A stretch of DNA of 64,000 nucleotides from Rhizobium brockwellii (GTDB taxonomy: Bacteria; Pseudomonadota; Alphaproteobacteria; Rhizobiales; Rhizobiaceae): assembly GCF_000769405.2 (NCBI RefSeq), contig NZ_CP053440.1, forward strand, positions 124,001 to 188,000. Direction: 5' to 3'. The stretch's first letter is position 1; each line of letters opens with the position of its first letter. Of this stretch, positions 1-64,000 are shown in pieces. Position numbers and translations under genes: made by a program. The notes under the pieces were generated by a model. The model had not been told where the DNA came from and did no database searches. It saw only the letters and a program-made list of their open reading frames with translations.

Positions 1-215
1 CGGCGAGCCGCCAGGGCTTCCGCTGCGCCGCTTTCGGAAATATCGGCAGCCAGTGCCTCCACCGGCACGGAGGCGCCTTCCGGCACCGGCGGAGCCGCGA
101 CATCCGCGAGCGTCAGGCGGGTGATTGCATGATCGCCGAGGGAACTGCTGCGCCCCAGTGTGGCGGCGAGCTTCCGGCCGATCATTCCTCCTGCTCCGAT
201 AATGAGAATATGCAT
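1..215 (-). CDS. denD: NAD-dependent epimerase/dehydratase, DenD-like (partial, 3' end off the left edge)
   Basis: Only the first ~71 codons are present. The protein opens with MHILIIGAGGMIGRKLA, a Rossmann GxxGxxG nucleotide-binding loop typical of extended SDR epimerases. The following stretch (TRLTLADVAAPPVPEGASV) resembles the DenD group, D-erythronate dehydrogenases that oxidise D-erythronate to 2-oxo-D-erythronate. The start ATG is preceded by GGGAGG at a good distance. It lies 21 bp downstream of a GntR regulator on the same strand, so the two are probably co-transcribed and the regulator may control it. The family call rests on the N-terminus only; another SDR epimerase is possible. 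Confidence 0.7.
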   Translation of the reverse strand, partial: MHILIIGAGGMIGRKLAATLGRSSSLGDHAITRLTLADVAAPPVPEGASVPVEALAADISESGAAEALAAR

Positions 216-236
216 CGTGTTTCGCCTCCCTGCGAA

Positions 237-971
237 CTACGAGAAGAGTAATTTGGTCGTCGTATAAATACGGGTTTCGTGGATCGCGAAGGCCGCGCAT
301 GCGGCATCCGGGTCCCGCGTCTCCAAGCCAGCGAGGATCAACCGGTGATCGGCGATGCTCGTGGCGATCGTTCCGGGCTGCGATACGACGCGCCTTCGGT
401 GGCTGAGAAGATAGGAATAGAGATCGGCGGCCATGTCGGCCAGCACCGCATTGCCGCTGGAACGGTAGATAGCGGTGTGAAATTCTCGGTCGCAGATCAA
501 AAAACGGACGGGATCGTCGCAGGCGGCTTCCTGTGCTGCGATCGACTTGCGGAGATAATCAAGGGTCGACGGCTCCATCTTGACCGCCGCGGCCCTGACG
601 ACCTGTGCTTCGATCAGCAGCCGCGCCTCGTGAACATGGTCAAGACTGTAGGCCGCAATGTCGCGATACCGCGCAGTCTGGACCGCCAATTCGCCGACAT
701 CCTCTGACGCCACGACCGTTCGCGTCCCTTGTGCAACCGAGAGAATTCCATGCGTAGAAAGGATCAGGATCGCGCCGCGGACGGTCTCGCGGCTGACGGA
801 AAGCGCGGAAGCGAGCTCCCGTTCGCTGGGCAGCGGGTCGCCGGCTTTGAGGATGCCGGTGGCGATGAAGGTCGCAATCTTCTGGACGACGAAGTCTTTC
901 ATCGACTTCTTCGGCGCTCCCCCAAGCGTCGCAACGTCGTCTTCGAGCATCGCCCGAACATCCATCGCCAT
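237..971 (-). CDS. GntR/FadR-family transcriptional regulator (FCD domain)
   Basis: The 244-residue protein has an N-terminal winged helix (about residues 25-90, with GDPLPSERELASALSVSRETVRGAI, a classic GntR recognition helix) and a C-terminal all-helical FCD ligand domain (about 100-235). It contains the histidine/aspartate pattern of metal-binding FCD domains (HEARLLIE, DREFH, DHRLIL). The start ATG lies in GGGGGAGGGG-ATG-GCG-ATG; a second ATG two codons later is an alternative. A near-perfect 20-bp inverted repeat overlaps the ribosome site, which suggests autoregulation. It is the upstream gene of the DenD-like dehydrogenase, so a role in aldonate (erythronate-like) catabolism is likely but inferred. 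Confidence 0.9.
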   Translation of the reverse strand: MAMDVRAMLEDDVATLGGAPKKSMKDFVVQKIATFIATGILKAGDPLPSERELASALSVSRETVRGAILILSTHGILSVAQGTRTVVASEDVGELAVQTARYRDIAAYSLDHVHEARLLIEAQVVRAAAVKMEPSTLDYLRKSIAAQEAACDDPVRFLICDREFHTAIYRSSGNAVLADMAADLYSYLLSHRRRVVSQPGTIATSIADHRLILAGLETRDPDAACAAFAIHETRIYTTTKLLFS

Positions 972-977
972 CCCCTC

Positions 978-1024
978 CCCCTGAGGTCTGCTGGTCCGGT
1001 AAGTGGGCCAGTAGACCTCAGGGG
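978..1024. promoter_or_regulatory. 20-bp inverted repeat upstream of the GntR gene (candidate operator or leader hairpin)
   Basis: The left arm CCCCTGAGGTCTGCTGGTCC (978-997) and the right arm (1005-1024) are complementary at 18 of 20 positions around a 7-nt spacer. The outer end of the left arm overlaps the purine-rich ribosome site of the GntR gene that starts at 971. Bound as DNA it would place a repressor at the start of the gene; folded as RNA it would sequester the ribosome site. No T-run follows, so a terminator is less likely. Confidence 0.65.
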
Positions 1025-1125
1025 CAAGCGATTGTCAACGCTTGGATGTCCTCGATCGATTCCACAGTTATTTGGAGCAATTTCGTGAAGGGCAATATCG
1101 GCACGCAGAGAAATCACTCAGATAC

Positions 1126-3771
1126 TCAAGCCGCCTTGGAAGCCTTGCCGCGCCGTTTGATCGCTTGCTCCAGCGGACGCTTGCCATCGCCGTAATCTTC
1201 CCAGGCAGTGGACTTCGACAGCAGGGTCGGAACGGTGCGGATAGTGAAGCGCTTGGGGTCCAGATCTGATTTGACCTGCGTCCAAGTCAGCGGCATGGAG
1301 ACGGTGGCTCCCGATCGGGCGCGCGGTGACAAAGGCGCCACGGCCGTCGCCATGCGGTCATTGCGCAGATAGTCGAGGAAGATCCGGCCGTTCCTCAGGC
1401 TCTTCGTCATCTTGATCAGATAGAGATCGGGATTGTCGCGCGCCATCTGCTGGCAGACGTCGTGTGCGAAGCTCTTCGCTTCCGCCCACGAAAGCGGCTT
1501 GCGCTTGTTGACTGCGAGTGGCGTGACGACATGCAGACCCTTGCCGCCAGTCGTCTTGCAAAAGCTGATCAGACCCAGCGCGTCGAGACGGTCCCGCATT
1601 TCGCGGGCTGCCGAAACGACCGCGGAGAATGGCACGTCCGGACCTGGATCAAGGTCGAAGACGAGCCGGCCGGGCACCTCAGGCTGATGCGGTTCGCAAT
1701 TCCAGGGGTGCAGCTCGACGGCGCCGATTTGGGCGACGGCAGCCAAGCCTTCGACCCGGTCGATTTGCAGATAGGGCTTTTTATCGCCGAAAACCTTGAC
1801 CAGTTCGAGAAGGTTCGAGGTGCCGGGCATCGCATGGCGCTGGAAAAACTGCTCGCCGCCGATCCCGTCGGGCGCGCGGATGATGGAACATGGCCGTCCC
1901 TTGATGTGCTCGATCAGCCAGGAGCCGACGGCTTCGTAGTAACGGGCCAGCTCTTCCTTGCTGACAGGTTTGCCGTCATTGGCATCCGGCCACAGCGGCT
2001 TGTCCGGGTTTGAGATCAGCACCCCCATGACCTCCGCCTTGGCGCCTTTTTTGCGGACGGGTCTAGCCTTCGCCTCCATGGCCGGCTGCGGCACGTCAGT
2101 TTGCGCGGGCTTTGCCGGCCGTTCGGCCTTGACTTCTTTGGCCGGCTTGTCGTCCCGCAATCCCTTGAAGGCCGCCTGCCGGACAATACCGTCGGCGGTC
2201 CAGCCCGCGAATTCGATTTCCGCCACGAGCTTGGGCTTCAGCCAGGTGACCTCGGCCTCCTTCTTCGGCGCGCCGATGCCGGTGAACGGCGACTTTGCCG
2301 TCTCGAGCGCTTTCAACTTCGGAAGCAGCGTTTCAACCTTCTTCGCGCCATATCCTGTGCCGACGCGGCCGACATAGACGAAGTGGTCGCCGCGGTAGAC
2401 GCCGACCAGCAGGGATCGGAATTTCCCGTTGGTCTTGGCATAGGCGCCGATCACCACCTCGTGGCCGGCGCGGCATTTCGACTTCGCCCAGCTTTCGGTA
2501 CGGCCGGATTGATAGGGTGCATCCGCCTCTTTCGAGACGATGCCTTCCAGCGAGAGTTTGCAGGCAGACCGGAGAACTGCATCACCGCCGGTGTCGAAAT
2601 GCTCGACGAAACGGATGCGCGGATCATCGCCGGCGTCGGACAGAAGGCTTTGAAGCCGCGTCTTGCGCTCGACGAGCGGCAGAGATCGCAGGTCGTCGCC
2701 ACCCTCGTAGAGAAGATCGAAGGCGAAATAGACGAGTTCGCCGGTCTTGCCTTCCGAAAGGGCCGCCTGCAGGGCCGCGAAATCAGGAACGCCATGATCG
2801 TCGAGGGCGCAGATCTCGCCGTCGATGATCGCATCGGGCAGTGTCGATGCCGCCTGGGCGATCTCGGGATATTTGGCCGTCCAGTCGAGCCCTTTCCTGG
2901 TCTTCAGCGTCGCCTCACCATCCAGCACCCGCATCTGGATCCGGTAACCGTCGAACTTGATCTCGTGAATCCAGCCGGTGCCGGCCGGAGGGCGTTCCAG
3001 GGTCTGGCAGAGCTGCGGCGCAATGAAATCCGGCAGATCGACTTTTGTGGCCGGTTTCGATTTCCGACCGCCTCCGGCGTTCTCTTTTCGCTCTTCGGCA
3101 GCCAGTCCGTGATTGCTGTCCCAGACGGCATCAGCCTGAACGTCGCCACCCTCGACCATGAAAGGCTTGGGCTTTCGTCCCTTGCCGGCGGCAATCATTT
3201 CCATGGTTCGGCCGGAGGCGACAGAGGTGTCGTTCTTCTCGAGGATCGCTTCGCCATTATTTTCGACAGAGAACTCATCATGGTGTTTGATGAGCAGCCA
3301 ATTTGTCCGGTTGCCGCCGTTGCGATCATTGCGCATGCGCACCAGCACGAAGCTGCCGTGCAGGCGTTTGCCTTCCAAGGTGAACTTGAAGTCACCCTTG
3401 GCGAGGGCCTGCTCGGGGCTCTTATTTCCTTCCGGTTCCCAATAGCCCCGATCCCAGAGCATGACCGTCCCGCCGCCATACTGACCTTTCGGAATGGTGC
3501 CTTCGAAGTCGCCATAGTCGAGCGGATGATCCTCGACCTCAACTGCCAGTCGCTTGTCGTGCGGGTCGAGAGACGGGCCTTTGGTGACCGCCCAGGATTT
3601 GAAGACGCCATCCAGCTCGAGCCGCAGGTCGTAGTGCAGCCGGGTGGCATCATGTTTCTGGATCACGAAGCGACGGCGATTGCTGCGGGCGAGCTGCGTA
3701 TCGCCGCTCGGCTCCGCCGTCTTTTGAAAGTCGCGCTTCGACCGATAGGTCGATAGTTTGTCACTGGCCAT
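1126..3771 (-). CDS. ligD: ATP-dependent DNA ligase D (non-homologous end joining)
   Basis: The 881-residue protein carries the three LigD modules in the order phosphoesterase-ligase-polymerase, as in Pseudomonas-type LigD. The 3'-phosphoesterase domain (about 30-190) shows [19 protein letters not shown] and [11 protein letters not shown]. The ligase domain (about 245-545) shows the adenylation motif IKFDGYR with lysine 272, EGIVSKEAD (motif IV) and WAKSKCR (motif V). The primase-like polymerase domain (about 585-865) shows [11 protein letters not shown] and [10 protein letters not shown]. With Ku it trims, fills and seals double-strand breaks. No Ku gene is visible here, so the partner must be elsewhere. 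It diverges from the SLC13 permease, with about 180 bp between them. Confidence 0.96.
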
Positions 3772-3950
3772 GGTCGTTCCCGAAAGTAACCCCGACAGCG
3801 AAATGCCGCCTGACGGCTGGAAGTTCCATCAGGGTGCTCCTCCAGCCGTCAGCGGATAAAACGGCTGGGTATAGACGAGAAAAAAATGTCTCCGTCTCGT
3901 CGTATCGTTCTCTTGCTTCAAACGTTAATTGCTACCACCGGGATGCAAAC

Positions 3951-5717
3951 ATGCGCGCTGATCAATGGCTATCTCTATTCATCATCGCGCTGATGATGGG
4001 CGCGTTCCTGTGGGGTCGTTATCGATACGATATAGTCGCAGTAAGCTCCCTTCTCGCTGCAATCATTGTCGGCATCGTCCCCGCCAAGAATGCTTTTTCC
4101 GGCTTTTCCGATGACATTGTTATCATCGTCGGCAGCGCGCTCATCGTCAGTGCGGCGATATCCAGATCGGGGATCATGGATGTCGCCTTGCGCAGATTTT
4201 CTCCCGAACGACGCGGGCCACGGATGCAGCTGATCATTCTGGTTGCCATTGTCGCAGCCCTGTCGGCTTTCATCAAAAACATTGGTGCGCTGGCGATCAT
4301 GATCCCGGTCGCTGTGCAAATGGCCCGGAAATCACGCGTATCACCGTCGATGTTCCTGATGCCGATGTCTTTCGCCTCTCTGCTCGGAGGGCTTATGACG
4401 CAGATCGGCACGTCGCCAAACATCATCGTTTCCCGGGTGCGCGAGGAGATCACCGGGCAGCCGTTCATGATGTTTGACTATACGCCTGTCGGCCTGGCGC
4501 TCTCTGTAGCCGGCGTTGTCTTTCTGGCGCTGTTCTACAAGCTGCTGCCTGAAAGATCACGGGTCGAAACGTCGATGGATGAGGCGGTGGCGATCAAAAA
4601 CTACACGACCGAGGCCAAGGTCACCACGCCATCAGGGGCGATCGGGCGGTCCGTCAGCTGGCTGCAGAAGCCGGCGGGCGGCGATGCGATGGTGACTGCG
4701 ATTATCGGTGGCAACGGCCAAAGACGAACGCCCCTTCCCGACACGGTGCTCAAGGATGGCGACCTTCTTATTATCGAGGGGGAACAGAGCGCCCTCGACA
4801 AGATCGTCAGTGAAGCCAAGCTTCAACTGTCCGACCGTAAACACGAGCCCGAGACACGCCAAGATATCAGTTCTGTTGAAGCTATCGTTGGCGAACATTC
4901 CCGATTGATCGGCGTCAGCGCAAAAGACGTTTCTCTCTTCCACAATACCGGACTCAACCTTCTTGCCGTCAGCCGCCGCGACAGGCGCTTCACCGAGCGT
5001 CTGGGCGAGATCAAGATCCGCAATGGCGACGTCGTGGTCTTGCAGGGCGACTTGCAGAAACTGCCGGATCTTCTTCGCGAATGGGGATGTTTGCCGCTGG
5101 TCGAACGAGATATGAAGCTCGGCAACGCCCGCAACGGCATGATTCCCGTCATTATCCTGATGGCAACGATGGGGGCGACAGCCTTCGGAGGCATTCCCGT
5201 TGCGACAGCGTTCTTCGCCGCCGCTTTTCTGATGGTGGTCACCGGATCCGTTCCCTTGCGGGAAGTTTATCAGCATCTCGATGCGCCCATTCTGATCATG
5301 CTGGCCGCTCTCATTCCGATCAGCGACTCGCTCAGGACCACAGGGACCACCGACATCATCGCGGACCTCCTGTCGCGCACCGCCGAAATGCTCCCGCCCT
5401 TCGGCGCTTTGGCTCTGATCCTGGTTGCGGCCATGGCCGTAACCCCGTTTTTGAACAACGCAGCGACGGTTCTGGTCATGGCCCCGATCGCCGCGACCTT
5501 TGCCGAGAAGCTGGGCTTCAGGCCCGATGCGTTTCTGATGGCGGTGGCAATTGGAGCCGGCTGTGACTTCCTCACGCCCATCGGACACCAATGCAATACG
5601 CTCGTGATGGGACCGGGCGGATATCGATTTGGTGACTACGCCCGACTGGGTCTGCCGCTTTCGCTCATTGTGGTGGTCGTCAGTGTGCCGATCCTGTTGT
5701 TGGTCTGGCCGATCTGA
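3951..5717 (+). CDS. SLC13-family anion permease with two RCK_C (TrkA-C) domains
   Basis: This 588-residue inner-membrane protein has two clusters of hydrophobic helices, about 1-190 and 420-588. The pattern AFSGFSDDIVIIVGSALIVSAAISRSG and the late ATVLVMAPIA and PIGHQCNTLVMGPGGYRFGDYAR segments are typical of the SLC13/CitT-like permease group (sulfate, dicarboxylates). Between the membrane halves are two cytosolic RCK_C regulatory domains (about 195-285 and 300-385). I chose the ATG at 3951 (MRADQWLSLF) because the upstream in-frame extension is not hydrophobic and not family-like; the ribosome site is weak (GGGATG). The substrate cannot be read from the sequence. It lies next to the sugar-acid island, so an organic acid is possible. 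Confidence 0.85.
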   Translation: MRADQWLSLFIIALMMGAFLWGRYRYDIVAVSSLLAAIIVGIVPAKNAFSGFSDDIVIIVGSALIVSAAISRSGIMDVALRRFSPERRGPRMQLIILVAIVAALSAFIKNIGALAIMIPVAVQMARKSRVSPSMFLMPMSFASLLGGLMTQIGTSPNIIVSRVREEITGQPFMMFDYTPVGLALSVAGVVFLALFYKLLPERSRVETSMDEAVAIKNYTTEAKVTTPSGAIGRSVSWLQKPAGGDAMVTAIIGGNGQRRTPLPDTVLKDGDLLIIEGEQSALDKIVSEAKLQLSDRKHEPETRQDISSVEAIVGEHSRLIGVSAKDVSLFHNTGLNLLAVSRRDRRFTERLGEIKIRNGDVVVLQGDLQKLPDLLREWGCLPLVERDMKLGNARNGMIPVIILMATMGATAFGGIPVATAFFAAAFLMVVTGSVPLREVYQHLDAPILIMLAALIPISDSLRTTGTTDIIADLLSRTAEMLPPFGALALILVAAMAVTPFLNNAATVLVMAPIAATFAEKLGFRPDAFLMAVAIGAGCDFLTPIGHQCNTLVMGPGGYRFGDYARLGLPLSLIVVVVSVPILLLVWPI

Positions 5718-5778
5718 TTGCACCTGACACCGGGCATTGCGGCGACCGATAAGAAGTTTCGAAGTAGAGATGTGTTCC

Positions 5779-6834
5779 TCACGCGGCGACGTCGGGAATA
5801 GGCAAGCCTAGAATCTCGGCATGTTTGCAAAGCTTTTGCCAAGCTGCATCACCGACCGGCACGCCCTCTTCCAGCGCCGAGCGGCGCTTTCGCGCTGCGC
5901 TGTCGCCCGGCATGCGAACGGGGCCATTGTTCCAGGGCGCGGGAGGATTGCTGCGGCAGGCAGAGGCGAGAAAGTCAGACTGCGCTGTAAAGGCATCGAG
6001 TCCGGCAAAAAAGGCGGGATCGATGACCTGAAGGTAAGCGCTTTGCGAAAAGACACCGGACCGCGTGTTGGCCCGTCCCTTGCCGGAAAGCCCCTGCCCC
6101 AGCAACTCGACGATCAGTCCGAGCCCAAAACCCTTGTGCCCCTTCAACTGGCCGCCAAGAGGCATCATTGTCCCGCCCCGTTCCGTCACCTCGCGCGGAT
6201 CATCGGTTGGCTCGCCTGCAGCGGTGACAGCCCAGGCCTCCGGAAATTTCTTGCCGGCCTTCGCCAGGTTTTGCGTCATGGTCGTGGTGGTGATCGAGGC
6301 CGAGACGTCGATCAGGATCGGATCCGCAGATGTCGGGAAGCCGGCCGCCATCGGGTTGGGCGTCAGAAGCGGCTTCGTGCCGCCATAGGGCGCAACGCGG
6401 CTTGCAGCGGGATGCGAGACCGACAGCTGCACGATGAGGCCCCGGTCGGTTACCTGCCGCATGAAGGCTGAAAGAGCGCAGGTATGGTGGCAGTTTCGGA
6501 TCGCGGCGGTGACGACGCCATGATCGCCGACCCGTTCGCAGGCCTGCTCGATCGCCTTCGTCAGCAGCCATGCACCGGGCAAGGATTTGCCGTCCCAAAC
6601 AAAGGCTGCGCCGCGGTCATTGACGACCTCATAGCTGCCGGACTTTGCCAGCGAGCCGTCATCCAACGCCTCGACATACCAGTTCAGAAGGCTGACGCCA
6701 TGGGTTTCGTGGCCGATCATGTCGCCTTCCACCAGGACGGCGGCAGTCGTTTCGGCCTTGTCGGCCTCCATTCCGGCGCGGGTCAATATCTGCTTTGCGA
6801 ATTGAGTCAGGGCAATGCGGTCAATCAGGGGCAT
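5779..6834 (-). CDS. Ldh2/malate-L-lactate dehydrogenase family oxidoreductase
   Basis: The 351-residue protein has the signature of the NAD(P)-dependent malate/L-lactate/ureidoglycolate/2,3-diketogulonate dehydrogenase family. Visible elements are GDMIGHETHGV near residue 40, the RNCHHTCALSAF segment, SHPAASRVAPYGGTKPLLTPNPMAAGFP, and GGQLKGHKGFGLGLIVELL. Such enzymes interconvert 2-oxo and 2-hydroxy acids. An ATG at 6840 is too close to its GAGGGAG ribosome site, so the ATG at 6834 is preferred. It lies 75 bp downstream of a class-5 binding-protein gene, separated by a stem-loop, and is probably the second gene of that unit. In context it likely oxidises or reduces a sugar-derived hydroxy acid; the exact substrate is unknown. 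Confidence 0.87.
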   Translation of the reverse strand: MPLIDRIALTQFAKQILTRAGMEADKAETTAAVLVEGDMIGHETHGVSLLNWYVEALDDGSLAKSGSYEVVNDRGAAFVWDGKSLPGAWLLTKAIEQACERVGDHGVVTAAIRNCHHTCALSAFMRQVTDRGLIVQLSVSHPAASRVAPYGGTKPLLTPNPMAAGFPTSADPILIDVSASITTTTMTQNLAKAGKKFPEAWAVTAAGEPTDDPREVTERGGTMMPLGGQLKGHKGFGLGLIVELLGQGLSGKGRANTRSGVFSQSAYLQVIDPAFFAGLDAFTAQSDFLASACRSNPPAPWNNGPVRMPGDSAARKRRSALEEGVPVGDAAWQKLCKHAEILGLPIPDVAA

Positions 6835-6861
6835 CGGCATTCTCCCTCACGTCATGGAAAG

Positions 6862-6889
6862 CACGGGCCGCTATTTGCGGCGGCCCGTG
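6862..6889 (-). terminator. Intercistronic stem-loop after the binding-protein gene
   Basis: A perfect 10-bp stem, CACGGGCCGC / GCGGCCCGTG, with an 8-nt loop lies between the binding-protein stop codon and the dehydrogenase start. No strong T-run follows on the minus strand. It is more likely an attenuator or 3'-end stabiliser that keeps binding-protein mRNA high than a full terminator. Confidence 0.6.
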
Positions 6890-6909
6890 GTTAAGTGCGG
6901 CATACCGGC

Positions 6910-8430
6910 TTACTTGAAGCGGATCTGCGACAGCTGCAGTTCGGAATTCGTCGCGATCGTCGGCTTGAAGTCGAGACGCGGCGAGACGCGGGTGAAACCG
7001 ACCATGTGAAACATCGGGATGTCGGCGATGATTTCGGTGTTCACCTTGGCGAAAAGCTCCTTCCAGAGTTTCGTGCGCTCGTCGCCGGTGGCAGACGTTG
7101 CCTTGGCGATCAGCGCGTCGACGGCGGGATCGCGAACCATGGAGTGCGAGCCGTCGGTCGCGTATTTCACGAATGCGGTGAAGACGGGGTCGCCGGTCGC
7201 ATTATCGTGCTGCGACTGGGTCAGCGTCGGACCGGAGTCGGCGACAAAGGGTGCAACGAAGTAGCCGTTCCACACGGAAACGTCATACATGTCGAGCTTT
7301 ACGTTCAAGCCGACTTCCTGAAGCATTGCCATCATCGCTTCCATCGCTTCGGTGGCGTTGGGATATTGCCCGTTGCGACCGATGATGCGGATCTCTTGAT
7401 CGACGGGGACGCCGTCCGCTTTCGCTGCTGCGACAAGTTCCTTTGCTTTTTCGGGATCATAGGGCCAGGCGGGGATATCGGCATTGTAGCCGATCGTGGT
7501 CGGCACGACGAGCTGTGTCGCGATCTTCGCCTGTTCGGGGAACAACGTTCCGAGCATCGCCTGACGATCGATGGCAAGGTTCATCGCTTCACGGATGCGC
7601 CGGTCGTTAAGGGGTGCTGCGCGCGTATCGATGCGCAGCGATGTCGTCTCCGAATTCGGATAGGCGAAATCGGTTTCCTTGTTGGTGGCATCCTGTACGG
7701 ATACGGCCGGAACGATATCGGCTTCGCCGGCATCGACCATGGCGGCAGCAACGGCGCTGTCGGAGCGGAACAGATAGGTCGCCTGTTCCACCTGGGGTTT
7801 CTCCCCCCAATATTCCGGATTGCGCTTCAGCACGATCGACTGGCCGATTTCCCATTTGTCGAACGTATAAGGGCCGGTGCCAATCGGCTGGCGGGTGAAT
7901 TCGTCGGCTGGTGTCGCCTCGGCCGATTCCACAGCCATCACCGTCATCAGAAGCGGAAGAATCGGCTGCGCCGGTTTTGTCGTAATGCGGATCGTGTTGG
8001 CATCGGGCGTTTCGAAGCTGAATTCCGTGCCGCCGAAATATTTGCCGCCGGTCTCGCAGCTGAGCTTCTTGTTCTTGTTGCGCTCGATGGTGAATTGGAC
8101 ATCCTTGGCGGTGAACGGCTTGCCATCGTGCCATTTGACATTCGGGCGCAGCTTGAACTCCCAGGTGTCGTCATCGATCTTCGACCATTCTGTCGCCAGG
8201 CGGGGTTTGAGGCCGCCGTTGACGTAGTCGAATTCCACCAGCATCTCGTTGACGTTTTCAGAAATGACCCGGCCGACGTCCTGGCGCGCTGCCATACAGG
8301 GTTCGACGACATCGACGGTTTCGGCAAGCACAATAGTGACGTTGCTCTTGGCATCCTGAGCGTACGCCATACCGCCGCTCAGCGTGAGCACCGTTGTTGA
8401 AAAGCAGGCAGCCAACAAATGCAGTTTCAT
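6910..8430 (-). CDS. ABC transporter substrate-binding protein, family 5 (peptide/sugar-acid type)
   Basis: The 506-residue periplasmic protein begins MKLHLLAACFSTTVLTLSGGMAYAQ, a clear Sec signal peptide with likely cleavage after AYA. The mature part matches the DppA/OppA fold (SBP_bac_5), with WEFKLRPNVKWHDGKPFTAKDVQFT, PIGTGPYTFDKWEIGQSIVLKRNPEYWG and REAMNLAIDRQAML. The start at 8430 is preceded by GGGAGGAG; upstream in-frame codons do not look coding. Its matching permeases and ATPase are not adjacent. The nearest set is 8-12 kb away (16740-20211) and shares the same upstream 16-bp element, so the transporter appears to be split. The neighbouring enzymes suggest a sugar acid or its conjugate as cargo rather than a peptide. 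Confidence 0.92.
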   Translation of the reverse strand: MKLHLLAACFSTTVLTLSGGMAYAQDAKSNVTIVLAETVDVVEPCMAARQDVGRVISENVNEMLVEFDYVNGGLKPRLATEWSKIDDDTWEFKLRPNVKWHDGKPFTAKDVQFTIERNKNKKLSCETGGKYFGGTEFSFETPDANTIRITTKPAQPILPLLMTVMAVESAEATPADEFTRQPIGTGPYTFDKWEIGQSIVLKRNPEYWGEKPQVEQATYLFRSDSAVAAAMVDAGEADIVPAVSVQDATNKETDFAYPNSETTSLRIDTRAAPLNDRRIREAMNLAIDRQAMLGTLFPEQAKIATQLVVPTTIGYNADIPAWPYDPEKAKELVAAAKADGVPVDQEIRIIGRNGQYPNATEAMEAMMAMLQEVGLNVKLDMYDVSVWNGYFVAPFVADSGPTLTQSQHDNATGDPVFTAFVKYATDGSHSMVRDPAVDALIAKATSATGDERTKLWKELFAKVNTEIIADIPMFHMVGFTRVSPRLDFKPTIATNSELQLSQIRFK

Positions 8431-8535
8431 TTCGTTCTCCTCCCATGCGCCCTTGGCGCTCCTCACAGTAGATCTGCGTCCCGTTTCCGGTGCTCCGGCA
8501 TCCATCTCCTCAATAGCTAAGTAAAGCACAAGTGC

Positions 8536-8551
8536 ACTAATATACTAGTTG
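8536..8551. promoter_or_regulatory. Candidate GntR operator, copy A
   Basis: Read on the minus strand the site is CAACTAGTATATTAGT. It matches two other sites in the island (14951-14966 and 20323-20338) at 12 of 16 invariant positions, and contains the dyad ACTA-N6-TAGT. It lies about 105 bp upstream of the binding-protein start and overlaps a possible -10 element (TATATT on the minus strand). Confidence 0.65.
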
Positions 8552-8617
8552 GCGACAACCTTCAACTCTGGCGATCCCAAAGTGCGGCGCCGTCAACCTT
8601 GTCTGGCGCGCGAAATT

Positions 8618-9523
8618 TTACTTGGCCGAAGCAATCAGTTCGCGCATCATTTCGACTTCCTCGTCGGTCAGATCCGTCAGCGGCGCCCGCACCGGACCGG
8701 CATCAAAGCCGCGCAAACGCACGCCTGCCTTGACCGCGGATACCGCATAACCGGCCTTGCGATCGCGGATGCGGGCGAAGGGATAGTAGAAATCGCGCAG
8801 CATCTGCTCACAGGCCGCGTCGTCGCCGGCGAGGAATGCCTTGTGGAATTTCAGTGCCGTTTCAGGCACGAAATTGAAGATCGCCGAGGAATAGGTCGGC
8901 ATGCCGGCTCCGCGATAGGCCTGGGCAAACAGTTCGTGTGTCGGCATGCCGCCGATATAGGAAAGGCGGTCGCCGAGCGCGATCGTGACACGGCGCACCG
9001 TATCGATATCGCCGGTACCGTCCTTGAAGCCGATCAGATTTGGGCATTCGTCGGCAAGCTGAGCAAGCTGCTCGGCCGAAACCCGCGCCTGGCCACGATT
9101 ATAAACGATAACGCCCATACTGGTGGCCTTGCAGACAGCCCGTACACGCGCGGCGATTCCATCTGCCGGCGCCTCAGTCAGGTAATGCGGCAGCAGAAGA
9201 ACGCCGTCGCCACCGGCCGCCTCGATCTCGCGGGCCATGTCGCAGGCAATGCGCGTGCCGTAGCCGCATCCGGCAATAACAGGCGCATCGCCGGACACTG
9301 CGCGGGCGACCTTTACCACCTCAACCACCTCGCCCGGCGTCAGCGAGAATAGCTCACCGGTGCCGCCGGCAACGATCAGGCCGGCAACGGGGTACGATGA
9401 CAGCCATTCCAGATGCGCTGAAAACGGCCTGGCGGCAAACCGGTCCTCGGCATCGAAAGGGGTGACGGGAAAAGACAGCAGGCCGTTGCGAATGATCTCG
9501 CGAAGTACCGTCGGGGCAATCAA
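8618..9523 (-). CDS. kdgD: 5-dehydro-4-deoxyglucarate dehydratase (DHDPS/NAL superfamily)
   Basis: The 301-residue protein is a class I lyase of the DHDPS/NAL family. It shows GGTGELFSLTPGE at about 53-65, GCGYGT, the catalytic tyrosine 141 (VIVYNRGQ) and the Schiff-base lysine 167 (GFKDGTGD), the arrangement of KdgD. It dehydrates and decarboxylates 5-dehydro-4-deoxy-D-glucarate to 2-oxoglutarate semialdehyde. A related role on L-2-keto-3-deoxyarabonate cannot be excluded, given the nearby IlvD/Edd dehydratase. The start codon is TTG, 7 nt after GAGGAG. The gene follows the semialdehyde dehydrogenase by 17 bp on the same strand, so the two steps to 2-oxoglutarate are co-expressed. Confidence 0.9.
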   Translation of the reverse strand: MIAPTVLREIIRNGLLSFPVTPFDAEDRFAARPFSAHLEWLSSYPVAGLIVAGGTGELFSLTPGEVVEVVKVARAVSGDAPVIAGCGYGTRIACDMAREIEAAGGDGVLLLPHYLTEAPADGIAARVRAVCKATSMGVIVYNRGQARVSAEQLAQLADECPNLIGFKDGTGDIDTVRRVTIALGDRLSYIGGMPTHELFAQAYRGAGMPTYSSAIFNFVPETALKFHKAFLAGDDAACEQMLRDFYYPFARIRDRKAGYAVSAVKAGVRLRGFDAGPVRAPLTDLTDEEVEMMRELIASAK

Positions 9524-9540
9524 TTTGGCACTCCTCGGTT

Positions 9541-11058
9541 TCAGTTGCGCAGGTCTTGGGGCAACAGGCCGGCAGGGAAATTCTGGTAGGCGACGGGGCG
9601 CAGAAACCTGCGGATCGACATGGTCCCGACGCTGGTTGCGCCGAAGTTGGTCGAGGCCGGGTAGGGTCCGCCATGCACCATGGAATCGACAACCTCGACG
9701 CCGGTTGGGAAGCCATTGACCAGCAATCTACCAGCCTTCCTTTCGAGGATCGGCAGCAGGTCGCGGGCAAGGCCAAGATCGGCGTCGTCCATATGGATCG
9801 TCGCGGTCAGCTGTCCCTGGAAGCTTTCGGCAAGGGCGAGCATCTTTTCAGGCGAGTCGACGCGCACGACGAGGCCGAGAGGGCCGAACACCTCTTCGCT
9901 GAGGGAGTGATCGGCAAGCCAGGCCGAGCCGTTGGTCTCGAACAGGTTCGGCGCTGCGTCGCGGCCAGCACTCTTTGCAGCAAGAACCGGCGCGACGGCA
10001 TTGCTTGCCCGCATCCGGTCGGCACCGTCATGATAGGCCGTGGCGATGCCGTTGGTCAGCATCGTCTGCGGCGCCACCTTTTCAAGGGCCGCCTTGGCGG
10101 CACTGGTGAACTTGTCCGCCTCCGGCCCGTCGACGACGACGGCGATACCGGGTTTGGTGCAGAACTGGCCGGCACCAAGCGTCAGGGAACCGGCCCAGCC
10201 TGAACCGATCGCCTCTGCCCGGGCAGCGGTAGCGGCTGGCAGCAGGAACATCGGATTAACGCTGCCGAGTTCCCCGAAAAAGGGGATCGGCTCAGGGCGC
10301 TGGGCGCAAAGGTCAAAGAGCGCACGACCGCCGGCAAGCGAGCCGGTAAAGCCGACAGCTTTGATGGCCGGATGCGTCACCAGGGCCGTTCCGACATCAC
10401 GACGGCCGCCCTGGATCAGGCTGAAGACGCCGGCCGGCATTCCAGTGCGCTCGACAGCGGCTGCAATCGCCTCGGCAATGATCTCACCTGTGCCGGGATG
10501 GGCTGAATGTCCCTTCACCACGACCGGGCAGCCCGCCGCTAGCGCGGCCGCCGTATCGCCGCCGGCCGTCGAGAATGCCAGCGGAAAATTCGAAGCGCCG
10601 AAGACGGCGACCGGGCCGATCGGCCGCTGCACCAGACGGATCTCGGGCCGCGGCGCCGGTTGCCGATCGGGTTGGGCCGCATCGACGCGGGCGTCAAGAT
10701 GCGCGCCCTTGCGGATATGGTCGGCAAACAGTCTGAGTTGGCCGGTGGTGCGAGCGCGTTCGCCGTTGAGCCGGCCCTCCGGAAGCCCGGTTTCCTGCGT
10801 TCCAATGAGGGTGACGGCCTCGCCGCGCTTGTCGATCTCCTCGGCGATTGCCTCGAGGAAAATGGCGCGCTCCTCGCATGTCGTTGCCGAAAATGCTGCA
10901 AAAGCAGCTTCGGCAGCGCGGCAGGCGCGGTCGACCAGTTCCGTTGTGCCGACACCAAAGTCATGTGCCTGCCCATGCGCCGGCTCGGACTGAAATGTCG
11001 TCGTTCCGGCAATCCACTCGCCGGCGATGAAATGCCTGCCTGAAGGGGTCCAGCTCAT
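9541..11058 (-). CDS. 2-oxoglutarate semialdehyde dehydrogenase (ALDH superfamily)
   Basis: The 505-residue NAD(P)-dependent aldehyde dehydrogenase has catalytic cysteine 300 (GAGQFCTKPG), general-base glutamate 263 (FFGELGSVNP) and cofactor lysine 182 (VVVKGHSAHPGTGE). Those local sequences are characteristic of the KGSADH branch that oxidises 2-oxoglutarate semialdehyde to 2-oxoglutarate. The ATG at 11058 follows AGGAGAATAAC. It sits directly upstream of kdgD and completes the non-phosphorylating route from hexarates or pentonates into the TCA cycle. The composite repeat at 11127-11240 separates it from the RraA-like gene, so it may have its own transcript level. Confidence 0.92.
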   Translation of the reverse strand: MSWTPSGRHFIAGEWIAGTTTFQSEPAHGQAHDFGVGTTELVDRACRAAEAAFAAFSATTCEERAIFLEAIAEEIDKRGEAVTLIGTQETGLPEGRLNGERARTTGQLRLFADHIRKGAHLDARVDAAQPDRQPAPRPEIRLVQRPIGPVAVFGASNFPLAFSTAGGDTAAALAAGCPVVVKGHSAHPGTGEIIAEAIAAAVERTGMPAGVFSLIQGGRRDVGTALVTHPAIKAVGFTGSLAGGRALFDLCAQRPEPIPFFGELGSVNPMFLLPAATAARAEAIGSGWAGSLTLGAGQFCTKPGIAVVVDGPEADKFTSAAKAALEKVAPQTMLTNGIATAYHDGADRMRASNAVAPVLAAKSAGRDAAPNLFETNGSAWLADHSLSEEVFGPLGLVVRVDSPEKMLALAESFQGQLTATIHMDDADLGLARDLLPILERKAGRLLVNGFPTGVEVVDSMVHGGPYPASTNFGATSVGTMSIRRFLRPVAYQNFPAGLLPQDLRN

Positions 11059-11126
11059 TGTTATTCTCCTCGGCGGAGCCCCGCTCCGTCCTGATGCGTG
11101 AAGTGTTGTCCAAGGTGCGCCGCCTT

Positions 11127-11240
11127 GGAACAGGATGATTTTAGGCCAGGTCTGCCCAAAATCTGGATCCTGTTCTAAATTAAATAGTTAGAGCATGATG
11201 TCGTCCGAAAACCGCTCACACTTTTCGGCATCATGCTCTA
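11127..11240. repeat. Composite Rhizobiaceae-type palindromic repeat (two hairpins)
   Basis: Two adjacent inverted repeats are present. The first runs from GGAACAGGAT (from 11127) to ATCCTGTTC (ending about 11174), with internal GATTTTAGG / CCAAAATC complementarity. The second runs from TAGAGCATGATG (11189) to CATCATGCTCTA (11240), with CCGAAAA / TTTTCGG inside. I recognise this pair from memory as a highly repeated intergenic element of Rhizobium genomes. Its last three bases form the TAG stop codon of the upstream RraA-like gene. It could act as a transcript-end structure. Confidence 0.8.
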
Positions 11241-11948
11241 GCGGCCATTCACCTTCCGCCATTCGGCAAAGAGCGTCAGATTGCTTTCGTCGGTGGCCGG
11301 GTAGAGGCCGATGATCGTGTGACCTTGCTTGACACGTTCCGTGACGAAATCCTCGTAAGCGGTCATCTCTACCGCTTCATCGGCGATCTCGTCGGCAATC
11401 TCGGCAGGGATGACGATCACGCTGTCGTCGTCGCCAACCATGATGTCGCCCGGGAAGACCGCCACATCGCCACAGCCTATCGGCACATTGATGTCGATTG
11501 CCTCGTGCAGCGTCAGGTTGGTCGGACTGGAGGGACGATGGTGATAGGCGGGGATATCGAGGCCGCCGATGGTCATGGCGTCCCGGAAGCCGCCATCCGT
11601 GACGACGCCGCCACCGCCGCGCATCATCAGGCGAGTAATCAGGATGTCGCCGGCGGAGGCTGCTCGCGGATCCTTGCGGCTGTCCATCACCAGAACAGAG
11701 CCTTCCGGGCAAGTCTCGATGGCAAGCCGTTGCGGATGTTTCGGGTTTCGAAAGACGTTCATCGCATTGCGATCCTCACGCGCCGGCATGTAACGCAGCG
11801 TGAAGGCCGGTCCGACCATATTGCGGCCCTTCGGCTGCACCGGCCGAACATCCTGGATCGTCTGGTTTCTCAGGCCGCGCTTGAACAGCGCCGAACAAAG
11901 CGTCGCGACGGAGACACCCATCAGTTTTTCACGGGTTGCGGGGTTCAT
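11238..11948 (-). CDS. RraA-like family protein (possible class II aldolase/decarboxylase)
   Basis: The 236-residue protein has the RraA/HMG-aldolase fold signature. It shows GPAFTLRYMPAREDR, GSVLVMDSRKDPRAASAGDIL, the metal-site segment GGGVVTDGGFRDAMTI (DGxxRD, as in 4-carboxy-4-hydroxy-2-oxoadipate aldolase), and GDIMVGDDDSVIVIP. Databases often call such proteins ribonuclease activity regulators. In this sugar-acid operon a lyase or decarboxylase role is more plausible, but unproven. The start at 11948 is preceded by GAGAAGGAAAT. The stop codon TAG coincides with the end of the palindromic repeat, so the natural C-terminus may have been altered by the element. It lies 22 bp downstream of the enolase-superfamily gene. 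Confidence 0.85.
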   Translation of the reverse strand: MNPATREKLMGVSVATLCSALFKRGLRNQTIQDVRPVQPKGRNMVGPAFTLRYMPAREDRNAMNVFRNPKHPQRLAIETCPEGSVLVMDSRKDPRAASAGDILITRLMMRGGGGVVTDGGFRDAMTIGGLDIPAYHHRPSSPTNLTLHEAIDINVPIGCGDVAVFPGDIMVGDDDSVIVIPAEIADEIADEAVEMTAYEDFVTERVKQGHTIIGLYPATDESNLTLFAEWRKVNGR

Positions 11949-11970
11949 ATTTCCTTCTCCTCGTTCTCAT

Positions 11971-13161
11971 TCAGACGCCGAAGCTGCACGTTTCCACGGT
12001 CCAGTCGCGGGCTTTGCCTGTTAGGCTGCAACCGAGCCCCGTACGTGCTGGCACGATCATCCGGCCATCCTTGATCTCAAGTTGTTCGTTAAACAGTGGC
12101 GCCAGCCAATCGAAATGCTCTACCCACGGCTCATGCGCATAGGCGGCCGCCAGGTGCAGATGGATTTCCATGGCGAAATGCGGGGCCAGGCGCATGCGTT
12201 TCGCCTCGGCGTGCGTGCAGATGCGCAGAAAGGGCGTGATGCCGCCGACACGCGGCGCATCTGGCTGAATGAAGTCGACCGCATCGGCCCGGATCAGCGC
12301 CATGTGCTCGTCGGCGCTGGCCAGCATTTCGCCGGTGGCGATCGGTGTGGCAAGTTCCCGCGCCAGCGCCGCATGGCCTTCGGCGTCATAGGCATCGAGC
12401 GGCTCTTCGATCCATTCGAGATTGAGCGGTTCGACCAGCCGGCCGAAGCGCAACGCCGTCGTGCGGTCCCATTGCTGGTTTGCATCGACCATCAGCGGGA
12501 CACGGCCATCGATATGGCTGGTCACCGCATCAAGTCGGCGAAGGTCGATCATCGGATCTGGCTGTCCGACCTTGATCTTGATGCCGCCGATGCCGGAAGC
12601 GATCGAGTGGTCGATGGCATCGCGGATTTCCTCGACGGTCGATGACAGGAAGCCGCCGGAGGTGTTGTAGCAGGCGACACTGTCGCGATGGGCGCCAAGC
12701 AGTTTTGCGAGCGGCAGGCCGGCGCGTTTCGCCTTCAGGTCCCAGAGGCAGATGTCGATGGCGGCGATTGCCTGTGTTGCAATGCCGGAGCGGCCGACCG
12801 AGGCCCCAGCCCAGCAGAGCTTGTCCCAGATGCGTGCCGTATCGTTGGGGTCTTCGCCGATCAGGTTGTCGGCAAGCTCGCAGGCATGTGCATAAAGGGC
12901 AGGTCCGCCTGCCCTCTTCGAGTAACTGAAACCGAGACCGCTATGGCCGGCCTCGGAGACGATCTCGCAAAATAGAAAGGCCACCTGCGTCAGCGGCTTC
13001 TGCCGGCCCGTCAAAACCTTGGCATCGCTGATCGGCCGCGCCAAAGGCAGGTAAACGAGCGACAGGGTGACCGATCGGATGGCGTCCAGCTTGGACGGAC
13101 CGGCAGCGAAGCCAGCCTTGGGTGGCTGTGCGGGAATCGTACGTCGATCGGGAACAAACAT
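11971..13161 (-). CDS. Mandelate racemase-type enolase-superfamily sugar-acid dehydratase
   Basis: The 396-residue protein shows the complete active site of the mandelate racemase subgroup: KxK at lysines 195 and 197 (GIKIKVGQPD), metal ligands aspartate 226 (MVDANQQW), glutamate 252 (WIEEPL) and glutamate 278 (ATGEML), and the Asp301/His328 dyad (QPDAPRVGG, APHFAMEIHLHL). Members dehydrate acid sugars to 2-keto-3-deoxy acids. A galactarate, talarate or glucarate-like hexarate would give exactly the KdgD substrate made downstream in this operon. Specificity is inferred from context only. The ATG at 13161 is preceded by GAGGC. It sits 9 bp from the IlvD/Edd gene, so the two are tightly linked. 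Confidence 0.88.
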   Translation of the reverse strand: MFVPDRRTIPAQPPKAGFAAGPSKLDAIRSVTLSLVYLPLARPISDAKVLTGRQKPLTQVAFLFCEIVSEAGHSGLGFSYSKRAGGPALYAHACELADNLIGEDPNDTARIWDKLCWAGASVGRSGIATQAIAAIDICLWDLKAKRAGLPLAKLLGAHRDSVACYNTSGGFLSSTVEEIRDAIDHSIASGIGGIKIKVGQPDPMIDLRRLDAVTSHIDGRVPLMVDANQQWDRTTALRFGRLVEPLNLEWIEEPLDAYDAEGHAALARELATPIATGEMLASADEHMALIRADAVDFIQPDAPRVGGITPFLRICTHAEAKRMRLAPHFAMEIHLHLAAAYAHEPWVEHFDWLAPLFNEQLEIKDGRMIVPARTGLGCSLTGKARDWTVETCSFGV

Positions 13162-13170
13162 CGTAGTGCC

Positions 13171-14907
13171 TCAGTTGATAGCCGGTTCCGGCGTCTTGCC
13201 ACCGAATTCCGTCGTCAGGAAATCAAAGTCGCAGCCTTTGTCGGCCTGCTCGATATGGCCGGAGAACATAAAGCCGTAACCGCGCTCGTAATGCCGCGTC
13301 GGCGCCACCCAGGCGGCCCGCCGCGCTGTGATCTCTTCTTCGGAAACCAGCATATTGAGGCTGCGTGCCGGAATATCAAGCTCGACCATGTCCCCCGTTC
13401 TCAGCAGCGCCAAAGGCCCGCCAACATAAGATTCCGGTGCGACATGCAGCACGCAGGCACCGAAACTGGTTCCGGACATGCGGGCGTCCGAGATACGCAC
13501 CATGTCGCGCAGGCCGAGCTTCAACAGCGCCTTCGGCATCGGGATCATGCCCCATTCCGGCATGCCCGGTCCGCCCTGGGGGCCGGCATTGCGGAGTACC
13601 AGAACCGTGTCCGGCGTCAGCGGATAGTCGGGATCGTCGATGATCTTCTTCATCTCCGCATAGCTGTCGGCGACCAGCGCCGGGCCGCAATGGCGATGGA
13701 ATTTTGGGTCGCAGGCCGCCGGTTTGATAACCGCGCCGTCGGGACAGAGGTTCCCCTTGAGCACGGCCAGCGAGCCTTCGTGATAGACCGGGTTCGACAA
13801 TGGCCGGATAACGTCGTCATTGTAGATCTTCACCTGGTCGAGACCATCCACCAAGGGTTTTCCCATAACGGTGATCGCGGTGGGATCCAGCTTGTCGCCG
13901 AGCTGTTTCATCAGGGCGCGCAAGCCGCCGGCATAAAAGAAATCCTCCATCAGGTAGGTCGAACCGGAAGGCCGGATGTTGGCGAGAACCGGCGTCGTGC
14001 GACCGATGCGATCGAGATCATCGAGCTCCAGCGGGACGCCGGCGCGCCGCGCCATGGCGATCAGGTGAATGATGGCATTGGTGGAGCAACCGGTCGCCAT
14101 GGCGACCGTGACCGCGTTGTCGACGGCGGCCGGAGTGATGATCTGGTCCGGCGTCAGATCCTCCCACACCATATCGACGATGCGGCGGCCACAGGCCGCC
14201 GACATGCGCTGGTGGTTGGCGTCGGCTGCCGGGATCGAGGATGCGCCGGGCAGCGTCAATCCCATGGCCTCGGCGATCGCCGTCATCGTCGACGCCGTGC
14301 CCATGGTCATGCAATGGCCGTAGCTGCGGGCGATTCCGCCTTCGATGCCCTGCCACTCCTCCTGGGTGATCGTGCCGGCACGCCGCTCGTCCCAATATTT
14401 GAAGCCGTCGGTACCGGAGCCTAGCGTCTTGCCGGCATAGTTGCCGCGAAGCATCGGGCCGGCGGGCAGATAAATGAAGGGAATACCCATGCTGGTTGCG
14501 CCCATGACAAGGCCGGGTGTCGTCTTGTCGCAGCCACCCATCAGAACGGCGCCATCGACAGGATGGCTGCGCAGCAGTTCCTCAGTCTCCATCGCCAGCA
14601 TATTGCGATAGAGCATCGTGGTTGGCTTGACGAAGTTTTCGGAAAGGGAAAGAGCGGGCAGTTCCATGGGGAAACCGCCCGACTGAAGAATTCCGCGCTT
14701 CACCCATTCGGCGCGTTCCCGGAAATGCATGTGGCACGGCTGGGCATCGGACCAGGTGTTGATCACGGCAATGATCGGCTTTCCCTGCCAGTCCTCCGGC
14801 GCGTAACCCATCTGCATGGTTCGCGACCGGTGGCCGAACGAGCGCTGATCATCCGGTAGCATCCATCGGGCGGACCGCAATTGCTCGTAGGTTTTCCTCG
14901 CGGTCAC
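13171..14907 (-). CDS. IlvD/Edd-family dehydratase, L-arabinonate dehydratase-like
   Basis: The 578-residue protein has the three iron-sulfur cluster cysteines expected in the family: 58 (SDAQPCHMH), 126 (LMGGCDKTTP) and 199 (YGHCMTMGTAST). It also has RISDARMSGTSFGACVLHVAPES near the C-terminus. Spacing and local sequence are closer to sugar-acid dehydratases such as the Rhizobium L-arabinonate dehydratase than to IlvD. It removes water from an aldonate to give a 2-keto-3-deoxy acid. The start codon is GTG, preceded by GGGAGAG. It is first in a minus-strand operon running to kdgD. A candidate -35 (TTGATA) and -10 (TATCAG) with a 17-bp spacer lie upstream and overlap operator copy C. Confidence 0.9.
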   Translation of the reverse strand: MTARKTYEQLRSARWMLPDDQRSFGHRSRTMQMGYAPEDWQGKPIIAVINTWSDAQPCHMHFRERAEWVKRGILQSGGFPMELPALSLSENFVKPTTMLYRNMLAMETEELLRSHPVDGAVLMGGCDKTTPGLVMGATSMGIPFIYLPAGPMLRGNYAGKTLGSGTDGFKYWDERRAGTITQEEWQGIEGGIARSYGHCMTMGTASTMTAIAEAMGLTLPGASSIPAADANHQRMSAACGRRIVDMVWEDLTPDQIITPAAVDNAVTVAMATGCSTNAIIHLIAMARRAGVPLELDDLDRIGRTTPVLANIRPSGSTYLMEDFFYAGGLRALMKQLGDKLDPTAITVMGKPLVDGLDQVKIYNDDVIRPLSNPVYHEGSLAVLKGNLCPDGAVIKPAACDPKFHRHCGPALVADSYAEMKKIIDDPDYPLTPDTVLVLRNAGPQGGPGMPEWGMIPMPKALLKLGLRDMVRISDARMSGTSFGACVLHVAPESYVGGPLALLRTGDMVELDIPARSLNMLVSEEEITARRAAWVAPTRHYERGYGFMFSGHIEQADKGCDFDFLTTEFGGKTPEPAIN

Positions 14908-14950
14908 GGCTCTCTCCCACCTTTTCGCTTGCTTATTTCAGCGTTTGCAC

Positions 14951-14982
14951 CAACTGATATTTTAGTTTGACATATATATCAA
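14951..14982 (-). promoter_or_regulatory. Promoter of the dehydratase operon with GntR operator copy C
   Basis: On the minus strand, TTGATA (14977-14982) and TATCAG (14954-14959) are separated by 17 bp. The -10 lies inside CAACTGATATTTTAGT (14951-14966), one of the three matching 16-bp sites. The site is in the divergent region between the dehydratase operon and the GntR gene that starts at 15051, so one bound regulator could control both directions. Confidence 0.65.
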
Positions 14983-15050
14983 TGGAAAGTTTGCGTTCTT
15001 GTGCATTAGGTCGTGCAAAGCTATGAATGGAGTCGAAAAGGACGCCTCAC

Positions 15051-15770
15051 ATGAATTCCCAGTTCGCCTCCACATTCGGCCTGACCGCACCCGGTTTTCC
15101 GGTCGTTGCCGGCAGCACGGTCCAGCGGGTCTATGATGATCTGCGAAAGCGCATCATCACCATTCAGCTGCCGCCGGACACCACGCTGTCGCGCACCGAA
15201 CTCACCGAGACTTATGAAGTCAGCCAGACTCCGATCCGAGATGCATTGCAGCTTCTCAAACAGGAGGGGCTGGTTCGCATTTACCCGCAGTCCCGCACTG
15301 TGGTGACCAGGATCGACGTCCTGCAGATTTACGAGGCACATTTCCTTCGCGTGGCGCTGGAAACGGAAGTTTGCCGCCGCCTCGCAACCGATCCGGATCC
15401 GGATCCGAGCGTCATTACCCGCGCCCGGTCGATCATCAAGATGCAGACGGCAGTCGCCGACGATGCCGATCAGATCGCGATCTTCCAGGAACTCGACGAG
15501 CTCTTTCACCAGACATTGTTCGCAGGCGCCAAGCGCAGCAGCCTCCACCAGTTGATACGCGAGCGCTCCGGCCATCTCGAGCGTATTCGTCGTCTGCATC
15601 TGCCCGAGAAGGGCAAGATCGTCAGCATTCTCGATGGGCACCACGCTATCATCGATGCGATTGCCGCTCGCGACGAACAGGGTGCGGTCGACGCGATCCG
15701 TGAACATCTCAGCCGCACCGTTGCAAAAGTGGAAGACCTCAGGAAGGAGTTCCCCGACTACTTCGTCTGA
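15051..15770 (+). CDS. GntR-family transcriptional regulator (FCD domain), likely regulator of the island
   Basis: The 239-residue protein has an N-terminal GntR winged helix (about 20-85: VQRVYDDLRKRI, TTLSRTELTETYEVSQTPIRDAL) and an FCD effector domain (about 95-225: LRVALETEVCRRL, ELDELFHQTLF, DGHHAIIDAI). I chose the ATG at 15051 because AAGGACG precedes it at good spacing; an in-frame ATG at 15027 has no ribosome site. It is transcribed divergently from the IlvD/Edd operon and sits in the middle of an island whose three minus-strand units share one operator-like sequence. The inducer is probably a pathway acid such as a 2-keto-3-deoxy acid (inference). Confidence 0.92.
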   Translation: MNSQFASTFGLTAPGFPVVAGSTVQRVYDDLRKRIITIQLPPDTTLSRTELTETYEVSQTPIRDALQLLKQEGLVRIYPQSRTVVTRIDVLQIYEAHFLRVALETEVCRRLATDPDPDPSVITRARSIIKMQTAVADDADQIAIFQELDELFHQTLFAGAKRSSLHQLIRERSGHLERIRRLHLPEKGKIVSILDGHHAIIDAIAARDEQGAVDAIREHLSRTVAKVEDLRKEFPDYFV

Positions 15771-15795
15771 TCTGGCGCCGCGGGTTTTGTCGAAG

Positions 15796-16743
15796 TCAAT
15801 TGACCGGCGTCAGCAACGGCCTGCCTGCGAAGAAGGCGGCAAGGTTGTCGACCGTCAATTGCGCCATCCTGTCACGGGTTTCCTCGGTACCGCTGGCGTG
15901 ATGGGGATAGAGCACGACATTGTCGAGCGCTGCGAAGCGCGGATCGGGATTGGGTTCGTTGAGGTAGACATCGATGCCGGCCGAGGCGATCCGCCTTTCC
16001 TGCAAGGCCTTGATCAAGGCCGGCTCGTCGACCACGGTGCCCCGGGCAATGTTGATGAAGCTGCCCGTCGGTCCGAGCGCATTGAGCACGTCCGCCGAAA
16101 TTAACCCTTCGGTCGAGGGCCCGCCAGGGGTCGCGACGATCAGGATATCGGCCCAGTCCGCAAGTTTGACCGGCGTGTCGAAATAGGCAAAATCGTTGCC
16201 GGCTTTCTTCGTCCTTCCATAATAGCCGACCGCCAGCCCGACAGCTTCGCATCGCTTGGCAATCGCCATCCCTATGCGGCCGAGGCCGACGATCCCGGCC
16301 TTCTTGCCAGACGTCGATGTCGTCAGCGGCATCATGCCCTTCTCTCCCCAATCGCCGGAGCGCACATAGCGATCGCCTTCCGGCAGGCGCCGGCGTGCCG
16401 CCAGCATCAGAAGCAGTGCCATATCGGCAACGTCGTCGCACAGCACCTCGGATGTGTTGGTGAGCTTGATGCCGCGCCGTGTCATCGCCTCGACGTCCAT
16501 CTGGTCGTAGCCGGCCGAGGAGCAGGCGGCGAGCTTTAATGCCGGCAATTTCGAAAGCAGGGCTTCGTCGATTGTCACATGGCCGTTGCAGACCAGCGCG
16601 GAAGCGATCGGGCCGGCTTCCCGCAAGAGAGCATCCCGCTCTTCGCCTTTGACGAGATCCAGCCGGTGCAGCGTGTAGGTCTCCTCCAGCATCGCCATCT
16701 GATGGGGCCGGAGCGGATAGGCGACGATGACATCGGGTTTCAT
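15796..16743 (-). CDS. D-isomer-specific 2-hydroxyacid dehydrogenase
   Basis: The 315-residue NAD(P)-dependent enzyme belongs to the glyoxylate/hydroxypyruvate reductase branch. It has the Rossmann motif GIVGLGRIGMAIAKR (about 150-165) and the catalytic triad: arginine in NIARGTVVDEPAL, glutamate in VYLNEPNPDP and histidine in LYPHHASGT. It likely reduces a 2-oxo acid arising from the imported compound. Its ATG overlaps the ATPase stop codon by 4 bp, so it is translationally coupled as the last gene of the permease-permease-ATPase operon. It ends convergently with the GntR gene. Confidence 0.92.
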   Translation of the reverse strand: MKPDVIVAYPLRPHQMAMLEETYTLHRLDLVKGEERDALLREAGPIASALVCNGHVTIDEALLSKLPALKLAACSSAGYDQMDVEAMTRRGIKLTNTSEVLCDDVADMALLLMLAARRRLPEGDRYVRSGDWGEKGMMPLTTSTSGKKAGIVGLGRIGMAIAKRCEAVGLAVGYYGRTKKAGNDFAYFDTPVKLADWADILIVATPGGPSTEGLISADVLNALGPTGSFINIARGTVVDEPALIKALQERRIASAGIDVYLNEPNPDPRFAALDNVVLYPHHASGTEETRDRMAQLTVDNLAAFFAGRPLLTPVN

Positions 16744-18374
16744 GCGGAAACGAGTCCTTCCTGTCGTTGGCGGGCGGCGCGTCGGGTGGCCTGGATCTCC
16801 GGATCGGGATCGAGGCTCGCGGCAAGAAGCGCCTGCGTGTAGGGGTGGGAGGGCGCGGTGAAGATCTGTTCCACCGGCCCCTCCTCGACAATCTCGCCGG
16901 CCTTCATGACGATGACACGATCGGCGAAATCGCGAACCACCGGCAGGTCGTGCGCAATGAAGAGGTAGGACAGGCCGAATTCGCGACGCAGGCCCTCAAG
17001 CAGGGCAATCACCTGTGCCTGGATCGACACGTCGAGCGCCGAAACCGCCTCGTCGCAGATGATCAGTTTCGGCTCCATCGCGAGCGCACGGGCAATCGCG
17101 ATGCGCTGGCGCTGGCCGCCGGAAAACTGATGTGGATACCGGTCGGCCATATCCGGTTTCAGGCCGACCTTGACCAGCAACTCGGCCACTCTCTCCTTCC
17201 ATCTTGCCTTCGGTAGGATATCCGGGTGAATGACCCAGGCCTCGGAAATCAACCGGAACACGCTCATCCGCGGGTTGAGGGACTGCGTCGGGTCCTGAAA
17301 AACCATCTGCAAATCGCGACGCAGCCCGAATATTTCTCTCGGGGTCATCGCAAGCAGATCGTTGCCGCGATAGAGAACCTGGCCCTCCTGAGGATCGTCG
17401 AGCCGAACGATCGCCCGGGCAAGGGTCGACTTGCCGGAACCGCTCTCGCCGACAACGGCAACCGTCTCGCCGGGCATGATGACGAAGTCCACGCCCTTCA
17501 GGGCCTGGAATGCGCCAAAACTCTTTTTCAAGCCGATTGCGCGCAGCAGCGGTTCGCCCTGCCGGTCACGCTCTTGAGCCATCGCACCTTTCCCGGGTGC
17601 GGCGGCAATCAACTTCTTCGTATAGGCGTTCTGCGGGTTGCGATAGACTTCGGCCGCATTGCCGGTTTCGACGACGCAGCCGGAATTCATCACCACGACC
17701 CGGTCGGCGATCTCGGCAACGACGCCCAAATCATGGGTGATCAGCAACAGGCCCATGCCGGATTCCTGCTGCAACTCCTGCAGAAGTTCGAGCACCTGCG
17801 CCTGCACCGTCACGTCGAGCGCGGTGGTGGGTTCATCCGCGATCAGGATATCGGGCTTGCAGGCGATCGCCATGGCGATCATCAGGCGTTGCCGCTGGCC
17901 GCCGGAGAACTGGAACGGATATTTTCGCATCGCCGCCTGCGGATCGCTTATGCCGACGCGCCCGATCAATTCGAGCGCCCTCGCACCTGCGCGCTCCGCC
18001 GACTGGCCATGCGTCGTCATCATCTCGGTGATTTGCCAGCCGACCGGATAGACCGGATTGAGGTGGGCGAGCGGGTCCTGAAAGATCATGGCGATCTTGG
18101 CGCCGTTGATCGAACGTCGCTCCTCGGGCGTCATTTTCAGCATGTCGCGACCGTTGAGGAGAATTGTGCCGCTGGTGATTTTGCCGGGTGGCATGTCGAT
18201 CAGGTTCATGATCGCCGAGGCCGAGACGGACTTGCCGGAACCGCTTTCCCCAAGGATCGCCAGCGTCTCGCCGCGATCGAGATGCCAGCTGACATCCTGC
18301 ACCGCCTTGACGGTCCCGCCGACGGTGTGGAACTCGACCGAGAGGTCACGCACTTCCAAAATATGTTCAGCCAT
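16740..18374 (-). CDS. Dipeptide-type ABC transporter ATPase, DppD-DppF fusion
   Basis: The 544-residue protein contains two complete nucleotide-binding domains. The first (about 1-260) has GESGSGKS, FSGGQRQR and ILIADEPTTALD. The second (about 275-530) has GESGSGKS, FSGGQRQR and LIICDEAVSALD. The oligopeptide C-terminal extensions after each domain (YTKKLIAAAPG and YTQALLAASLD) are present. Such fused ATPases power class-5 importers. It overlaps the upstream permease by 8 bp and the downstream dehydrogenase by 4 bp. No binding protein lies in this operon, so the one encoded at 6910-8430 is the likely partner. Confidence 0.95.
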   Translation of the reverse strand: MAEHILEVRDLSVEFHTVGGTVKAVQDVSWHLDRGETLAILGESGSGKSVSASAIMNLIDMPPGKITSGTILLNGRDMLKMTPEERRSINGAKIAMIFQDPLAHLNPVYPVGWQITEMMTTHGQSAERAGARALELIGRVGISDPQAAMRKYPFQFSGGQRQRLMIAMAIACKPDILIADEPTTALDVTVQAQVLELLQELQQESGMGLLLITHDLGVVAEIADRVVVMNSGCVVETGNAAEVYRNPQNAYTKKLIAAAPGKGAMAQERDRQGEPLLRAIGLKKSFGAFQALKGVDFVIMPGETVAVVGESGSGKSTLARAIVRLDDPQEGQVLYRGNDLLAMTPREIFGLRRDLQMVFQDPTQSLNPRMSVFRLISEAWVIHPDILPKARWKERVAELLVKVGLKPDMADRYPHQFSGGQRQRIAIARALAMEPKLIICDEAVSALDVSIQAQVIALLEGLRREFGLSYLFIAHDLPVVRDFADRVIVMKAGEIVEEGPVEQIFTAPSHPYTQALLAASLDPDPEIQATRRAARQRQEGLVSA

Positions 18375-19293
18375 TTTTCCTGCCCCTCATTTCAAGGCGC
18401 CAGCGTTGCGTCGGATCGAGTGCGATCCGCAGCCAATTCGACAGTAGGTTCAGCGACAGCGTCGTCAGAATGATTGCAAGGCCGGGCCAGAAGGAAAGCC
18501 ACCAGGCATTGGTGAGATAGGGTCGTCCTTGAGCAACCATGAGACCCCAGGTGATCTCCGGCGCCTGAATGCCGATCCCGAGGAATGACAGGGAGGATTC
18601 CGCCAGCATGACGAAGGCGAAATCCAGCGTCGCGATGGTCACCAGCGTGGGGAAGATCACTGGCAGGATGTGATGGAAGACAATGCGTCGATACGATGCT
18701 CCCATGACCTTCGCCGCGTGCACGAACATCCGCTCGCGCACTTCCAGCACTTCGGCGCGCGTGGTGCGCAGATAGATGGGAATGCGGGTGATCGCCAAGA
18801 CGAGGATGATATTGGTGACCGAGGGCTCGAGCATGTAGAGCACGATCACCGCCAGAAGCAGCGACGGAAAGGACATGATGACGTCGCCGAGGCGCATGAT
18901 CCATTGAGCAGCAGAAGAGCGGCTGTAACCCGCGACCAGACCGAGCGCTGTACCGACAACGGATGATGCGAGCACGGCTGCCGCGGCAACCAGGATGGTG
19001 TTTTGCGCCGCCACGATAACGCGGGCAAGAAGCGGCCTGCCCAGCGCATCGGCGCCGAGGACATAAAGCAATCCGCGGGTGATATCGAAGGGCGGCGCGT
19101 TGCGGCCCCGCAGGTTCTGCTTAGTGGCGATGGCCTCCAGCAGGAACGGGCCAAACAGTGCACAAAGCAGAACGATCAAGAGGAACAGAGCCGCGAAAAA
19201 AGCGAGCTTGTCCGCCCACAGCATCGTCAGCCAGCGCCCGGTCGGACCGCTTGGTTTTTTCTCGGCGAGGATTTGTGTGTCGGCCATCGTCAT
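18367..19293 (-). CDS. Dipeptide-type ABC permease, DppC-like
   Basis: The 308-residue inner-membrane protein has an N-terminal helix (about 28-52), then the BPD_transp_1 domain with about five more helices. The EAA loop reads VHAAKVMGASYRRIVFHHILP (about 185-205). The segment ADALGRPLLARVI is the DppC/OppC hallmark before the core domain. The ATG at 19293 lies 3 bp after the stop of the DppB-like gene; a second start two codons in (MADTQ) is possible. It forms a heterodimeric channel with the DppB-like protein. Confidence 0.93.
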   Translation of the reverse strand: MTMADTQILAEKKPSGPTGRWLTMLWADKLAFFAALFLLIVLLCALFGPFLLEAIATKQNLRGRNAPPFDITRGLLYVLGADALGRPLLARVIVAAQNTILVAAAAVLASSVVGTALGLVAGYSRSSAAQWIMRLGDVIMSFPSLLLAVIVLYMLEPSVTNIILVLAITRIPIYLRTTRAEVLEVRERMFVHAAKVMGASYRRIVFHHILPVIFPTLVTIATLDFAFVMLAESSLSFLGIGIQAPEITWGLMVAQGRPYLTNAWWLSFWPGLAIILTTLSLNLLSNWLRIALDPTQRWRLEMRGRKNG

Positions 19294-19296
19294 CGC

Positions 19297-20211
19297 TCAA
19301 TACCGGATGCGCGGATCGAGCAGCGCATAGGCGATGTCGATCAACAGGTTCATGATGAAGATCGCCAGTGCCGAGACCATGATGACGGCCAGCACGACGG
19401 CGAAATCGCGAAGCAGGATGGAATCGATCATCAGCTTGCCGATTCCAGGAAAGCCAAACACCGTCTCGACGACGACGGCACCGTTCAAGATGGCGGCCGC
19501 CTGGTCGCCGATGACTGTGATCACCGGCAGCATGGCGTTGCGCAGTCCGTGAATGAAGATGATCGAGTTCGAGCGGACCCCTTTGGCGCGGGCAGTCTTC
19601 ACATAGGCGGAAGACAGAACGCTGATCATCGAGCCGCGGACCACCTGCAGGATCAGGCCGAAAGGCCGGATGAACAGCACGCTGACCGGCAGGACCCAGT
19701 GCCAGAAAGTTCCCGTTCCCGATGTCGGCAGGACATGCAGTTTAACGGCGAAAATGACGATCGCGACGATGGCCAGCCAGAAATCCGGCGCCGCAGCGCC
19801 GATCAGCGAGAAGAAAGTGGCAAGACGGTCGAAGACGCCGCCGACGCGAAAGGCTGCCAGAGAACCGATGATGATCGCGGCGACCGTGACCAGCGCCATG
19901 GTGATGGCAGCCAGCCAGAAGGTCCAGACGAAGGCCTCCAGCACGACATTCATGGCCGGACGGGCCTGTCGCAGTGACTGACCGAAATTGCCCTGGGCAA
20001 GATCCGAGACATAACGGCCGAACTGGATGATCAACGGATCGTTGAAACCGTTCATCTCTCGGAATTGCTGGCGCATTTCGGTGGTCGCATCGATCGGCAG
20101 ATAGAGGTCGGTCGGATCGCCCGTCAGCCGGGAGAGGAAGAACACGATGACGATAAGCACCACGAGCGATACGCCACTGGCGATCGCACGTTTGCCGATG
20201 AAACTCTTCAT
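19297..20211 (-). CDS. Dipeptide-type ABC permease, DppB-like
   Basis: The 304-residue protein starts MKSFIGKRAIASGVSLVVLIVIVFFLSRLTGDPTDLY, the usual first helix of DppB/OppB/GsiC permeases. It contains an EAA loop (YVKTARAKGVRSNSIIFIHGLRNAMLP) and the C-terminal segment INLLID-like region ending ALLDPRIRY. The ATG at 20211 is preceded by GGGAGGAG; the longer reading frame upstream lacks membrane-protein character. It is the first gene of the permease-permease-ATPase-dehydrogenase operon, with operator copy B about 110 bp upstream. Confidence 0.93.
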   Translation of the reverse strand: MKSFIGKRAIASGVSLVVLIVIVFFLSRLTGDPTDLYLPIDATTEMRQQFREMNGFNDPLIIQFGRYVSDLAQGNFGQSLRQARPAMNVVLEAFVWTFWLAAITMALVTVAAIIIGSLAAFRVGGVFDRLATFFSLIGAAAPDFWLAIVAIVIFAVKLHVLPTSGTGTFWHWVLPVSVLFIRPFGLILQVVRGSMISVLSSAYVKTARAKGVRSNSIIFIHGLRNAMLPVITVIGDQAAAILNGAVVVETVFGFPGIGKLMIDSILLRDFAVVLAVIMVSALAIFIMNLLIDIAYALLDPRIRY

Positions 20212-20322
20212 GCCACTCCTCCCGAGTGAAACCCATAGGGGTCGTGATCTCTCGTCTTCGTCGGTGCCGAAGCCGCCTGTTATACCCCTCGGCAATAGGC
20301 ACGGCTCCACAATCAGTCACTA

Positions 20323-20358
20323 CAACTGAAATATTAGTGCATCTAGAATTTTTGTGAA
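20323..20358 (-). promoter_or_regulatory. Promoter of the permease operon with GntR operator copy B
   Basis: The plus-strand sequence CAACTGAAATATTAGT (20323-20338) matches copies A and C. On the minus strand a possible -10 TAATAT (20331-20336) lies inside it, with TTCACA (20353-20358) 16 bp upstream as -35. Binding would block the promoter of the DppB-like gene. Confidence 0.6.
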
Positions 20359-20370
20359 CCCCAAAAATGA

Positions 20371-21246
20371 TCAGGGCTTATCAACCGGCGGCTTGCGTCG
20401 CCATGTCATGCCGCGGGTTCCGATGATGGCGGCGCCGATGATCACCGCCGCGCCGATCCACGTCTGTGCGGCCGGAACTTCCGCGAAAAATGAGAAGGCC
20501 ATGAGGGCCACGACGGGCAGTCGGAGAAAGTCGAGCGGTGCCAGAACGCTTGCGGTCGCCATGCCGAAGGCACGCGTGATCAGCGTCATGTTGAGTGCGC
20601 CGAGTGCTCCTTGGAGGGCAAGCAGTGCGAGTTGGCTCCAGCTCGGCATCGACCAGACCGGCAGCATGACGATCAGGCCAAGCGGTACCGTCGCTATCAG
20701 ATTCCATGCAACCAGCCGGTCGGCACTATCTCTCAATGCCATCCGCCGCAGCATCAATTGGCTGGCCGCCGTCAAAACCGCTCCTGCCAGCGCAAAAAGC
20801 AGCCATTGGTCGAAACCGGACGCTCCAGGGCGAATGATGATCATGACGCCGACAAAACCTGCGACAATGCCGCCCACGCTGGAGATGCCGACATGTTCCT
20901 TGAGCACCAGCCACGCACCGAGAACGAGAAACATCGGCATGGTGAAATTGATTGCCGTGGCATCGGCGAGTGGCGCGTGCGCAAAGGCGACGAACAATGC
21001 GACCAGTGAGGCAAGCTTCAGACCCGCGCGCACGACATGCAGAACACGATAGGGAGAGGCTTTCAGGTCGACCCGTGACACGATCCAGGGCGTGACGACA
21101 AGAAGTCCGAAAAACGCCCGGAAGAAGCCGATCATCAATGGATGCACCTCGCCGGCCAGCAAGCGTACGATGACTGCGTCGAGACTATTTAAAAAAGCGG
21201 CGGCCACCATCATGCATACGGCAAGGCCTGTTCGACCAGGCTGCAT
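20371..21246 (-). CDS. DMT-superfamily (EamA) permease
   Basis: The 291-residue protein has about ten hydrophobic helices in two repeated EamA domains (about 10-140 and 150-285). Typical features are FLNSLDAVIVRLLAGEVHPLMIGFFRAFFGLL near the start and LGALNMTLITRAFGMATASVLAPLDFLRLPVVAL in the second half. It probably exports or imports a small metabolite; the substrate cannot be deduced. The ATG at 21246 has AGGAG 8 nt upstream. It stands alone on the minus strand, with its stop about 30 bp from the permease-operon promoter, so read-through could reach that operon. Confidence 0.9.
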   Translation of the reverse strand: MQPGRTGLAVCMMVAAAFLNSLDAVIVRLLAGEVHPLMIGFFRAFFGLLVVTPWIVSRVDLKASPYRVLHVVRAGLKLASLVALFVAFAHAPLADATAINFTMPMFLVLGAWLVLKEHVGISSVGGIVAGFVGVMIIIRPGASGFDQWLLFALAGAVLTAASQLMLRRMALRDSADRLVAWNLIATVPLGLIVMLPVWSMPSWSQLALLALQGALGALNMTLITRAFGMATASVLAPLDFLRLPVVALMAFSFFAEVPAAQTWIGAAVIIGAAIIGTRGMTWRRKPPVDKP

Positions 21247-21517
21247 CACGCTTCTCCTGGTCGAACAAAGGTGAACCCTGCTATATCGGCTATTCGATAA
21301 AGCGCGTTGAACCGGCAATCCATTGGAAATAAAGCCTTCCTGGCGTGTCTGCTAATCTCCCGCGCCCACGGTTTTTGCCGCGGCGGAGACCACTCGTTCT
21401 CACCAGGGGCCGGCGGCATCCGCTATCCCCAGCGCGGACTAACGGCTTTATCTCAATCCATCGGCCGCCGTCCACACTAACACAGCACATTGCTTAGAGG
21501 GCCGCCCTCACCTCCCG

Positions 21518-21799
21518 CTAGTGGACCACTCCGTTCGTTTTCGCCCGGTTCGAGAACTGGTGAACGAGCATGATGCCCTGCTCGAGGAGCAACTCGGCCG
21601 CCTGCAGATCGCGCGGCGTGAGATCGCCGGATAGTCCGCGAATCGTATTCGCGACGCAGATGGAGTTGGCGACGAAGCGGGCGTCGCCCTCACCTTCTGC
21701 CTCCTCGGCCGTTGCTTCCAAGGCGTCGGCGACGGTGTCGAGCAAGCTCGAGCGTTCGACAAGCGTCATGTCGTTCAGGGTTTTGGAAATGCCGTTCAT
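21518..21799 (-). CDS. Small hypothetical protein, predicted helical
   Basis: The 93-residue acidic protein (MNGISKTLNDMTLVERSSLLDTV...) is rich in alanine and glutamate and looks all-helical, without a signal peptide or membrane segment. I do not recognise a family. The ATG at 21799 is preceded by GAGGAGACAATC, a strong ribosome site; the same frame is open back to the NUDIX stop codon, so a longer form from a TTG at 21952 is conceivable but lacks a clear ribosome site. It lies downstream of the NUDIX gene on the same strand. Confidence 0.75.
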   Translation of the reverse strand: MNGISKTLNDMTLVERSSLLDTVADALEATAEEAEGEGDARFVANSICVANTIRGLSGDLTPRDLQAAELLLEQGIMLVHQFSNRAKTNGVVH

Positions 21800-21952
21800 G
21801 ATTGTCTCCTCGCGCGTGCCCAAGGCGGATCGCAGCTCCAATTTCTCGATTTCAGTCACATGGCGGTGATTGTCAGATAGGATGGTTGTCTTCAGAAGCA
21901 ACTCATGGCTGCCGCGCACCTTACGCATGAGTGCAGCGAGATGACGGCTCAA

Positions 21953-22435
21953 TCAAAAACTTCGAGCCGATCGTTCCAGATGTGTCAGGAGGCCGGGAAG
22001 CATTGATCGCTGCCCTTTCACGAGCTTTATGGCTGCGTCGGACAGGGAAAACCACCCCGCGCGATCGACCTCCGGAAAGCTCTTTACCCGGCCTGACCGC
22101 GGTGGCCATTCCATTTGAAATTCGGAACTCTGTGTCGAATTCACGTCCAGTACCGGATCGGCTTCGATCGACCACGCGATAACTATCTTTCCGCCAGGTT
22201 GTCGATATTCGCCCAACGGTGTGAACCTGCCATCGATTGCTACACCCAGCTCTTCGGCAGTCTCCCTTATTGCCGCCGCGAGCTCGTCTTCTCCAGGCTC
22301 GACCAGCCCCTTCGGGATCGACCACGCAGCCTCGTCTTTCCTGGCCCAGAAAGGACCGCCCGGATGGACGAGAAGGACTTCGATGTCTCTGGAAATGCGC
22401 CGGTATATCAGAAGTCCGGCGCTACGGATGACCAT
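21953..22435 (-). CDS. NUDIX hydrolase
   Basis: The 160-residue protein carries a complete Nudix box, GLVEPGEDELAAAIRETAEELGV (about 44-66), including the REtxEEl core that binds the metal. It begins MVIRSAGLLIYRRISRDIEVLLVHPGGPFW, as in small NTP or diadenosine polyphosphate hydrolases. The substrate is unknown; housecleaning of damaged nucleotides or cleavage of dinucleoside polyphosphates are typical roles. The start has AAGG a few bases upstream. It lies 24 bp downstream of a cysteine-rich microprotein and upstream of the 93-residue protein, so the three may form one transcript. Confidence 0.92.
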   Translation of the reverse strand: MVIRSAGLLIYRRISRDIEVLLVHPGGPFWARKDEAAWSIPKGLVEPGEDELAAAIRETAEELGVAIDGRFTPLGEYRQPGGKIVIAWSIEADPVLDVNSTQSSEFQMEWPPRSGRVKSFPEVDRAGWFSLSDAAIKLVKGQRSMLPGLLTHLERSARSF

Positions 22436-22459
22436 CGCCTTGTGCCCTTCTTGTGTCGA

Positions 22460-22627
22460 TCACGAGGCTAGGCATTCCTCACAGATGCCGCAGCCGTCAT
22501 CGTCCATCCACCGACACCGGCGCTTGCAGCAAAGGCAAGCAGCACTTTCTGGTTGTTCTTTTGTGTCTTCCGGAGGAATGATCTCGATCGTCGTGTCGAA
22601 TAGAGTTTCAGCCACAAGCTCCGCCAT
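22460..22627 (-). CDS. Cysteine-rich microprotein, 55 residues
   Basis: This short frame encodes an acidic N-terminal half (MAELVAETLFDTTIEIIPPE) and a C-terminal half with seven cysteines at 31, 33, 34, 38, 46, 49 and 52. The pattern CLCCKRRC-x7-CGICEEC suggests a small zinc or metal-binding knuckle. The ATG is preceded by GGAG at 7-nt spacing and the stop lies 24 bp before the NUDIX start, consistent with an operon. No homologue is recalled. The even distribution of charged and cysteine residues, plus the ribosome site, argue it is real. Confidence 0.65.
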   Translation of the reverse strand: MAELVAETLFDTTIEIIPPEDTKEQPESAACLCCKRRCRWMDDDGCGICEECLAS

Positions 22628-22862
22628 CTCGTTGCTCCATTAGTCTGTTCTAAATAAGATAGGAACGGCGATCGATACCGGCAAGCTCTCGACGACATCA
22701 GGCGGTTCAATGAAAGGGTCAACTTCGACGCCGGTCAGAGCGGCAAATGGCATACCGAACCACATTCGGCGATCTCAACATCGAACGCTGGGCCTTCTTA
22801 CGACAAGTGGTATAGTTAAATTTCGGTCGTCCACCTCGGCGATACGACAAAGGAATTATTCC

Positions 22863-23543
22863 ATGGGAGACCAGAAACGCCCGCTGCAACCAGGAGAAAC
22901 CGCCCCCGCCTTTGCACTCGCCACGGCCAACTTCGACGGAATCGTCTCTTTCGCCGACTTGAGCGGTCGCCCGTTCGTGATCGGGTTCTTTCGCGGGCTG
23001 CACTGCCCGTTCTGCCGACGCCAGCTAGAACAGCTTGCCGGCGTACAGCCGACCCTGCGCGCCGCCGGTGTGGAGACCGTGGCCGTTATCAACACGCCGG
23101 TGGAACGTGCCCGCCTGTATTTCCGCCACCGGCCGACGCCAATAACACTTCTGTGTGACCCGGACTGCCGCACGCATCGAGCCTACGGTGTGCCGCATGT
23201 CGAGTTCCTGCCGGAAGGGAGCTGCGAGCAGCCCGAATGGCCCTATGGCGCAACGATGGCGCAGTTCCAGGCGGCACGCATCAACCCCACGGACGAGTTG
23301 CCGAAACCTCTGCACCCGATGGAAGCCAACACCGTACTCAACGCCAAGGACCGGTTTGAGCTTGACGAAGCCGACCATGCGATCTTCGCGAACCACGCTA
23401 CCCAACTCGTCGGTCACTTCCTGGTCAATGCGAACGGCACCATCGGCTGGGCACAAATCGAGGCGCTCGACGGACCGAACAGCCTCTCCATCTTCCCGAC
23501 CGCGGCGGAGATCATTGCCGCCGCTGGCAGCCTTGAACGCTGA
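22863..23543 (+). CDS. Peroxiredoxin-like protein (AhpC/TSA, thioredoxin fold)
   Basis: The 226-residue protein has a thioredoxin-like redoxin domain (about 8-160) with GETAPAFALATANFDGIVSFADLSGRPFVIGFFRG and the redox motif HCPFCRRQL (cysteines 48 and 51, CxxC). A second conserved block (LLCDPDCRTHRAYGVP) follows. It probably reduces peroxides or acts as a thiol-disulfide reductase in the cytoplasm; no signal peptide is seen. The start at 22863 is preceded by AAAGGAATT, and the upstream frame is not protein-like. It is monocistronic and converges with the ABC ATPase gene at 23599. Confidence 0.85.
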   Translation: MGDQKRPLQPGETAPAFALATANFDGIVSFADLSGRPFVIGFFRGLHCPFCRRQLEQLAGVQPTLRAAGVETVAVINTPVERARLYFRHRPTPITLLCDPDCRTHRAYGVPHVEFLPEGSCEQPEWPYGATMAQFQAARINPTDELPKPLHPMEANTVLNAKDRFELDEADHAIFANHATQLVGHFLVNANGTIGWAQIEALDGPNSLSIFPTAAEIIAAAGSLER

Positions 23544-23598
23544 CCTGCAGCGAACCCGTCGGCATGTTACGTTCCCCCGGTCCGGAAAAATTATCACG

Positions 23599-24669
23599 TT
23601 AGACGGACCTCAACCGCTTTTCGGTTTTTGCGTCGAACAGATGCAGTTTGCTAAGGTCTGGGGCAACGACGATCTGATCGCCGGCGCGCAGATCAAGGCG
23701 TTCTCTTACGGTCGCAACGAGGTGATCGGCGCCAAACTTCGTGGTTATCTGGACCTCAGCACCGGTAGGCTCAACGAGAACGACCTCAGCGGCAACAGCA
23801 CCGTGTCCGATTGTGAGATGTTCGGGGCGAATGCCGTAGATAAGCTGCGCCCCGCGTTCCAATGACGCTGCTTCCGGCAGCGGCAACCTACCTCCGCCAT
23901 CCACGATCAACTCCAGCGGCCCCGAAGTACTGACCTGGCCTCGAATAAGGTTCATCGCCGGCGAACCGATGAAGCCCGCCACGAAAAGGTTTGCCGGCCG
24001 GTCGTAGAGATCGAGCGGCGAGCCTATCTGCTCGACGAAGCCGTCCCGCATCACAACAATCCGATCAGCCATCGTCATCGCCTCGATCTGGTCGTGGGTG
24101 ACGTAAATGGTCGTTGTCTTCAGTCGCTGATGCAGTTGCTTGATTTCCGAACGCATCTGCACCCGCAGCTTTGCGTCGAGGTTCGACAATGGTTCGTCAA
24201 ACAGGAAGACCTGCGGATTTCTGACGATCGCACGGCCCATCGCCACACGTTGGCGTTGGCCACCCGACAGATTTTTCGGATATCTGTCGAGCAGATGCTC
24301 GAGCCCGAGAATTTCAGCGGCCTCCCGAACACGTTGCCTGGTCTGTTCCTTGGGTGCTTTCGCCAGCTTCAGCGAAAAACCCATATTCGCCTCGACGGTC
24401 AGATGGGGGTAGAGCGCATAGGACTGGAAAACCATCGCGATATCGCGTTCTTTTGGCGCGACATTGTTCACGACCTTGCTGCCGATCGATATCCGGCCGG
24501 CTGAAATCTCTTCGAGGCCGGCGATCATCCGCAACAATGTCGACTTCCCGCACCCGGACGGACCGACCAGGATTACGAATTCGCCGTCTTGGATATCAAT
24601 GTCCACCCCATGCAGAACTTCGAAGTGACCGTAGCTCTTGCGGGCATTCGCCACACTTACTGACGCCAT
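23599..24669 (-). CDS. Carbohydrate ABC transporter ATPase (MalK/UgpC type)
   Basis: The 356-residue protein has Walker A GPSGCGKST, the Q-loop FQSYALYPHLTV, the signature LSGGQRQRVAMGRA and Walker B VFLFDEPLSNLDAKLR. A C-terminal TOBE/OB regulatory domain follows (about 240-350; YGIRPEHL). It energises the sugar importer encoded upstream. The ATG at 24669 is preceded by GGAG. It is the last gene of the long minus-strand operon starting with deoR at 31806, separated from the GatZ-like gene by 67 bp. Confidence 0.94.
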   Translation of the reverse strand: MASVSVANARKSYGHFEVLHGVDIDIQDGEFVILVGPSGCGKSTLLRMIAGLEEISAGRISIGSKVVNNVAPKERDIAMVFQSYALYPHLTVEANMGFSLKLAKAPKEQTRQRVREAAEILGLEHLLDRYPKNLSGGQRQRVAMGRAIVRNPQVFLFDEPLSNLDAKLRVQMRSEIKQLHQRLKTTTIYVTHDQIEAMTMADRIVVMRDGFVEQIGSPLDLYDRPANLFVAGFIGSPAMNLIRGQVSTSGPLELIVDGGGRLPLPEAASLERGAQLIYGIRPEHLTIGHGAVAAEVVLVEPTGAEVQITTKFGADHLVATVRERLDLRAGDQIVVAPDLSKLHLFDAKTEKRLRSV

Positions 24670-24736
24670 AATTTTCTCCGGCTGAATGTTGATATCTTCG
24701 GGACGCAGCCGCTCGTCTGACACGGCTGTCGATTGC

Positions 24737-26035
24737 TCATCGGCTTGCCGTGGCGGCTGAATAAGGCGCCAATACCGCGTCGATCGCAGCAAGGCAGAGC
24801 TCGCGGGCCTTCGGAGCGACCCGCTTTGACACCACGTCAGAATAGAGTCGGCCGAGATATTGGCTGATCAGAGTTTCGGGAATTTCATCAGGAAGCCGGC
24901 TGAACAATTCGCCGACTGCGGCGGATGCTCGAGGATCCGGCCAGTAATAGCGAATTCGATCGCTATAGCTGAAATGCCGTTGCAGTCGCTCCGCATCGGG
25001 ACTGCCGCCATAGTGGCCCGCCCAGCTTGCCGGTTGCTCAACCATGATTTTTTCCATGGTCGTCACCAGTCCGGTTCGTGGCGTCTTCCCTGCAAGTACA
25101 TCAGCGATCGTATCGAGACCGTACAGCGCTTCGCGCAGCGCGAAAGTCAGCCCTGGTCCGACCTTGAGGATTGCAAAGCCGCCGTCAACGAGAGCAGACA
25201 AGGCTTCGGCCGGTTGGTAGTCGGTGGAATGTGCTTCGAAAACCAAGCCGGGCATGTCGTCCAGCGAACCAATGAGGCTCTTGGCCCGTTCAGGCTTGTA
25301 GAGCGCCACGTCCGTGTTGCCAAATTCCACGCCCGGCTGAACCACGATCCCAATGACCCGCTCCATTGCCGACGCCAAACCTGCTTCGGCAAACGACGCC
25401 CGGTGAACCGCCAGGGTTTTCATCGCCGCATCGGCCCGCGTAATTTCGATGTCTTCGAGTGCGTGCGTTGCGCCACCTGGAGGCGGCACCTCAGTTCCGA
25501 TGATATAGACCGGCGGACGGCGGCCTGAACGAAGAGCGGCCTCTTCCGCGGCCTTTGCCAATCGAGCGGCCCGCGCCGCGGTCAATTCGTCATCGAGCGC
25601 CGCCGGTTCACCGGCACAGCCCATCGACGTGTCCAGGTGAATCTTTTCGAACCCTGCCTCGACATAGGCCGTCACCATAGCCGCAGCGCGCAGCATTGCC
25701 TCCTCGGCCGCCAACGTCCTCCATGGGTTGGGGCCGAGATGATCGCCTCCCAGAATGATGCGTTCGGCTGGAAAATCAGTCGCTGCGGCGACGTTCTCGA
25801 TGAACCGGCGAAAGTCCACAGGCGTCATCGCGGTATAGCCGCCTTCCTGATTGACCTGATTGCAGGTGGCTTCGATGAGGACCGCCCGGTGCTCCATGCC
25901 GGCACGCCGAAGGGCTGCCTCGATGACCAGCGGATGAGCCGAGCAGACCGAAGTGACGCCATGTGGAAAAGGCAGGTTTCGGACGCCGAAAAGCTTTCGC
26001 AGCGCGATCTGCCGGTTCTCTTCGATCCTCGTCAT
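24737..26035 (-). CDS. GatZ/KbaZ-like protein (tagatose-6-phosphate 4-epimerase or aldolase subunit)
   Basis: The 432-residue protein has the family blocks HGVTSVCSAHPLVIEAAL, LIEATCNQVNQEGGYTAMTP, LGGDHLGPNPW, KIHLDTSMGCAG and VFEAHSTDYQ. In E. coli GatZ/KbaZ accompany a catalytic tagatose-bisphosphate aldolase subunit. Some COG4573 members from Agrobacterium have been described as stand-alone tagatose-6-phosphate 4-epimerases. No catalytic GatY/KbaY partner is present in this window, which favours the epimerase role, giving fructose 6-phosphate. Its ATG overlaps the SIS-protein stop codon by 4 bp. Confidence 0.88.
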   Translation of the reverse strand: MTRIEENRQIALRKLFGVRNLPFPHGVTSVCSAHPLVIEAALRRAGMEHRAVLIEATCNQVNQEGGYTAMTPVDFRRFIENVAAATDFPAERIILGGDHLGPNPWRTLAAEEAMLRAAAMVTAYVEAGFEKIHLDTSMGCAGEPAALDDELTAARAARLAKAAEEAALRSGRRPPVYIIGTEVPPPGGATHALEDIEITRADAAMKTLAVHRASFAEAGLASAMERVIGIVVQPGVEFGNTDVALYKPERAKSLIGSLDDMPGLVFEAHSTDYQPAEALSALVDGGFAILKVGPGLTFALREALYGLDTIADVLAGKTPRTGLVTTMEKIMVEQPASWAGHYGGSPDAERLQRHFSYSDRIRYYWPDPRASAAVGELFSRLPDEIPETLISQYLGRLYSDVVSKRVAPKARELCLAAIDAVLAPYSAATASR

Positions 26036-26985
26036 GCGAGCGTCACGACTTTCGTCAGGTGACGGGGAGAGACCGTATCGATTTTCCGAGCCTGCGCGGC
26101 CCGTTCGCCGAGGACCTGCAGCGCCGGAAGGACAACGAGACCCGCAAGCGACAGATCGACATCAACGGCGAGTTCCAGATCGCCTGGACCACCTATACCG
26201 ATGACGACCGCGCCTTTTTCTCTCAGTTCTCCCGCCAGTTTCGTTTCCGCCTCCCTCTGGTCGGAGCTGTACAGCATGACCGCAACCGTCTTGCCGTCGA
26301 CGAGGCTGATCGGCCCATGCCGGTATTCCAGCGGATGGAAGGCCTGGGTCATGATCTGGCTCATTTCCATGAGCTTGAGCGCTCCTTCCAGGGCAACGCC
26401 GAAGAGGGGGCCCCCACCGAGAAAGACGAAGTGCGACCGGTCGGCGATAATTCCAGGAAGCGCGGCATCGAGAGCGCTCGCAAGCTGGCGGGCCGAATTC
26501 ACGACAGAGGCAGGAACCTTCTGCCCGATCATCTGCAAACCGAGAAGGACCATGAGGCTCGCCGATACCGTCATGACGATCCCTTCGTCCGGATGGGTTT
26601 CGGCCGCGATCATCCGATCGCAATTTTTCGCCAGAGAGCTTTCCGGTTCGACGGTTATCGCCGTCACGAAGGCGCCGGCGGCCCGGCTTGCCTTTGCCGC
26701 GGCGACCGTTTCTGTCGTCTCGCCGCTGCGGGAAAGCGCGACGACGTGCGTGTTGCGCCACTCCGGCCAGAAAGCCGACGGCCGGTTTTGCCATTCGGCG
26801 CCGGGCACCGCGATTGCCCTTCGTCCGGCCATATTGGCATAGGCTGCCAGCGAAAGTGCAAGATTGAAAGACGTGCCGCAGCCGACGAAGACGAGGAGCT
26901 CCGCCCTATCGATAGCTGAATTCGAGCCGATCGCCTTCTCCCAGTAGGGAAATTGCTCGAAAATGACTTTTTCGGTCGTGTTCAT
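26032..26985 (-). CDS. SIS-domain sugar-phosphate isomerase/deaminase (AgaS-like role)
   Basis: The 317-residue protein has two SIS domains, the first with VFVGCGTSFNLALSLA and VALSRSGETTETVAA (sugar-phosphate-binding serines), the second with FLGGGPLFGVALEGALKLMEMS and HPLEYRHGPISLVDG. It resembles the isomerase half of GlmS without the glutaminase domain. Such proteins deaminate or isomerise amino-sugar phosphates. With the adjacent kinase and GatZ-like protein, conversion of galactosamine 6-phosphate to tagatose 6-phosphate and ammonia is the natural guess. The ATG at 26985 has GGAG upstream. The gene starts 11 bp after the permease stop. Confidence 0.87.
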   Translation of the reverse strand: MNTTEKVIFEQFPYWEKAIGSNSAIDRAELLVFVGCGTSFNLALSLAAYANMAGRRAIAVPGAEWQNRPSAFWPEWRNTHVVALSRSGETTETVAAAKASRAAGAFVTAITVEPESSLAKNCDRMIAAETHPDEGIVMTVSASLMVLLGLQMIGQKVPASVVNSARQLASALDAALPGIIADRSHFVFLGGGPLFGVALEGALKLMEMSQIMTQAFHPLEYRHGPISLVDGKTVAVMLYSSDQREAETKLAGELREKGAVVIGIGGPGDLELAVDVDLSLAGLVVLPALQVLGERAAQARKIDTVSPRHLTKVVTLA

Positions 26986-26996
26986 GAAGTCTCCGA

Positions 26997-27854
26997 TTAT
27001 TTGACTGAACCAGCCAACAGGCCGCTGACGAGGTAACGGTTGAGGAAGATGACGACGAGGGCGGGGATGACGATGGCGATCGAGCCGCTCGCTGTGATGA
27101 GCCCGTAGTCGATGAAGTTCTTCGTTACGAATTCCGGGATCAGAACCGTTAGCGGCTTCGTCGCCTGCGGCGAAAAAATGAGCGGTACGAGATACTGTCC
27201 CCAGGCACCCAGAAACGTAAGGATTGCCGCTGCCGTCAGACCCGGTCCGGCCAGCGGCAGGACGATATTGAAGAAGATGTAGAGCCGGCCGGCTCCGTCG
27301 AGTTGCGCCGCCTCTTCCAATGCGATCGGAAGAGCTTCGAACACGCTCCGCAGCAGCCATAGCGACAGGGGCAGGAAGGCCGAGACATAGATCAGCGAGA
27401 CGCCCACATAGGTATCGACAAGATGCAGCTTAATCATGATCTGATAGAGCGGGATCAAGACTGCGTAGGCAGGAATGGCCAGAGTCGCGACGACAGCGAT
27501 AAAAAGCACTTTCCGGCCAGGAAACTGAAGCCTGGTGAACGCGTACGCTCCAAGAGAGGATATCGCGACGCAAAGCAAGGTGGCAGCGATTGAGGTCACC
27601 ACGCTATTGAGCAACGCGGCCCGGAACTGTTTGAATACCTCCACACCTCCGATCCGCGCAATATTGATGCCGAGCAGCCGGGAGTAGTGATCCAGCGTAA
27701 AGTGCTGCGGAAAGAAGTTGATCGGTCGGGTCGAAAAGTCTTCGCTTGGAGTAACCGAACTCGCGATGGTCCAGTAGATCGGCCCTAAAGACCAGATCAA
27801 CAGGACGACGACACCGGTCCAAATCATCATTCGATAGGCAATGGTGGATCTCAT
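26997..27854 (-). CDS. Carbohydrate ABC permease (MalG type)
   Basis: The 285-residue inner-membrane protein begins MRSTIAYRMMIWTGVVVLLIWS and has about six helices. The MalG-type EAA loop reads EEAAQLDGAGRLYIFFNIVLPLAGPGL (about 190-215). It forms the channel with the MalF-type partner. Start ATG and upstream stop codon overlap as TGATG, which indicates translational coupling. The longer frame upstream of 27854 is a shadow of the partner gene. Confidence 0.93.
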   Translation of the reverse strand: MRSTIAYRMMIWTGVVVLLIWSLGPIYWTIASSVTPSEDFSTRPINFFPQHFTLDHYSRLLGINIARIGGVEVFKQFRAALLNSVVTSIAATLLCVAISSLGAYAFTRLQFPGRKVLFIAVVATLAIPAYAVLIPLYQIMIKLHLVDTYVGVSLIYVSAFLPLSLWLLRSVFEALPIALEEAAQLDGAGRLYIFFNIVLPLAGPGLTAAAILTFLGAWGQYLVPLIFSPQATKPLTVLIPEFVTKNFIDYGLITASGSIAIVIPALVVIFLNRYLVSGLLAGSVK

Positions 27855-28771
27855 CAGTCGAACCGTGTGTTGCGATAGACACGAAGGACGTAGACCAGCG
27901 AAATCAGCAGAGACACGAGAGTGATCACGACTGATAGCGCCATGCCATACGAGAAGCGGAGATTCTGGAAGGTTTCGAGGTAGATCTGGACGAGCACCGG
28001 TCGGGTCTCGAGGCTGGCACCCGCCAGAACCCAGGCCTCGTCGAAGAGATTGAAAGCGTTCACGGTTGCGTTGGTCATGGCGACAGCGATCGCACTGCGA
28101 ACCAGCGGAAGGGTTACCCATCCGAACATCTGAATGCGCGTGGCCCCATCGATCCGCGCAGCCTCATAGAGATGCGCAGGGATGCTCTGCATCGCGGCAA
28201 GGACGATGACGATGGTCAAAGGCATCATGCGCCAGACGTGGACGATCGTTACGGCGACGATGGCGCTGGTGCGATCGTTGAACCAGACGTGATTTTCGAA
28301 GGGGAGCCCGAGCGCCGAAAGAATGCCGTTCAACAGGCCCGCGCCCGGTTGATAAATCCAAAGCCATATGACCGAGTTCACAACGCCGGGCAGCGCCCAG
28401 GGCAAGATCACCGCTGCGAGCACCCACTGCCGCCCGACCTTGATTTGATTGATGAGAGCGGCGGCAAGAACGCCGAACACGGTTTCGGCGGCAACAGCCA
28501 GAACAACGTACATGAGCGTGTTGCTCCAGGTCGTCGCGAGCTGGCCATCCGACAGCATTCGGCTGTAATTCTCCAGACCGACGAATGGCGTGCCGGCCTG
28601 CATGGGGTTGACCCTGTGCAGGCTGTCCCAGACGGTTCTTCCCATCGGGTAGAAGACCAGAGCTGCCATCGTGAGAACGATGGGCGACACCAACAGCAAG
28701 CCGAGTGTGGCGTCGGCGTTGAAGCCGACCCCACGTTTGCTCGTGGCCCCTTCGGAGGCCAAAGCGGTCAT
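27854..28771 (-). CDS. Carbohydrate ABC permease (MalF type)
   Basis: The 305-residue protein has a first helix at about 27-50 (LLLVSPIVLTMAALVFYPMG) and a BPD_transp_1 domain with EAA loop YEAARIDGATRIQMFGWVTLPLVR. It is a typical CUT1 family permease. The ATG overlaps the stop of the binding-protein gene by 4 bp (ATGA). It pairs with the MalG-type permease. Confidence 0.93.
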   Translation of the reverse strand: MTALASEGATSKRGVGFNADATLGLLLVSPIVLTMAALVFYPMGRTVWDSLHRVNPMQAGTPFVGLENYSRMLSDGQLATTWSNTLMYVVLAVAAETVFGVLAAALINQIKVGRQWVLAAVILPWALPGVVNSVIWLWIYQPGAGLLNGILSALGLPFENHVWFNDRTSAIVAVTIVHVWRMMPLTIVIVLAAMQSIPAHLYEAARIDGATRIQMFGWVTLPLVRSAIAVAMTNATVNAFNLFDEAWVLAGASLETRPVLVQIYLETFQNLRFSYGMALSVVITLVSLLISLVYVLRVYRNTRFD

Positions 28772-30024
28772 TGCGCCATTGCCTGCTTGGCGGCGGAAGC
28801 GATGGCCTCCATCGCCTGGTCGACGCTCATCTGTCCCTTGGCAGCGCTGTTGATCGCTGTGTTAACGCCGCTGGAAAATTGCGGATACCAAGGCGGCGTG
28901 CCCTGCGGGAACAGCGGCTCAACGGTTTTGGACTGCGCCACGAGAGCGTCACCGCTGTTCAGCTTTCCGGACTCGTTCAGTTCGGAAAGCGCCGAAGTGC
29001 GTGTCGGCAGGAAGCCGTTCACGGCATTCTTCTTCTGGAAGTCCTTGCTGGTAAACCATTTGACGAAAGCGATCGCCGCCTCCTTGTTGGTAGAGACGTT
29101 TGGAATAGCCAGCGCTTCCGGAAGGCCGAAACTGCGCGTCTCGCCGCTTGCCGTCGGCACGAGGATCGCCTCTACCTGGCCGGCGACTTTCGACTGCTTC
29201 GGATCGTTCATCTGGCCAAGACGACCAGGCTCACCGGAGATCATGATGCTGGTGATGCCCTGCGCGAACATGCCCTCATTGATCTGGCTGTCCTTCAGGC
29301 CGGTAGACGCCGGATCGACCAGCCCTTCCTTGAGAAGCATCAATTCGAAAGCAAGCGCCTTGTAACCAGCCGAATCCGGCGAGGTGAAGAGCGGATTGAA
29401 GTCCTTGTCGAAGAGTTCGCCACCGAAGGCCTTGGTCAGCAGGTACCAGCTCGTTGACGCGCCTTCGGTTGCCGAAACCGGCAGGCCGATCGGATACTCG
29501 ACAATGCCTTTTTCCTTGATCTTCTTGGCTGCAGCGACCAGGGCGTCCAATGTTTTCGGCGTCTCGGTGATGCCTGCATCCGCGAAATGCTTCTTGTTGA
29601 CGAGCATCACCCGGAAGTCGTTGGTGTAGGGAATTCCCAATAATTTGCCGTCAACCGTGAAGATCTTGGCAACGCCGATATCTTTCAACGTGTCGGCGTC
29701 GATCACGTCGTTGAGCGGCATATACCAGCCGGCGGCGCTGAACTGACCGGTCCAGGACCAATCGAATTCGGTCACATCCGCTGGCGCTGTACCGGCAACC
29801 AAAGCGGTCACCAGCTTCGGGCGGATGTCGTCCCACGATAGGGTCTGCAGGTCGACGTGGATGCCGGTTTCGGCCTCGAAGTCAGAGGCGATGTTCGGTC
29901 CCTGCGGCGATGGCATGAGCACCGTGATCGACTGGCCGGCAAGCGGCTTGGCGTCCTGGCCAAGAGCGGGTACGGCGATTACCAGAGCTGCTGATGCAAG
30001 TAGAGGCAAGATCAATTTATGCAT
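28768..30024 (-). CDS. Carbohydrate ABC transporter substrate-binding protein (family 1)
   Basis: The 418-residue periplasmic protein begins MHKLILPLLASAALVIAVPALGQ, a Sec signal peptide with likely cleavage after ALG. The mature protein has the SBP_bac_1 pattern (AETGIHVDLQTLSWDDIRPKLVTALVAGTAPADVTEFD, GIPYTNDFRVMLVNKKHF). The ATG at 30024 follows AAGGATGGGAAC; an upstream in-frame ATG at 30039 lacks a ribosome site. It is the third gene of the deoR operon. The enzyme set suggests an amino sugar or alpha-galactoside as cargo. Confidence 0.92.
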   Translation of the reverse strand: MHKLILPLLASAALVIAVPALGQDAKPLAGQSITVLMPSPQGPNIASDFEAETGIHVDLQTLSWDDIRPKLVTALVAGTAPADVTEFDWSWTGQFSAAGWYMPLNDVIDADTLKDIGVAKIFTVDGKLLGIPYTNDFRVMLVNKKHFADAGITETPKTLDALVAAAKKIKEKGIVEYPIGLPVSATEGASTSWYLLTKAFGGELFDKDFNPLFTSPDSAGYKALAFELMLLKEGLVDPASTGLKDSQINEGMFAQGITSIMISGEPGRLGQMNDPKQSKVAGQVEAILVPTASGETRSFGLPEALAIPNVSTNKEAAIAFVKWFTSKDFQKKNAVNGFLPTRTSALSELNESGKLNSGDALVAQSKTVEPLFPQGTPPWYPQFSSGVNTAINSAAKGQMSVDQAMEAIASAAKQAMAQ

Positions 30025-30055
30025 GTTCCCATCCTTCATTATTCTTGAGCTCAAT

Positions 30056-31015
30056 TCACTGGGATGCGCGGTCACCGCCTTCGGCCGTTGCCACGATTTG
30101 CCCGAACCAGCCGTCGTCTAACGGCCAGTCGAGAAGCTGGGCGGCAGCCAGGAGCGCGCCGCCAATGGGGGGAAGTTTCGGCAAAGCCGGAGGCCTGCCA
30201 ATTCGGCGTTCAAGCGCCTTCAAAAGAAGCTGGCTCGAAAAAGTACCGCCGGCATAGGTCCAGTCGGCATCCGGATCACAATGGCCGGAAATTGCCTCAT
30301 GATGCTTCGCCAATTCATCGGCGGCCTGCTCGATCAACGCGATCGCCCCATTGTCGCCGCCAAGTGCGACCTGATCGACGAGGGCCGAAATTGCTGCAAT
30401 GTCCGCCCGTGGGTTTGCCAAGGAGCTGGCCCAATCGCCGAGGCCATTCATGGCATTGCTCGGGTCGATGCGAAGGTGGTCAAACAAGGCCTTTGCGAGA
30501 GCTGTTGCCGGAGCACGCCCGTCCAAGCTTTGGCTGACAAGGTTAAGCGCCCTCTGCCCGACCCAATGGCTGCTGCCTTCGTCGCCGATGAGATCTCCCC
30601 AGCCGCCGGTGCGCGCCGAGCGGTCTTCAGAGTTGCGCGCCCATGCCATTGAACCCGTGCCGGAAAGAATGAGGATGCCCGGCTCGCCCGCAAAGGCACC
30701 AAGGTGCGCCGCGTCGACGTCGTTGAGGACACGCCGGTGGATGTTCGGGAACAGGCGCTCGATCGCATCCCGTTGTAGAACCGACAGGCGCTCAACCTCC
30801 CCGTAGGCGGGCAGCGCTGCGGCGACGGCCGCCAGATTTCCTTCATCGCGAAACGGAAGGAGATGCTGCTCCAGCTCCTGGAGCCAATTCGGATTGTCCA
30901 TGGGATTGACCCCGTGGCCGCGGGAACGCCGCAATATCCGGCCGCGCTTGTCCGCGAGGGCAACCAGCACCTTGCTTCCGCCACCGTCGATGCCGAGGAT
31001 CAGCGCGTCGCTCAC
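30056..31015 (-). CDS. BadF/BadG-type (N-acetylglucosamine kinase-like) sugar kinase
   Basis: The 319-residue ASKHA-fold kinase opens with ALILGIDGGGSK (phosphate-1 loop, aspartate 10) and has NDVDAAHLGAF, ILSGTGSMAW and GGWGDLIGDEGSSHWVG, as in eukaryotic-like NAGK and BadF ATPases. It probably phosphorylates the imported hexosamine at C6. The most likely start is GTG at 31015, overlapping the deoR stop codon by 4 bp and following GAGGGCGAAAGA. The frame is open further upstream, but that part is a shadow of deoR. Confidence 0.88.
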   Translation of the reverse strand: MSDALILGIDGGGSKVLVALADKRGRILRRSRGHGVNPMDNPNWLQELEQHLLPFRDEGNLAAVAAALPAYGEVERLSVLQRDAIERLFPNIHRRVLNDVDAAHLGAFAGEPGILILSGTGSMAWARNSEDRSARTGGWGDLIGDEGSSHWVGQRALNLVSQSLDGRAPATALAKALFDHLRIDPSNAMNGLGDWASSLANPRADIAAISALVDQVALGGDNGAIALIEQAADELAKHHEAISGHCDPDADWTYAGGTFSSQLLLKALERRIGRPPALPKLPPIGGALLAAAQLLDWPLDDGWFGQIVATAEGGDRASQ

Positions 31016-31806
31016 TCTTTCGCCCTCAGGTCGGCGATCGTCGCGTCGACGCCGAAATTGACAAGCTCCTCGCGCCAATGCCGCGAAAGCCCGGAATCGG
31101 TAATGACTTTCGCGGTGTCCAGCGGGGCGACCTTGTAAGTCGCCGTGGTTCCGAATTTCGAGGAATCGGCCAGGACGAAACGATTGGCCGACCGAGCCAG
31201 CATGCGCCGGTTGAGGCTCGCTTCCGCACTGTCCACGCTATAAATCGCACCGTCGGAGCTGATGGCGCTGGCGCCAAGAAAGAGCTGGTCGAACCATAAT
31301 GTCTCCAGCATTGCCTCCGCCTGGGGTCCGACAAGCGACGCATTCTCGCTACGCAGCTGACCGCCGAGAAGCACCACTTCCAAATTCGGAATATTCAGGA
31401 ATTCCTGCGCTACCGTCAGGCCGTTGGTGAATATCCTGAGCGGCATGGGGTTGATGCGAACGAGGCGCGCAAGCTGCAGAACGGTCGTTCCCGCGTCGAG
31501 AAAGATTGCCGTACGTGGATGAAGCAGGTCGTAGGCCGTGGTGGCAATCGCCCGTTTGGCTGATAGATGGCGCTTTTCGCGCTCCTGAAAGGCAACCTCA
31601 ACCGACGATCCTTCGGCAATGCGCGCTCCACCATGCACGCGATCAATGGCGCCCTCCTGCTCGAGGATCTGCAGGTCTCTGCGAACCGTGGCAAGCGATG
31701 CTCCGATCGCATCGGCAAGCGCCTGGATGGTCGAAAAGCCGTTCGCGTAAAGGTGGCTGCGAATGGCATCCAGTCGATCGACCTTCACTCCGACTGCCTG
31801 GCTCAA
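31012..31806 (-). CDS. DeoR/GlpR-family transcriptional repressor
   Basis: The 264-residue protein has an N-terminal DeoR helix-turn-helix (about 8-60: RLDAIRSHLYANGFSTIQALADAIGASLATVRRDLQILEQEGAIDRVHGGA) and a C-terminal sugar-phosphate sensor domain (about 75-235: IFLDAGTTVLQLARLV, IFTNGLTVAQEFL, LLGGQLR). The start codon is TTG behind a strong GGGAGG, so a low but controlled level is expected. It is the first gene of an eight-gene operon through 23599 and presumably represses it until a sugar phosphate accumulates. Confidence 0.93.
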   Translation of the reverse strand: MSQAVGVKVDRLDAIRSHLYANGFSTIQALADAIGASLATVRRDLQILEQEGAIDRVHGGARIAEGSSVEVAFQEREKRHLSAKRAIATTAYDLLHPRTAIFLDAGTTVLQLARLVRINPMPLRIFTNGLTVAQEFLNIPNLEVVLLGGQLRSENASLVGPQAEAMLETLWFDQLFLGASAISSDGAIYSVDSAEASLNRRMLARSANRFVLADSSKFGTTATYKVAPLDTAKVITDSGLSRHWREELVNFGVDATIADLRAKE

Positions 31807-31845
31807 CGAAAACCTCCCTCACGATCGCTCTCAATTTCGGTCACA

Positions 31846-31921
31846 TTTTCATTTCAAGTGATCAGTGTCAATCAATTTTCTGACGTTTTTTGATTTATTG
31901 GATGAAATCTGGAAATGAAAA
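31846..31921. promoter_or_regulatory. deoR upstream region with TTTTCATTTC inverted repeat
   Basis: TTTTCATTTC (31846-31855) is repeated in inverse orientation as GAAATGAAAA (31912-31921), 56 bp apart, with GATGAAATCT between. A/T-rich TTTC/GAAA tracts are typical of DeoR-family operators. The left arm is 40 bp upstream of the deoR start. The right arm merges with the T-run of the melA terminator, so it may be coincidence. Confidence 0.4.
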
Positions 31922-31950
31922 AGACGCGCCGAGAATTCACGGCGCGTCTA
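31917..31950 (-). terminator. Rho-independent terminator of melA
   Basis: A perfect 10-bp stem, AGACGCGCCG (922-931 of this kilobase) with CGGCGCGTCT, and an 8-nt loop are followed on the minus strand by TTTTT. It lies about 56 bp after the melA stop codon and isolates melA from the deoR operon. Confidence 0.85.
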
Positions 31951-32006
31951 AAACGAATGAACTGCCATCCGCACCAAGTGCTTGTAGCTGGCTTACCCGC
32001 GGGATC

Positions 32007-33323
32007 TCACTGATATCTCGGCAACAAATCGCCGTGCGCGTCGATCAGGTCGTCGACAAGGGTCCAGATTTGGTCTGGAGACAATTCCGCAGACGTGTGC
32101 GGATCGAGCAGAGCGGCTTGGTAGATGCGCTCGCGGTTTTTTGTGAGAGCCGCCTCGACCGTCAACTGCTGCACGGAAACGCTCAAGTTCATGACGGCGG
32201 AAAGCTGAGAGGGGATCCGACCGACCCGGATCGGTTGAATTCCGTTTCTGTCGACATGGCAAGGCACTTCCACGATACATTCATCGGGCAGATTCTCGAT
32301 CAGGCCGTTGTTTGGGACATTGCCGTATATCAGCGCCGGGTTGCCGGTTACCGCGGCATGAATGATGCCGGCCGCGTATTCATTGCTGCGGCACACCTCG
32401 ATCGGCTTGCCGCCTTCCAGTTCCTTGCGCAGGGCATGCCACTCTTTGATCTGCACCTCGCAGCGCCGGATGTATTCGTCCAAGGGAATATTGAGCTGAT
32501 CGATCAGATCCCCCCGTCCCTCCTTGATGTACCAGGAGGTATACTCGGAGAAATGCTCGCTGGATTCGGTGACGAAGTGGCCGAGCCGTTTGAGCACATC
32601 GAACCGCACCCGATCGTCCTGTGGAACGCGGCCATTGGCGGCGAGAGCGTTCAGTCTCGGATAAAGGTCTTCCCGCCGTCCGTCGCTATGAACTTTCTCA
32701 TATTTCAGGAAGAAGGCGATGTGATTGATCCCAGCCGAAACGTAATTCACCTCGGCAATGTCCTCGCCGAGGCATTGCGCGAGATGCGCGGCGGTGTGCT
32801 GCACACTATGACACAAGCCGACGGTGCGGATTTCCGGGGCCAGATCCTTGATTGCCCAGCAGTTGATGGCCATCGGGTTGACGTACTGCATCAGAAGAGC
32901 CCGCGGGCAAACCTCCTGCATGTCTCGGCAGATCGCCTCAAGGACTGGTATCGTCCGCAAACCGCGGAAAATGCCGCCGATGCCAAGAGTGTCGGCGATC
33001 GTCTGACGCAGGCCATATTTTTTTGGAATGTCGAAGTCCGTGACGGTAGCCGGCTTGTAGCCACCGACCTGCATCATGAGGATCACGAAATCAGACCCGC
33101 GCAGCGCTTCCCGCCGCTCGAGCGTGGCGTCGATCCTGACGCTTGAAAGCTTAAGCGACTCGCAGATCCGGCGAGCGACGATCTCTGACGTCTTCAGTCG
33201 CTCTGGATCGATATCGAAGAGGCTGATGATGTAGTCGCCGCCTCTCTGCGAGGACAGGACGTCTCCCAGAATGTTCTGGGCAAAAACGGTGCTACCAGCG
33301 CCTACCAGGCAAATCTTCGGCAT
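32007..33323 (-). CDS. melA: Alpha-galactosidase, glycoside hydrolase family 4
   Basis: The 438-residue NAD- and Mn-dependent GH4 enzyme closely follows MelA: KICLVGAGSTVFAQNILGDVL (Rossmann loop), GYKPATVTDFDIPKKYGLRQTIADTLG, YVNPMAIN (asparagine 149), GLCHSVQ (cysteine 171 and histidine 172, metal site) and AGINHIAFF (histidine 201). It hydrolyses alpha-galactosides in the cytoplasm. The ATG at 33323 is preceded by GGGAG. It is divergent from an AraC regulator and ends in its own terminator. Its position beside the amino-sugar operon suggests it frees the sugar from an alpha-linked conjugate. Confidence 0.94.
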   Translation of the reverse strand: MPKICLVGAGSTVFAQNILGDVLSSQRGGDYIISLFDIDPERLKTSEIVARRICESLKLSSVRIDATLERREALRGSDFVILMMQVGGYKPATVTDFDIPKKYGLRQTIADTLGIGGIFRGLRTIPVLEAICRDMQEVCPRALLMQYVNPMAINCWAIKDLAPEIRTVGLCHSVQHTAAHLAQCLGEDIAEVNYVSAGINHIAFFLKYEKVHSDGRREDLYPRLNALAANGRVPQDDRVRFDVLKRLGHFVTESSEHFSEYTSWYIKEGRGDLIDQLNIPLDEYIRRCEVQIKEWHALRKELEGGKPIEVCRSNEYAAGIIHAAVTGNPALIYGNVPNNGLIENLPDECIVEVPCHVDRNGIQPIRVGRIPSQLSAVMNLSVSVQQLTVEAALTKNRERIYQAALLDPHTSAELSPDQIWTLVDDLIDAHGDLLPRYQ

Positions 33324-33396
33324 TGCAATCTCCCTATCGGTTGTGATTGCTTATTGCTCCTTCTAGGTCAGAATTTCCTCCCGGCATCGGCCTATT

Positions 33397-33408
33397 AATT
33401 CCGGAATT
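33397..33408. promoter_or_regulatory. 12-bp perfect palindrome in the melA-AraC divergent region
   Basis: AATTCCGGAATT lies 14 bp before the AraC-type gene and 73 bp before melA. A site this close to the start could serve autorepression. A 12-bp palindrome can also occur by chance. Confidence 0.35.
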
Positions 33409-33422
33409 CGAGTCTTGGACAC

Positions 33423-34289
33423 ATGAAACATACCCAAAGCCGCGGCGAATGGATTGGATCCCGAGGGGAGTTCCTGATCGAGCGTCACATCGCTGATGCG
33501 ATGGCGGCACCGCATTGGCACGACCACGTTGAATTAAACCTGCTCATGGCAGGCCAGATGACCTACCTTTTCAATGGAAGGCAGGAACAGGTTGAGGCCG
33601 GCCGCCTGGTTTTATTCTGGGCCGCAATTCCGCATCAGACGATCGCTGTTGCCGAAAATGCGCCGCTCGTATGCCTCTATCTCCCCCTTATCGATTTCCT
33701 TGGTCTGCCGGTGAACAGAAAGGCCAGGCAGTCGATCATGCAGGGGAGGTTTCTGGCGCAGGAAAATCCGGAAACGATGGATGCGTTGACACTCCCGCGA
33801 TGGGAAAAGGAATGGCAATTCGGCAGTGCGGCAAGGCGGAAATTGGTCGTGGAGGAGGTTCGACTGCGAATACGTCGCCTGATTCTGGACAATGCTGAAA
33901 TCGACAATTCGCTGACCCATGTCTCTCCGACATCGTTGGCTGGCCACGCGGTGCGACGCGTCGAGCTGCTGATCGACCTCATCAATTCCCGCTACGCAGA
34001 TCCGGTGAGCGTACCCGATCTCGCCAAGCTTGCGGGCATGCATCCAAGCACCGCCAACAACGCATTCCGAAAGGTTCTGGGAATATCAGTCAACGAATAC
34101 CTGACCCGACATCGGATTGCCCGGGCGATGCAGCTGCTGACAGACACGGAGGATCCGGTCCTCCAGATCGGTTTTGACTGCGGGTTTGGTTCCAGCAGTC
34201 GCTTCTACGAGATTTTCAAGGAGCGAACGGGTACGACTCCCCGTCATTTCCGAGAAGCGGTGAACTCCCAGAACACTCCGGCGCCTTGA
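33423..34289 (+). CDS. AraC-family transcriptional regulator (cupin sensor domain)
   Basis: The 288-residue protein has an N-terminal cupin-like sensor (about 20-110: PHWHDHVELNLLMAGQMTYLFNG, GRLVLFWAAIPHQ) and a C-terminal double helix-turn-helix (about 185-280: VPDLAKLAGMHPSTANNAFRKVLGISVNEYLTRHRIARAMQLL, QIGFDCGFGSSSRFYEIFKERTGTTPRHFR). This architecture matches MelR/AraC-type sugar activators. It is transcribed away from melA and is its likely activator. Confidence 0.92.
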   Translation: MKHTQSRGEWIGSRGEFLIERHIADAMAAPHWHDHVELNLLMAGQMTYLFNGRQEQVEAGRLVLFWAAIPHQTIAVAENAPLVCLYLPLIDFLGLPVNRKARQSIMQGRFLAQENPETMDALTLPRWEKEWQFGSAARRKLVVEEVRLRIRRLILDNAEIDNSLTHVSPTSLAGHAVRRVELLIDLINSRYADPVSVPDLAKLAGMHPSTANNAFRKVLGISVNEYLTRHRIARAMQLLTDTEDPVLQIGFDCGFGSSSRFYEIFKERTGTTPRHFREAVNSQNTPAP

Positions 34290-34307
34290 CGGGATTCAAA
34301 CCGACGA

Positions 34308-34351
34308 GGTCGTGATGGCTCTGGGTGCTGGTCGTGATGGCTCTGGGTGCT
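34308..34351. repeat. Perfect 22-bp tandem duplication
   Basis: The unit GGTCGTGATGGCTCTGGGTG+CT occurs twice back to back (34308-34329 and 34330-34351) without a mismatch, just downstream of the AraC-type gene and touching the end of the 69-residue reading frame. It looks like a recent slippage duplication. Confidence 0.85.
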
Positions 34352-34354
34352 CCC

Positions 34355-34564
34355 CTATTTCGGCTCACTACCTGAGCAGATGCGTGCGGCTTGCGCTTCG
34401 ACCTCGCGCGGATCCAGTGTCGCGGTTTGGTCCCGGCGATAGATCTCGGCGGAAATCACCGCCAGGCATCGATCAAAATCGGAGGGACGGATGAGGATCG
34501 CGCCACCAACGATGATCGCGGAAAGCAAGATCGCCCCTGCCCGCAGAATATCACTTCTGACCAT
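34355..34564 (-). CDS. Small single-span membrane protein, 69 residues
   Basis: The frame encodes a positively charged start, one hydrophobic segment (about residues 7-25, AGAILLSAIIVGGAILI) and a polar tail of about 40 residues with two cysteines (DRCLAVI, ARICSG). The ATG has GGGGGA upstream. It lies 28 bp after the HD-GYP gene on the same strand, so it is probably part of the cyclic-di-GMP operon. No family is recognised. Confidence 0.6.
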   Translation of the reverse strand: MVRSDILRAGAILLSAIIVGGAILIRPSDFDRCLAVISAEIYRRDQTATLDPREVEAQAARICSGSEPK

Positions 34565-34592
34565 GGTCCCCCAGTGCGACCGCCGTACGGCT

Positions 34593-35552
34593 TTAGTGGA
34601 GCGTCCCGCTGATTACCATTTTTGACACGAATGCGGAAAGAAGCTGGCTATCGAAATGGCCCGGCGAATTCATCATCATGTTGATCGCCTCTGCTTGTGA
34701 GAAGGCGCGCTTATACGGCCTGATGGTGGTCAGCGCTTCGTAAACGTCACAAATCGCCGCAAGCCGGGCGACGTAAGGGATTTTCTTTCCGGCGAGGCGA
34801 CCAGGATAGCCAGAGCCATCGAACTTTTCGTGGTGGTAGCGACAGATGTCGAGCACCGGCTTCGGGACATGGGCGACATGGGAAACCAGCTCATATCCCC
34901 GCTGAGGATGCCCGCGCACAAGATCCATTTCCTCGGCCGTCAGCTTACCGGGTTTCGTCAATATGTCGTCCGGGAGCGCCATTTTTCCAAGATCGTGAAC
35001 CAGTCCGCCCAGTCCCAATACCCGCACATCCTCTTCTCCATGACCGAGGCTGCGCCCTAGGGTGATCATCAATGCGCTAACCGCCAGCGAGTGGAGGAAC
35101 GTCAGCTCATCTTTTTCTTTCAGCTTCGCGACTGCGATCAGCGCACCGGCATTGTCGAAGGCTGCCGACATGATCCGCTCCACGGCTGCGCTTGCCGCAT
35201 CACTGGCGAAAGAGGCTTTAATCCTGGCATGGGCAAGCATATGACGGATCTGCGGTCTCGTATCCTCGACGCATTCCCTCGCCTGCTTGATATCCTTTGC
35301 CGAAAACACGGCACGAAGCTGGGCGTCAAACGCAGCCCGGTCGATGTCCTGTGCCCCGCCTGAGTCGACATCCGCGCCTTTTCCGACGTCGATAACAACA
35401 GTCATCAGGCGGTTTGCCATCAAACTCTCGACCTGACCGGCGGCCGAAATCAGGAACGGTTTGAACCGGCGTGTCCTGTCTTCCCCCTCGATTTCGACGT
35501 CCTCGACATACATTCCTACCCGCAATTGGCTGACATGTATCCGTTTTCGCAT
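34593..35552 (-). CDS. HD-GYP domain cyclic-di-GMP phosphodiesterase
   Basis: The 319-residue protein has an N-terminal DUF3391-type domain (MRKRIHVSQLRVGMYVEDV) and a complete HD-GYP domain (about 145-300): LVHDLGK (HD at 186-187), GHPQRGYEL, YHHEKFDGSGYPGRL (GYP at 248-250) and DVYEALTTIRPYK. All metal and signature residues are present, so it should hydrolyse cyclic-di-GMP to pGpG/GMP. The ATG at 35552 follows GGATCAGAG; a TTG at 35585 is an alternative start. It is 84 bp downstream of a GGDEF-EAL gene in the same direction. Confidence 0.92.
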   Translation of the reverse strand: MRKRIHVSQLRVGMYVEDVEIEGEDRTRRFKPFLISAAGQVESLMANRLMTVVIDVGKGADVDSGGAQDIDRAAFDAQLRAVFSAKDIKQARECVEDTRPQIRHMLAHARIKASFASDAASAAVERIMSAAFDNAGALIAVAKLKEKDELTFLHSLAVSALMITLGRSLGHGEEDVRVLGLGGLVHDLGKMALPDDILTKPGKLTAEEMDLVRGHPQRGYELVSHVAHVPKPVLDICRYHHEKFDGSGYPGRLAGKKIPYVARLAAICDVYEALTTIRPYKRAFSQAEAINMMMNSPGHFDSQLLSAFVSKMVISGTLH

Positions 35553-35636
35553 CTCTGATCCGTTCAAAATGATCTTGGTACTCAAGCGTTGTCTCAGGTA
35601 TCCGGGGCTGGCCCGAGCGCGAAAACCTCGCTCAGG

Positions 35637-37451
35637 CTATAGGGCTCCGGCACGGGTCTTGTCTTGGTTGAGCTGTTGTCCATGCTGCTCTAAAATGGCC
35701 GCGGCAACCGTTCGATCGACTGCTTTCGAAAACAGATAGCCCTGTCCGAGCTTGCAGCCGAGCTGGCTCAATTGAACAGCTTGGGATTCTGTTTCAATCC
35801 CCTCTGCGACGACCCGGATTCCTAGCTTGTCAGCTATTCCGATCAGGCCCTCAACGATGAAGGTCCCAGCGTCGCCCGGCACCATGCGGTCGATGAAGGA
35901 CTTGTCGATCTTGATGATATCGACTGGCACCGTCAGCAGGTGGGTCAAAGATGCGTAACCCGTGCCGAAGTCGTCGAGGGCAACCCGTAAGCCCTTGGAC
36001 CGCAGAGCCTTTATCTCGTCCGCGACGACATAGTCCCGTTGTCCGAGATAAACCGATTCCGTCACTTCGAGGATGACATGCTTGAGAGGGACCTCCGCTT
36101 CCCCGAAAATTCGGCACAGCCTGTCTTGCAGATTACCGCCACGAAAATCTGCGGCGGACAGGTTGATGCCGACATGCTGGAGAGGAAGGCCTCGGGCGAG
36201 CCAGCTGCGGATGTCCCTCGCAACCCTCAGCAACATCCGTTGAGTCAGCTCAGCAGCAATATGGGCGTCTTTCGTCGCCTCATGGAAATGCGCTGCGGCT
36301 ATGATTTCGCCGGAAGGCGTGGTCATTCGACACAAGGCTTCGAAACCGACAATTTCCCGAGTATCCAGACGCAATATCGGCTGGTAATGCGCGTCGATCC
36401 GATCGTCTTCCAGGGCGACGCCCACATCGCGAACCGCCCTGAAGCGTCGGGTCAGGGCGGTGCCCAGGCCGGGATAGTGCTGCACGTACCGGCCGCGGTT
36501 GTGTTCTTTCGCATGATAGAGCGCCACATCGGCGTTCTGGCGGGTCTGGTTAGGGTTTGTTTCCATCTCAGCCAACGCGCCGCCAATCGTCGCGGCGGGA
36601 AAGACGACATGACCGTCGCAGGTTGAAGGAGAAGACAGTGCTGCGAGGATATCGGTCGCCCTCGCCTTCAGATCAAGATCTTTGTCGCCCGATACAATGA
36701 CAGCAAACTCGTCTCCACCGAGCCTAAAGGTGTTTTTGGCGCCTGCTGTCGTGGCGACCCGGTCTGCAACCACTTGAATCAATGCGTCGCCGGCTGCGTG
36801 CCCGAACGTGTCGTTCACGAGTTTCAAGTTGTCGATGTCAACAAGCAAGATGCCCCAGGCGCGCCGGGATCGAGGTAGATCTTCGGCGAGAAGCTGGTTG
36901 AAACGAGCGCGATTCGACAGTCCAGTCATAGCGTCGCTGTATGTCAGTCGCTGACGTTCCATCACCCGTTCTTCGCGATCGATGGCGATCGTGCAGAGAT
37001 GGACACAAGCCTCGGCGAGGTCCCGTTCGACGGCCTTCGGACCGCGGTGGTCTCGATAGTAGAAGGCGAAAGTGCCGATCACCCGGTCGCCGCTCTTGAT
37101 CGGACTGGACCAGCAAGCCCGCAACCCGAGCGGAAGGACCAGGGACTTGAAATCCTGCCAATGAGGATCGGTCTCGATATCGGTGACAACGACCGCTTCT
37201 CCGAAATGGGCGGCAGCGCCGCAGGAGCCGGCAAAGGGACCGGCTTCAAGATTGTCGACAGCCGCTGAATAGTCAGGCGGAAGGGAGGGGCCAGAAAGTG
37301 TGTGAAGACGGCTCCCGTCGAACGTCAGCACCGAAGCGATGATCCCAGGAACGGCGGCCTCAACCCTGAGGCAAAGTTGCTCGATCGTTGCTGCCAGCGG
37401 TTCCCCTTTGGCAATCATTTCCAGAATGGCATTCTGCAACTCAAGGATCAT
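35637..37451 (-). CDS. GAF-GGDEF-EAL cyclic-di-GMP turnover protein
   Basis: The 604-residue protein has an N-terminal GAF sensor (about 18-160: AGPFAGSCGAAAHFGEAVVVTDIETDPHW), a GGDEF domain with intact GGDEF at 245-249 and an EAL domain (about 345-590). The EAL domain keeps EAL 371-373, NLSA, EVTES, DDFG (493-496), lysine 517 and glutamate 550. Both catalytic sites look active. No RxxD inhibitory site precedes GGDEF. No membrane helix is seen, so it is cytosolic. With the HD-GYP gene downstream, one locus encodes synthesis and two hydrolysis routes. Confidence 0.94.
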   Translation of the reverse strand: MILELQNAILEMIAKGEPLAATIEQLCLRVEAAVPGIIASVLTFDGSRLHTLSGPSLPPDYSAAVDNLEAGPFAGSCGAAAHFGEAVVVTDIETDPHWQDFKSLVLPLGLRACWSSPIKSGDRVIGTFAFYYRDHRGPKAVERDLAEACVHLCTIAIDREERVMERQRLTYSDAMTGLSNRARFNQLLAEDLPRSRRAWGILLVDIDNLKLVNDTFGHAAGDALIQVVADRVATTAGAKNTFRLGGDEFAVIVSGDKDLDLKARATDILAALSSPSTCDGHVVFPAATIGGALAEMETNPNQTRQNADVALYHAKEHNRGRYVQHYPGLGTALTRRFRAVRDVGVALEDDRIDAHYQPILRLDTREIVGFEALCRMTTPSGEIIAAAHFHEATKDAHIAAELTQRMLLRVARDIRSWLARGLPLQHVGINLSAADFRGGNLQDRLCRIFGEAEVPLKHVILEVTESVYLGQRDYVVADEIKALRSKGLRVALDDFGTGYASLTHLLTVPVDIIKIDKSFIDRMVPGDAGTFIVEGLIGIADKLGIRVVAEGIETESQAVQLSQLGCKLGQGYLFSKAVDRTVAAAILEQHGQQLNQDKTRAGAL

Positions 37452-37819
37452 GGCGTCACTTCCCGGAAGGAGATCCTGCCTAGCAAACCGACTTTCAAAT
37501 CAGGTTACGCTGTTAATTAGATTTTGATCGAATAGACGCCGAATGATCAGTTCAGGACCTGTCGTGGCGAGCGTCAGGGTACGAAAGGTTTTCGCCACCA
37601 TTCTGACCTCCTTCTCGAACGGAGTGAGATTGACCGATGTCACGGTCATTCTCTAAAGACGATTATGAAATACAATCCTCAGTCGTGCCTTTGAGGGCGC
37701 CGAGTTGGTGAGCACTGCATAATTTTCGAGAGTCAGAAATCAGCTTATCGGATATGGTTCGGAATGCGTTGCAATGTCCCCATCTGGCCGTCGCCGCACA
37801 ATGGAAATTGGCCTAAAAG
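37452..37819. other. Intergenic region between the GGDEF-EAL and sensor kinase genes
   Basis: The 368-bp gap between divergent signalling genes contains a short minus-strand frame with a strong ribosome site (separate entry). The rest is AT-richer than the flanks and presumably holds the promoters of both genes. No clear operator or hairpin is seen. Confidence 0.5.
37500..37601 (-). CDS. Possible 33-residue leader or microprotein
   Basis: The ATG at 37601 follows AAGGAGGTCAGA, a full-length ribosome site, and opens a 33-codon frame (MVAKTFRTLTLATTGPELII...) ending 48 bp before the GGDEF-EAL start. The same frame is open to an ATG at 37649, but that start has no ribosome site. The product is basic with no recognised motif. 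It may be a translated leader of the cyclic-di-GMP gene. Confidence 0.4.
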   Translation of the reverse strand: MVAKTFRTLTLATTGPELIIRRLFDQNLINSVT

Positions 37820-39355
37820 ATGATCGGTGGCGATAAATACGTTGGCTCCGTAGGAAAAGCATCGCTCGCGATCATCGCGCTGATGTTTCTGTCACTGACC
37901 ACCCTTTTGTCGCTCTGGCTCATATCCAGCTACGAGACAGTCGTTCGCCGGGGCGATGAGCGTGTGAGCGCCGCTTCCAAAATTGTTGCAGCAAACGCGA
38001 ACTGGTTGAACTCCCTTGCCCGGGAGACTCTGCACCGAATTGATGATGCTCTGGGGCCGAGTACATCTTTGCCCGGCCCGGCTCGCGTGCGCGATCTCGA
38101 CGCTGCCGTCTATGACCTTCCTCCTCAGGCGACTGCCTATGTCATAGGGGCCGATGGAGAAACGCTCTATTCAAATGATCGCAATATCCGGCCGATCAAT
38201 GTTACGGACCGCGACTACTTCGTTCGGCTCAGAAACGGTGCTGACGAATATACGTCCCCGCTGATCATCAGCCGCCTTTCCCAGCGGCAGATATTCGTCT
38301 TCAGCCGCAGGCTCGAACGAAATGGCGTGTTCGCCGGCGTCGCCGTGATTGCCTTCGACGCGAGCATCCTAAGGCCAATATGGGACGCGGTCGCGATAGG
38401 CGAGAACTCGATTGTCAGCCTCATAAGACGCGACGGGCAACTTATCGCCCGATACCCGGAACCCGCCGGACCAGTCGATATGCGAAACCACAAGCTGTTT
38501 ACCGACTACATGAGGAAGGCGACATCAGGCACATATCGCTCCGTGTCGCCAGTCGACAACGAAGACCGCCTGGTCGGATACCGAATCCTCGAACGCACCC
38601 CTTTTGTGGCCATTGCTTCGGCAGATATCCATGTGATCATGCAGCCCTTTTGGGAGGATGCCAAAATCGCGGCTTTGCTGGTCGCTTTCGCTCTTGTCGG
38701 CGCATTGGCAGCTGCATTGTGGATTCAGAACCTCATCAAGGTGGACACATTGCACACAAGGCAGCTTGCGGATGCGTTGCGATCGAATGAAACGCTCATG
38801 CGCGAGATACACCATCGCGTGAAGAACAACCTGCAGACGGTGATGGCCCTGCTGCGCTTGCAGGGTTTTGAACCGGAGGCCGTTCAAAAATTAAATGAGC
38901 GGATCTCTGCGATGTCCGCAGTTCACGAGCAGATGTACGGCTTCGACCAGTTTAGCGGAATATCTGCTCGAGAATTCATTCCATCCTTCGTCAGGACGCT
39001 CGTCGACGTCCATGGTCGCGGCGTTTCCGTTGACTTTGAAATCGACGACATCGTGATCGCAGCCGACAAGGCAACGCCGTTTGCCCTCCTGCTCAACGAG
39101 TTGATCGCCAACAGCATGAAATACGCGTTCGACGGCCGGGCATCCGGAAACATTCGCGTCATGCTGCGCGTGACCGAAGGAGAGGAATCCCAACTTACCG
39201 TCGCTGACGACGGGATTGGATTCGATGGCCGATCGGACAGCGCCGGGATGGGGACGCGGCTGATCAAAGCCTTCGTAAATCAACTGCATGGCGAGGCGAG
39301 ATACAATCGCCTGGAAGGGACGCAGTTTACGGCAACACTCAAGCTTACCGATTGA
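37820..39355 (+). CDS. Membrane sensor histidine kinase (HisKA_2/HWE type) with dCache-like sensor
   Basis: The 511-residue protein has a transmembrane helix at about 14-36, a periplasmic sensor of about 250 residues (PAS/dCache-like: ATAYVIGADGETLYSNDR, DRDYFVRLRNG) and a second helix at about 283-302. The kinase part follows: phosphoacceptor motif REIHHRVKNNLQT (histidine 332), N box LLNELIANSMKYAF and G box ADDGIGFDG. This kinase type is common in Rhizobiales general-stress and light signalling. No response regulator is adjacent, so it is an orphan kinase. The ribosome site is weak. Confidence 0.92.
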   Translation: MIGGDKYVGSVGKASLAIIALMFLSLTTLLSLWLISSYETVVRRGDERVSAASKIVAANANWLNSLARETLHRIDDALGPSTSLPGPARVRDLDAAVYDLPPQATAYVIGADGETLYSNDRNIRPINVTDRDYFVRLRNGADEYTSPLIISRLSQRQIFVFSRRLERNGVFAGVAVIAFDASILRPIWDAVAIGENSIVSLIRRDGQLIARYPEPAGPVDMRNHKLFTDYMRKATSGTYRSVSPVDNEDRLVGYRILERTPFVAIASADIHVIMQPFWEDAKIAALLVAFALVGALAAALWIQNLIKVDTLHTRQLADALRSNETLMREIHHRVKNNLQTVMALLRLQGFEPEAVQKLNERISAMSAVHEQMYGFDQFSGISAREFIPSFVRTLVDVHGRGVSVDFEIDDIVIAADKATPFALLLNELIANSMKYAFDGRASGNIRVMLRVTEGEESQLTVADDGIGFDGRSDSAGMGTRLIKAFVNQLHGEARYNRLEGTQFTATLKLTD

Positions 39356-39528
39356 GCGAGAGCTCATTCGAAGCCACCTTGCTGCCCAAAGCAAGCCTTC
39401 GGTTATCCCCGCCGCATCGGGGGCACTTTCCATTGGGCTTGGACGACACATTTTCCAGATGCCCTGCCGCTCGTGCGGGATTTCCTCGCCGTCGGCTTGC
39501 TCAATTCAGATGTCACTGGGAGCAGAAC

Positions 39529-39852
39529 ATGACGAAAGTTCCAACCATAGCTCGTATCTGGCGTGGCCGCACGAAGCCGGAACTCGCTGATGAGTATGAA
39601 GCCTACAACCGCGCGGAGGGAATTCCTCCACTGCTAAAGACAGCACTCGACGTTCAACTGTTGCGCGAAGACCGTGAGGAAGAGACGTGGTTCACGACAA
39701 TTTCGTACTGGGCCGATATGGAATCGATGACCGCGTTTACAAAAGGCGATCCACGGCAGGTTCATCATCTGGAGCGAGACGCAGAACTACTTTGCGAACT
39801 TCCCGAGCGTATCCAGATCCACAAGATAGTGGTCCCGCCCAGGCTGCGCTGA
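39529..39852 (+). CDS. Small ABM-like (dimeric alpha-beta barrel) protein
   Basis: The 107-residue protein (MTKVPTIARIWRGRTKPELADEYEAYN...) has the size and strand-helix pattern of antibiotic biosynthesis monooxygenase-like domains, with WFTTISYWADMESMTAFT in the middle. A specific reaction cannot be assigned. The ATG at 39529 is preceded by TGGGAGCAGAAC; the frame reaches back into the kinase gene, but only this start has a good ribosome site. Confidence 0.75.
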   Translation: MTKVPTIARIWRGRTKPELADEYEAYNRAEGIPPLLKTALDVQLLREDREEETWFTTISYWADMESMTAFTKGDPRQVHHLERDAELLCELPERIQIHKIVVPPRLR

Positions 39853-39931
39853 AAATAGCCTGCCTCTTCGCATATCTCTGCGAGCTCTCTGCTGGTGTTG
39901 GAAGGTCATAGGCACGACGTCGGCACGACAT

Positions 39932-39967
39932 CCAAAACGTTTTGGCTTGACTCCCAAAACGTTTTGG
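39932..39967. promoter_or_regulatory. Two identical LacI-type operators around the promoter
   Basis: The perfect palindrome CCAAAACGTTTTGG occurs at 39932-39945 and again at 39954-39967, exactly 22 bp apart (two helical turns). A -35 like TTGACT (39947-39952) lies between them, so the second copy sits in the -35/-10 spacer. The central CG is typical of LacI-family operators. They lie directly upstream of the LacI-type gene and should control it and the downstream importer. Confidence 0.88.
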
Positions 39968-39997
39968 AGAATCTTTTCTCACTTCGGGAGGAATATC

Positions 39998-41008
39998 TTG
40001 GCTAATCTCAAACAACTCGCGCAATCGCTCGGACTGTCGATCACCACGGTGTCGCGTGCGCTCGACGGTTATGCCGATGTGTCGGCCGCCACGCGCGAAC
40101 GGGTTCGTGAGGCTGCCGACAAGGTCGGCTACCGGCCGAATGCTTCGGCCCGTCGCCTCCGCAGGCAGCGCGCCGAGCTCGTTGCCGTCACTCTGCCGAG
40201 CGATCCTGGCCATATCGGCCCTCCGCATTTCCTCGATATGCTGTCCGGCTGTGCCGAACATCTTGCCGCTGCCGGCCTCAATCTGGTGATTGCGCCGGTG
40301 CCGCGTGGCGAGAGCGAACTCGACATCTGCCGCCGCTTCGTCGATGGCCGCCGCGTCGACGCCATGCTTCTCGTCCGCACCAAACGGAAGGACGAGCGCG
40401 TCGAATTTCTGCAGTCGCGCGGCATTCCGTTCGTCACCAACGGCCGCACGGAAAGCCTGCTGCCCCATCCCTATATCGACGGCGACGGTTTTGCCGGCTT
40501 CCGGGCCGCGACGCTGCGCTTCCATGCTGCCGGCCACCGCCGTATCGGCCACATCGCCGGCCCGCAGGAATATTACTTCGCACATGATCGCTGCCGTGGC
40601 TGGCGGGCGGCGATGGAGGAATGCGGCCTTGCGACCGACCTCTGCGCCGAAGGCGCGCCGTTGGAACAGGGCGGTTATCTCGCCGCACTCGAACTTCTGC
40701 GCCAACCCTCGCGTCCGACCGCACTCGTTTGCGCCACCGACGAAATGGCGATCGGAGCGCTCCGGGCGCTACGCGAGGTCGATGGCGGCAATCAGATCAG
40801 CATTGTCGGCCATGACGACCTGGCGATGGGCGCCTTCACAAGCCCGCCGCTCTCGACCATGCGCATGACCGGCGAAAACCTCGGCGCGAACTTCGCCTCG
40901 CTTCTGCTGCGCGCCATTGCCGGCGAACCTGCCGAAGAACTCCAGGAGCTTCACGCGATCGAATTCGTCGATCGCGACAGCCATCGCCGTCCCGCCAAGG
41001 CGGCATAG
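39998..41008 (+). CDS. LacI-family transcriptional repressor
   Basis: The 336-residue protein has a LacI helix-turn-helix (ANLKQLAQSLGLSITTVSRALDGYADVSAATRERV) with hinge helix (NASARRLRRQRAELV) and a periplasmic-binding-protein-like sensor (about 60-330; ATDEMAIGALRALRE, SIVGHDDLAMGAF). The start is TTG with a strong GGGAGGAA; longer frames upstream read through the operators. It is first in a cluster with an ABC importer and a glycoside hydrolase, and its two operators indicate autorepression relieved by the imported sugar. Confidence 0.93.
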   Translation: MANLKQLAQSLGLSITTVSRALDGYADVSAATRERVREAADKVGYRPNASARRLRRQRAELVAVTLPSDPGHIGPPHFLDMLSGCAEHLAAAGLNLVIAPVPRGESELDICRRFVDGRRVDAMLLVRTKRKDERVEFLQSRGIPFVTNGRTESLLPHPYIDGDGFAGFRAATLRFHAAGHRRIGHIAGPQEYYFAHDRCRGWRAAMEECGLATDLCAEGAPLEQGGYLAALELLRQPSRPTALVCATDEMAIGALRALREVDGGNQISIVGHDDLAMGAFTSPPLSTMRMTGENLGANFASLLLRAIAGEPAEELQELHAIEFVDRDSHRRPAKAA

Positions 41009-41050
41009 ACAGCAGTGCATCTCAAACAAAGAACAATGAAGGAGGAGAAG

Positions 41051-42325
41051 ATGAAACATATCATGTCATTTGGAATTCTGGCTTCCACGGTGCTGGCCTT
41101 CGCCTCGCCGGTGCTGGCCCAGACCGTTTTCGTATCCACCCAGCTTCGTCCGATCGAGGAGGCGACCGTCGTTCGCGAGGAACTCCTGAAGGACGTCGGC
41201 TCGGTTGACTACGTGGTCGAGGAGCCGCCGCAGTTTGCTGTCCGCATGGAAGCCGAGCGCCAGGCCGGCAAGCACACCGTCAGCCTCGTCGGTGCACTGC
41301 ATGGCGAGCTCTCGCCGCTCGCCGACAAGGACACGCTCGAGCCGCTTGACGATCTCGCCAAGAAGTTGGCAGCGAGCGGCATGCCGCAGTCATTGCTCGA
41401 CCTCGGCAAGCTCGGCAAGTCGACCCAGCAGTACATCCCGTGGATGCAGGCGACCTATGTGATGGCCGCCAAGAAGGAAGCGCTGCAATACCTGCCTGCC
41501 GGCGCCGACGTGAACGCGCTGAACTACGATCAGTTGATCGAGTGGGGCAAGAATATGCAGGACGCAACCGGCCAGCCGCAGATCGGCTTTCCCGCCGGCC
41601 CGAAAGGCCTGATGGCGCGTTATTTCCAGGGCTATTTCTATCCGTCCTTCACCGGCGGCGTCGTACGTACTTTCCAGAGTGCCGATGCGGCCGCCGGCTG
41701 GGAGAAGCTGAAGGCGCTATGGGCCTATGTGACGCCGAACTCGACCAGCTACGACTTCATGCAGGAGCCGTTGGCTGCCGGCGAAGTCATGGTCGCCTGG
41801 GACCATATCGCCCGCCTGAAGAATGCTATTTCCGCAGCACCTGACGATTATGTCGTCTTCCCGGCGCCTGCGGGTCCGAAGGGCCGCGGCTATATGCCGG
41901 TCGTTGCCGGTCTCGCCATTCCGAAGGGTGCACCCGATAAGGCCGGCGCGGAAAAGGTCATCGAGCACCTTTCCATGCCGGAGACGCAGCTCCTGACTGC
42001 CTCCAAGGTCGGCTTCTTCCCGACCCTCAACATCAAGCTGCCGCCGGATCTCGATGCCGGCGTCGCCCTGCTCGCCGGTGCGGTCACGGCCACCCAGGCT
42101 TCCAAGGACGCGGTCATCTCGCTGCTCCCGGTCGGCCTCGGCGACAAAGGCGGCGAGTTCAACAAGGTCTATATGGACAGTTTCCAGCGCATCGTACTGC
42201 AGAACGAGCCCGTCGCAGACGTCCTGAAGGCCCAAGGCGCGACAATGGCCAAGCTGATGGCCGATACGAAAGCTGCCTGCTGGGCGCCCGATGCCAAGAG
42301 CGACGGCCCCTGCCCAGTCGAATAA
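41051..42325 (+). CDS. Carbohydrate ABC transporter substrate-binding protein
   Basis: The 424-residue periplasmic protein starts MKHIMSFGILASTVLAFASPVLAQ, a clear Sec signal peptide cleaved after VLA. The mature part has the SBP_bac_1 pattern. Two cysteines in the C-terminal tail (ACWAPDAKSDGPCPVE) could form a disulfide. AAGGAGGAGAAG precedes the ATG at 41051. It lies 42 bp after the LacI-type gene and is followed by a strong stem-loop. It should bind the glycoside hydrolysed by the enzyme at the end of the operon. Confidence 0.92.
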   Translation: MKHIMSFGILASTVLAFASPVLAQTVFVSTQLRPIEEATVVREELLKDVGSVDYVVEEPPQFAVRMEAERQAGKHTVSLVGALHGELSPLADKDTLEPLDDLAKKLAASGMPQSLLDLGKLGKSTQQYIPWMQATYVMAAKKEALQYLPAGADVNALNYDQLIEWGKNMQDATGQPQIGFPAGPKGLMARYFQGYFYPSFTGGVVRTFQSADAAAGWEKLKALWAYVTPNSTSYDFMQEPLAAGEVMVAWDHIARLKNAISAAPDDYVVFPAPAGPKGRGYMPVVAGLAIPKGAPDKAGAEKVIEHLSMPETQLLTASKVGFFPTLNIKLPPDLDAGVALLAGAVTATQASKDAVISLLPVGLGDKGGEFNKVYMDSFQRIVLQNEPVADVLKAQGATMAKLMADTKAACWAPDAKSDGPCPVE

Positions 42326-42338
42326 ATCTGCCCATGAA

Positions 42339-42363
42339 GCGTCCGGGCGAAATGCCCGGGCGC
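42339..42363 (+). terminator. Intercistronic stem-loop after the binding-protein gene
   Basis: GCGTCCGGGC and GCCCGGGCGC form a 10-bp stem (one G-T pair) around a 5-nt loop, followed by TCTTTC. It sits 14 bp after the binding-protein stop and 34 bp before the permease start. It probably acts as a partial terminator or stabiliser that keeps binding-protein expression above that of the permeases. Confidence 0.7.
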
Positions 42364-42397
42364 TCTTTCAACCCTCTGCTCGTCGAGGCGGGAGCCG

Positions 42398-43249
42398 ATG
42401 ACCAATAGCCGACCCTGGATCCCCTATCTGCTGATCCTGCCATCCGTCGCCTTCCTGGCACTGCTGTTTGTCGTGCCGCTGGTGCAGACGATCTGGCTGG
42501 CGGTGTCGGATAATGGCGCGCCATCGCTCGCCAATGCCGAGCGCATGGTAACCGACATCAATTTCACCCGTTCGGTGAAGAACACCTTCCTGCTGACGAT
42601 CGCGGTCGTGCCGGTGCAGATCGCCTTGGCGCTTGCCATGGGCACGATGGTCGCCAAGGTCGGCCGCGGGCGTGAGACGATCCTGTGGATCTGGACGATC
42701 CCGCTCGGCATTTCCGATCTCGCCGCCGGTCTCGTCTGGCTGTCGATCCTGCAGAATACCGGCTATCTGAATTCGCTGCTCTTCGGCCTCGGCATCATCG
42801 GCAGGCAGGCAAGCTGGCTCTCCTACCAGACGCCGGTCGCGCTCTTCCTCGCCATTGCGGTTGCCGAAATCTGGCGCGGCACGGCCATCGTCATGGTCAT
42901 CATCGTCGCCGGTCTCAACCAGGTGCCGAAGGAGTTCAAGGAAGCCGCCGAAATCTTCGGCGCGGGTCCGTGGACGCGCTTCTGGCGCATCACGCTGCCG
43001 CTGATCCGTCCCGCCCTGCAATCGGCGCTGATCCTGCGCACCGTGCTCGCCTTCGAGGTCTTTGCGGTGGTCTATGCGCTCGGCGGGCGCAATTTTCCGG
43101 TCCTCGTCGGCGAGGCCTATAACTGGCAGAACCAGAACCAGAATTACAGCGTTGCCGCCGCCTACGCGGTGTTGATCATGATCATCTCGCTTGCCGCCAC
43201 GCTCATCTATCTGAAGGCCTTGAAAGTCGACCCGGAGCGCCTGCCATGA
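42398..43249 (+). CDS. Carbohydrate ABC permease (MalF type)
   Basis: The 283-residue protein has a first helix at about 9-33 (YLLILPSVAFLALLFVVPLVQTIWL) and the EAA loop EEF-like segment KEAAEIFGAGPWTRFWRITLPLIRPAL. About six helices fit a CUT1 permease. Its stop codon overlaps the next ATG by 4 bp (ATGA). It forms the channel with the next gene product. Confidence 0.93.
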   Translation: MTNSRPWIPYLLILPSVAFLALLFVVPLVQTIWLAVSDNGAPSLANAERMVTDINFTRSVKNTFLLTIAVVPVQIALALAMGTMVAKVGRGRETILWIWTIPLGISDLAAGLVWLSILQNTGYLNSLLFGLGIIGRQASWLSYQTPVALFLAIAVAEIWRGTAIVMVIIVAGLNQVPKEFKEAAEIFGAGPWTRFWRITLPLIRPALQSALILRTVLAFEVFAVVYALGGRNFPVLVGEAYNWQNQNQNYSVAAAYAVLIMIISLAATLIYLKALKVDPERLP

Positions 43250-44103
43250 CCACGGATACAATCAGCACGGCTGCGGACACACCCAAAGCCGCCGGCTTCG
43301 TCTCCTCTCGCCGCTGGCTTCTCTGGAGCGGCATCGCCGCACTCTGTGCCTGGGTGCTGGTGCCGATCTATCTGGTGGCACTCGGCGCGCTTGGTGGTCG
43401 GCAGGGCGTCTACATCTGGCCGAAGACCGGTCTTCCCACGGGCATGTCGCTGGAGCCCTTCATTCTCTTTCTGAAAACCGAAGGCGTCGTCCAATCCTTT
43501 CTCAATTCGCTGGGGGCAGCCGGCATCACGGTGGCGCTTTCGATCTTGCTCGGCGCGCCGGCCGGTTATGCGCTCGCCCGCTACGATTTCCGCGGCAAGG
43601 ACAGCTACCGCCTGCTGGTGTTGCTGACCCGCGCCTTTCCGCTGGCAATCCTGGCATTACCGCTGACGGTATCTTTCATCCGGCTCGGCCTCTACGATAC
43701 GATCCTCGGCGTCGGCCTCATCCATACGGTGCTGGCGCTGCCTTTTGCGGCACTCGTCACCCAGGGCATTTTCCTCGGCGTGCCCAAGGAGTTGGAGGAA
43801 GCCGCCTGGGTGTTCGGCTGCACCCGCATCCAGGCCTTCTTCAAGATAGTGGCACCCTTGGCGCTTCCCGGCATCGTAGCAACCGCGGTCTTTGCCTTCG
43901 TCATCTCGTGGAACGAGGTCTTTGCCGCCTCGGTGCTGACGGTGCGCAACCGCACGCTGACCGCCTACCTGCTGACCGTGCTGTCGGAAAGCCCGATGCA
44001 TTACCGTTTTGCCGGGGGGCTGATGCTCATCCTTCCTTCGGTTGTCTTCATCTTCGCGGTCAGGCGCTACCTCTTCGCGATCTGGGGCATTTCCTCCAAG
44101 TAA
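43246..44103 (+). CDS. Carbohydrate ABC permease (MalG type)
   Basis: The 285-residue protein has an N-terminal helix at about 23-45, then the BPD_transp_1 domain with EAA loop LEEAAWVFGCTRIQAFFKIVAPLALPG. It is coupled to the MalF-type gene by a 4-bp overlap and followed 13 bp later by the ATPase. Confidence 0.93.
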   Translation: MTTDTISTAADTPKAAGFVSSRRWLLWSGIAALCAWVLVPIYLVALGALGGRQGVYIWPKTGLPTGMSLEPFILFLKTEGVVQSFLNSLGAAGITVALSILLGAPAGYALARYDFRGKDSYRLLVLLTRAFPLAILALPLTVSFIRLGLYDTILGVGLIHTVLALPFAALVTQGIFLGVPKELEEAAWVFGCTRIQAFFKIVAPLALPGIVATAVFAFVISWNEVFAASVLTVRNRTLTAYLLTVLSESPMHYRFAGGLMLILPSVVFIFAVRRYLFAIWGISSK

Positions 44104-44116
44104 CGGGACCAGAGAT

Positions 44117-45175
44117 ATGGCCAACATTGTCATCGACCGCATCCGCAAGAGCTTCGGAGCCTTCCAGGCGCTGAAAGAGGTCTCGCTGACGATCAACGAC
44201 GGCGAATTCGTCTCGCTGCTCGGTCCATCCGGCTGCGGCAAGACCACGCTGCTGCGCATCATCGCCGGCCTCGAGACGGCAACATCGGGAGATGTCCGCA
44301 TCGGCGACAAGTCGGTGATCGGCCTGCCTCCCAAGGATCGCGGCCTTGCGATGGTGTTCCAGAACTACGCCGTCTTTCCGCACATGACGGTCTATGAGAA
44401 CGTCGCTTTCGGGCTGCGGATGCAGAAGGCCGACGACGCCAGAGTGAAGGCGCAGGTCGAGAAGGCCGCCGGCCTCCTGCATATCGAGCAATATCTCGAC
44501 CGCTACCCGAACAAGCTTTCCGGTGGCCAGCGCCAGCGCGTCGCGGTTGCTCGCGCCCTTGCCGTCGAACCGAAGGTGCTGCTGATGGACGAGCCGCTTT
44601 CGAACCTCGACGCGCTGCTCCGCCTCGAAATGCGCACCGAACTCAAGACCGTGCTGCAATCGGCAGGGACCACGACGATCTATGTCACCCACGACCAGAC
44701 CGAAGCGATGGGCCTTTCCGACCGCATTGCCGTCATGCATGGCGGCGTGGTCGAGCAGGTCGGCCATCCGGTCGAGATCTACAACCACCCGGCAACACGT
44801 TTCGTCGGCGGCTTCATCGGCAACCCGCCGATGAATTTCATCAAGGTGCCGGTGACGAACAGCCAAGTGGCGGCAGGCGCCGAGCAGCTTGCCGCGCCGC
44901 AGGGGTCCGGCAATGAAGTGATCCTGGGCCTGCGCGGCGAAGCCGTCGAACTTGCGCCGCTGCCGCAGGGTCTCGAAATGAGGGTACGCGTTGCCGAACC
45001 GATGGGCTCGCACCTGCTTCTGACCGGCTCGATCCACGACCAGCCGGTGCGCGTCATCCTGCCGGCCTCGGAAACCGTAAAGAGCGGCGACACGATCGGT
45101 CTGAAGCTCGACCGGAAGCGCATCACCTGGCTTTCACCCGAAAGCGGCAAGTCTTTTCCGGCCGTTTTGGCCTAA
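44117..45175 (+). CDS. Carbohydrate ABC transporter ATPase (MalK/UgpC type)
   Basis: The 352-residue protein has Walker A GPSGCGKTT, FQNYAVFPHMTV (Q-loop), LSGGQRQRVAVARA and VLLMDEPLSNLDALLR (Walker B), then a C-terminal TOBE regulatory domain (ILGLRGEAVEL). I chose the ATG at 44117 (MANIVIDRIRKSFG); the longer frame is a shadow of the permease gene. It drives the importer of the LacI-controlled operon. Confidence 0.94.
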   Translation: MANIVIDRIRKSFGAFQALKEVSLTINDGEFVSLLGPSGCGKTTLLRIIAGLETATSGDVRIGDKSVIGLPPKDRGLAMVFQNYAVFPHMTVYENVAFGLRMQKADDARVKAQVEKAAGLLHIEQYLDRYPNKLSGGQRQRVAVARALAVEPKVLLMDEPLSNLDALLRLEMRTELKTVLQSAGTTTIYVTHDQTEAMGLSDRIAVMHGGVVEQVGHPVEIYNHPATRFVGGFIGNPPMNFIKVPVTNSQVAAGAEQLAAPQGSGNEVILGLRGEAVELAPLPQGLEMRVRVAEPMGSHLLLTGSIHDQPVRVILPASETVKSGDTIGLKLDRKRITWLSPESGKSFPAVLA

Positions 45176-45194
45176 GAATACCGGAGCATCCAGA

Positions 45195-46463
45195 ATGAAC
45201 ACGCATATCGACCAGGCGAAGCGTATCCTCGCCGCCAACGATCGCGGCGGCTATACGGTGCCGACAGACCGGCTCTATCCTTTCCAGTGGAACTGGGATT
45301 CCGCCTTCGTCGCCATGGGCTTCGCGCTCTACGATATCGATCGCGCCTATCGCGAGCTGGAGCGGCTGGTCGAAGGCCAATGGGTGGACGGGATGATCCC
45401 GCATATCGTCTTCCACGCGCCGAGCGAAACCTATTTCCCGGGACCGAACGTCTGGCGCACTGAGCATACGATCCCGACCTCCGGCATAACCCAGCCGCCG
45501 GTCTTCGCGATCGCACTGCGCAAGCTGCACGAAGCTGCCGGCAAAGGCGCCGAAGAGCGCACCCTGCCCCTCTACGAGGCGGCGCTGAAATGGCATCGCT
45601 GGTGGTATTCCGCCCGTGATCCCGAAGGCACCGGGCTCGTCGCGCTTCTACATCCGTGGGAAAGCGGCAGCGACAACTCTCCGGCCTGGGACATCGCGCT
45701 CGCCCGCGTGCCCACCACCACCGATACGCCTGTGGTGCGCAAGGATACCGGCCATGTCGATGCCGACATGCGTCCGCGCGACGAGGATTACCGCCGCTTC
45801 ATTCATCTCGTCGATACCTATGCCGCCTGCGGCTGGGATCCGGCCAAACAATGGGAAAAGGCGTCCTTCAAGGTCGCCGAGATCCAGACGACCGCCATCC
45901 TGCTCAAGGCCGGCGAAGACCTCGAACACCTCGCCCGCCTCCTCGGCCGGACGGAGGACGCGATCGAGATCGCCGCCCTCAACGACCGCAGCCGCAAGGC
46001 GATGATTGCCCAATGGCGGCCGGACCTTGCCCGCTTTGTCTCGCGAGACCTGATCTCCGGCGAAGATGTCGAGGCTGCAACGCAAGCCGGCTTCATCCCC
46101 CTCCTCTCGCTGGACTTCGACAGGCAGGTTGCCGAAGCGCTGGTTTCGGAAATGAAGGTCTGGTCCAAGGATCTCAAGGTCGCCTTTCCGACGACGAAGC
46201 CTGGCATTGCGAGCTGGGAGCCGAAGCGTTACTGGCGCGGTCCCGCCTGGGCGATCATCAATTGGCTACTGATCGACGGCCTCAAGCGCAATGGCTACGC
46301 GGATGTCGCCGAAGAGTTGCGGCGATCCACCATCACAGCGATCGAAACGGAGGGTTTTGCCGAATATTTCGACCCGGTCACCGGCCAAGGCTGCGGTGGC
46401 CTCGGCTTTTCCTGGACGGCTGCCGCGTATCTATGGCTTGAGCGAGGAGCAGTCCCCGCCTGA
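45195..46463 (+). CDS. MGH1-like glycoside hydrolase (GH63-type, glucosyl/mannosylglycerate hydrolase-like)
   Basis: The 422-residue protein has an (alpha/alpha)6-barrel glycosidase pattern. Early in the chain FQWNWDSAFVAMG (aspartate 35) is typical of GH63-related enzymes. HPWESGSDNSPAWD (153-166) is the hallmark of mannosylglycerate and glucosylglycerate hydrolases, with aspartate 160 as likely acid. SWEPKRYWRGPAWAIINWLL and TEGFAEYFDP follow in the last third, where the base is expected. No signal peptide, so it cleaves the sugar after import. It is the last gene of the LacI operon, 19 bp after the ATPase. Other alpha-glucosides remain possible. Confidence 0.85.
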   Translation: MNTHIDQAKRILAANDRGGYTVPTDRLYPFQWNWDSAFVAMGFALYDIDRAYRELERLVEGQWVDGMIPHIVFHAPSETYFPGPNVWRTEHTIPTSGITQPPVFAIALRKLHEAAGKGAEERTLPLYEAALKWHRWWYSARDPEGTGLVALLHPWESGSDNSPAWDIALARVPTTTDTPVVRKDTGHVDADMRPRDEDYRRFIHLVDTYAACGWDPAKQWEKASFKVAEIQTTAILLKAGEDLEHLARLLGRTEDAIEIAALNDRSRKAMIAQWRPDLARFVSRDLISGEDVEAATQAGFIPLLSLDFDRQVAEALVSEMKVWSKDLKVAFPTTKPGIASWEPKRYWRGPAWAIINWLLIDGLKRNGYADVAEELRRSTITAIETEGFAEYFDPVTGQGCGGLGFSWTAAAYLWLERGAVPA

Positions 46464-46475
46464 GTGTAGAACCTT

Positions 46476-49103
46476 CTAATCCGGCTGCCAAGGCTGCATG
46501 GTGAGCACGTTGCCGCCAAGCTTGGCGAAGGCGCGCTGTCGACAGGAGAAGACGAGGATCTGCTGGTCGCGCGATTGGCGGTGCAACGCATCGAACATCC
46601 GCTCGATCCGGTCGTCGTCGGAATAAACAAGCGCATCGTCGAGGATAACAGGCGCCGGCCGGCCGTCGCGGGCAAGCAGCCGGGCGAATGCAAGGCGGGT
46701 CAGCACCGAGAGCTGCTCCCGCATGCCGCCGCTCAGCCGGTCGACATCCTCGTCCAGGCCGTTGCGGCGCACGATCTGCGGCAGCAAGGTGTCGCCGTCG
46801 AAGGTGATCGAGATGTCGTCGAACAGCAGGCCGAGCAGCGGGGCGAGTTCGTTCATGACCGGCTTGAGATAGAGGTCGCGCGCCGCTGCCCGCGTCGCCG
46901 TCAGCACCTTGCGCAGGCGATCGAGCACGCCGACCTCCGTTTCGAAACGCTTCACCTGCTCGCGCGCCGCTGCCAGAAAATCCCGCGTTTCCGACCAGTT
47001 TTCTTCCAGCGCACTGTCCGAGCGGGTGCGGATCTGACCGCCGAGATCGGCAAGCTCTTCGCGAAGCCTGGCAATTTCGCGGCCCGCGGCGTCGGCGACC
47101 GAGCGCGCCCTGGCAAGGGCAGCCTCTGCGCCTGCGAGGTCTCGTCCTGCCCTGCGCAAAGGCCCGGCCCGCAGTTCGACAGCATCGACCTGCTCTTTGG
47201 CGCTGGAAAGCTTGAGAAAAAGGTCCTGCTGCAATTCAGTTCGGCCGGACTCGGGGCCGATGACCGCTTCGATGGCCTCGCGTTCCTGGCCAAGCCTGGC
47301 GTGCTCGGTCTGCGCGCGCAATGTGGCCTCGTCTGCTTCCGTGCGCATCACTGACGCCTCCCGCGCCCGGTTGCGCGCCAGTTCGATGCGCCGCGTCGCA
47401 TCGGCGAGACGGGCACGCACCTCTTCCGGGTCGGCGTCGAGTTCGACCGCACCCTGGCTGAGTTCGGCAAAGCGTGCGGCGTCGAGGTGAAGCTCGTCAA
47501 TGCCATTCGGCGCGAGATCGGCGAGCCGCTGGCGCGCCCGCACCAGTTCCTCCTGCTTGTTCCGCGCAGCAATATCGCGCTGCCGCGCCGTCCGCAGACT
47601 GTCGACACCGAGCTTGGCAAGCAATGTTTGGCGCGTGGCTTCCGCGGTCTCCAGCGCCCCATTGTGATCGACCTGCCGGCTGGAATGGATGGTCAGGGTG
47701 CCGACGCCTGCTATGTCGAGCCTCGCCATCCCGGCAAAGCTCTTATCCTCGCCCCCATGCAAAGGCTGGCGGTCCATGCTTACCAATCCGGAGACGTCCT
47801 TCAGGTAATCGATCCTGAGTGAGGGAAGGCCGACTTCGGCGGCTGCGCGCAAGCCGACGATCTTGATGTCCAGCGCTTCAAGCCGTTCGATCGCATCGGC
47901 TGGAATGGCAAGCAATGCATGCGCCGCCTCTCCGTCCTCGATCTGCTGCCGCGCGGCTTCCGCCTGTTCGAGACGCAGACGGACCTCGGCCAGACGCTCG
48001 GCGGCGTGGCGTGAACGTAGCGCTGCCTCCAGCCGCGCAAGCAGTTCACGGTTCAACCGCTCCTCCCCTTCGGCCGCCTGCACCTCCGCCGTTGCAGCCT
48101 CGCTTTCAACAAGCGATGCGGTGCGTCGCTCGGCTGCATTTGAAAGCTCCTTTTCCGCCAAGGCGAAACGCCGCGCGAGTTCGACGCTGCGGTTCAATGC
48201 CGTGTGGAAGCGGTCGAATGCCTGCTGCGCGTCATCGCGGCGGCTGGCGGCCAAGGCTGCCTCGGCATCGAGCGCTTTGAGTTCCCTGTCATGCAGTTTA
48301 GCGGCTTCGAGCACCGACTCGGCATTGGCAATCGCCGTCTTTCGGCCCGCCTCCTCATCAGGGTTTTCCAGTTCGCCGAGTCTCGCCTGCACTGAGCGGC
48401 GGCGGTCGAGTGCGCCGTGCAGCATCTCCACCTCCTTGGCGAGCCGCGCCTCCTCCTCCTGCAACCGGTCACGCTCATCGAGCGCGGCGGCAAAGCGGCC
48501 TCCTGCCTTCGGTCGGAGCGTTGCTGTAACCAGGCGATTGAGTTCGTCCTCGCAGGCTTCGAGCACCGCCGACATGCGGCGTCCGCCCGTCAGCGCCTCC
48601 ACCTCTCCCTGCACCGAAGACAGCAGGCTTTCGCGCACCCGCTTGTCGTTCTCTTCCTCGCTCTTGCTGCGATTTTCGATGCCGGTGACGCCCTGGCGCA
48701 CCCAGAGCAGGCCTGCCGGGCCGGAGGTTCCGCCGGAAATGAGATCGCCGATGAAAGCCTCGGCTTCGTCGGCCTGGGCGACGATCCGGCCGCTGCCGAG
48801 ATCGGTGACGCTGGCGCGCCGTCCGCTATGGAACTGCTTGGTCAGGCGGTAGCGGCCGGCTTCGATCGTGATATCGGCCTCGACGATCGGATTGCCGCCG
48901 CTATAGGGGCGCAGCATCTGCACGCTCTTTGGATTGCCGCTGTGCGGCTGGAAGAACAGGGCATGCAGCGCCTCGAAACAGGTTGATTTGCCATGTTCGT
49001 TGGCGGCGCTCAGCACATTGACGCCGTCGGTGATTCCTTCGACTGATATGCCGCGGCCGGCGAAGCGTTTGACATTGTGGAGGCGAAGGGCGGTCAGTTT
49101 CAT
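46476..49103 (-). CDS. SbcC/YhaN-like AAA ATPase with coiled coils
   Basis: The 875-residue protein begins MKLTALRLHNVKRFAGRGI and has Walker A AANEHGKS (33-40). A long central region rich in Ala, Glu, Arg and Leu forms predicted coiled coils (about 180-720). Near the C-terminus are the ABC signature RLSGGMREQLSVLTRLAFARLL and Walker B PVILDDALVYSDDDR, the RecF/SMC-like split ATPase layout. With the neighbouring phosphoesterase it likely forms an Mre11-Rad50-type complex for DNA-end processing. The ATG overlaps the stop of that gene by 4 bp. It ends 13 bp from the convergent hydrolase gene. Confidence 0.88.
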   Translation of the reverse strand: MKLTALRLHNVKRFAGRGISVEGITDGVNVLSAANEHGKSTCFEALHALFFQPHSGNPKSVQMLRPYSGGNPIVEADITIEAGRYRLTKQFHSGRRASVTDLGSGRIVAQADEAEAFIGDLISGGTSGPAGLLWVRQGVTGIENRSKSEEENDKRVRESLLSSVQGEVEALTGGRRMSAVLEACEDELNRLVTATLRPKAGGRFAAALDERDRLQEEEARLAKEVEMLHGALDRRRSVQARLGELENPDEEAGRKTAIANAESVLEAAKLHDRELKALDAEAALAASRRDDAQQAFDRFHTALNRSVELARRFALAEKELSNAAERRTASLVESEAATAEVQAAEGEERLNRELLARLEAALRSRHAAERLAEVRLRLEQAEAARQQIEDGEAAHALLAIPADAIERLEALDIKIVGLRAAAEVGLPSLRIDYLKDVSGLVSMDRQPLHGGEDKSFAGMARLDIAGVGTLTIHSSRQVDHNGALETAEATRQTLLAKLGVDSLRTARQRDIAARNKQEELVRARQRLADLAPNGIDELHLDAARFAELSQGAVELDADPEEVRARLADATRRIELARNRAREASVMRTEADEATLRAQTEHARLGQEREAIEAVIGPESGRTELQQDLFLKLSSAKEQVDAVELRAGPLRRAGRDLAGAEAALARARSVADAAGREIARLREELADLGGQIRTRSDSALEENWSETRDFLAAAREQVKRFETEVGVLDRLRKVLTATRAAARDLYLKPVMNELAPLLGLLFDDISITFDGDTLLPQIVRRNGLDEDVDRLSGGMREQLSVLTRLAFARLLARDGRPAPVILDDALVYSDDDRIERMFDALHRQSRDQQILVFSCRQRAFAKLGGNVLTMQPWQPD

Positions 49104-50224
49104 CGATCGATCGCCTCGCAATAGGAAAACAGGCGGATCAACGCTTGGCGCGCCACGTTCCTGTCGTCGCCGGAACGGGCCTCGTCGAGGCTTTCGGCAA
49201 GCAGCAATTCCGCAGCATCGCGAAGCGCACCGGCTCGGTCGATGGTCTCGAGATCATCGCTCTCGCAGTCGGTCCCAAGAAGGTCGGAATCGATCTCCAG
49301 ATGCGCAAATTCCGGCGCGACCTGCTCCAGCAGGCTGATCATAGCCGTCCGCCCGTTCAACCGGGCACGGCCGGACAGCGCGACGCGCAACAAGGTTTGT
49401 CGCCGGGCGAACGGTTCCGGCAACGCGGCCTTCAGCGCTTCAACACCGTCTTCCGATGCCAGTAATGGAAGGTGCAATGTCTGCCAGGAAAAGCTGGCGG
49501 TCGTCACCGCCGTCGTTGTCGGCATCGCCCCCTGCCCGGCAATCGAAACGACCATCGCCTGTCCTGGCCGGTCATGCTTGAAACGGTCCGGCTCGGGAGC
49601 GCCGCTATAATACGTCCTGGCGTCCACCGCCACCGATCCGTGCCAATCGCCGAGCGCCATGTAGTCTAGGCCGGCCAGCGCCGCGCGGTTCGGCGCAATC
49701 ACGTTGGTGGCCGTGGCGTCCTCGGAAAATTCCTGGATAGGGCCATGGGCGAGGCCGATGCGGATAGCGCCGTCCGGCGTGGCGGCACCCGTCATCCATT
49801 CGGTCAGGTCGCGGCCCGGCCTCCTGGTCGTGCAAGGCGCCGGCAGCAGGATGACATCAGGTCCAAGCGGAAGGGGCGCCGCTTCCGTCGCCAGAATGAC
49901 ATTGTCGGGCACCACGCCGCGCGCCGCGCTCCAGAGCTGATCCGCCAGCAGCGAATCGTGGTTGCCCGGAAGCAGAACCCAGCGCAGTGGTGTATTCCGG
50001 GCCATCTCGCCAAGCGCTTGCCGAAGCACGGCAGGCGTCGGCGTCTCGGTATCGAAGGTGTCGCCGGCGAGCAGGATGACACCAGCGCCCTGCTCTCGTG
50101 CTGCACCGGCAAGCCTGGCGATGACGCCATGCCGCGCCTCACGCAGGCGCCCTCTCAAATCCTCCGGAAGATTGCCAAATCGCTTGCCAATATGCAGGTC
50201 CGAACTGTGCAGGAAGGAAAACAT
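49100..50224 (-). CDS. SbcD/YhaO-like metallophosphoesterase (DNA repair exonuclease)
   Basis: The 374-residue protein has the calcineurin-like motifs in order: SDLHIGKRF (metal site 1), LLAGDTFD, LLPGNHDS and GLAHG. This matches the SbcD/Mre11/YhaO nuclease group. A C-terminal capping region follows (about 270-374). It is the upstream, translationally coupled partner of the SbcC-like ATPase. The start ATG lacks a clear ribosome site. Expected role: Mn-dependent processing of DNA ends. Confidence 0.88.
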   Translation of the reverse strand: MFSFLHSSDLHIGKRFGNLPEDLRGRLREARHGVIARLAGAAREQGAGVILLAGDTFDTETPTPAVLRQALGEMARNTPLRWVLLPGNHDSLLADQLWSAARGVVPDNVILATEAAPLPLGPDVILLPAPCTTRRPGRDLTEWMTGAATPDGAIRIGLAHGPIQEFSEDATATNVIAPNRAALAGLDYMALGDWHGSVAVDARTYYSGAPEPDRFKHDRPGQAMVVSIAGQGAMPTTTAVTTASFSWQTLHLPLLASEDGVEALKAALPEPFARRQTLLRVALSGRARLNGRTAMISLLEQVAPEFAHLEIDSDLLGTDCESDDLETIDRAGALRDAAELLLAESLDEARSGDDRNVARQALIRLFSYCEAIDR

Positions 50225-50529
50225 TAATCAGCCATGTTTGCGATGCGCTGCGAGCTTTCGAGCATGGCCAAAGACCTCTCGTCCGCAGTTTTATGATTCC
50301 GTTGTTCCGAGGCAGACCATGCCTCCAGGCTATGGGCGAGGCAAGTCCATCCTGGCCGAGCAAGCGGTTATCCAATGTTTGTCTAATTTTGAGCGGTGCA
50401 CGACACCCATCCCGTCGCCGTACAGGAATTATGCAGACGCGGTGACCGACCACGTCGGCGAAGGCATCATCTATTATCCAAGGGTGTTGGCCGCCAATGG
50501 CGATCGAACAGCTGATCGACGCCTCGGCC
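50225..50529. other. Intergenic region without recognisable gene
   Basis: The 305-bp stretch lies between the metallophosphoesterase start and the aldehyde dehydrogenase stop. Several frames are open on both strands, but none has a ribosome site or a recognisable product. No hairpin or repeat is evident. It presumably contains the promoter of the nuclease pair. Confidence 0.5.
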
Positions 50530-51921
50530 CTAAGTCACCTGGTTGAACACGACCATCTTGTCGTCGGCCATCTCTTCCATCGTCCAGGGAATGCCGCCGA
50601 CCCCGTATCCGGACTGTCTGCGTCCGGCGAAAGGCATCCAGTCGGTGCGAAACGCCGTGTGGTCGTTGACGAGTACGGCCGATGCATCCAGACGTTTCGC
50701 CGCCCTGAGAGCAACCGCGATATCGGCGGAAAAGACGCTTGCCTGGAAGGCATAAGGCAGCGAGTTGGCGATGCGGATTGCTTCGTCAAGCTCGCGGTAG
50801 CCGTAGACGCAGGTCAGTGGTCCGAAGACCTCGAGCATGGATACTTTGGCGTCGGCAGGCGGGTTCAACAGAACCGAAGGCAGAAGTGTCGTCTCGGACA
50901 TCCGCCCACCGCCGATCTGTCTGGCTCCGGCGTCCGTCGCCTCCTTGATCCAAGTCGTGACGCGGTCTGCCTCGCGTGGCAGGATGAGCGGCCCTACCTC
51001 GGTTTGCGCAAGTGTTGGATCCCCGACATGCAGGGCTGCAACCTTGGCGGCGAGAGCCTTGGTGAAGGAAGCCAGAATATCTTCATGCACGAAGAGGCGC
51101 TGGGCCGACACGCAGACCTGTCCGGCGTGATAATAGCCGCCCTTGACGATGGTCCCGACGATCGCATCGACATTGGCGCTGCGATCGACGATCACGGGTG
51201 CCGCTCCGCCATGCTCCAGCGCGCATCGGGTGCCCGGCGGCAGCTTGCTCTTGAGGTACCAGCCGACCTTTGCAGAGCCGATGAAGCTCAAAAACGCCAC
51301 GCGACGATCGGTTGCGAAGGCTTCGGCAACCGCGTTGTCCTCAGTGATGAGGGTCTGGCACCAGCGTTCATCGAGACCGGCCTCCCAGAATAGCTTGACG
51401 ATCTCGATGCAGGAAATTGGCGTCGTTGCCGCCGGCTTCACGATCACAGGGCAACCGACCGCTATCGCCGGCGCGATCTGATGGATGATGAGATTGAGCG
51501 GATGGTTGAAGGCCGATATCGCCGCCACGACGCCGATCGGCTCCTTGGTGGTGAAAGCCCATCGGTTCGCGCTGGCCGCAGTCAGCCCCATGGGGATTTC
51601 CTTGCCGCCGAAATTGCGCAATTCGTCTGCCGCGTTGACGAGGCCGTCGATCCCGCGCGTCACCTCGATGATTGCGTCGGTCAGCGGTTTGCCGCCTTCG
51701 CGGGCGATCATCATCGCAAAGCGATCGCGGTTCTCCTGCAGAAGCGCCGACGCCTTCCTGAGGATTGCCATCCGCTGATGCGCGGGCAGCCAGCCGTCGC
51801 GATCGGCAAAGGCCTTTGCGGCGACCTGAAGCTTACGCTCGAGCGCCGCCGCGTCGTCTGCCGGCAGGTCTGCAATCGGCTCGCGGTCGAACGCCTGATA
51901 GACCTTCATGGTAAGCGGCAT
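50530..51921 (-). CDS. NAD(P)-dependent aldehyde dehydrogenase
   Basis: The 463-residue ALDH has catalytic cysteine 270 (HAGQVCVSAQR), general base glutamate 236 (CALEHGGAAPV) and cofactor lysine in VIVKPAATTPI. The C-terminal FGPLTCVYGY and PFAGRRQSGYGVGG blocks are complete. It resembles the group that includes lactaldehyde, phosphonoacetaldehyde and related dehydrogenases, but the substrate is unassigned. The ATG at 51921 follows GGAGG, directly behind the ThDP enzyme's stop codon, so the two form an operon and the aldehyde may come from that enzyme. Confidence 0.92.
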   Translation of the reverse strand: MPLTMKVYQAFDREPIADLPADDAAALERKLQVAAKAFADRDGWLPAHQRMAILRKASALLQENRDRFAMMIAREGGKPLTDAIIEVTRGIDGLVNAADELRNFGGKEIPMGLTAASANRWAFTTKEPIGVVAAISAFNHPLNLIIHQIAPAIAVGCPVIVKPAATTPISCIEIVKLFWEAGLDERWCQTLITEDNAVAEAFATDRRVAFLSFIGSAKVGWYLKSKLPPGTRCALEHGGAAPVIVDRSANVDAIVGTIVKGGYYHAGQVCVSAQRLFVHEDILASFTKALAAKVAALHVGDPTLAQTEVGPLILPREADRVTTWIKEATDAGARQIGGGRMSETTLLPSVLLNPPADAKVSMLEVFGPLTCVYGYRELDEAIRIANSLPYAFQASVFSADIAVALRAAKRLDASAVLVNDHTAFRTDWMPFAGRRQSGYGVGGIPWTMEEMADDKMVVFNQVT

Positions 51922-51922
51922 C

Positions 51923-53569
51923 TCAGGCCTCCAATATCGCGGGGAGCCGTTCACGAAGCTCCTTCACCAGCACGCGTTCATTTTCCGAGTAGTCGACCGG
52001 AACATTTACAAGATGGACGCCACCTCCGGAGAACGCGCCTTCGAGAACCTTTTTGAACTGGCCGATATCATTGACCCTGGTTCCCCTGGCGCCGTAGGAT
52101 TCGGCATATTTGACGAAGTCGGGATTGCCGAAGGTCATCCCGAAATCCGGGAATTCGTCCACCGCCTGCTTCCAGCGGATCATGCCGTAAGCATTGTCCT
52201 CGATGACAAGAACGACGAGGTTGAGTTTCAGCCGGACGGCCGTCTCGAGTTCCTGGGAGTTCATCATGAAGCCGCCGTCGCCGCAGATCGCCATGACACG
52301 CCGCTCCGGATAGAGCATCGAGGCAACCATGGCCGACGGCAGTCCGGCTCCCATCGTTGCAAGAGCGTTGTCGAGCAGCAGCGTGTTCGCCATCCGCGTC
52401 CGGTAGTTCCGCGCGAACCAGATCTTGTACATGCCGTTGTCGAGCGCCAGGATGCCGTCATGCGGCATCACTTCTCTTATATCGTGGACCAGTCGCTGAG
52501 GCGTGAAGCGATCCTCTGTCGCCCGCGCGGCGATGCGCTCGAGAATGCGCTCCCGGAGATGGAGAAGCGCCTGCGCGTTTGGCAGCTTGCCCTCGAGGCG
52601 ATCGGCCAGCGCCTTCAGCGAAGGGCCGATGTCGCCGATGACCTCGGATTGCGGGAAATAGACCTGCTCGACAGTCGCCGGCTGATATCCGATATGGACG
52701 ACCTTCGGGCCGGCCTTGCCCATGATGAACGGCGGTTTCTCGATGGTATCATGGCCGATCGTGATGATGAGGTCGGCCTGTTCGATGGCCTCATGGACAT
52801 AATCCCGCTCCGACAGCGCGGCGGTGCCCATGTAAAGTTCGGTTCCACCTGGAACCGTTCCCTTCCCCATCTGGGTCGTGAAGAACGGGATGCGCGTGCG
52901 GATCACGAATTGGGCGATGTCGGAGGTGGAGCGAGGACGGGAGGCGGCGGCCCCGAACATCAGAAGCGGACGTTTGGCCGCGGCGATGAGGGCGGCTGCA
53001 CGGTTAAGCGCCGCGTCGCTTGCCGTCGGCAGTTCGAGCTGATGCGGCGCAATCAGCGCCACCTCCGGGCACTCTTCGGCCGCGATATCTTCCGGAAGCT
53101 CCAGATGCACCGGCCCTGGTCTTTCCTCCTGGGCGATGCGGAACGCCTCCCTGACCGTCGTCGGGATCATCTGCGGCGACACGATCTGCCTCGCGAGCTT
53201 GGTCAGCGGCTTCATCGACGCGACGACGTCGACCACCTGGAAACGTGCCTGGCGGGATGAGAGGATCCCCTTCTGACCGGTGATCATCACCATCGGCATC
53301 GCACCGAGCAAGGCATATGCGGCACCCGTCGAGAGGTTGAGGGCACCCGGCCCGAGCGTCGTCAGGCAGACGCCGGGCTTTCCAGTCAAGCGGCCATAGG
53401 TCGCGGCCATGAACGCCGCCGCCTGTTCATGCCGGGTGAGGACGAGCTCAATCGACGACTTTCGGATGGATTCGACGACGTCGAGGTTCTCTTCGCCTGG
53501 GATGCCGAAAATTCGGTCGACACCTTCGTTCTCAAGCGCTGCCACTAGAAGATCGGAGCCTTTGGTCAT
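51923..53569 (-). CDS. Acetolactate-synthase-like ThDP enzyme (large-subunit type)
   Basis: The 548-residue protein has the three domains of ThDP decarboxylase/carboligases. The N-terminal Pyr domain has glutamate 48 (LTRHEQAAAFMA) and GPGALNLSTGAAYALLGAMPMV. A central domain follows at about 190-320. The C-terminal PP domain has the GDGGFMMNSQELETA ... EDNAYG ThDP site. No small regulatory subunit is present, so it is not a standard biosynthetic IlvBN pair. A catabolic carboligase or 2-oxo acid decarboxylase delivering an aldehyde to the next gene's dehydrogenase is more likely. Confidence 0.9.
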   Translation of the reverse strand: MTKGSDLLVAALENEGVDRIFGIPGEENLDVVESIRKSSIELVLTRHEQAAAFMAATYGRLTGKPGVCLTTLGPGALNLSTGAAYALLGAMPMVMITGQKGILSSRQARFQVVDVVASMKPLTKLARQIVSPQMIPTTVREAFRIAQEERPGPVHLELPEDIAAEECPEVALIAPHQLELPTASDAALNRAAALIAAAKRPLLMFGAAASRPRSTSDIAQFVIRTRIPFFTTQMGKGTVPGGTELYMGTAALSERDYVHEAIEQADLIITIGHDTIEKPPFIMGKAGPKVVHIGYQPATVEQVYFPQSEVIGDIGPSLKALADRLEGKLPNAQALLHLRERILERIAARATEDRFTPQRLVHDIREVMPHDGILALDNGMYKIWFARNYRTRMANTLLLDNALATMGAGLPSAMVASMLYPERRVMAICGDGGFMMNSQELETAVRLKLNLVVLVIEDNAYGMIRWKQAVDEFPDFGMTFGNPDFVKYAESYGARGTRVNDIGQFKKVLEGAFSGGGVHLVNVPVDYSENERVLVKELRERLPAILEA

Positions 53570-53665
53570 GGATGTGTGCCCGTGCTGTTTGGTTTGAGAC
53601 TTTCAGAAAGGAAGGTCCCCTGGAAGATATGTTCTTTTCCGGGCCTGTCCATGCATTCGGCGGCT

Positions 53666-54610
53666 TCAGCCGCAGTTCCAGCTTGATCTCGGATCGTGAC
53701 GGGTGCTTGCGCCGTCATTGAGCGCTGGCTGATATGGACGTTCGCGAGCGCTCCCTGAGGATGAGGCTCGCTGGAGCACGACGGGCATTTGGAGCCAGCG
53801 CTCAGTTGAAAAATACGACTTGGTCTTCACCTGCGAATTTGAAGTCGCCTTAAGACCAAGAACAAAATTGAAGATATTTGCGCCGCCGGCTTCGCGCGTG
53901 AAGCTGAGATAGGAGCCGAATCGTTCGTATTCAACGTTTTGAAGGTTTTGGATCGAGGCAAGAGTATCCTCGAAATCACGCCAGCACGCCTGCTTCACAA
54001 TGATCTCGAAAATGCGAAGGATGGCCGGGGAGAGACGTCCCTGGGCGTCGGTCGTCGGCCCAATGATCTTGGCGCGGATCTCAAGAATATCGCCCATTTC
54101 ATCTCCACGAACCTTAAGGAAGGTCGAGCTGAGTGGACGCACCTCGTCCCGTTCGTAGATGCGCTGGAAATAACATTCATAGCTGCGATTGCGCATCGAT
54201 GCGGCTTTCCATTCGCTCATATCGATGCCGGCCTCTCGAAGAGCACGGCAAAAGTTCGACCCCGAGACGCGCCACATCCGCAGAAACTGACTTGCCAACT
54301 CCAGCTTCGGGACCTCGATCAGCTGCAGCGGTATCAACGCCGGCGGGAGGGGAGAAGGAGCCGCCGGGTCAGGGCGGGCGGCGATGCGAGATGATCGGGC
54401 AGCCTTATTGAGAGCTCGATTTTCAATGGGGCCGACCGGATCTTCGAGGCGGTGGATTTCACGGTAAGAAACGACGGTGCCTGCAAGAAGCAAAATGGAT
54501 ATCAAAAGCCCTGGCCAAAGCAGGGACCAGCGGTTCCTCGGCAATGGGAAATTCCGGTGCCAACGCGGACTTTCGCGAGGAGGATCGACTGCTGATGGCA
54601 CTTTATCCAC
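53666..54610 (-). CDS. Hypothetical protein with one N-terminal membrane anchor
   Basis: The 314-residue protein has a polar, basic N-terminus, one hydrophobic segment (about 30-47, SLLWPGLLISILLLAGTVV), a proline-rich linker (about 78-95) and a globular domain (about 100-265) with four cysteines (NFCRAL, YECYFQ, QACWRDF). The tail after about 275 is low in structure. I recognise no family. The likely start is GTG at 54610 with GAGG upstream. A 10-bp inverted repeat lies just before the ribosome site. Confidence 0.75.
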   Translation of the reverse strand: MDKVPSAVDPPRESPRWHRNFPLPRNRWSLLWPGLLISILLLAGTVVSYREIHRLEDPVGPIENRALNKAARSSRIAARPDPAAPSPLPPALIPLQLIEVPKLELASQFLRMWRVSGSNFCRALREAGIDMSEWKAASMRNRSYECYFQRIYERDEVRPLSSTFLKVRGDEMGDILEIRAKIIGPTTDAQGRLSPAILRIFEIIVKQACWRDFEDTLASIQNLQNVEYERFGSYLSFTREAGGANIFNFVLGLKATSNSQVKTKSYFSTERWLQMPVVLQRASSSGSARERPYQPALNDGASTRHDPRSSWNCG

Positions 54611-54996
54611 GGCGCGACCTCACAAGCAAATAGGAGCGGCTGCGAGTTCGAGCTCAATCAATCTCGATCCTATTTGCGACCAGCCGGTATCGGTCGGCGC
54701 GTGGACCAATCGGCCCTGCTGACAACTCCCTCTGAGATGAGCAACGGATGCGAAAAAACGGTACAGTCTGTCCGACTCACCTTCGACACTGCGAGTGTGA
54801 AGTCGTGTGCGTGGAGCGTCAAGCAGCAACCCCAGTGGATGGCTTTCGCGCTTTCTTACCAAGCGGCTCGACGGTGCGATCGATCAATTGCGCGTCGCAG
54901 GCTTCAGGCGCATACTTGCGTCCGGACAAACGACGATATTGTCGTTACAAGGTCGTGTCCCGTTATTTTGTCACAGGACCTACCCCCGCGGGATGA
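54611..54996. other. Intergenic region with two dyads
   Basis: The 386-bp gap follows the Prc stop codon and precedes the membrane-anchored protein. It contains the inverted repeat at 54626-54677 and a smaller dyad AACGAC-N6-GTCGTT at 54929-54946. No gene or T-run terminator is apparent. Confidence 0.5.
54626..54677. promoter_or_regulatory. 10-bp inverted repeat upstream of the membrane-anchored protein gene
   Basis: GCAAATAGGA (54626-54635) and TCCTATTTGC (54668-54677) are perfect inverse complements 32 bp apart, ending 16 bp before the GTG start. The spacing and position fit a protein-binding site or a leader hairpin next to the ribosome site. Confidence 0.5.
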
Positions 54997-57114
54997 CTAT
55001 TTTCCGTTTGTGGTTCCCGTTTGTTTTGTGGCTGCCTTTAGCCCGCCTTGCTGCAAATCCGCCTCGTCGGCAAGAATGGTGGCGGCCTCGTCGAGCAGGA
55101 CGTCTTTTGCGTTCTTGCGGGCATTCTCGATGGCAATATCAGCGCTCAGGCTGCGCTCGCCGGCCTCCAGACCATCATCTCCACCCGGATCCTCGCCATC
55201 GCTTACTTGCGCTCGATCCTTGAACCGTTTCTCGCGAGCCGTCGCTTCTTTGCGACGTTCCGCTTCATTGAGGGAGATAACCCCTTTCTCGCGCTGTGCC
55301 TTGAGGTCGGCAATGTCTTTTAACAAGCGCTGGAAATCCGGATCGCTTCCAACCCGCGCATCATGGCGGCTTTGCAATGTCGGCAGCAACGTCGAGACAG
55401 TGTCGGAGGGCGTGTAGTTCGCGGGCTTGATCTGCGCCCACGGCAGCGCATTGTCATAGCTGGTCTCGCCGAAGCTCGTCGGATCGGAAAGTCCCGGTAA
55501 GCTGATATCAGGCGTCACGCCGCGCAGCTGCGTCGTACCGCCGTTGACCCGGAAAAACTGGGCAATCGTCACTTTCAGCTCTCCGAACTCGGGTTTGCTG
55601 TTGCGGACGATCTGGTCAAGATCGACGACGGTCTGAACGGTGCCCTTCCCGAAACTGGGTTCGCCGACGATCACGCCTCGACCGTAATCCTGGATTGCCG
55701 CGGCAAAAATTTCCGAAGCCGACGCCGAGCCGCGATTGATCAGGACACCCATCGGGCCTGCCCAGACAGGCGCTGCAAGCTCAGCACTTTTGACCTCGAT
55801 CTTGCCGTCGCTGCCACGTTGCTGAACGACCGGTCCATTGCCGATGAAGAGACCGGTCAAATCAATCGCCTCGTCCAATGAACCGCCGCCATTGTTGCGC
55901 AGGTCAATAAGAACGCTGTCGACCTTTTCTTCCTTCAGTTCGTCGAGAAGCTTGGCGACATCGCGGCTTGCGCTTTTGTAATCCTGGTCTCCTTTGCGCT
56001 TGGCTTCAAAATCCTCATAGAATACCGGCAGCGTGATGATCCCGATTTTACGCGTGGCGTCGCCCGCCTTCACGGACAGCACAGTCTTCCTGGCAGCCTG
56101 CTTGTCGAGACTGATTTTATCGCGCACCAGGCTGATGACGCGATGCGTGCCATCTGCTCCGGCATCTGCCGGCAGGATGTCCAGCCGCACGACGGAGTCC
56201 TTTTTCCCGCGTATCATCTGCACGACTTCATCAAGGCGCGTACCCACCACTTCTTTGATCGCCCCATCCTTGCCTTGACCAACGCCGGTGATGCGGTCTC
56301 CGACCGCGAGCTTGCCGGACAGCTGCGCCGGCCCGCCAGGCACGAGTTCACGGATCGTCGTGTAGTCGTCGCGTTCCTGAAGTACAGCACCGATACCAAA
56401 CAGCGAAAGCTTCATCGAGACATTGAAGTCGGCTGAAGCGGCCGCGCCGAAATAGTCCGTGTGCGGATCGATCGACGTTGAATAGGCATCCATGAACGAC
56501 TGGAAAACGTCGTCGCTTTTAAACTTGTAAGCGCGCTCGAGTATGTTTTCATAGCGTTTGTCGAGCGTTTCGCGAATCGCCGCGTCGTTTTTGCCGCCGA
56601 GTTTCAACCGCAACCAGTCGCTCTTGACGCGCTTGCGCCAAAGCTCATTGCTCTCGGCTTCAGACTGCGACCACGGCGCTTTATCGCGCAGCACCGAATA
56701 ATTTTCCTGCGCACTGAAATCGAAGCTCTGCTTCAGCAGGCTGCGCGCATAGCTCATGCGGTCGACAACGCGCTGTTCATAGGCGTTGAAAATCGCAAAC
56801 GGGATCTTCAAGTCCTTCCGTTCTATCGCATCATCGATCTCGCTGCGGTCAGACATGAACTTGTCGATGTCCGCTTGCAGGAAGAGCATGCGGTCCGGAT
56901 CAAGTGACTTGATGAACTGATCCATGATCCTGGCCGACAAGGCGTCGTCGAGTGGCACGGGCTTGTAGCTATACCGCGAAAGAAATTGTGCGCTCAACTC
57001 AGCGGCTTGCGCCTGTCGCTTTAGCGGCGCCAAAACAGGCGGTGATGCGACTTCAGCATATGCGGACTGTGCAATTGCAAGAAATGCACCAAAGAAAACG
57101 TAGGCTATGCGCAT
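54997..57114 (-). CDS. prc: Tail-specific (C-terminal processing) periplasmic protease
   Basis: The 705-residue protein has a signal peptide (MRIAYVFFGAFLAIAQSAYA), an N-terminal Prc domain, a PDZ domain (about 235-320, KLSLFGIGAVLQERDDYTTI), the S41 protease core and a C-terminal DUF3340-like region. The catalytic residues are serine 465 (GSASASEIF), aspartate 476 and lysine 490 (FGKGTVQ), spaced as in E. coli Prc. It degrades or trims periplasmic and outer-membrane proteins from the C-terminus. It has no obvious operon partner; the downstream membrane-anchored gene is nearly 400 bp away. Confidence 0.94.
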   Translation of the reverse strand: MRIAYVFFGAFLAIAQSAYAEVASPPVLAPLKRQAQAAELSAQFLSRYSYKPVPLDDALSARIMDQFIKSLDPDRMLFLQADIDKFMSDRSEIDDAIERKDLKIPFAIFNAYEQRVVDRMSYARSLLKQSFDFSAQENYSVLRDKAPWSQSEAESNELWRKRVKSDWLRLKLGGKNDAAIRETLDKRYENILERAYKFKSDDVFQSFMDAYSTSIDPHTDYFGAAASADFNVSMKLSLFGIGAVLQERDDYTTIRELVPGGPAQLSGKLAVGDRITGVGQGKDGAIKEVVGTRLDEVVQMIRGKKDSVVRLDILPADAGADGTHRVISLVRDKISLDKQAARKTVLSVKAGDATRKIGIITLPVFYEDFEAKRKGDQDYKSASRDVAKLLDELKEEKVDSVLIDLRNNGGGSLDEAIDLTGLFIGNGPVVQQRGSDGKIEVKSAELAAPVWAGPMGVLINRGSASASEIFAAAIQDYGRGVIVGEPSFGKGTVQTVVDLDQIVRNSKPEFGELKVTIAQFFRVNGGTTQLRGVTPDISLPGLSDPTSFGETSYDNALPWAQIKPANYTPSDTVSTLLPTLQSRHDARVGSDPDFQRLLKDIADLKAQREKGVISLNEAERRKEATAREKRFKDRAQVSDGEDPGGDDGLEAGERSLSADIAIENARKNAKDVLLDEAATILADEADLQQGGLKAATKQTGTTNGK

Positions 57115-57263
57115 TCAGCGTTGATCCAATTCTTAATGCCGAGTGTCGATGTGCGATCTATGTGACGCAATCATGGTTTTTTGGCAACCAAATGGCAAAC
57201 GACATGGTTTGTAAAATCGCGGAAACATATCCGGCGCGTCGTCGGCGTCTCCGCAGCCGGCGC

Positions 57264-57872
57264 TCAATCCGCCTGCACGTCTTGCCAGGAGCCGAATGTC
57301 GCAGCCTGACCGCGACGGAGTCCGCTGCTGTCGACGAGATCCCAGACGATGGCGTTCTCGATATAGAAACGCCGCCCTGATTTGGCGATGCGAAGTCCGC
57401 GGTAGTCGGCGATAAAGCCGTTTGCCGCCACGGTATTCAACAGCCTGTCACGTTCCGCGCGATCTGGTGCCTCCGCCGAAAGGCGCGATGGCAAAGTGAT
57501 GAACTCGTCCCATGAATATTCAAAACGGGCCTGGGCGGCGCGGTTTGCGTAGATAAAGCGCGGATCGGCGTCGGTGTTGTGAGCAAGGACAACGGCGGGC
57601 GACTGGTCGTAAAGCCATTCAGCACCCTGGCCTTCCGGCGTCAGGCTGCGTCCCACGCTTCGTTCGAAGCTGTCCGCCATCAGGGCGTAAAATTCGAGAT
57701 CGTAAGACAAGTCGAGGCCGGCGTCGTTGTAGTTGGCAATCATGCTGCGCATCCTGGATTGCGGCGAGAGATGTTGAAGTGATGCTCTCGCTACAAAATC
57801 CTTTTGCGCTACAGAAAGTGCAAGCTCCAAATGCGACGCGGTCAAGCTGGCGACCGGGACTTCACGCGTCAT
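57264..57872 (-). CDS. MEKHLA/PAS-domain protein
   Basis: The 202-residue protein is a MEKHLA-type sensor domain with a PAS-like core: LYDQSPAVVLAHNTDADPRFIYANRAAQARFEYSWDEFITLPSRLSAE, then GFIADYRGLRIAKSGRRFYIENAIVWDLVD. Such domains bind small ligands; no output domain is attached. The ATG at 57872 overlaps the amidohydrolase reading frame by 11 bp, so it is translationally coupled. That coupling suggests a function tied to the transported compound rather than general signalling. Confidence 0.87.
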   Translation of the reverse strand: MTREVPVASLTASHLELALSVAQKDFVARASLQHLSPQSRMRSMIANYNDAGLDLSYDLEFYALMADSFERSVGRSLTPEGQGAEWLYDQSPAVVLAHNTDADPRFIYANRAAQARFEYSWDEFITLPSRLSAEAPDRAERDRLLNTVAANGFIADYRGLRIAKSGRRFYIENAIVWDLVDSSGLRRGQAATFGSWQDVQAD

Positions 57873-59052
57873 CCTGGAGGTAGCGTTCCGCGAGCCTTGC
57901 CCACATGGCTGCGCCAACCGTCAGGCTGGCATCGGCGAAATCATATGTGGGGCTATGCAGGATGGCGGAATTCATGCCGTTGCCGAGACGCAGGAAGCTG
58001 CCCGGCTTGTGCTCGAGAAAGTGCGAGAAATCCTCGCTGCCGGGAATGAGCGGGCAGGTCGCGACCTTGTCTTCGCCGACCAGTTCCGCCGCGACGATCC
58101 GGGCGAAATCCGTCTCGGCAGGCGAGTTGACGACGACGGGATTGCCGCGATCGTAGTCGATCTCGATCGAAGCACCATGACCGTCCGCCACAGCGCGGGC
58201 GAGCTTGGTGATGCGTTCTTGCAGGAGGTCGCGAATGCCAGGCTCGAAGGAGCGCACGCTCAATGCGAGCTTGGCATACTCAGGAATGACATTGACGGCA
58301 TCGCCGGCATGGATCGTGCCGACGGTGATGACCGCCGTCTGGGTCGGGTCGAGGTTGCGCGAGATGATAGTCTGCAGCGAGACGACGAGGTTGCACGCCA
58401 CGACCACGGGATCGATGGTCAGGTGCGGCCGCGACGCATGGCCGCCTTTGCCCTTGATGGTAATCTCGACTGTATCCGACGCCGCCATCATCGGGCCGGA
58501 TCGCAGCAGGATGGTGCCTTCGGGAGCGCCGGGGTGGTTGTGGAGGCCAAAGATGGCGTCGAATGGAAACCGCTCGAACAGGCCGTCGGCGATCATCGCC
58601 TGGGCGCCGCTATTCTTGCCCGCCTCTTCCGCCGGTTGGAAGATCAGCGTCACCGTGCCGCTGAAGCGGCGGGTGCGGGCGAGATATTCGGCTGCGCCGA
58701 GCAGCACGGTCGTATGGCCGTCATGGCCGCAGGCATGCATCTTGCCGGGGGTGCCGCTGGCATAGGCAAGTCCGGTTGCCTCGACGATCGGCAGCGCATC
58801 CATATCGGCGCGGATGGCGATGCCCTTGCTGCCCTTACCTGCGCTGAGGCGGGCGACAACGCCGTGACCGCCGACATTGCGGGTCACGTCATAACCCCAG
58901 CCTTCCAGCTTTTCCGCGACATACCGCGCTGTTTCCGCTTCTTCGAAGGAGAGTTCCGGATGGGCGTGCAGGTACCGGCGGGTCGCCTTCAGCTCCGCCT
59001 CCATGGCTTCGAAATCGGAAAGGCGGGCATAGGCATTGTCGAGCGTGGGCAT
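57862..59052 (-). CDS. M20-family amidohydrolase (HipO-like)
   Basis: The 396-residue metalloenzyme has the M20D pattern: RRYLHAHPELSFEE, RADMDALPI, MHACGHDGHTTVLLGAA (metal histidines), FQPAEEAGKNSGAQAMI and the late PGSEDFSHFL. It hydrolyses N-acyl or amide bonds of amino acids, such as hippurate-like conjugates or N-acetylamino acids. It is 69 bp downstream of an ABC ATPase, in one operon with a polar amino-acid importer, so it probably cleaves the imported conjugate in the cytoplasm. Confidence 0.93.
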   Translation of the reverse strand: MPTLDNAYARLSDFEAMEAELKATRRYLHAHPELSFEEAETARYVAEKLEGWGYDVTRNVGGHGVVARLSAGKGSKGIAIRADMDALPIVEATGLAYASGTPGKMHACGHDGHTTVLLGAAEYLARTRRFSGTVTLIFQPAEEAGKNSGAQAMIADGLFERFPFDAIFGLHNHPGAPEGTILLRSGPMMAASDTVEITIKGKGGHASRPHLTIDPVVVACNLVVSLQTIISRNLDPTQTAVITVGTIHAGDAVNVIPEYAKLALSVRSFEPGIRDLLQERITKLARAVADGHGASIEIDYDRGNPVVVNSPAETDFARIVAAELVGEDKVATCPLIPGSEDFSHFLEHKPGSFLRLGNGMNSAILHSPTYDFADASLTVGAAMWARLAERYLQDDA

Positions 59053-59121
59053 GAAAACATCCAGTATTGATCGAGAACCATGCTCCGGCCCCGGGGGCCG
59101 AAGCAGCGAGCTGACATCAGT

Positions 59122-59901
59122 TCAGAGAAAGCGGGCCAGAAAAGCCTGGGTCCGGGGATGTTGCGGATTGCCGATGACATCCTCGGGCTTGCCCATCTCG
59201 ACGACATTGCCGCCGTCCATGAACACCACCCGATCGGCTGCCTCACGGGCGAAACCGATCTCGTGGGTCACGACGATCATGGTCAGGCCCTGTTTGGCGA
59301 GATCGCGCATGGTGGAGAGAACTTCGCCCACCAGTTCCGGGTCGAGCGCCGAGGTGGGCTCATCGAACAGCATCAGCTTCGGCTTGATCGCCAGGGCGCG
59401 GGCGATGGCGACGCGCTGCTGCTGGCCGCCGGAGAGCTGGCGGGGATAGCTACCCGCCTTTTCCGACAGGCCGACCCGCTCCAAAAGCCGCATGGCGTTC
59501 TCGGTCGCGGCCTTGCGGCTTTCGCCGTGCACGCCGATCGGCGCTTCGACGATGTTCTGCAGCACCGTCATATGCGGATAGAGATTGAACTGCTGGAACA
59601 CCATGCCGATCTTGCGCCGCTGGCTGGCGATCCCGTTGCTCGACAGCTTTTCCAGCCGGTCCTTGCGAAGGCGATAGCCGATCTGCTCGCCATCGACTTC
59701 GATGAACCCCTTGTTGATGGCTTCGAGATGGTTGATGCAGCGCAGGAAGGTCGATTTCCCCGAGCCGGACGGGCCAAGCACGACGACGACTTCACCCGGC
59801 ATGACGTCGAGGTCGATCCCTTTCAACACTTCGAGCTGGTCGAAGGACTTGTGGACGTTGCGGGCTCTGACGAGAGGCTTTGCAATTTCGGCACCGGTCA
59901 A
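59122..59901 (-). CDS. Polar amino acid ABC transporter ATPase
   Basis: The 259-residue protein has Walker [11 protein letters not shown]-loop [12 protein letters not shown], signature [14 protein letters not shown] and Walker [20 protein letters not shown], the GlnQ/HisP type. The start is TTG at 59901, behind GAGGAGGCAAGCCA and overlapping the permease stop by 4 bp. The frame extends upstream, but that part is a shadow of the permease gene. Confidence 0.94.
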
Positions 59902-60827
59902 TGGCTTGCCTCCTCGGCAAGGGTCTCGGATTTGGCGGCGGCGGTATTGTTGCGCCGTTCGCTGCGGCCGTAGTAGGCCTCGATATAGCTCTGGCCGAGA
60001 TTGAGGATGGAAGTGATAAGCAAGTACCAGAGGACGGCGACCAGCAGCATCGGCACGATCTCGAAGGTGCGATTGTAGATCGACTGGACGGAATAGAGCA
60101 GATCGGCCATGGCGATGACGCTGACGAGCGACGTCGCCTTGATCATGCTGATCAGCTGGTTGCCCGTCGGCGGCACGATCGAGCGCATCGCCTGAGGAAT
60201 GATAATCCGCCACAGCGCTCTCGCCTTGGTCATGCCGAAGGCTTCCGCCGTCTCGAACTGGCCACGATCGACCGAGAGTAGGCCGCCACGAATGATCTCG
60301 GCCATGTAGGCCGCTTCGTTCAAGGCCAGGCCGACGATCGCCGCCGTCATCGGCGTGATGACCGAATTGGTCTCCCAGCTGGCGAGCGTCGGACCAAACG
60401 GAATGGCGATTGAAAGTTCGGGAAAGAGGGTCGAGAGATTGTACCAGAAGATCAGTTGCACCAGGAGCGGCGTGCCGCGAAAGAACCAGATGAACAGCGA
60501 TGCCAGCGACCGAGCGAGCCGGTCATTCGACAGCCGGGCGATCGCCAGTCCGAGGCCGAGCACGATGCCGATGGCCATCGCGACCACTGTCAGGCCTAGG
60601 CTGACGTAAAGACCACTGATGACAGTCGGATCGAAGAAATAGGCCGCGACAACAGGCCAGCCGAAATTCTCGTTATGGGCGACGATCCACAGGAAGTTCG
60701 CGGCAATCAGGAGCACGACCACCCACAAGAGGAGCCGGCCCGTTTGAAAGGGCTTGTGGGCATGAGCAACATCCCGGAAGTCCGCATCGCCAGACGGCGA
60801 TACGGCAGTCGTGCGGTCATTGCTCAT
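59898..60827 (-). CDS. Polar amino acid ABC permease (HisM/GlnP type)
   Basis: The 309-residue inner-membrane protein has a long N-terminal helix (about 31-50) and the HisM core with [20 protein letters not shown] and the EAA-like [34 protein letters not shown] single permease gene implies a homodimer. The ATG overlaps the binding-protein stop (ATGA), so the genes are tightly coupled. Confidence 0.94.
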
Positions 60828-61714
60828 TTCGGCAGAGCTCCACCAAGATTGAGACCGGGCTGCTTGATCATGTTGTTCTCAAGACCCCACTTCTTCATGA
60901 TGGCGGCATAGGCGCCGTTATCCATCAACGCCTTGATCGAGTCGAGCAGAACGGGGCCGAGCGGCGAGCCCTTCGGCACAACGGCGCCCTGATAGAGGTC
61001 GTCGAAGCCATTCTTCTGGCCGACGCCGCTCAGTTCCAGCTGGCCGTTTGCCTGAGACACGAAATAGGTCAGCGGCGCCTGCGAGGAGAAAAAGGCGTCG
61101 GCGCGTTTGGAGCGGACCGCCAGGATCGAGCTCGGCTGGTCGGTATAGGACTGCACTTCGAGTGCAGGCTTGCCGTCCGTCTTGCACTTTTCGACCTGGG
61201 CCTGGATCACCTTTTCGGCGGAGCCGCCGGCCATGACAGCAATGCGATTGCCGCAGGCGCTGTCGAGCGAACCGATGGCCTTCGGATTGCCCTTCTGAAC
61301 GGAGAAGACCACGTATTCTTGAACCCAGTCGACGAAGTCATTGGCCTCTTCACGGGTTTTGAAGTCACCGATCGGGCCGAAGGCGAACTGGTATCGGCCG
61401 GAATTGATGCCGGCGAGCAATGCGGTCAGTCCGCTGACGGTTTCGTGCTCGATCGTAACGCCGAGCATCTGGCCGATCGCATCGGTCAGATCGGCGCTGG
61501 CGCCGGTCAATTTCGTGCCGGTGACGATCTCATAGGGAGGAAAGGAACCGTTGTTGACGGAGATCATCTTGCCGTCGGTGCGGATCTTCTCCGGCAGGCG
61601 GGCGTGAAGAGCATCGTTGACGGTCTGTTTTGGCACGGCCGTTTCCTCAGCGAAGACCGAAGTCGTCATCATCAGACCCAGCAGGGCGGCGGAAGCGATC
61701 AGTTTCGAATGCAT
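60824..61714 (-). CDS. Polar amino acid ABC substrate-binding protein (family 3)
   Basis: The 296-residue periplasmic protein has a signal peptide (MHSKLIASAALLGLMMTTSVFA) and a family-3 fold (SVNNGSFPPYEIVTGTKLTGASADLTDAIGQMLG, GRYQFAFGPIGDFKTREEANDFVDW, GQKNGFDDLYQGAVVPKGSPLGPVLLDSIKALM). GGGGAATGAC precedes the ATG. The acidic-aromatic binding pocket is not decisive for substrate; the M20 amidohydrolase points to an N-acylated amino acid. Confidence 0.92.
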   Translation of the reverse strand: MHSKLIASAALLGLMMTTSVFAEETAVPKQTVNDALHARLPEKIRTDGKMISVNNGSFPPYEIVTGTKLTGASADLTDAIGQMLGVTIEHETVSGLTALLAGINSGRYQFAFGPIGDFKTREEANDFVDWVQEYVVFSVQKGNPKAIGSLDSACGNRIAVMAGGSAEKVIQAQVEKCKTDGKPALEVQSYTDQPSSILAVRSKRADAFFSSQAPLTYFVSQANGQLELSGVGQKNGFDDLYQGAVVPKGSPLGPVLLDSIKALMDNGAYAAIMKKWGLENNMIKQPGLNLGGALPK

Positions 61715-61759
61715 GTCATTCCCCTTTTTTTGGTTTGCGAAAATGGTGGTTCAACGATG

Positions 61760-61786
61760 AGGCCTGCGAAGAGTTTCCCCAGGCCT
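61760..61786 (-). other. Small stem-loop between the decarboxylase-like gene and the binding-protein gene
   Basis: AGGCCTG (61760-61766) and CAGGCCT (61780-61786) form a 7-bp stem in the 75-bp gap between the two cotranscribed genes. It has no T-run, so it may only modulate transcript processing. Confidence 0.4.
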
Positions 61787-61789
61787 TGT

Positions 61790-62752
61790 TCATCGCGCCT
61801 TGGCGTGCCACGGAAACAGATCGGCGGGCGTCAGAAGGCGCGGCATGACTTTCTGTTCGTAAAGTTCTTCGGCAAAGTCGGCGATCATTGCCTCGTTCTC
61901 GGCAAGCCCGCTGGCCCTCCAGGTCGGCGGCAGGTCGGCCGCGCAGCGGCGCAATTCGTCGATCATCCAGGGCGTGGTGTCTGCGTATTTCTCACGCTTT
62001 TCCAGCCACAGACGCTGGGACTCGTCGATCAGCTCGCTGAGTTCATCCATGATCCAGGGATGCTCCTGGACGATATCAGCCTTGAAGCCGATCAGATGCA
62101 TGCCCGGGATGTAGCCGACTTCGTGGAAGTAAGTGACTTCAGCGGCGCGGAAATCATCCAGCACCTGGCGGAGCGGCGATTCCTGATCAAAGAAACCTTT
62201 CGGCATGAAAGGCGTGAACACGGCATCGAGCCCGCCATCCAGCAAAAGATCGACCATCGGGCGCTCGCCGGGAGCAGCCTCGATGCGGCCGGGCCGTCCA
62301 AAACCATCGAGACGGTCGACGATCGGATGAGCCTCCGTCAGGCGCCCGGCATACCACATCGCATCCTCGACGCCGACGCCTTCCCGGCGCAACGCAGCAC
62401 GGGTCCAGGTATTTCCGGAATCACGCCAGCCGGTCACGCCGATATTCTTTCCGGCCAAATCGGACAGCTTGCGGATCGGACTGGCCTTGGCGGTGATGAT
62501 GCAGCGATGGCGGAAGCCACGCATGATGAAGTTCGGCATGCCAATGACCCGATCATCGCCGTCATGACGCATCTGCGAATAGCGGCTGAAGGACATTTCC
62601 GCGGCGTCATGCGCCGCGTCATCGGCGAGGCTGGAGACCAGCGTACCTACACGATCGACTTTGATATCGAGACGGGAAGAACTGACATCACCGAGTACAA
62701 GCGGCGTCATGTAATCCCAGTCCCGGAGGGCGATGCGAAGCGTCACAGGCAT
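61790..62752 (-). CDS. 4,5-dihydroxyphthalate decarboxylase-like / SBP-fold protein
   Basis: The 320-residue protein has a type-2 periplasmic-binding-like fold (MPVTLRIALRDWDYMTPLVLGDV, RKLSDLAGKNIGVTGWRDSGNTWTRAALRREGV, GLDAVFTPFMP), seen in the Pht5 decarboxylase family and in NitT/TauT binding proteins. No signal peptide is present, so it is probably a cytoplasmic enzyme. A GTG four codons upstream is an alternative start. It is the first gene of the minus-strand operon and diverges from the MocR-type regulator. Confidence 0.78.
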   Translation of the reverse strand: MPVTLRIALRDWDYMTPLVLGDVSSSRLDIKVDRVGTLVSSLADDAAHDAAEMSFSRYSQMRHDGDDRVIGMPNFIMRGFRHRCIITAKASPIRKLSDLAGKNIGVTGWRDSGNTWTRAALRREGVGVEDAMWYAGRLTEAHPIVDRLDGFGRPGRIEAAPGERPMVDLLLDGGLDAVFTPFMPKGFFDQESPLRQVLDDFRAAEVTYFHEVGYIPGMHLIGFKADIVQEHPWIMDELSELIDESQRLWLEKREKYADTTPWMIDELRRCAADLPPTWRASGLAENEAMIADFAEELYEQKVMPRLLTPADLFPWHAKAR

Positions 62753-62787
62753 GCAAAAACTCACAAAATTGCTCGACGAGGGGCAAA

Positions 62788-62839
62788 TTAAATGTTCAAA
62801 TTATAGAGTACAAATGTTATTACGTTATTGAACATTTAA
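62788..62839. promoter_or_regulatory. Candidate MocR-type operator: 12-bp inverted repeat with internal third half-site
   Basis: TTAAATGTTCAA (62788-62799) and TTGAACATTTAA (62828-62839) are perfect inverse complements 40 bp apart. CAAATGTTAT (62811-62820) between them repeats the core. The array lies in the 99-bp region between the divergent operon and the regulator gene. MocR-type regulators bind such repeated, spaced half-sites. Confidence 0.7.
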
Positions 62840-62851
62840 AGTGAGAGAAAA

Positions 62852-64000
62852 ATGGGCGACTCGGTCGAAGCCTCCTGGTTTGCCGAAAAAATAGCCGACC
62901 GCAGCATCCGGGGGATCGCTCTCGAAACCAGCGCGCTGATCCGTGCCGGTGTCCTGCCCATTGGGACACGCCTGCCGGCGATCCGCGATATCGCTTACGA
63001 ATTGCATGTCAGTCCGGCAACGATCTCCGAGGCCTGGAGCGAATTGCGGCGGCAGAAGATCATCAGCGGCCGGGGGCGCAACGGCACCTGGGTCAGCGGC
63101 GACCGCTTTGTCGCCAAGCCGGAACGTCTCGCCAGCTCGGGAAATTATGCGGCAGGTGTGCTCGACCTCACCTTAGCCGGGCCGGATGCAGCACTTCTTC
63201 CGCGCCTCGCCGAAGCAATGGCCTATGGCGCGTCCGTCGATGACCTCAACAGCTATGAGCGCAGCAGGATCGTCCCTGAGTTGAAGGACGCCGTTTCAGA
63301 GCGATGGCCCTATCAGGCGGAAGCCTTTCTGGCCACCAATGGCGGTTACAACGCCGTCTATACGATATTGCATGCGCTGGTCTCCTCGGGCTCGTCGGTC
63401 GCGATCGAACATCCGACCGCGATGCGGCTGCTCGATATTCTGGAAGATCTTGGCGTCAAAATCATCCCTGTCGCCTGTGACGGCGAAGGCCCCCTGCCGG
63501 ATTCGCTGCGCGAGGCATTGGGGCAACGTCCGGCGGCTTTCCTGTTCCAGCCGCGGCTGCATTCCGTGACCGGCGTTACGGTCAGTTCATCCCGCCTCGA
63601 TCAACTCGGCGATGTGCTGGAAGACAGCGATACGCTTATCATCGAGGATGACGGCGTCGGCGACGTGTCGGCGGCACCTCCGCAGTCGCTGGGCGACCGA
63701 TTTGCGGAGCGGACGATCCATATCCTGTCACTCTCGAAAAGCCTCGGACCGGATCTGCGTCTCGCCGTCCTGTCGAGTTCCGCGCCGATCGTCGATCAGA
63801 TCCAGTCTTACCGTTCCTTCAGCGCCGGCTGGACCAGCCGTATCCTGCAAGGTGCCGCCGCCTGGCTATTGCGCGATCCGGCAACCTGGCAGCTTATCGG
63901 CGAGGCGCGCGAGATCTATCAGCAGAGGCGGGACGCTCTTTCCGATGCGCTCGGCGAACGGGGCATACCGATACCGGCAGGCCAGGGCCTGTGCCTCTGG
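62852..64000 (+). CDS. MocR/PdxR-type regulator: GntR helix-turn-helix fused to a PLP aminotransferase domain (partial)
   Basis: At least 383 codons; the frame runs off the right edge. The N-terminus (about 8-75) is a GntR winged helix (LIRAGVLPIGTRLPAIRDIAYELHVSPATISEAWSELRRQKII). The rest is a fold-type-I aminotransferase-like domain with the pyridoxal-binding lysine 296 (HILSLSKSLGPDLRLAV) and IIEDDGVGD. The ATG follows GAGAGAAA. It diverges from the amino-acid importer operon, with the repeated half-sites between them, so it is the likely regulator and may sense an amino compound through its cofactor. Confidence 0.9.
   Translation, partial: MGDSVEASWFAEKIADRSIRGIALETSALIRAGVLPIGTRLPAIRDIAYELHVSPATISEAWSELRRQKIISGRGRNGTWVSGDRFVAKPERLASSGNYAAGVLDLTLAGPDAALLPRLAEAMAYGASVDDLNSYERSRIVPELKDAVSERWPYQAEAFLATNGGYNAVYTILHALVSSGSSVAIEHPTAMRLLDILEDLGVKIIPVACDGEGPLPDSLREALGQRPAAFLFQPRLHSVTGVTVSSSRLDQLGDVLEDSDTLIIEDDGVGDVSAAPPQSLGDRFAERTIHILSLSKSLGPDLRLAVLSSSAPIVDQIQSYRSFSAGWTSRILQGAAAWLLRDPATWQLIGEAREIYQQRRDALSDALGERGIPIPAGQGLCLW

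Follow-up and report, generated by a model that had tools for sequence, protein, structure and literature searches.

A predicted GntR/FCD regulon with a variant operator in a sugar-acid island of Rhizobium brockwellii

The window analysed here, a stretch of 64,000 nucleotides of Rhizobium brockwellii (NZ_CP053440.1, positions 124,001 to 188,000), holds an island of genes predicted, from their resemblance to known families, to import and degrade plant sugar acids. An SBP_bac_5 binding protein is encoded at 6910..8430 on the minus strand, its start taken as the ATG at 8430, which gives the length annotated in Rlv3841. The dehydratase operon, also on the minus strand, begins with an IlvD/Edd dehydratase gene, araD (13171..14907; L-arabinonate dehydratase model PRK13016), followed on that strand by genes for an enolase-superfamily L-talarate/galactarate dehydratase (11971..13161), an RraA-like protein (11238..11948; above the cut-off of PRK08245, with a presumed aldolase role), an aldehyde dehydrogenase (9541..11058) and a DHDPS-family 5-dehydro-4-deoxyglucarate dehydratase (8618..9523). 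The permease operon, again on the minus strand, runs from a DppB-type permease (19297..20211) through a DppC-type permease (18367..19293) and a Dpp-type ATPase with two ATP-binding halves, DppD-DppF (16740..18374), to a D-2-hydroxyacid dehydrogenase (15796..16743). A GntR/FCD regulator, recognised by domain search and homologue alignment, is encoded on the plus strand at 15027..15770.

Among the models of an oxidative aldarate/aldonate pathway, both sugar-acid dehydratase models and PRK03620, the last matching the DHDPS-family protein, were above cut-off. The same DHDPS-family protein scored 364.9 against the KdgD equivalog, whose cut-off is 373.95. The aldehyde dehydrogenase was above the cut-off for Pfam Aldedh only and below cut-off in all 25 NCBIfam models listed, out of 42; it is perhaps an alpha-ketoglutarate semialdehyde dehydrogenase, a substrate suggested by its neighbours.

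A 16-bp pattern, CAACTRRWATWTTAGT, occurs exactly at 8536-8551 (minus), 14951-14966 (plus) and 20323-20338 (plus). As the initial annotation had reported, 12 of 16 positions are invariant among these copies, A, B and C, and each lies upstream of a minus-strand unit: the binding protein, the dehydratase operon and the Dpp-type permease operon. Relatives conserve the 5' CA of the 16-mer only weakly, and the unit is the 14-bp palindrome at its core, with the ideal form ACTAATATATTAGT, from which the island copies depart by 1 or 2 bases. Copy A (ACTAGTATATTAGT on the minus strand, 8536..8549) precedes the probable start of the binding protein (8430) by about 106 bp, copy B (ACTGATATTTTAGT on the plus strand, 14953..14966) is in the araD/GntR divergent spacer (14908-15026) and copy C (ACTGAAATATTAGT on the plus strand, 20325..20338) precedes that of dppB (20211) by about 114 bp. 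The regulator had been described as diverging from copy C, and this proved wrong: its divergent partner is the dehydratase gene, copy B sits in the spacer that separates the two, and copy C lies 4.5 kb past the 3' end of the GntR gene, ahead of dppB.

With up to 3 mismatches, the 16-mer matched 8 times in the window, against a shuffled mean of 0.66 and a largest value of 3. As the site is palindromic these collapse to 5 distinct places: A, B, C, a degenerate copy at 20340-20355 that adjoins copy C (2 mismatches) and 60443-60458 (3 mismatches).

Several comparisons tie the operator to the GntR protein. Upstream of its homologues, ACTAATATATTAGT was the commonest of the 16,384 possible 14-bp palindromes, present in 43 of 64 non-redundant regions, where the median palindrome scored 0. 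In 56 of 80 named loci a site matching at least 12 of 14 positions lay within 300 bp upstream of the homologue; 60 permuted palindromes on the same 80 upstream regions gave a mean of 0.13 and a maximum of 4, and the remainder of the 80 loci held 38 such sites in 1,334,613 positions. No site at this threshold was found in 24 of the 80 upstream regions, and 13 of the 80 loci had none anywhere in the DNA examined around the locus. In a Rhizobiaceae sample, which had no control, AACTAATATATTAGTT was matched at 13 or more of 16 positions in 18 of 30 loci and at 11 or more in 24.

The operator goes with the GntR gene rather than with the dehydratase. Among the 30 best dehydratase loci, a site of at least 11/14 was present in all 7 with an adjacent GntR gene and in none of the 23 without, the latter including a locus with a 92%-identical dehydratase (G120). 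The 100 sites of at least 12/14 in the 80 loci had within reach the start of GntR (55), AraD (24), DppB (11) or SBP5 (8), where one site can count twice. Close relatives supplied most of the DppB sites (10 of 11) and of the SBP5 sites (6 of 8), and operators before SBP and dppB genes were found mostly in Rhizobiaceae, the more distant loci being L083, L087 and L090. In 13 distinct Rhizobiaceae loci the core was identical for copy A in 6, B in 9 and C in 8, and the copy C core was also present in L081 and L082. No copy A was found in R. laguerreae FB206 (L074) or in L080-L082, and no copy C in L080.

Across all 7,118,658 bases of the genome, exact matches to the 16-bp pattern are confined to 3 places, A, B and C, all inside the island; the initial annotation had proposed such a search as a way to refute its reading. 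Allowing 3 mismatches did not yield a usable genome-wide mark of the regulon, as the 86 rows obtained, against 162 for a reversed control, are noise. We viewed the ORF surroundings of weaker places at C2:712451, C5:248173, C1:59696, C1:4369847 and C1:1966662, and of further ones at C1:2018376, C1:2716735, C1:2800410, C1:3538061 and C5:21950.

The footprints in relatives, the comparison of loci with and without GntR, the recurrence of the operator ahead of SBP and dppB genes and the genome-wide search together give strong support to the GntR encoded mid-island as the reader of the operator. The earlier proposal of this protein as the shared regulator is thus supported, without the divergence at copy C.

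The ideal 14-mer with up to 2 mismatches has 5 places in the genome: A, B, C, C2:3721 and C4:255702. We rejected the last two as further regulon members, since each is a conserved operator belonging to the FCD regulator encoded beside it. These paralogues, a uxuA-linked protein on C4 and a DHDPS-linked one (C2:4664-5341), share 34% and 20% identity with the island GntR. Like it, they are FCD regulators, and their own operons carry AT-rich palindromes of 14 bp, the commonest being ATATACTAGTATAT and ACTAACATGTTAGT respectively, and the DHDPS-linked operator shares the ACTAA/TTAGT arms. A LigD-side GntR (237-971), another FCD protein and 25% identical to the island GntR, was also considered as a reader.

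The related operator of the uxuA-linked paralogue makes sole control of copy A by the island GntR less than certain, and one or more copies, copy A above all, could be read by that protein, alone or together with the island GntR. Its C4 operator, ACTGATATACTAGT, differs by one base from copy A (ACTAATATACTAGT on the plus strand); its clade prefers ATATACTAGTATAT (13 of 24 regions), where copy A contains ATATACTAGT, and the island ideal reaches at least 12/14 in 8 of those 24 regions. Yet copy A matches the island regulator's own ideal at 13 of 14 positions, and in the more distant loci L087 and L090 the SBP gene beside GntR carries TCTAATATATTAGT or TCTGATATATTAGT, which fit the island regulator. 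We consider reading by the paralogue quite unlikely, and the island GntR remains the preferred reader of all three copies.

A promoter scan of 8300-20600 gave 6 promoter-like sites, against a shuffled mean of 2.6 (sd 1.9), and bore out the overlap of copies B and C with -10-like hexamers. At copy C, TTCACA-16-TAATAT (20331..20358, minus) places its -10 inside the operator. At copy B a -35-like TTGATA on the araD strand (14977..14982, minus) starts 16 nt before the operator; the scan instead pairs TTTCCA at 14988 with TAAAAT inside the operator. No promoter was flagged at copy A in this range; a -35/-10-like pair there was seen by eye only, its TTGAAG (8560..8565, minus) starting at the same offset of 16 nt as the TTG box. 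On the dehydratase strand in relatives, the best offset for a TTGACA-like hexamer was also 16 nt before the palindrome (mean 2.66 of 6; at least 4 matches in 22 of 50; median offset 1.5). On the GntR strand the best offset was -7 (mean 2.54). Since the -7 box belongs to a palindrome that is extended, the -16 box, too, might mark a contact with the protein instead of a -35, and the -35/-10 reading of the operator flank is suggestive only.

Might the repeats simply be conserved AT-rich -10 elements without operator function? The core does include TAATAT/TATATT, with a TTG box at a fixed distance. A -10 element, however, can do without the ACT...AGT arms, the symmetry and the near-exact repetition. 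At 12/14 or better, hardly any matches were seen to palindromes permuted from the same bases, and the site is missing at all 23 dehydratase loci without an adjacent regulator. We regard this explanation as highly improbable.

As the operator overlaps promoter-like -10 regions, repression is the likeliest mode of control. The same GntR at the same operator could instead activate, or do both. The operator's position is inferred from promoter-like hexamers only, and the -16 TTG box might represent one more half-site for the protein, additional half-sites being reported near GntR-family sites in PMC4494728. Relative to the GntR gene's own promoter, the operator would fall at or upstream of the -35; by eye, TTGACA abuts copy B on that side with no good -10 after it. 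Against activation, the palindrome on the dehydratase strand sits at the -10 position, which favours occlusion, and PMC7797058 describes an FCD repressor, Atu1419, with palindromes overlapping -10 boxes. Activation thus seems unlikely, and we retain repression.

The island GntR has a GntR wHTH domain (PF00392, 55.7 bits, cut-off 27) and an FCD domain (PF07729, 75.3 bits, cut-off 24.3). D157, H161, H205 and H227, invariant in 16 aligned homologues and 4 compared FCD proteins, fit the Asp/Asn plus three His metal-ligand set when matched by eye to the residues named in PMC7797058, and by this ligand set the protein would belong to the metal-binding subgroup of the FadR/FCD subfamily. Neither the hallmark GT/AC core of that subfamily (TKGT/ACMA) nor its conserved Arg45 was found in the island operator and GntR. 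Gln67 takes the FadR/Atu1419 Arg45 position. Of 30 homologues, 27 have Gln there and 3 have Ser; the position is Arg in the uxuA-linked and Leu/Ile in the DHDPS-linked regulator. Operator position 4 is A in 45 of 47 sites picked for their likeness to the ideal, and its mirror position is T in all 47. As BioR is a known exception, the missing GT/AC core and Arg mark a variant rather than exclusion from the GntR family, and what we predict is a regulon whose operator code is a variant rather than a system of a novel kind.

It is an even call whether an FCD clade dropped the GT/AC contact (Arg45 to Gln, G to A), with paralogues partitioning and partly sharing operator space. This clade, with its centre ATATAT inside ACT...AGT arms, would extend across the Alphaproteobacteria and a few Beta- and Gammaproteobacteria. 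One Rhizobium cell would hold three paralogous FCD regulators with closely related 14-bp operators and different centres; a few residue changes would partition operator space, and copy A would be a candidate cross-talk site.

It seems very probable that A, B and C are operators of one regulon under this FCD-subfamily GntR, which would repress without substrate and be released by a pathway carboxylate. Comparison supports the operator, its cognate regulator, the three target units and the overlap with promoter-like elements; oligomeric binding, repression over activation, autoregulation, the pathway end product and the inducer are what we infer. GntR would bind ACTAATATATTAGT, presumably one dimer per palindrome, and cover the -10 region of the binding-protein, araD and dppB promoters. 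It probably regulates its own gene too, because copy B lies between araD and that gene. In the absence of substrate GntR would repress; a carboxylate of the sugar-acid pathway, probably the inducer, would enter the FCD metal/ligand pocket and release it from DNA. Uptake (SBP and DppBCDF) and an oxidative route towards alpha-ketoglutarate would then be switched on together.

Among the open-licence literature matches listed, we found no paper on the operator or the island regulator; an entry in RegPrecise or in the supplements of PMC4494728 and PMC3333776 is possible. For an island predicted to take up and break down sugar acids, the analysis supplies a specific regulator, an operator and a list of targets, and with the regulon known, the inducer and hence the transported compound become directly testable. 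The pairing of Arg-to-Gln with G-to-A offers a clean test case for change of operator specificity after duplication in the GntR family.

The island GntR shares with the FadR (FCD) subfamily, as described in PMC4494728, a wHTH joined to an FCD domain, an A/T-rich palindrome, a single site between regulator gene and divergent operon, and a link to carboxylic-acid metabolism. It differs in having an ATATAT centre without the GT/AC pair of the consensus TKGT/ACMA given there, and Gln for the usual Arg. The closest solved structure by sequence, the GntR-family regulator PDB 7u5q (E 7.4e-38, residues 29-246), has Arg (VSRTP) where the island GntR has Gln. BioR of alphaproteobacteria, also of the FadR subfamily, likewise departs from the GT/AC consensus with its operator TTATMKATAA, as cited in PMC4494728, but its operator sequence and pathway (biotin) are different. 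Atu1419 of Agrobacterium fabrum (PDB 6Z74 and four more) is a sequence relative (E 2.5e-11). According to PMC7797058 it is a tetramer that represses its own gene among others, its palindromes overlap -10 boxes as predicted here, and its metal site of Asn and three His is comparable to the island D/H/H/H set. In its operator, ATGTATACAT, Arg45 contacts an essential G; the island system has Gln and A at the corresponding places.

The 16-bp operator pattern noticed initially is matched exactly at copies A (8536-8551, minus strand), B (14951-14966, plus strand) and C (20323-20338, plus strand), and nowhere else in the 7.12 Mb genome. Its 14-bp core approaches the ideal palindrome ACTAATATATTAGT, with one mismatch in A and two each in B and C. 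Copy A lies between the minus-strand genes for an SBP_bac_5 binding protein (6910-8430) and a KdgD-type dehydratase (8618-9523), with an Ldh_2 dehydrogenase (5779-6840, minus strand) on the far side of the former. The minus strand continues with an aldehyde dehydrogenase (9541-11058), an RraA-like protein (11238-11948), an L-talarate/galactarate dehydratase (11971-13161) and an IlvD/Edd dehydratase of L-arabinonate type (13171-14907). Copy B separates this last gene from the GntR/FCD regulator (15027-15770, plus strand), so GntR diverges from the dehydratase at B and not, as the initial annotation had it, from copy C. Copy C lies beyond DppB and faces the permease operon (2-hydroxyacid dehydrogenase, DppDF, DppC and DppB; 15796-20211, minus strand), which is transcribed towards GntR's 3' end.

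At the island edge is a CitMHS/SLC13-type permease with TrkA_C domains (3834-5717), which has no operator copy, and a second FCD regulator in the window (237-971) adjoins ligD. In R. johnstonii 3841 (L051 / NC_008378.1, 243851-244958) no CDS is listed at the kdgD place in the PLSDB table, which is incomplete, and the kdgD-matching ORF in locus L073 has 699 bases against 906 in the window; kdgD may be broken in this strain.

Two near-matches occur elsewhere in the genome. C4:255702-255715 (L010 6703-6716), one base from copy A, precedes another FCD regulator and then uxuA. The commonest palindrome upstream of this regulator's homologues is ATATACTAGTATAT (13 of 24 regions), related to the island ideal but with another centre; the island ideal itself is matched at 12/14 or better in 8 of the 24. 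C2:3721-3734 (L009 3721-3734) precedes an operon of a DHDPS-family gene, a third FCD regulator and sugar ABC genes that adjoins repC, and its operator, ACTAACATGTTAGT, is kept upstream of that regulator's homologues in 17 of 24 regions. As both near-matches are operators of paralogous FCD regulators, the genome-wide search strengthens the proposed regulon.

Does the island GntR read this palindrome? Homologues matched at E<=1e-40 in 48 of 297 Rhizobiaceae genomes. Within 400 bp upstream of the homologue in 30 fetched loci, counted without a control and including the window's own locus, AACTAATATATTAGTT was matched at 13/16 or better in 18 and at 11/16 or better in 24, leaving six with neither. 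In a broader set of 80 named loci, 56 carried a site of at least 12/14 in the 300 bp upstream of the homologue, against a mean of 0.13 and a maximum of 4 for 60 permuted palindromes. Outside these upstream regions such sites occupied 38 of 1,334,613 positions, several being further target sites, and 13 of the 80 loci had none anywhere in the fetched DNA. Ranking all 16,384 14-bp palindromes over 64 non-redundant upstream regions placed ACTAATATATTAGT top with 43 regions; the next, overlapping variants, reached at most 28, and the median was 0.

We also collected dehydratase homologues irrespective of regulator (E<=1e-200 in 98 of 297 genomes) and scanned the 30 best loci. All seven with a GntR homologue in the locus had a site of at least 11/14, against none of the 23 without (best 10/14), a comparison among related genomes to which we attach no probability. 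The 23 include G120, a genome whose dehydratase is 92% identical; nine have the GntR elsewhere in the genome and 14 have no match at E<=1e-40. On these sequence comparisons, A, B and C form a real and well-supported predicted regulon of the island GntR.

The three branches appear unequally kept. The 15 Rhizobiaceae loci compared amount to 13 distinct ones (L051 = L073, L053 = L080); six of these keep the A core unchanged, nine that of B and eight that of C. The A core is identical in L051/L073, L072 and L075-L078 and has one change in L052; its position is off the contig in L079. No copy A turned up in L074 (R. laguerreae FB206) or L080-L082. L081 and L082 also carry C, for which L080 gave no match. 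Overall, the A branch looks less conserved than those of B and C.

Adjoining C is a degenerate fourth match, CATCTAGAATTTTTGT (20340-20355), with two mismatches to the 16-mer. L081 and L082 share 35-36 identical bp of the stretch around this match, which could be an additional weak site or nothing more than the -35 region. Directly adjoining B, a second imperfect palindrome, TTGACATATATATCAA (14967-14982), has as its first bases a perfect -35 hexamer facing GntR; this palindrome could serve as an additional half-site or as the promoter of GntR.

Across 50 non-redundant sites (of 58), the best TTGACA-like offset on the dehydratase strand was 16 nt before the palindrome (mean 2.66 of 6, at least 4 in 22 of 50; median offset 1.5), and by eye A (TTGAAG) and B (TTGATA) share it. 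The promoter scan paired TTCACA with TAATAT at a spacing of 16 at copy C, and TTTCCA with TAAAAT at copy B, each -10 element lying inside the operator; it flagged no promoter at copy A. The strand of GntR has its best offset at -7 (mean 2.54), within an extended palindrome, TGATA...TATCA; some of the TTGACA-like signal may therefore reflect contact with the protein instead of a promoter. Taken together, we favour occlusion of the -10 region by the bound regulator, and thus repression.

The 80 loci held 100 sites of at least 12/14. Between -120 and +350 bp, the labelled gene starts were GntR 55, AraD 24 (mostly common to the GntR divergon), DppB 11, SBP5 8, EamA, RraA and ALDH 3 each, and MLE 2; 13 sites had none and three lay inside an over-long GntR ORF. 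Close relatives supply 10 of the 11 DppB and 6 of the 8 SBP5 sites, the distant loci being L083 (Paracoccus), L087 and L090. In three Rhizobium relatives a further site, ACAAATATATTAGT, lies near an EamA gene start (L076 16415, L077 16338, L078 16352); the 16-bp pattern search found no match at the corresponding place in the window.

As lower bounds, since the loci are of unequal length, the commonest neighbours were RraA (55 of 80, at least 50% identity) and AraD (54, at least 60%), with both in 52, followed by ALDH (24), KdgD and MLE (16 each), DppB (15) and SBP5 (14). Judged from protein beginnings, genes between GntR and AraD look like TRAP transporter genes in Mesorhizobium tianshanense (L119), Novispirillum (L122) and Thalassospira (L128). 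A nearby enolase-superfamily protein in Marinomonas (L100) and Vannielia (L105) has glucarate dehydratase as its best NCBIfam match, at 261.6 and 245.9 bits against a cut-off of 828.7. With RraA and AraD the commonest partners, a sugar acid or common keto-acid intermediate would be a more likely inducer than a peptide.

The window, C2:124001-188000, has its best plasmid-collection match in R. leguminosarum NZ_CP050098.1 (99.8% over a 501-base query), and repB and repC of pRL12 have the same coordinates as the ORFs opening contig C2 (NZ_CP053440.1). PMC3333776 names TRAP genes on pRL12 as pRL120499-500. Counting RefSeq tags from repA (tag 1) to these genes gave an offset of +7; if the offset grows steadily, tag 243 falls among RL_RS34125-34160. 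As the island's DppDF, DppC and DppB are the only Dpp/PepT genes there, tag 243 (pRL120243) may be one of them, which would link the island to the rhizosphere data.

In Atu1419, the DNA contacts of helix 3 are Ser44, Arg45, Thr46 and Arg49; Arg45, common to E. coli FadR, reads a G whose change abolishes binding (PMC7797058). According to PMC4494728, the FadR subfamily consensus is TKGT/ACMA and an Arg at the contact position prefers G/C, with A given as the general preference of Asn and Gln. The island GntR has S66-Q67-T68-x-x-R71 at the same spacing, so Q67 would stand at the Arg45 position. Of the 30 Rhizobiaceae homologues, taken from the 297-genome search, which does not favour Gln, 27 have Gln and three have Ser at this position. 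It is Gln in 73, Leu in two and not aligned in five of the 80 named loci, which were found by peptide patterns, one containing VSQ and so favouring Gln. The clade of the uxuA-linked regulator has Arg in 28 of 30 (two not aligned) and that of the DHDPS-linked one Leu or Ile in all 30. Operator position 4, taken as the GT/AC place by centring the island palindrome like ATGTATACAT, carries A at 45 of the island regulator's 47 sites and G at the other 2, with the mirror T in all 47, counts inflated by picking sites for likeness to the ideal. Copy A has G at position 4 in one half, and the three Ser-bearing regulators (L039, L044, L047) have ATGTAT-centred sites. The apparent pairing of recognition residue with operator centre is suggestive rather than proof. 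An FCD GntR regulating a carboxylate pathway is already known; the variant here would lie in the operator centre and the recognition residue.
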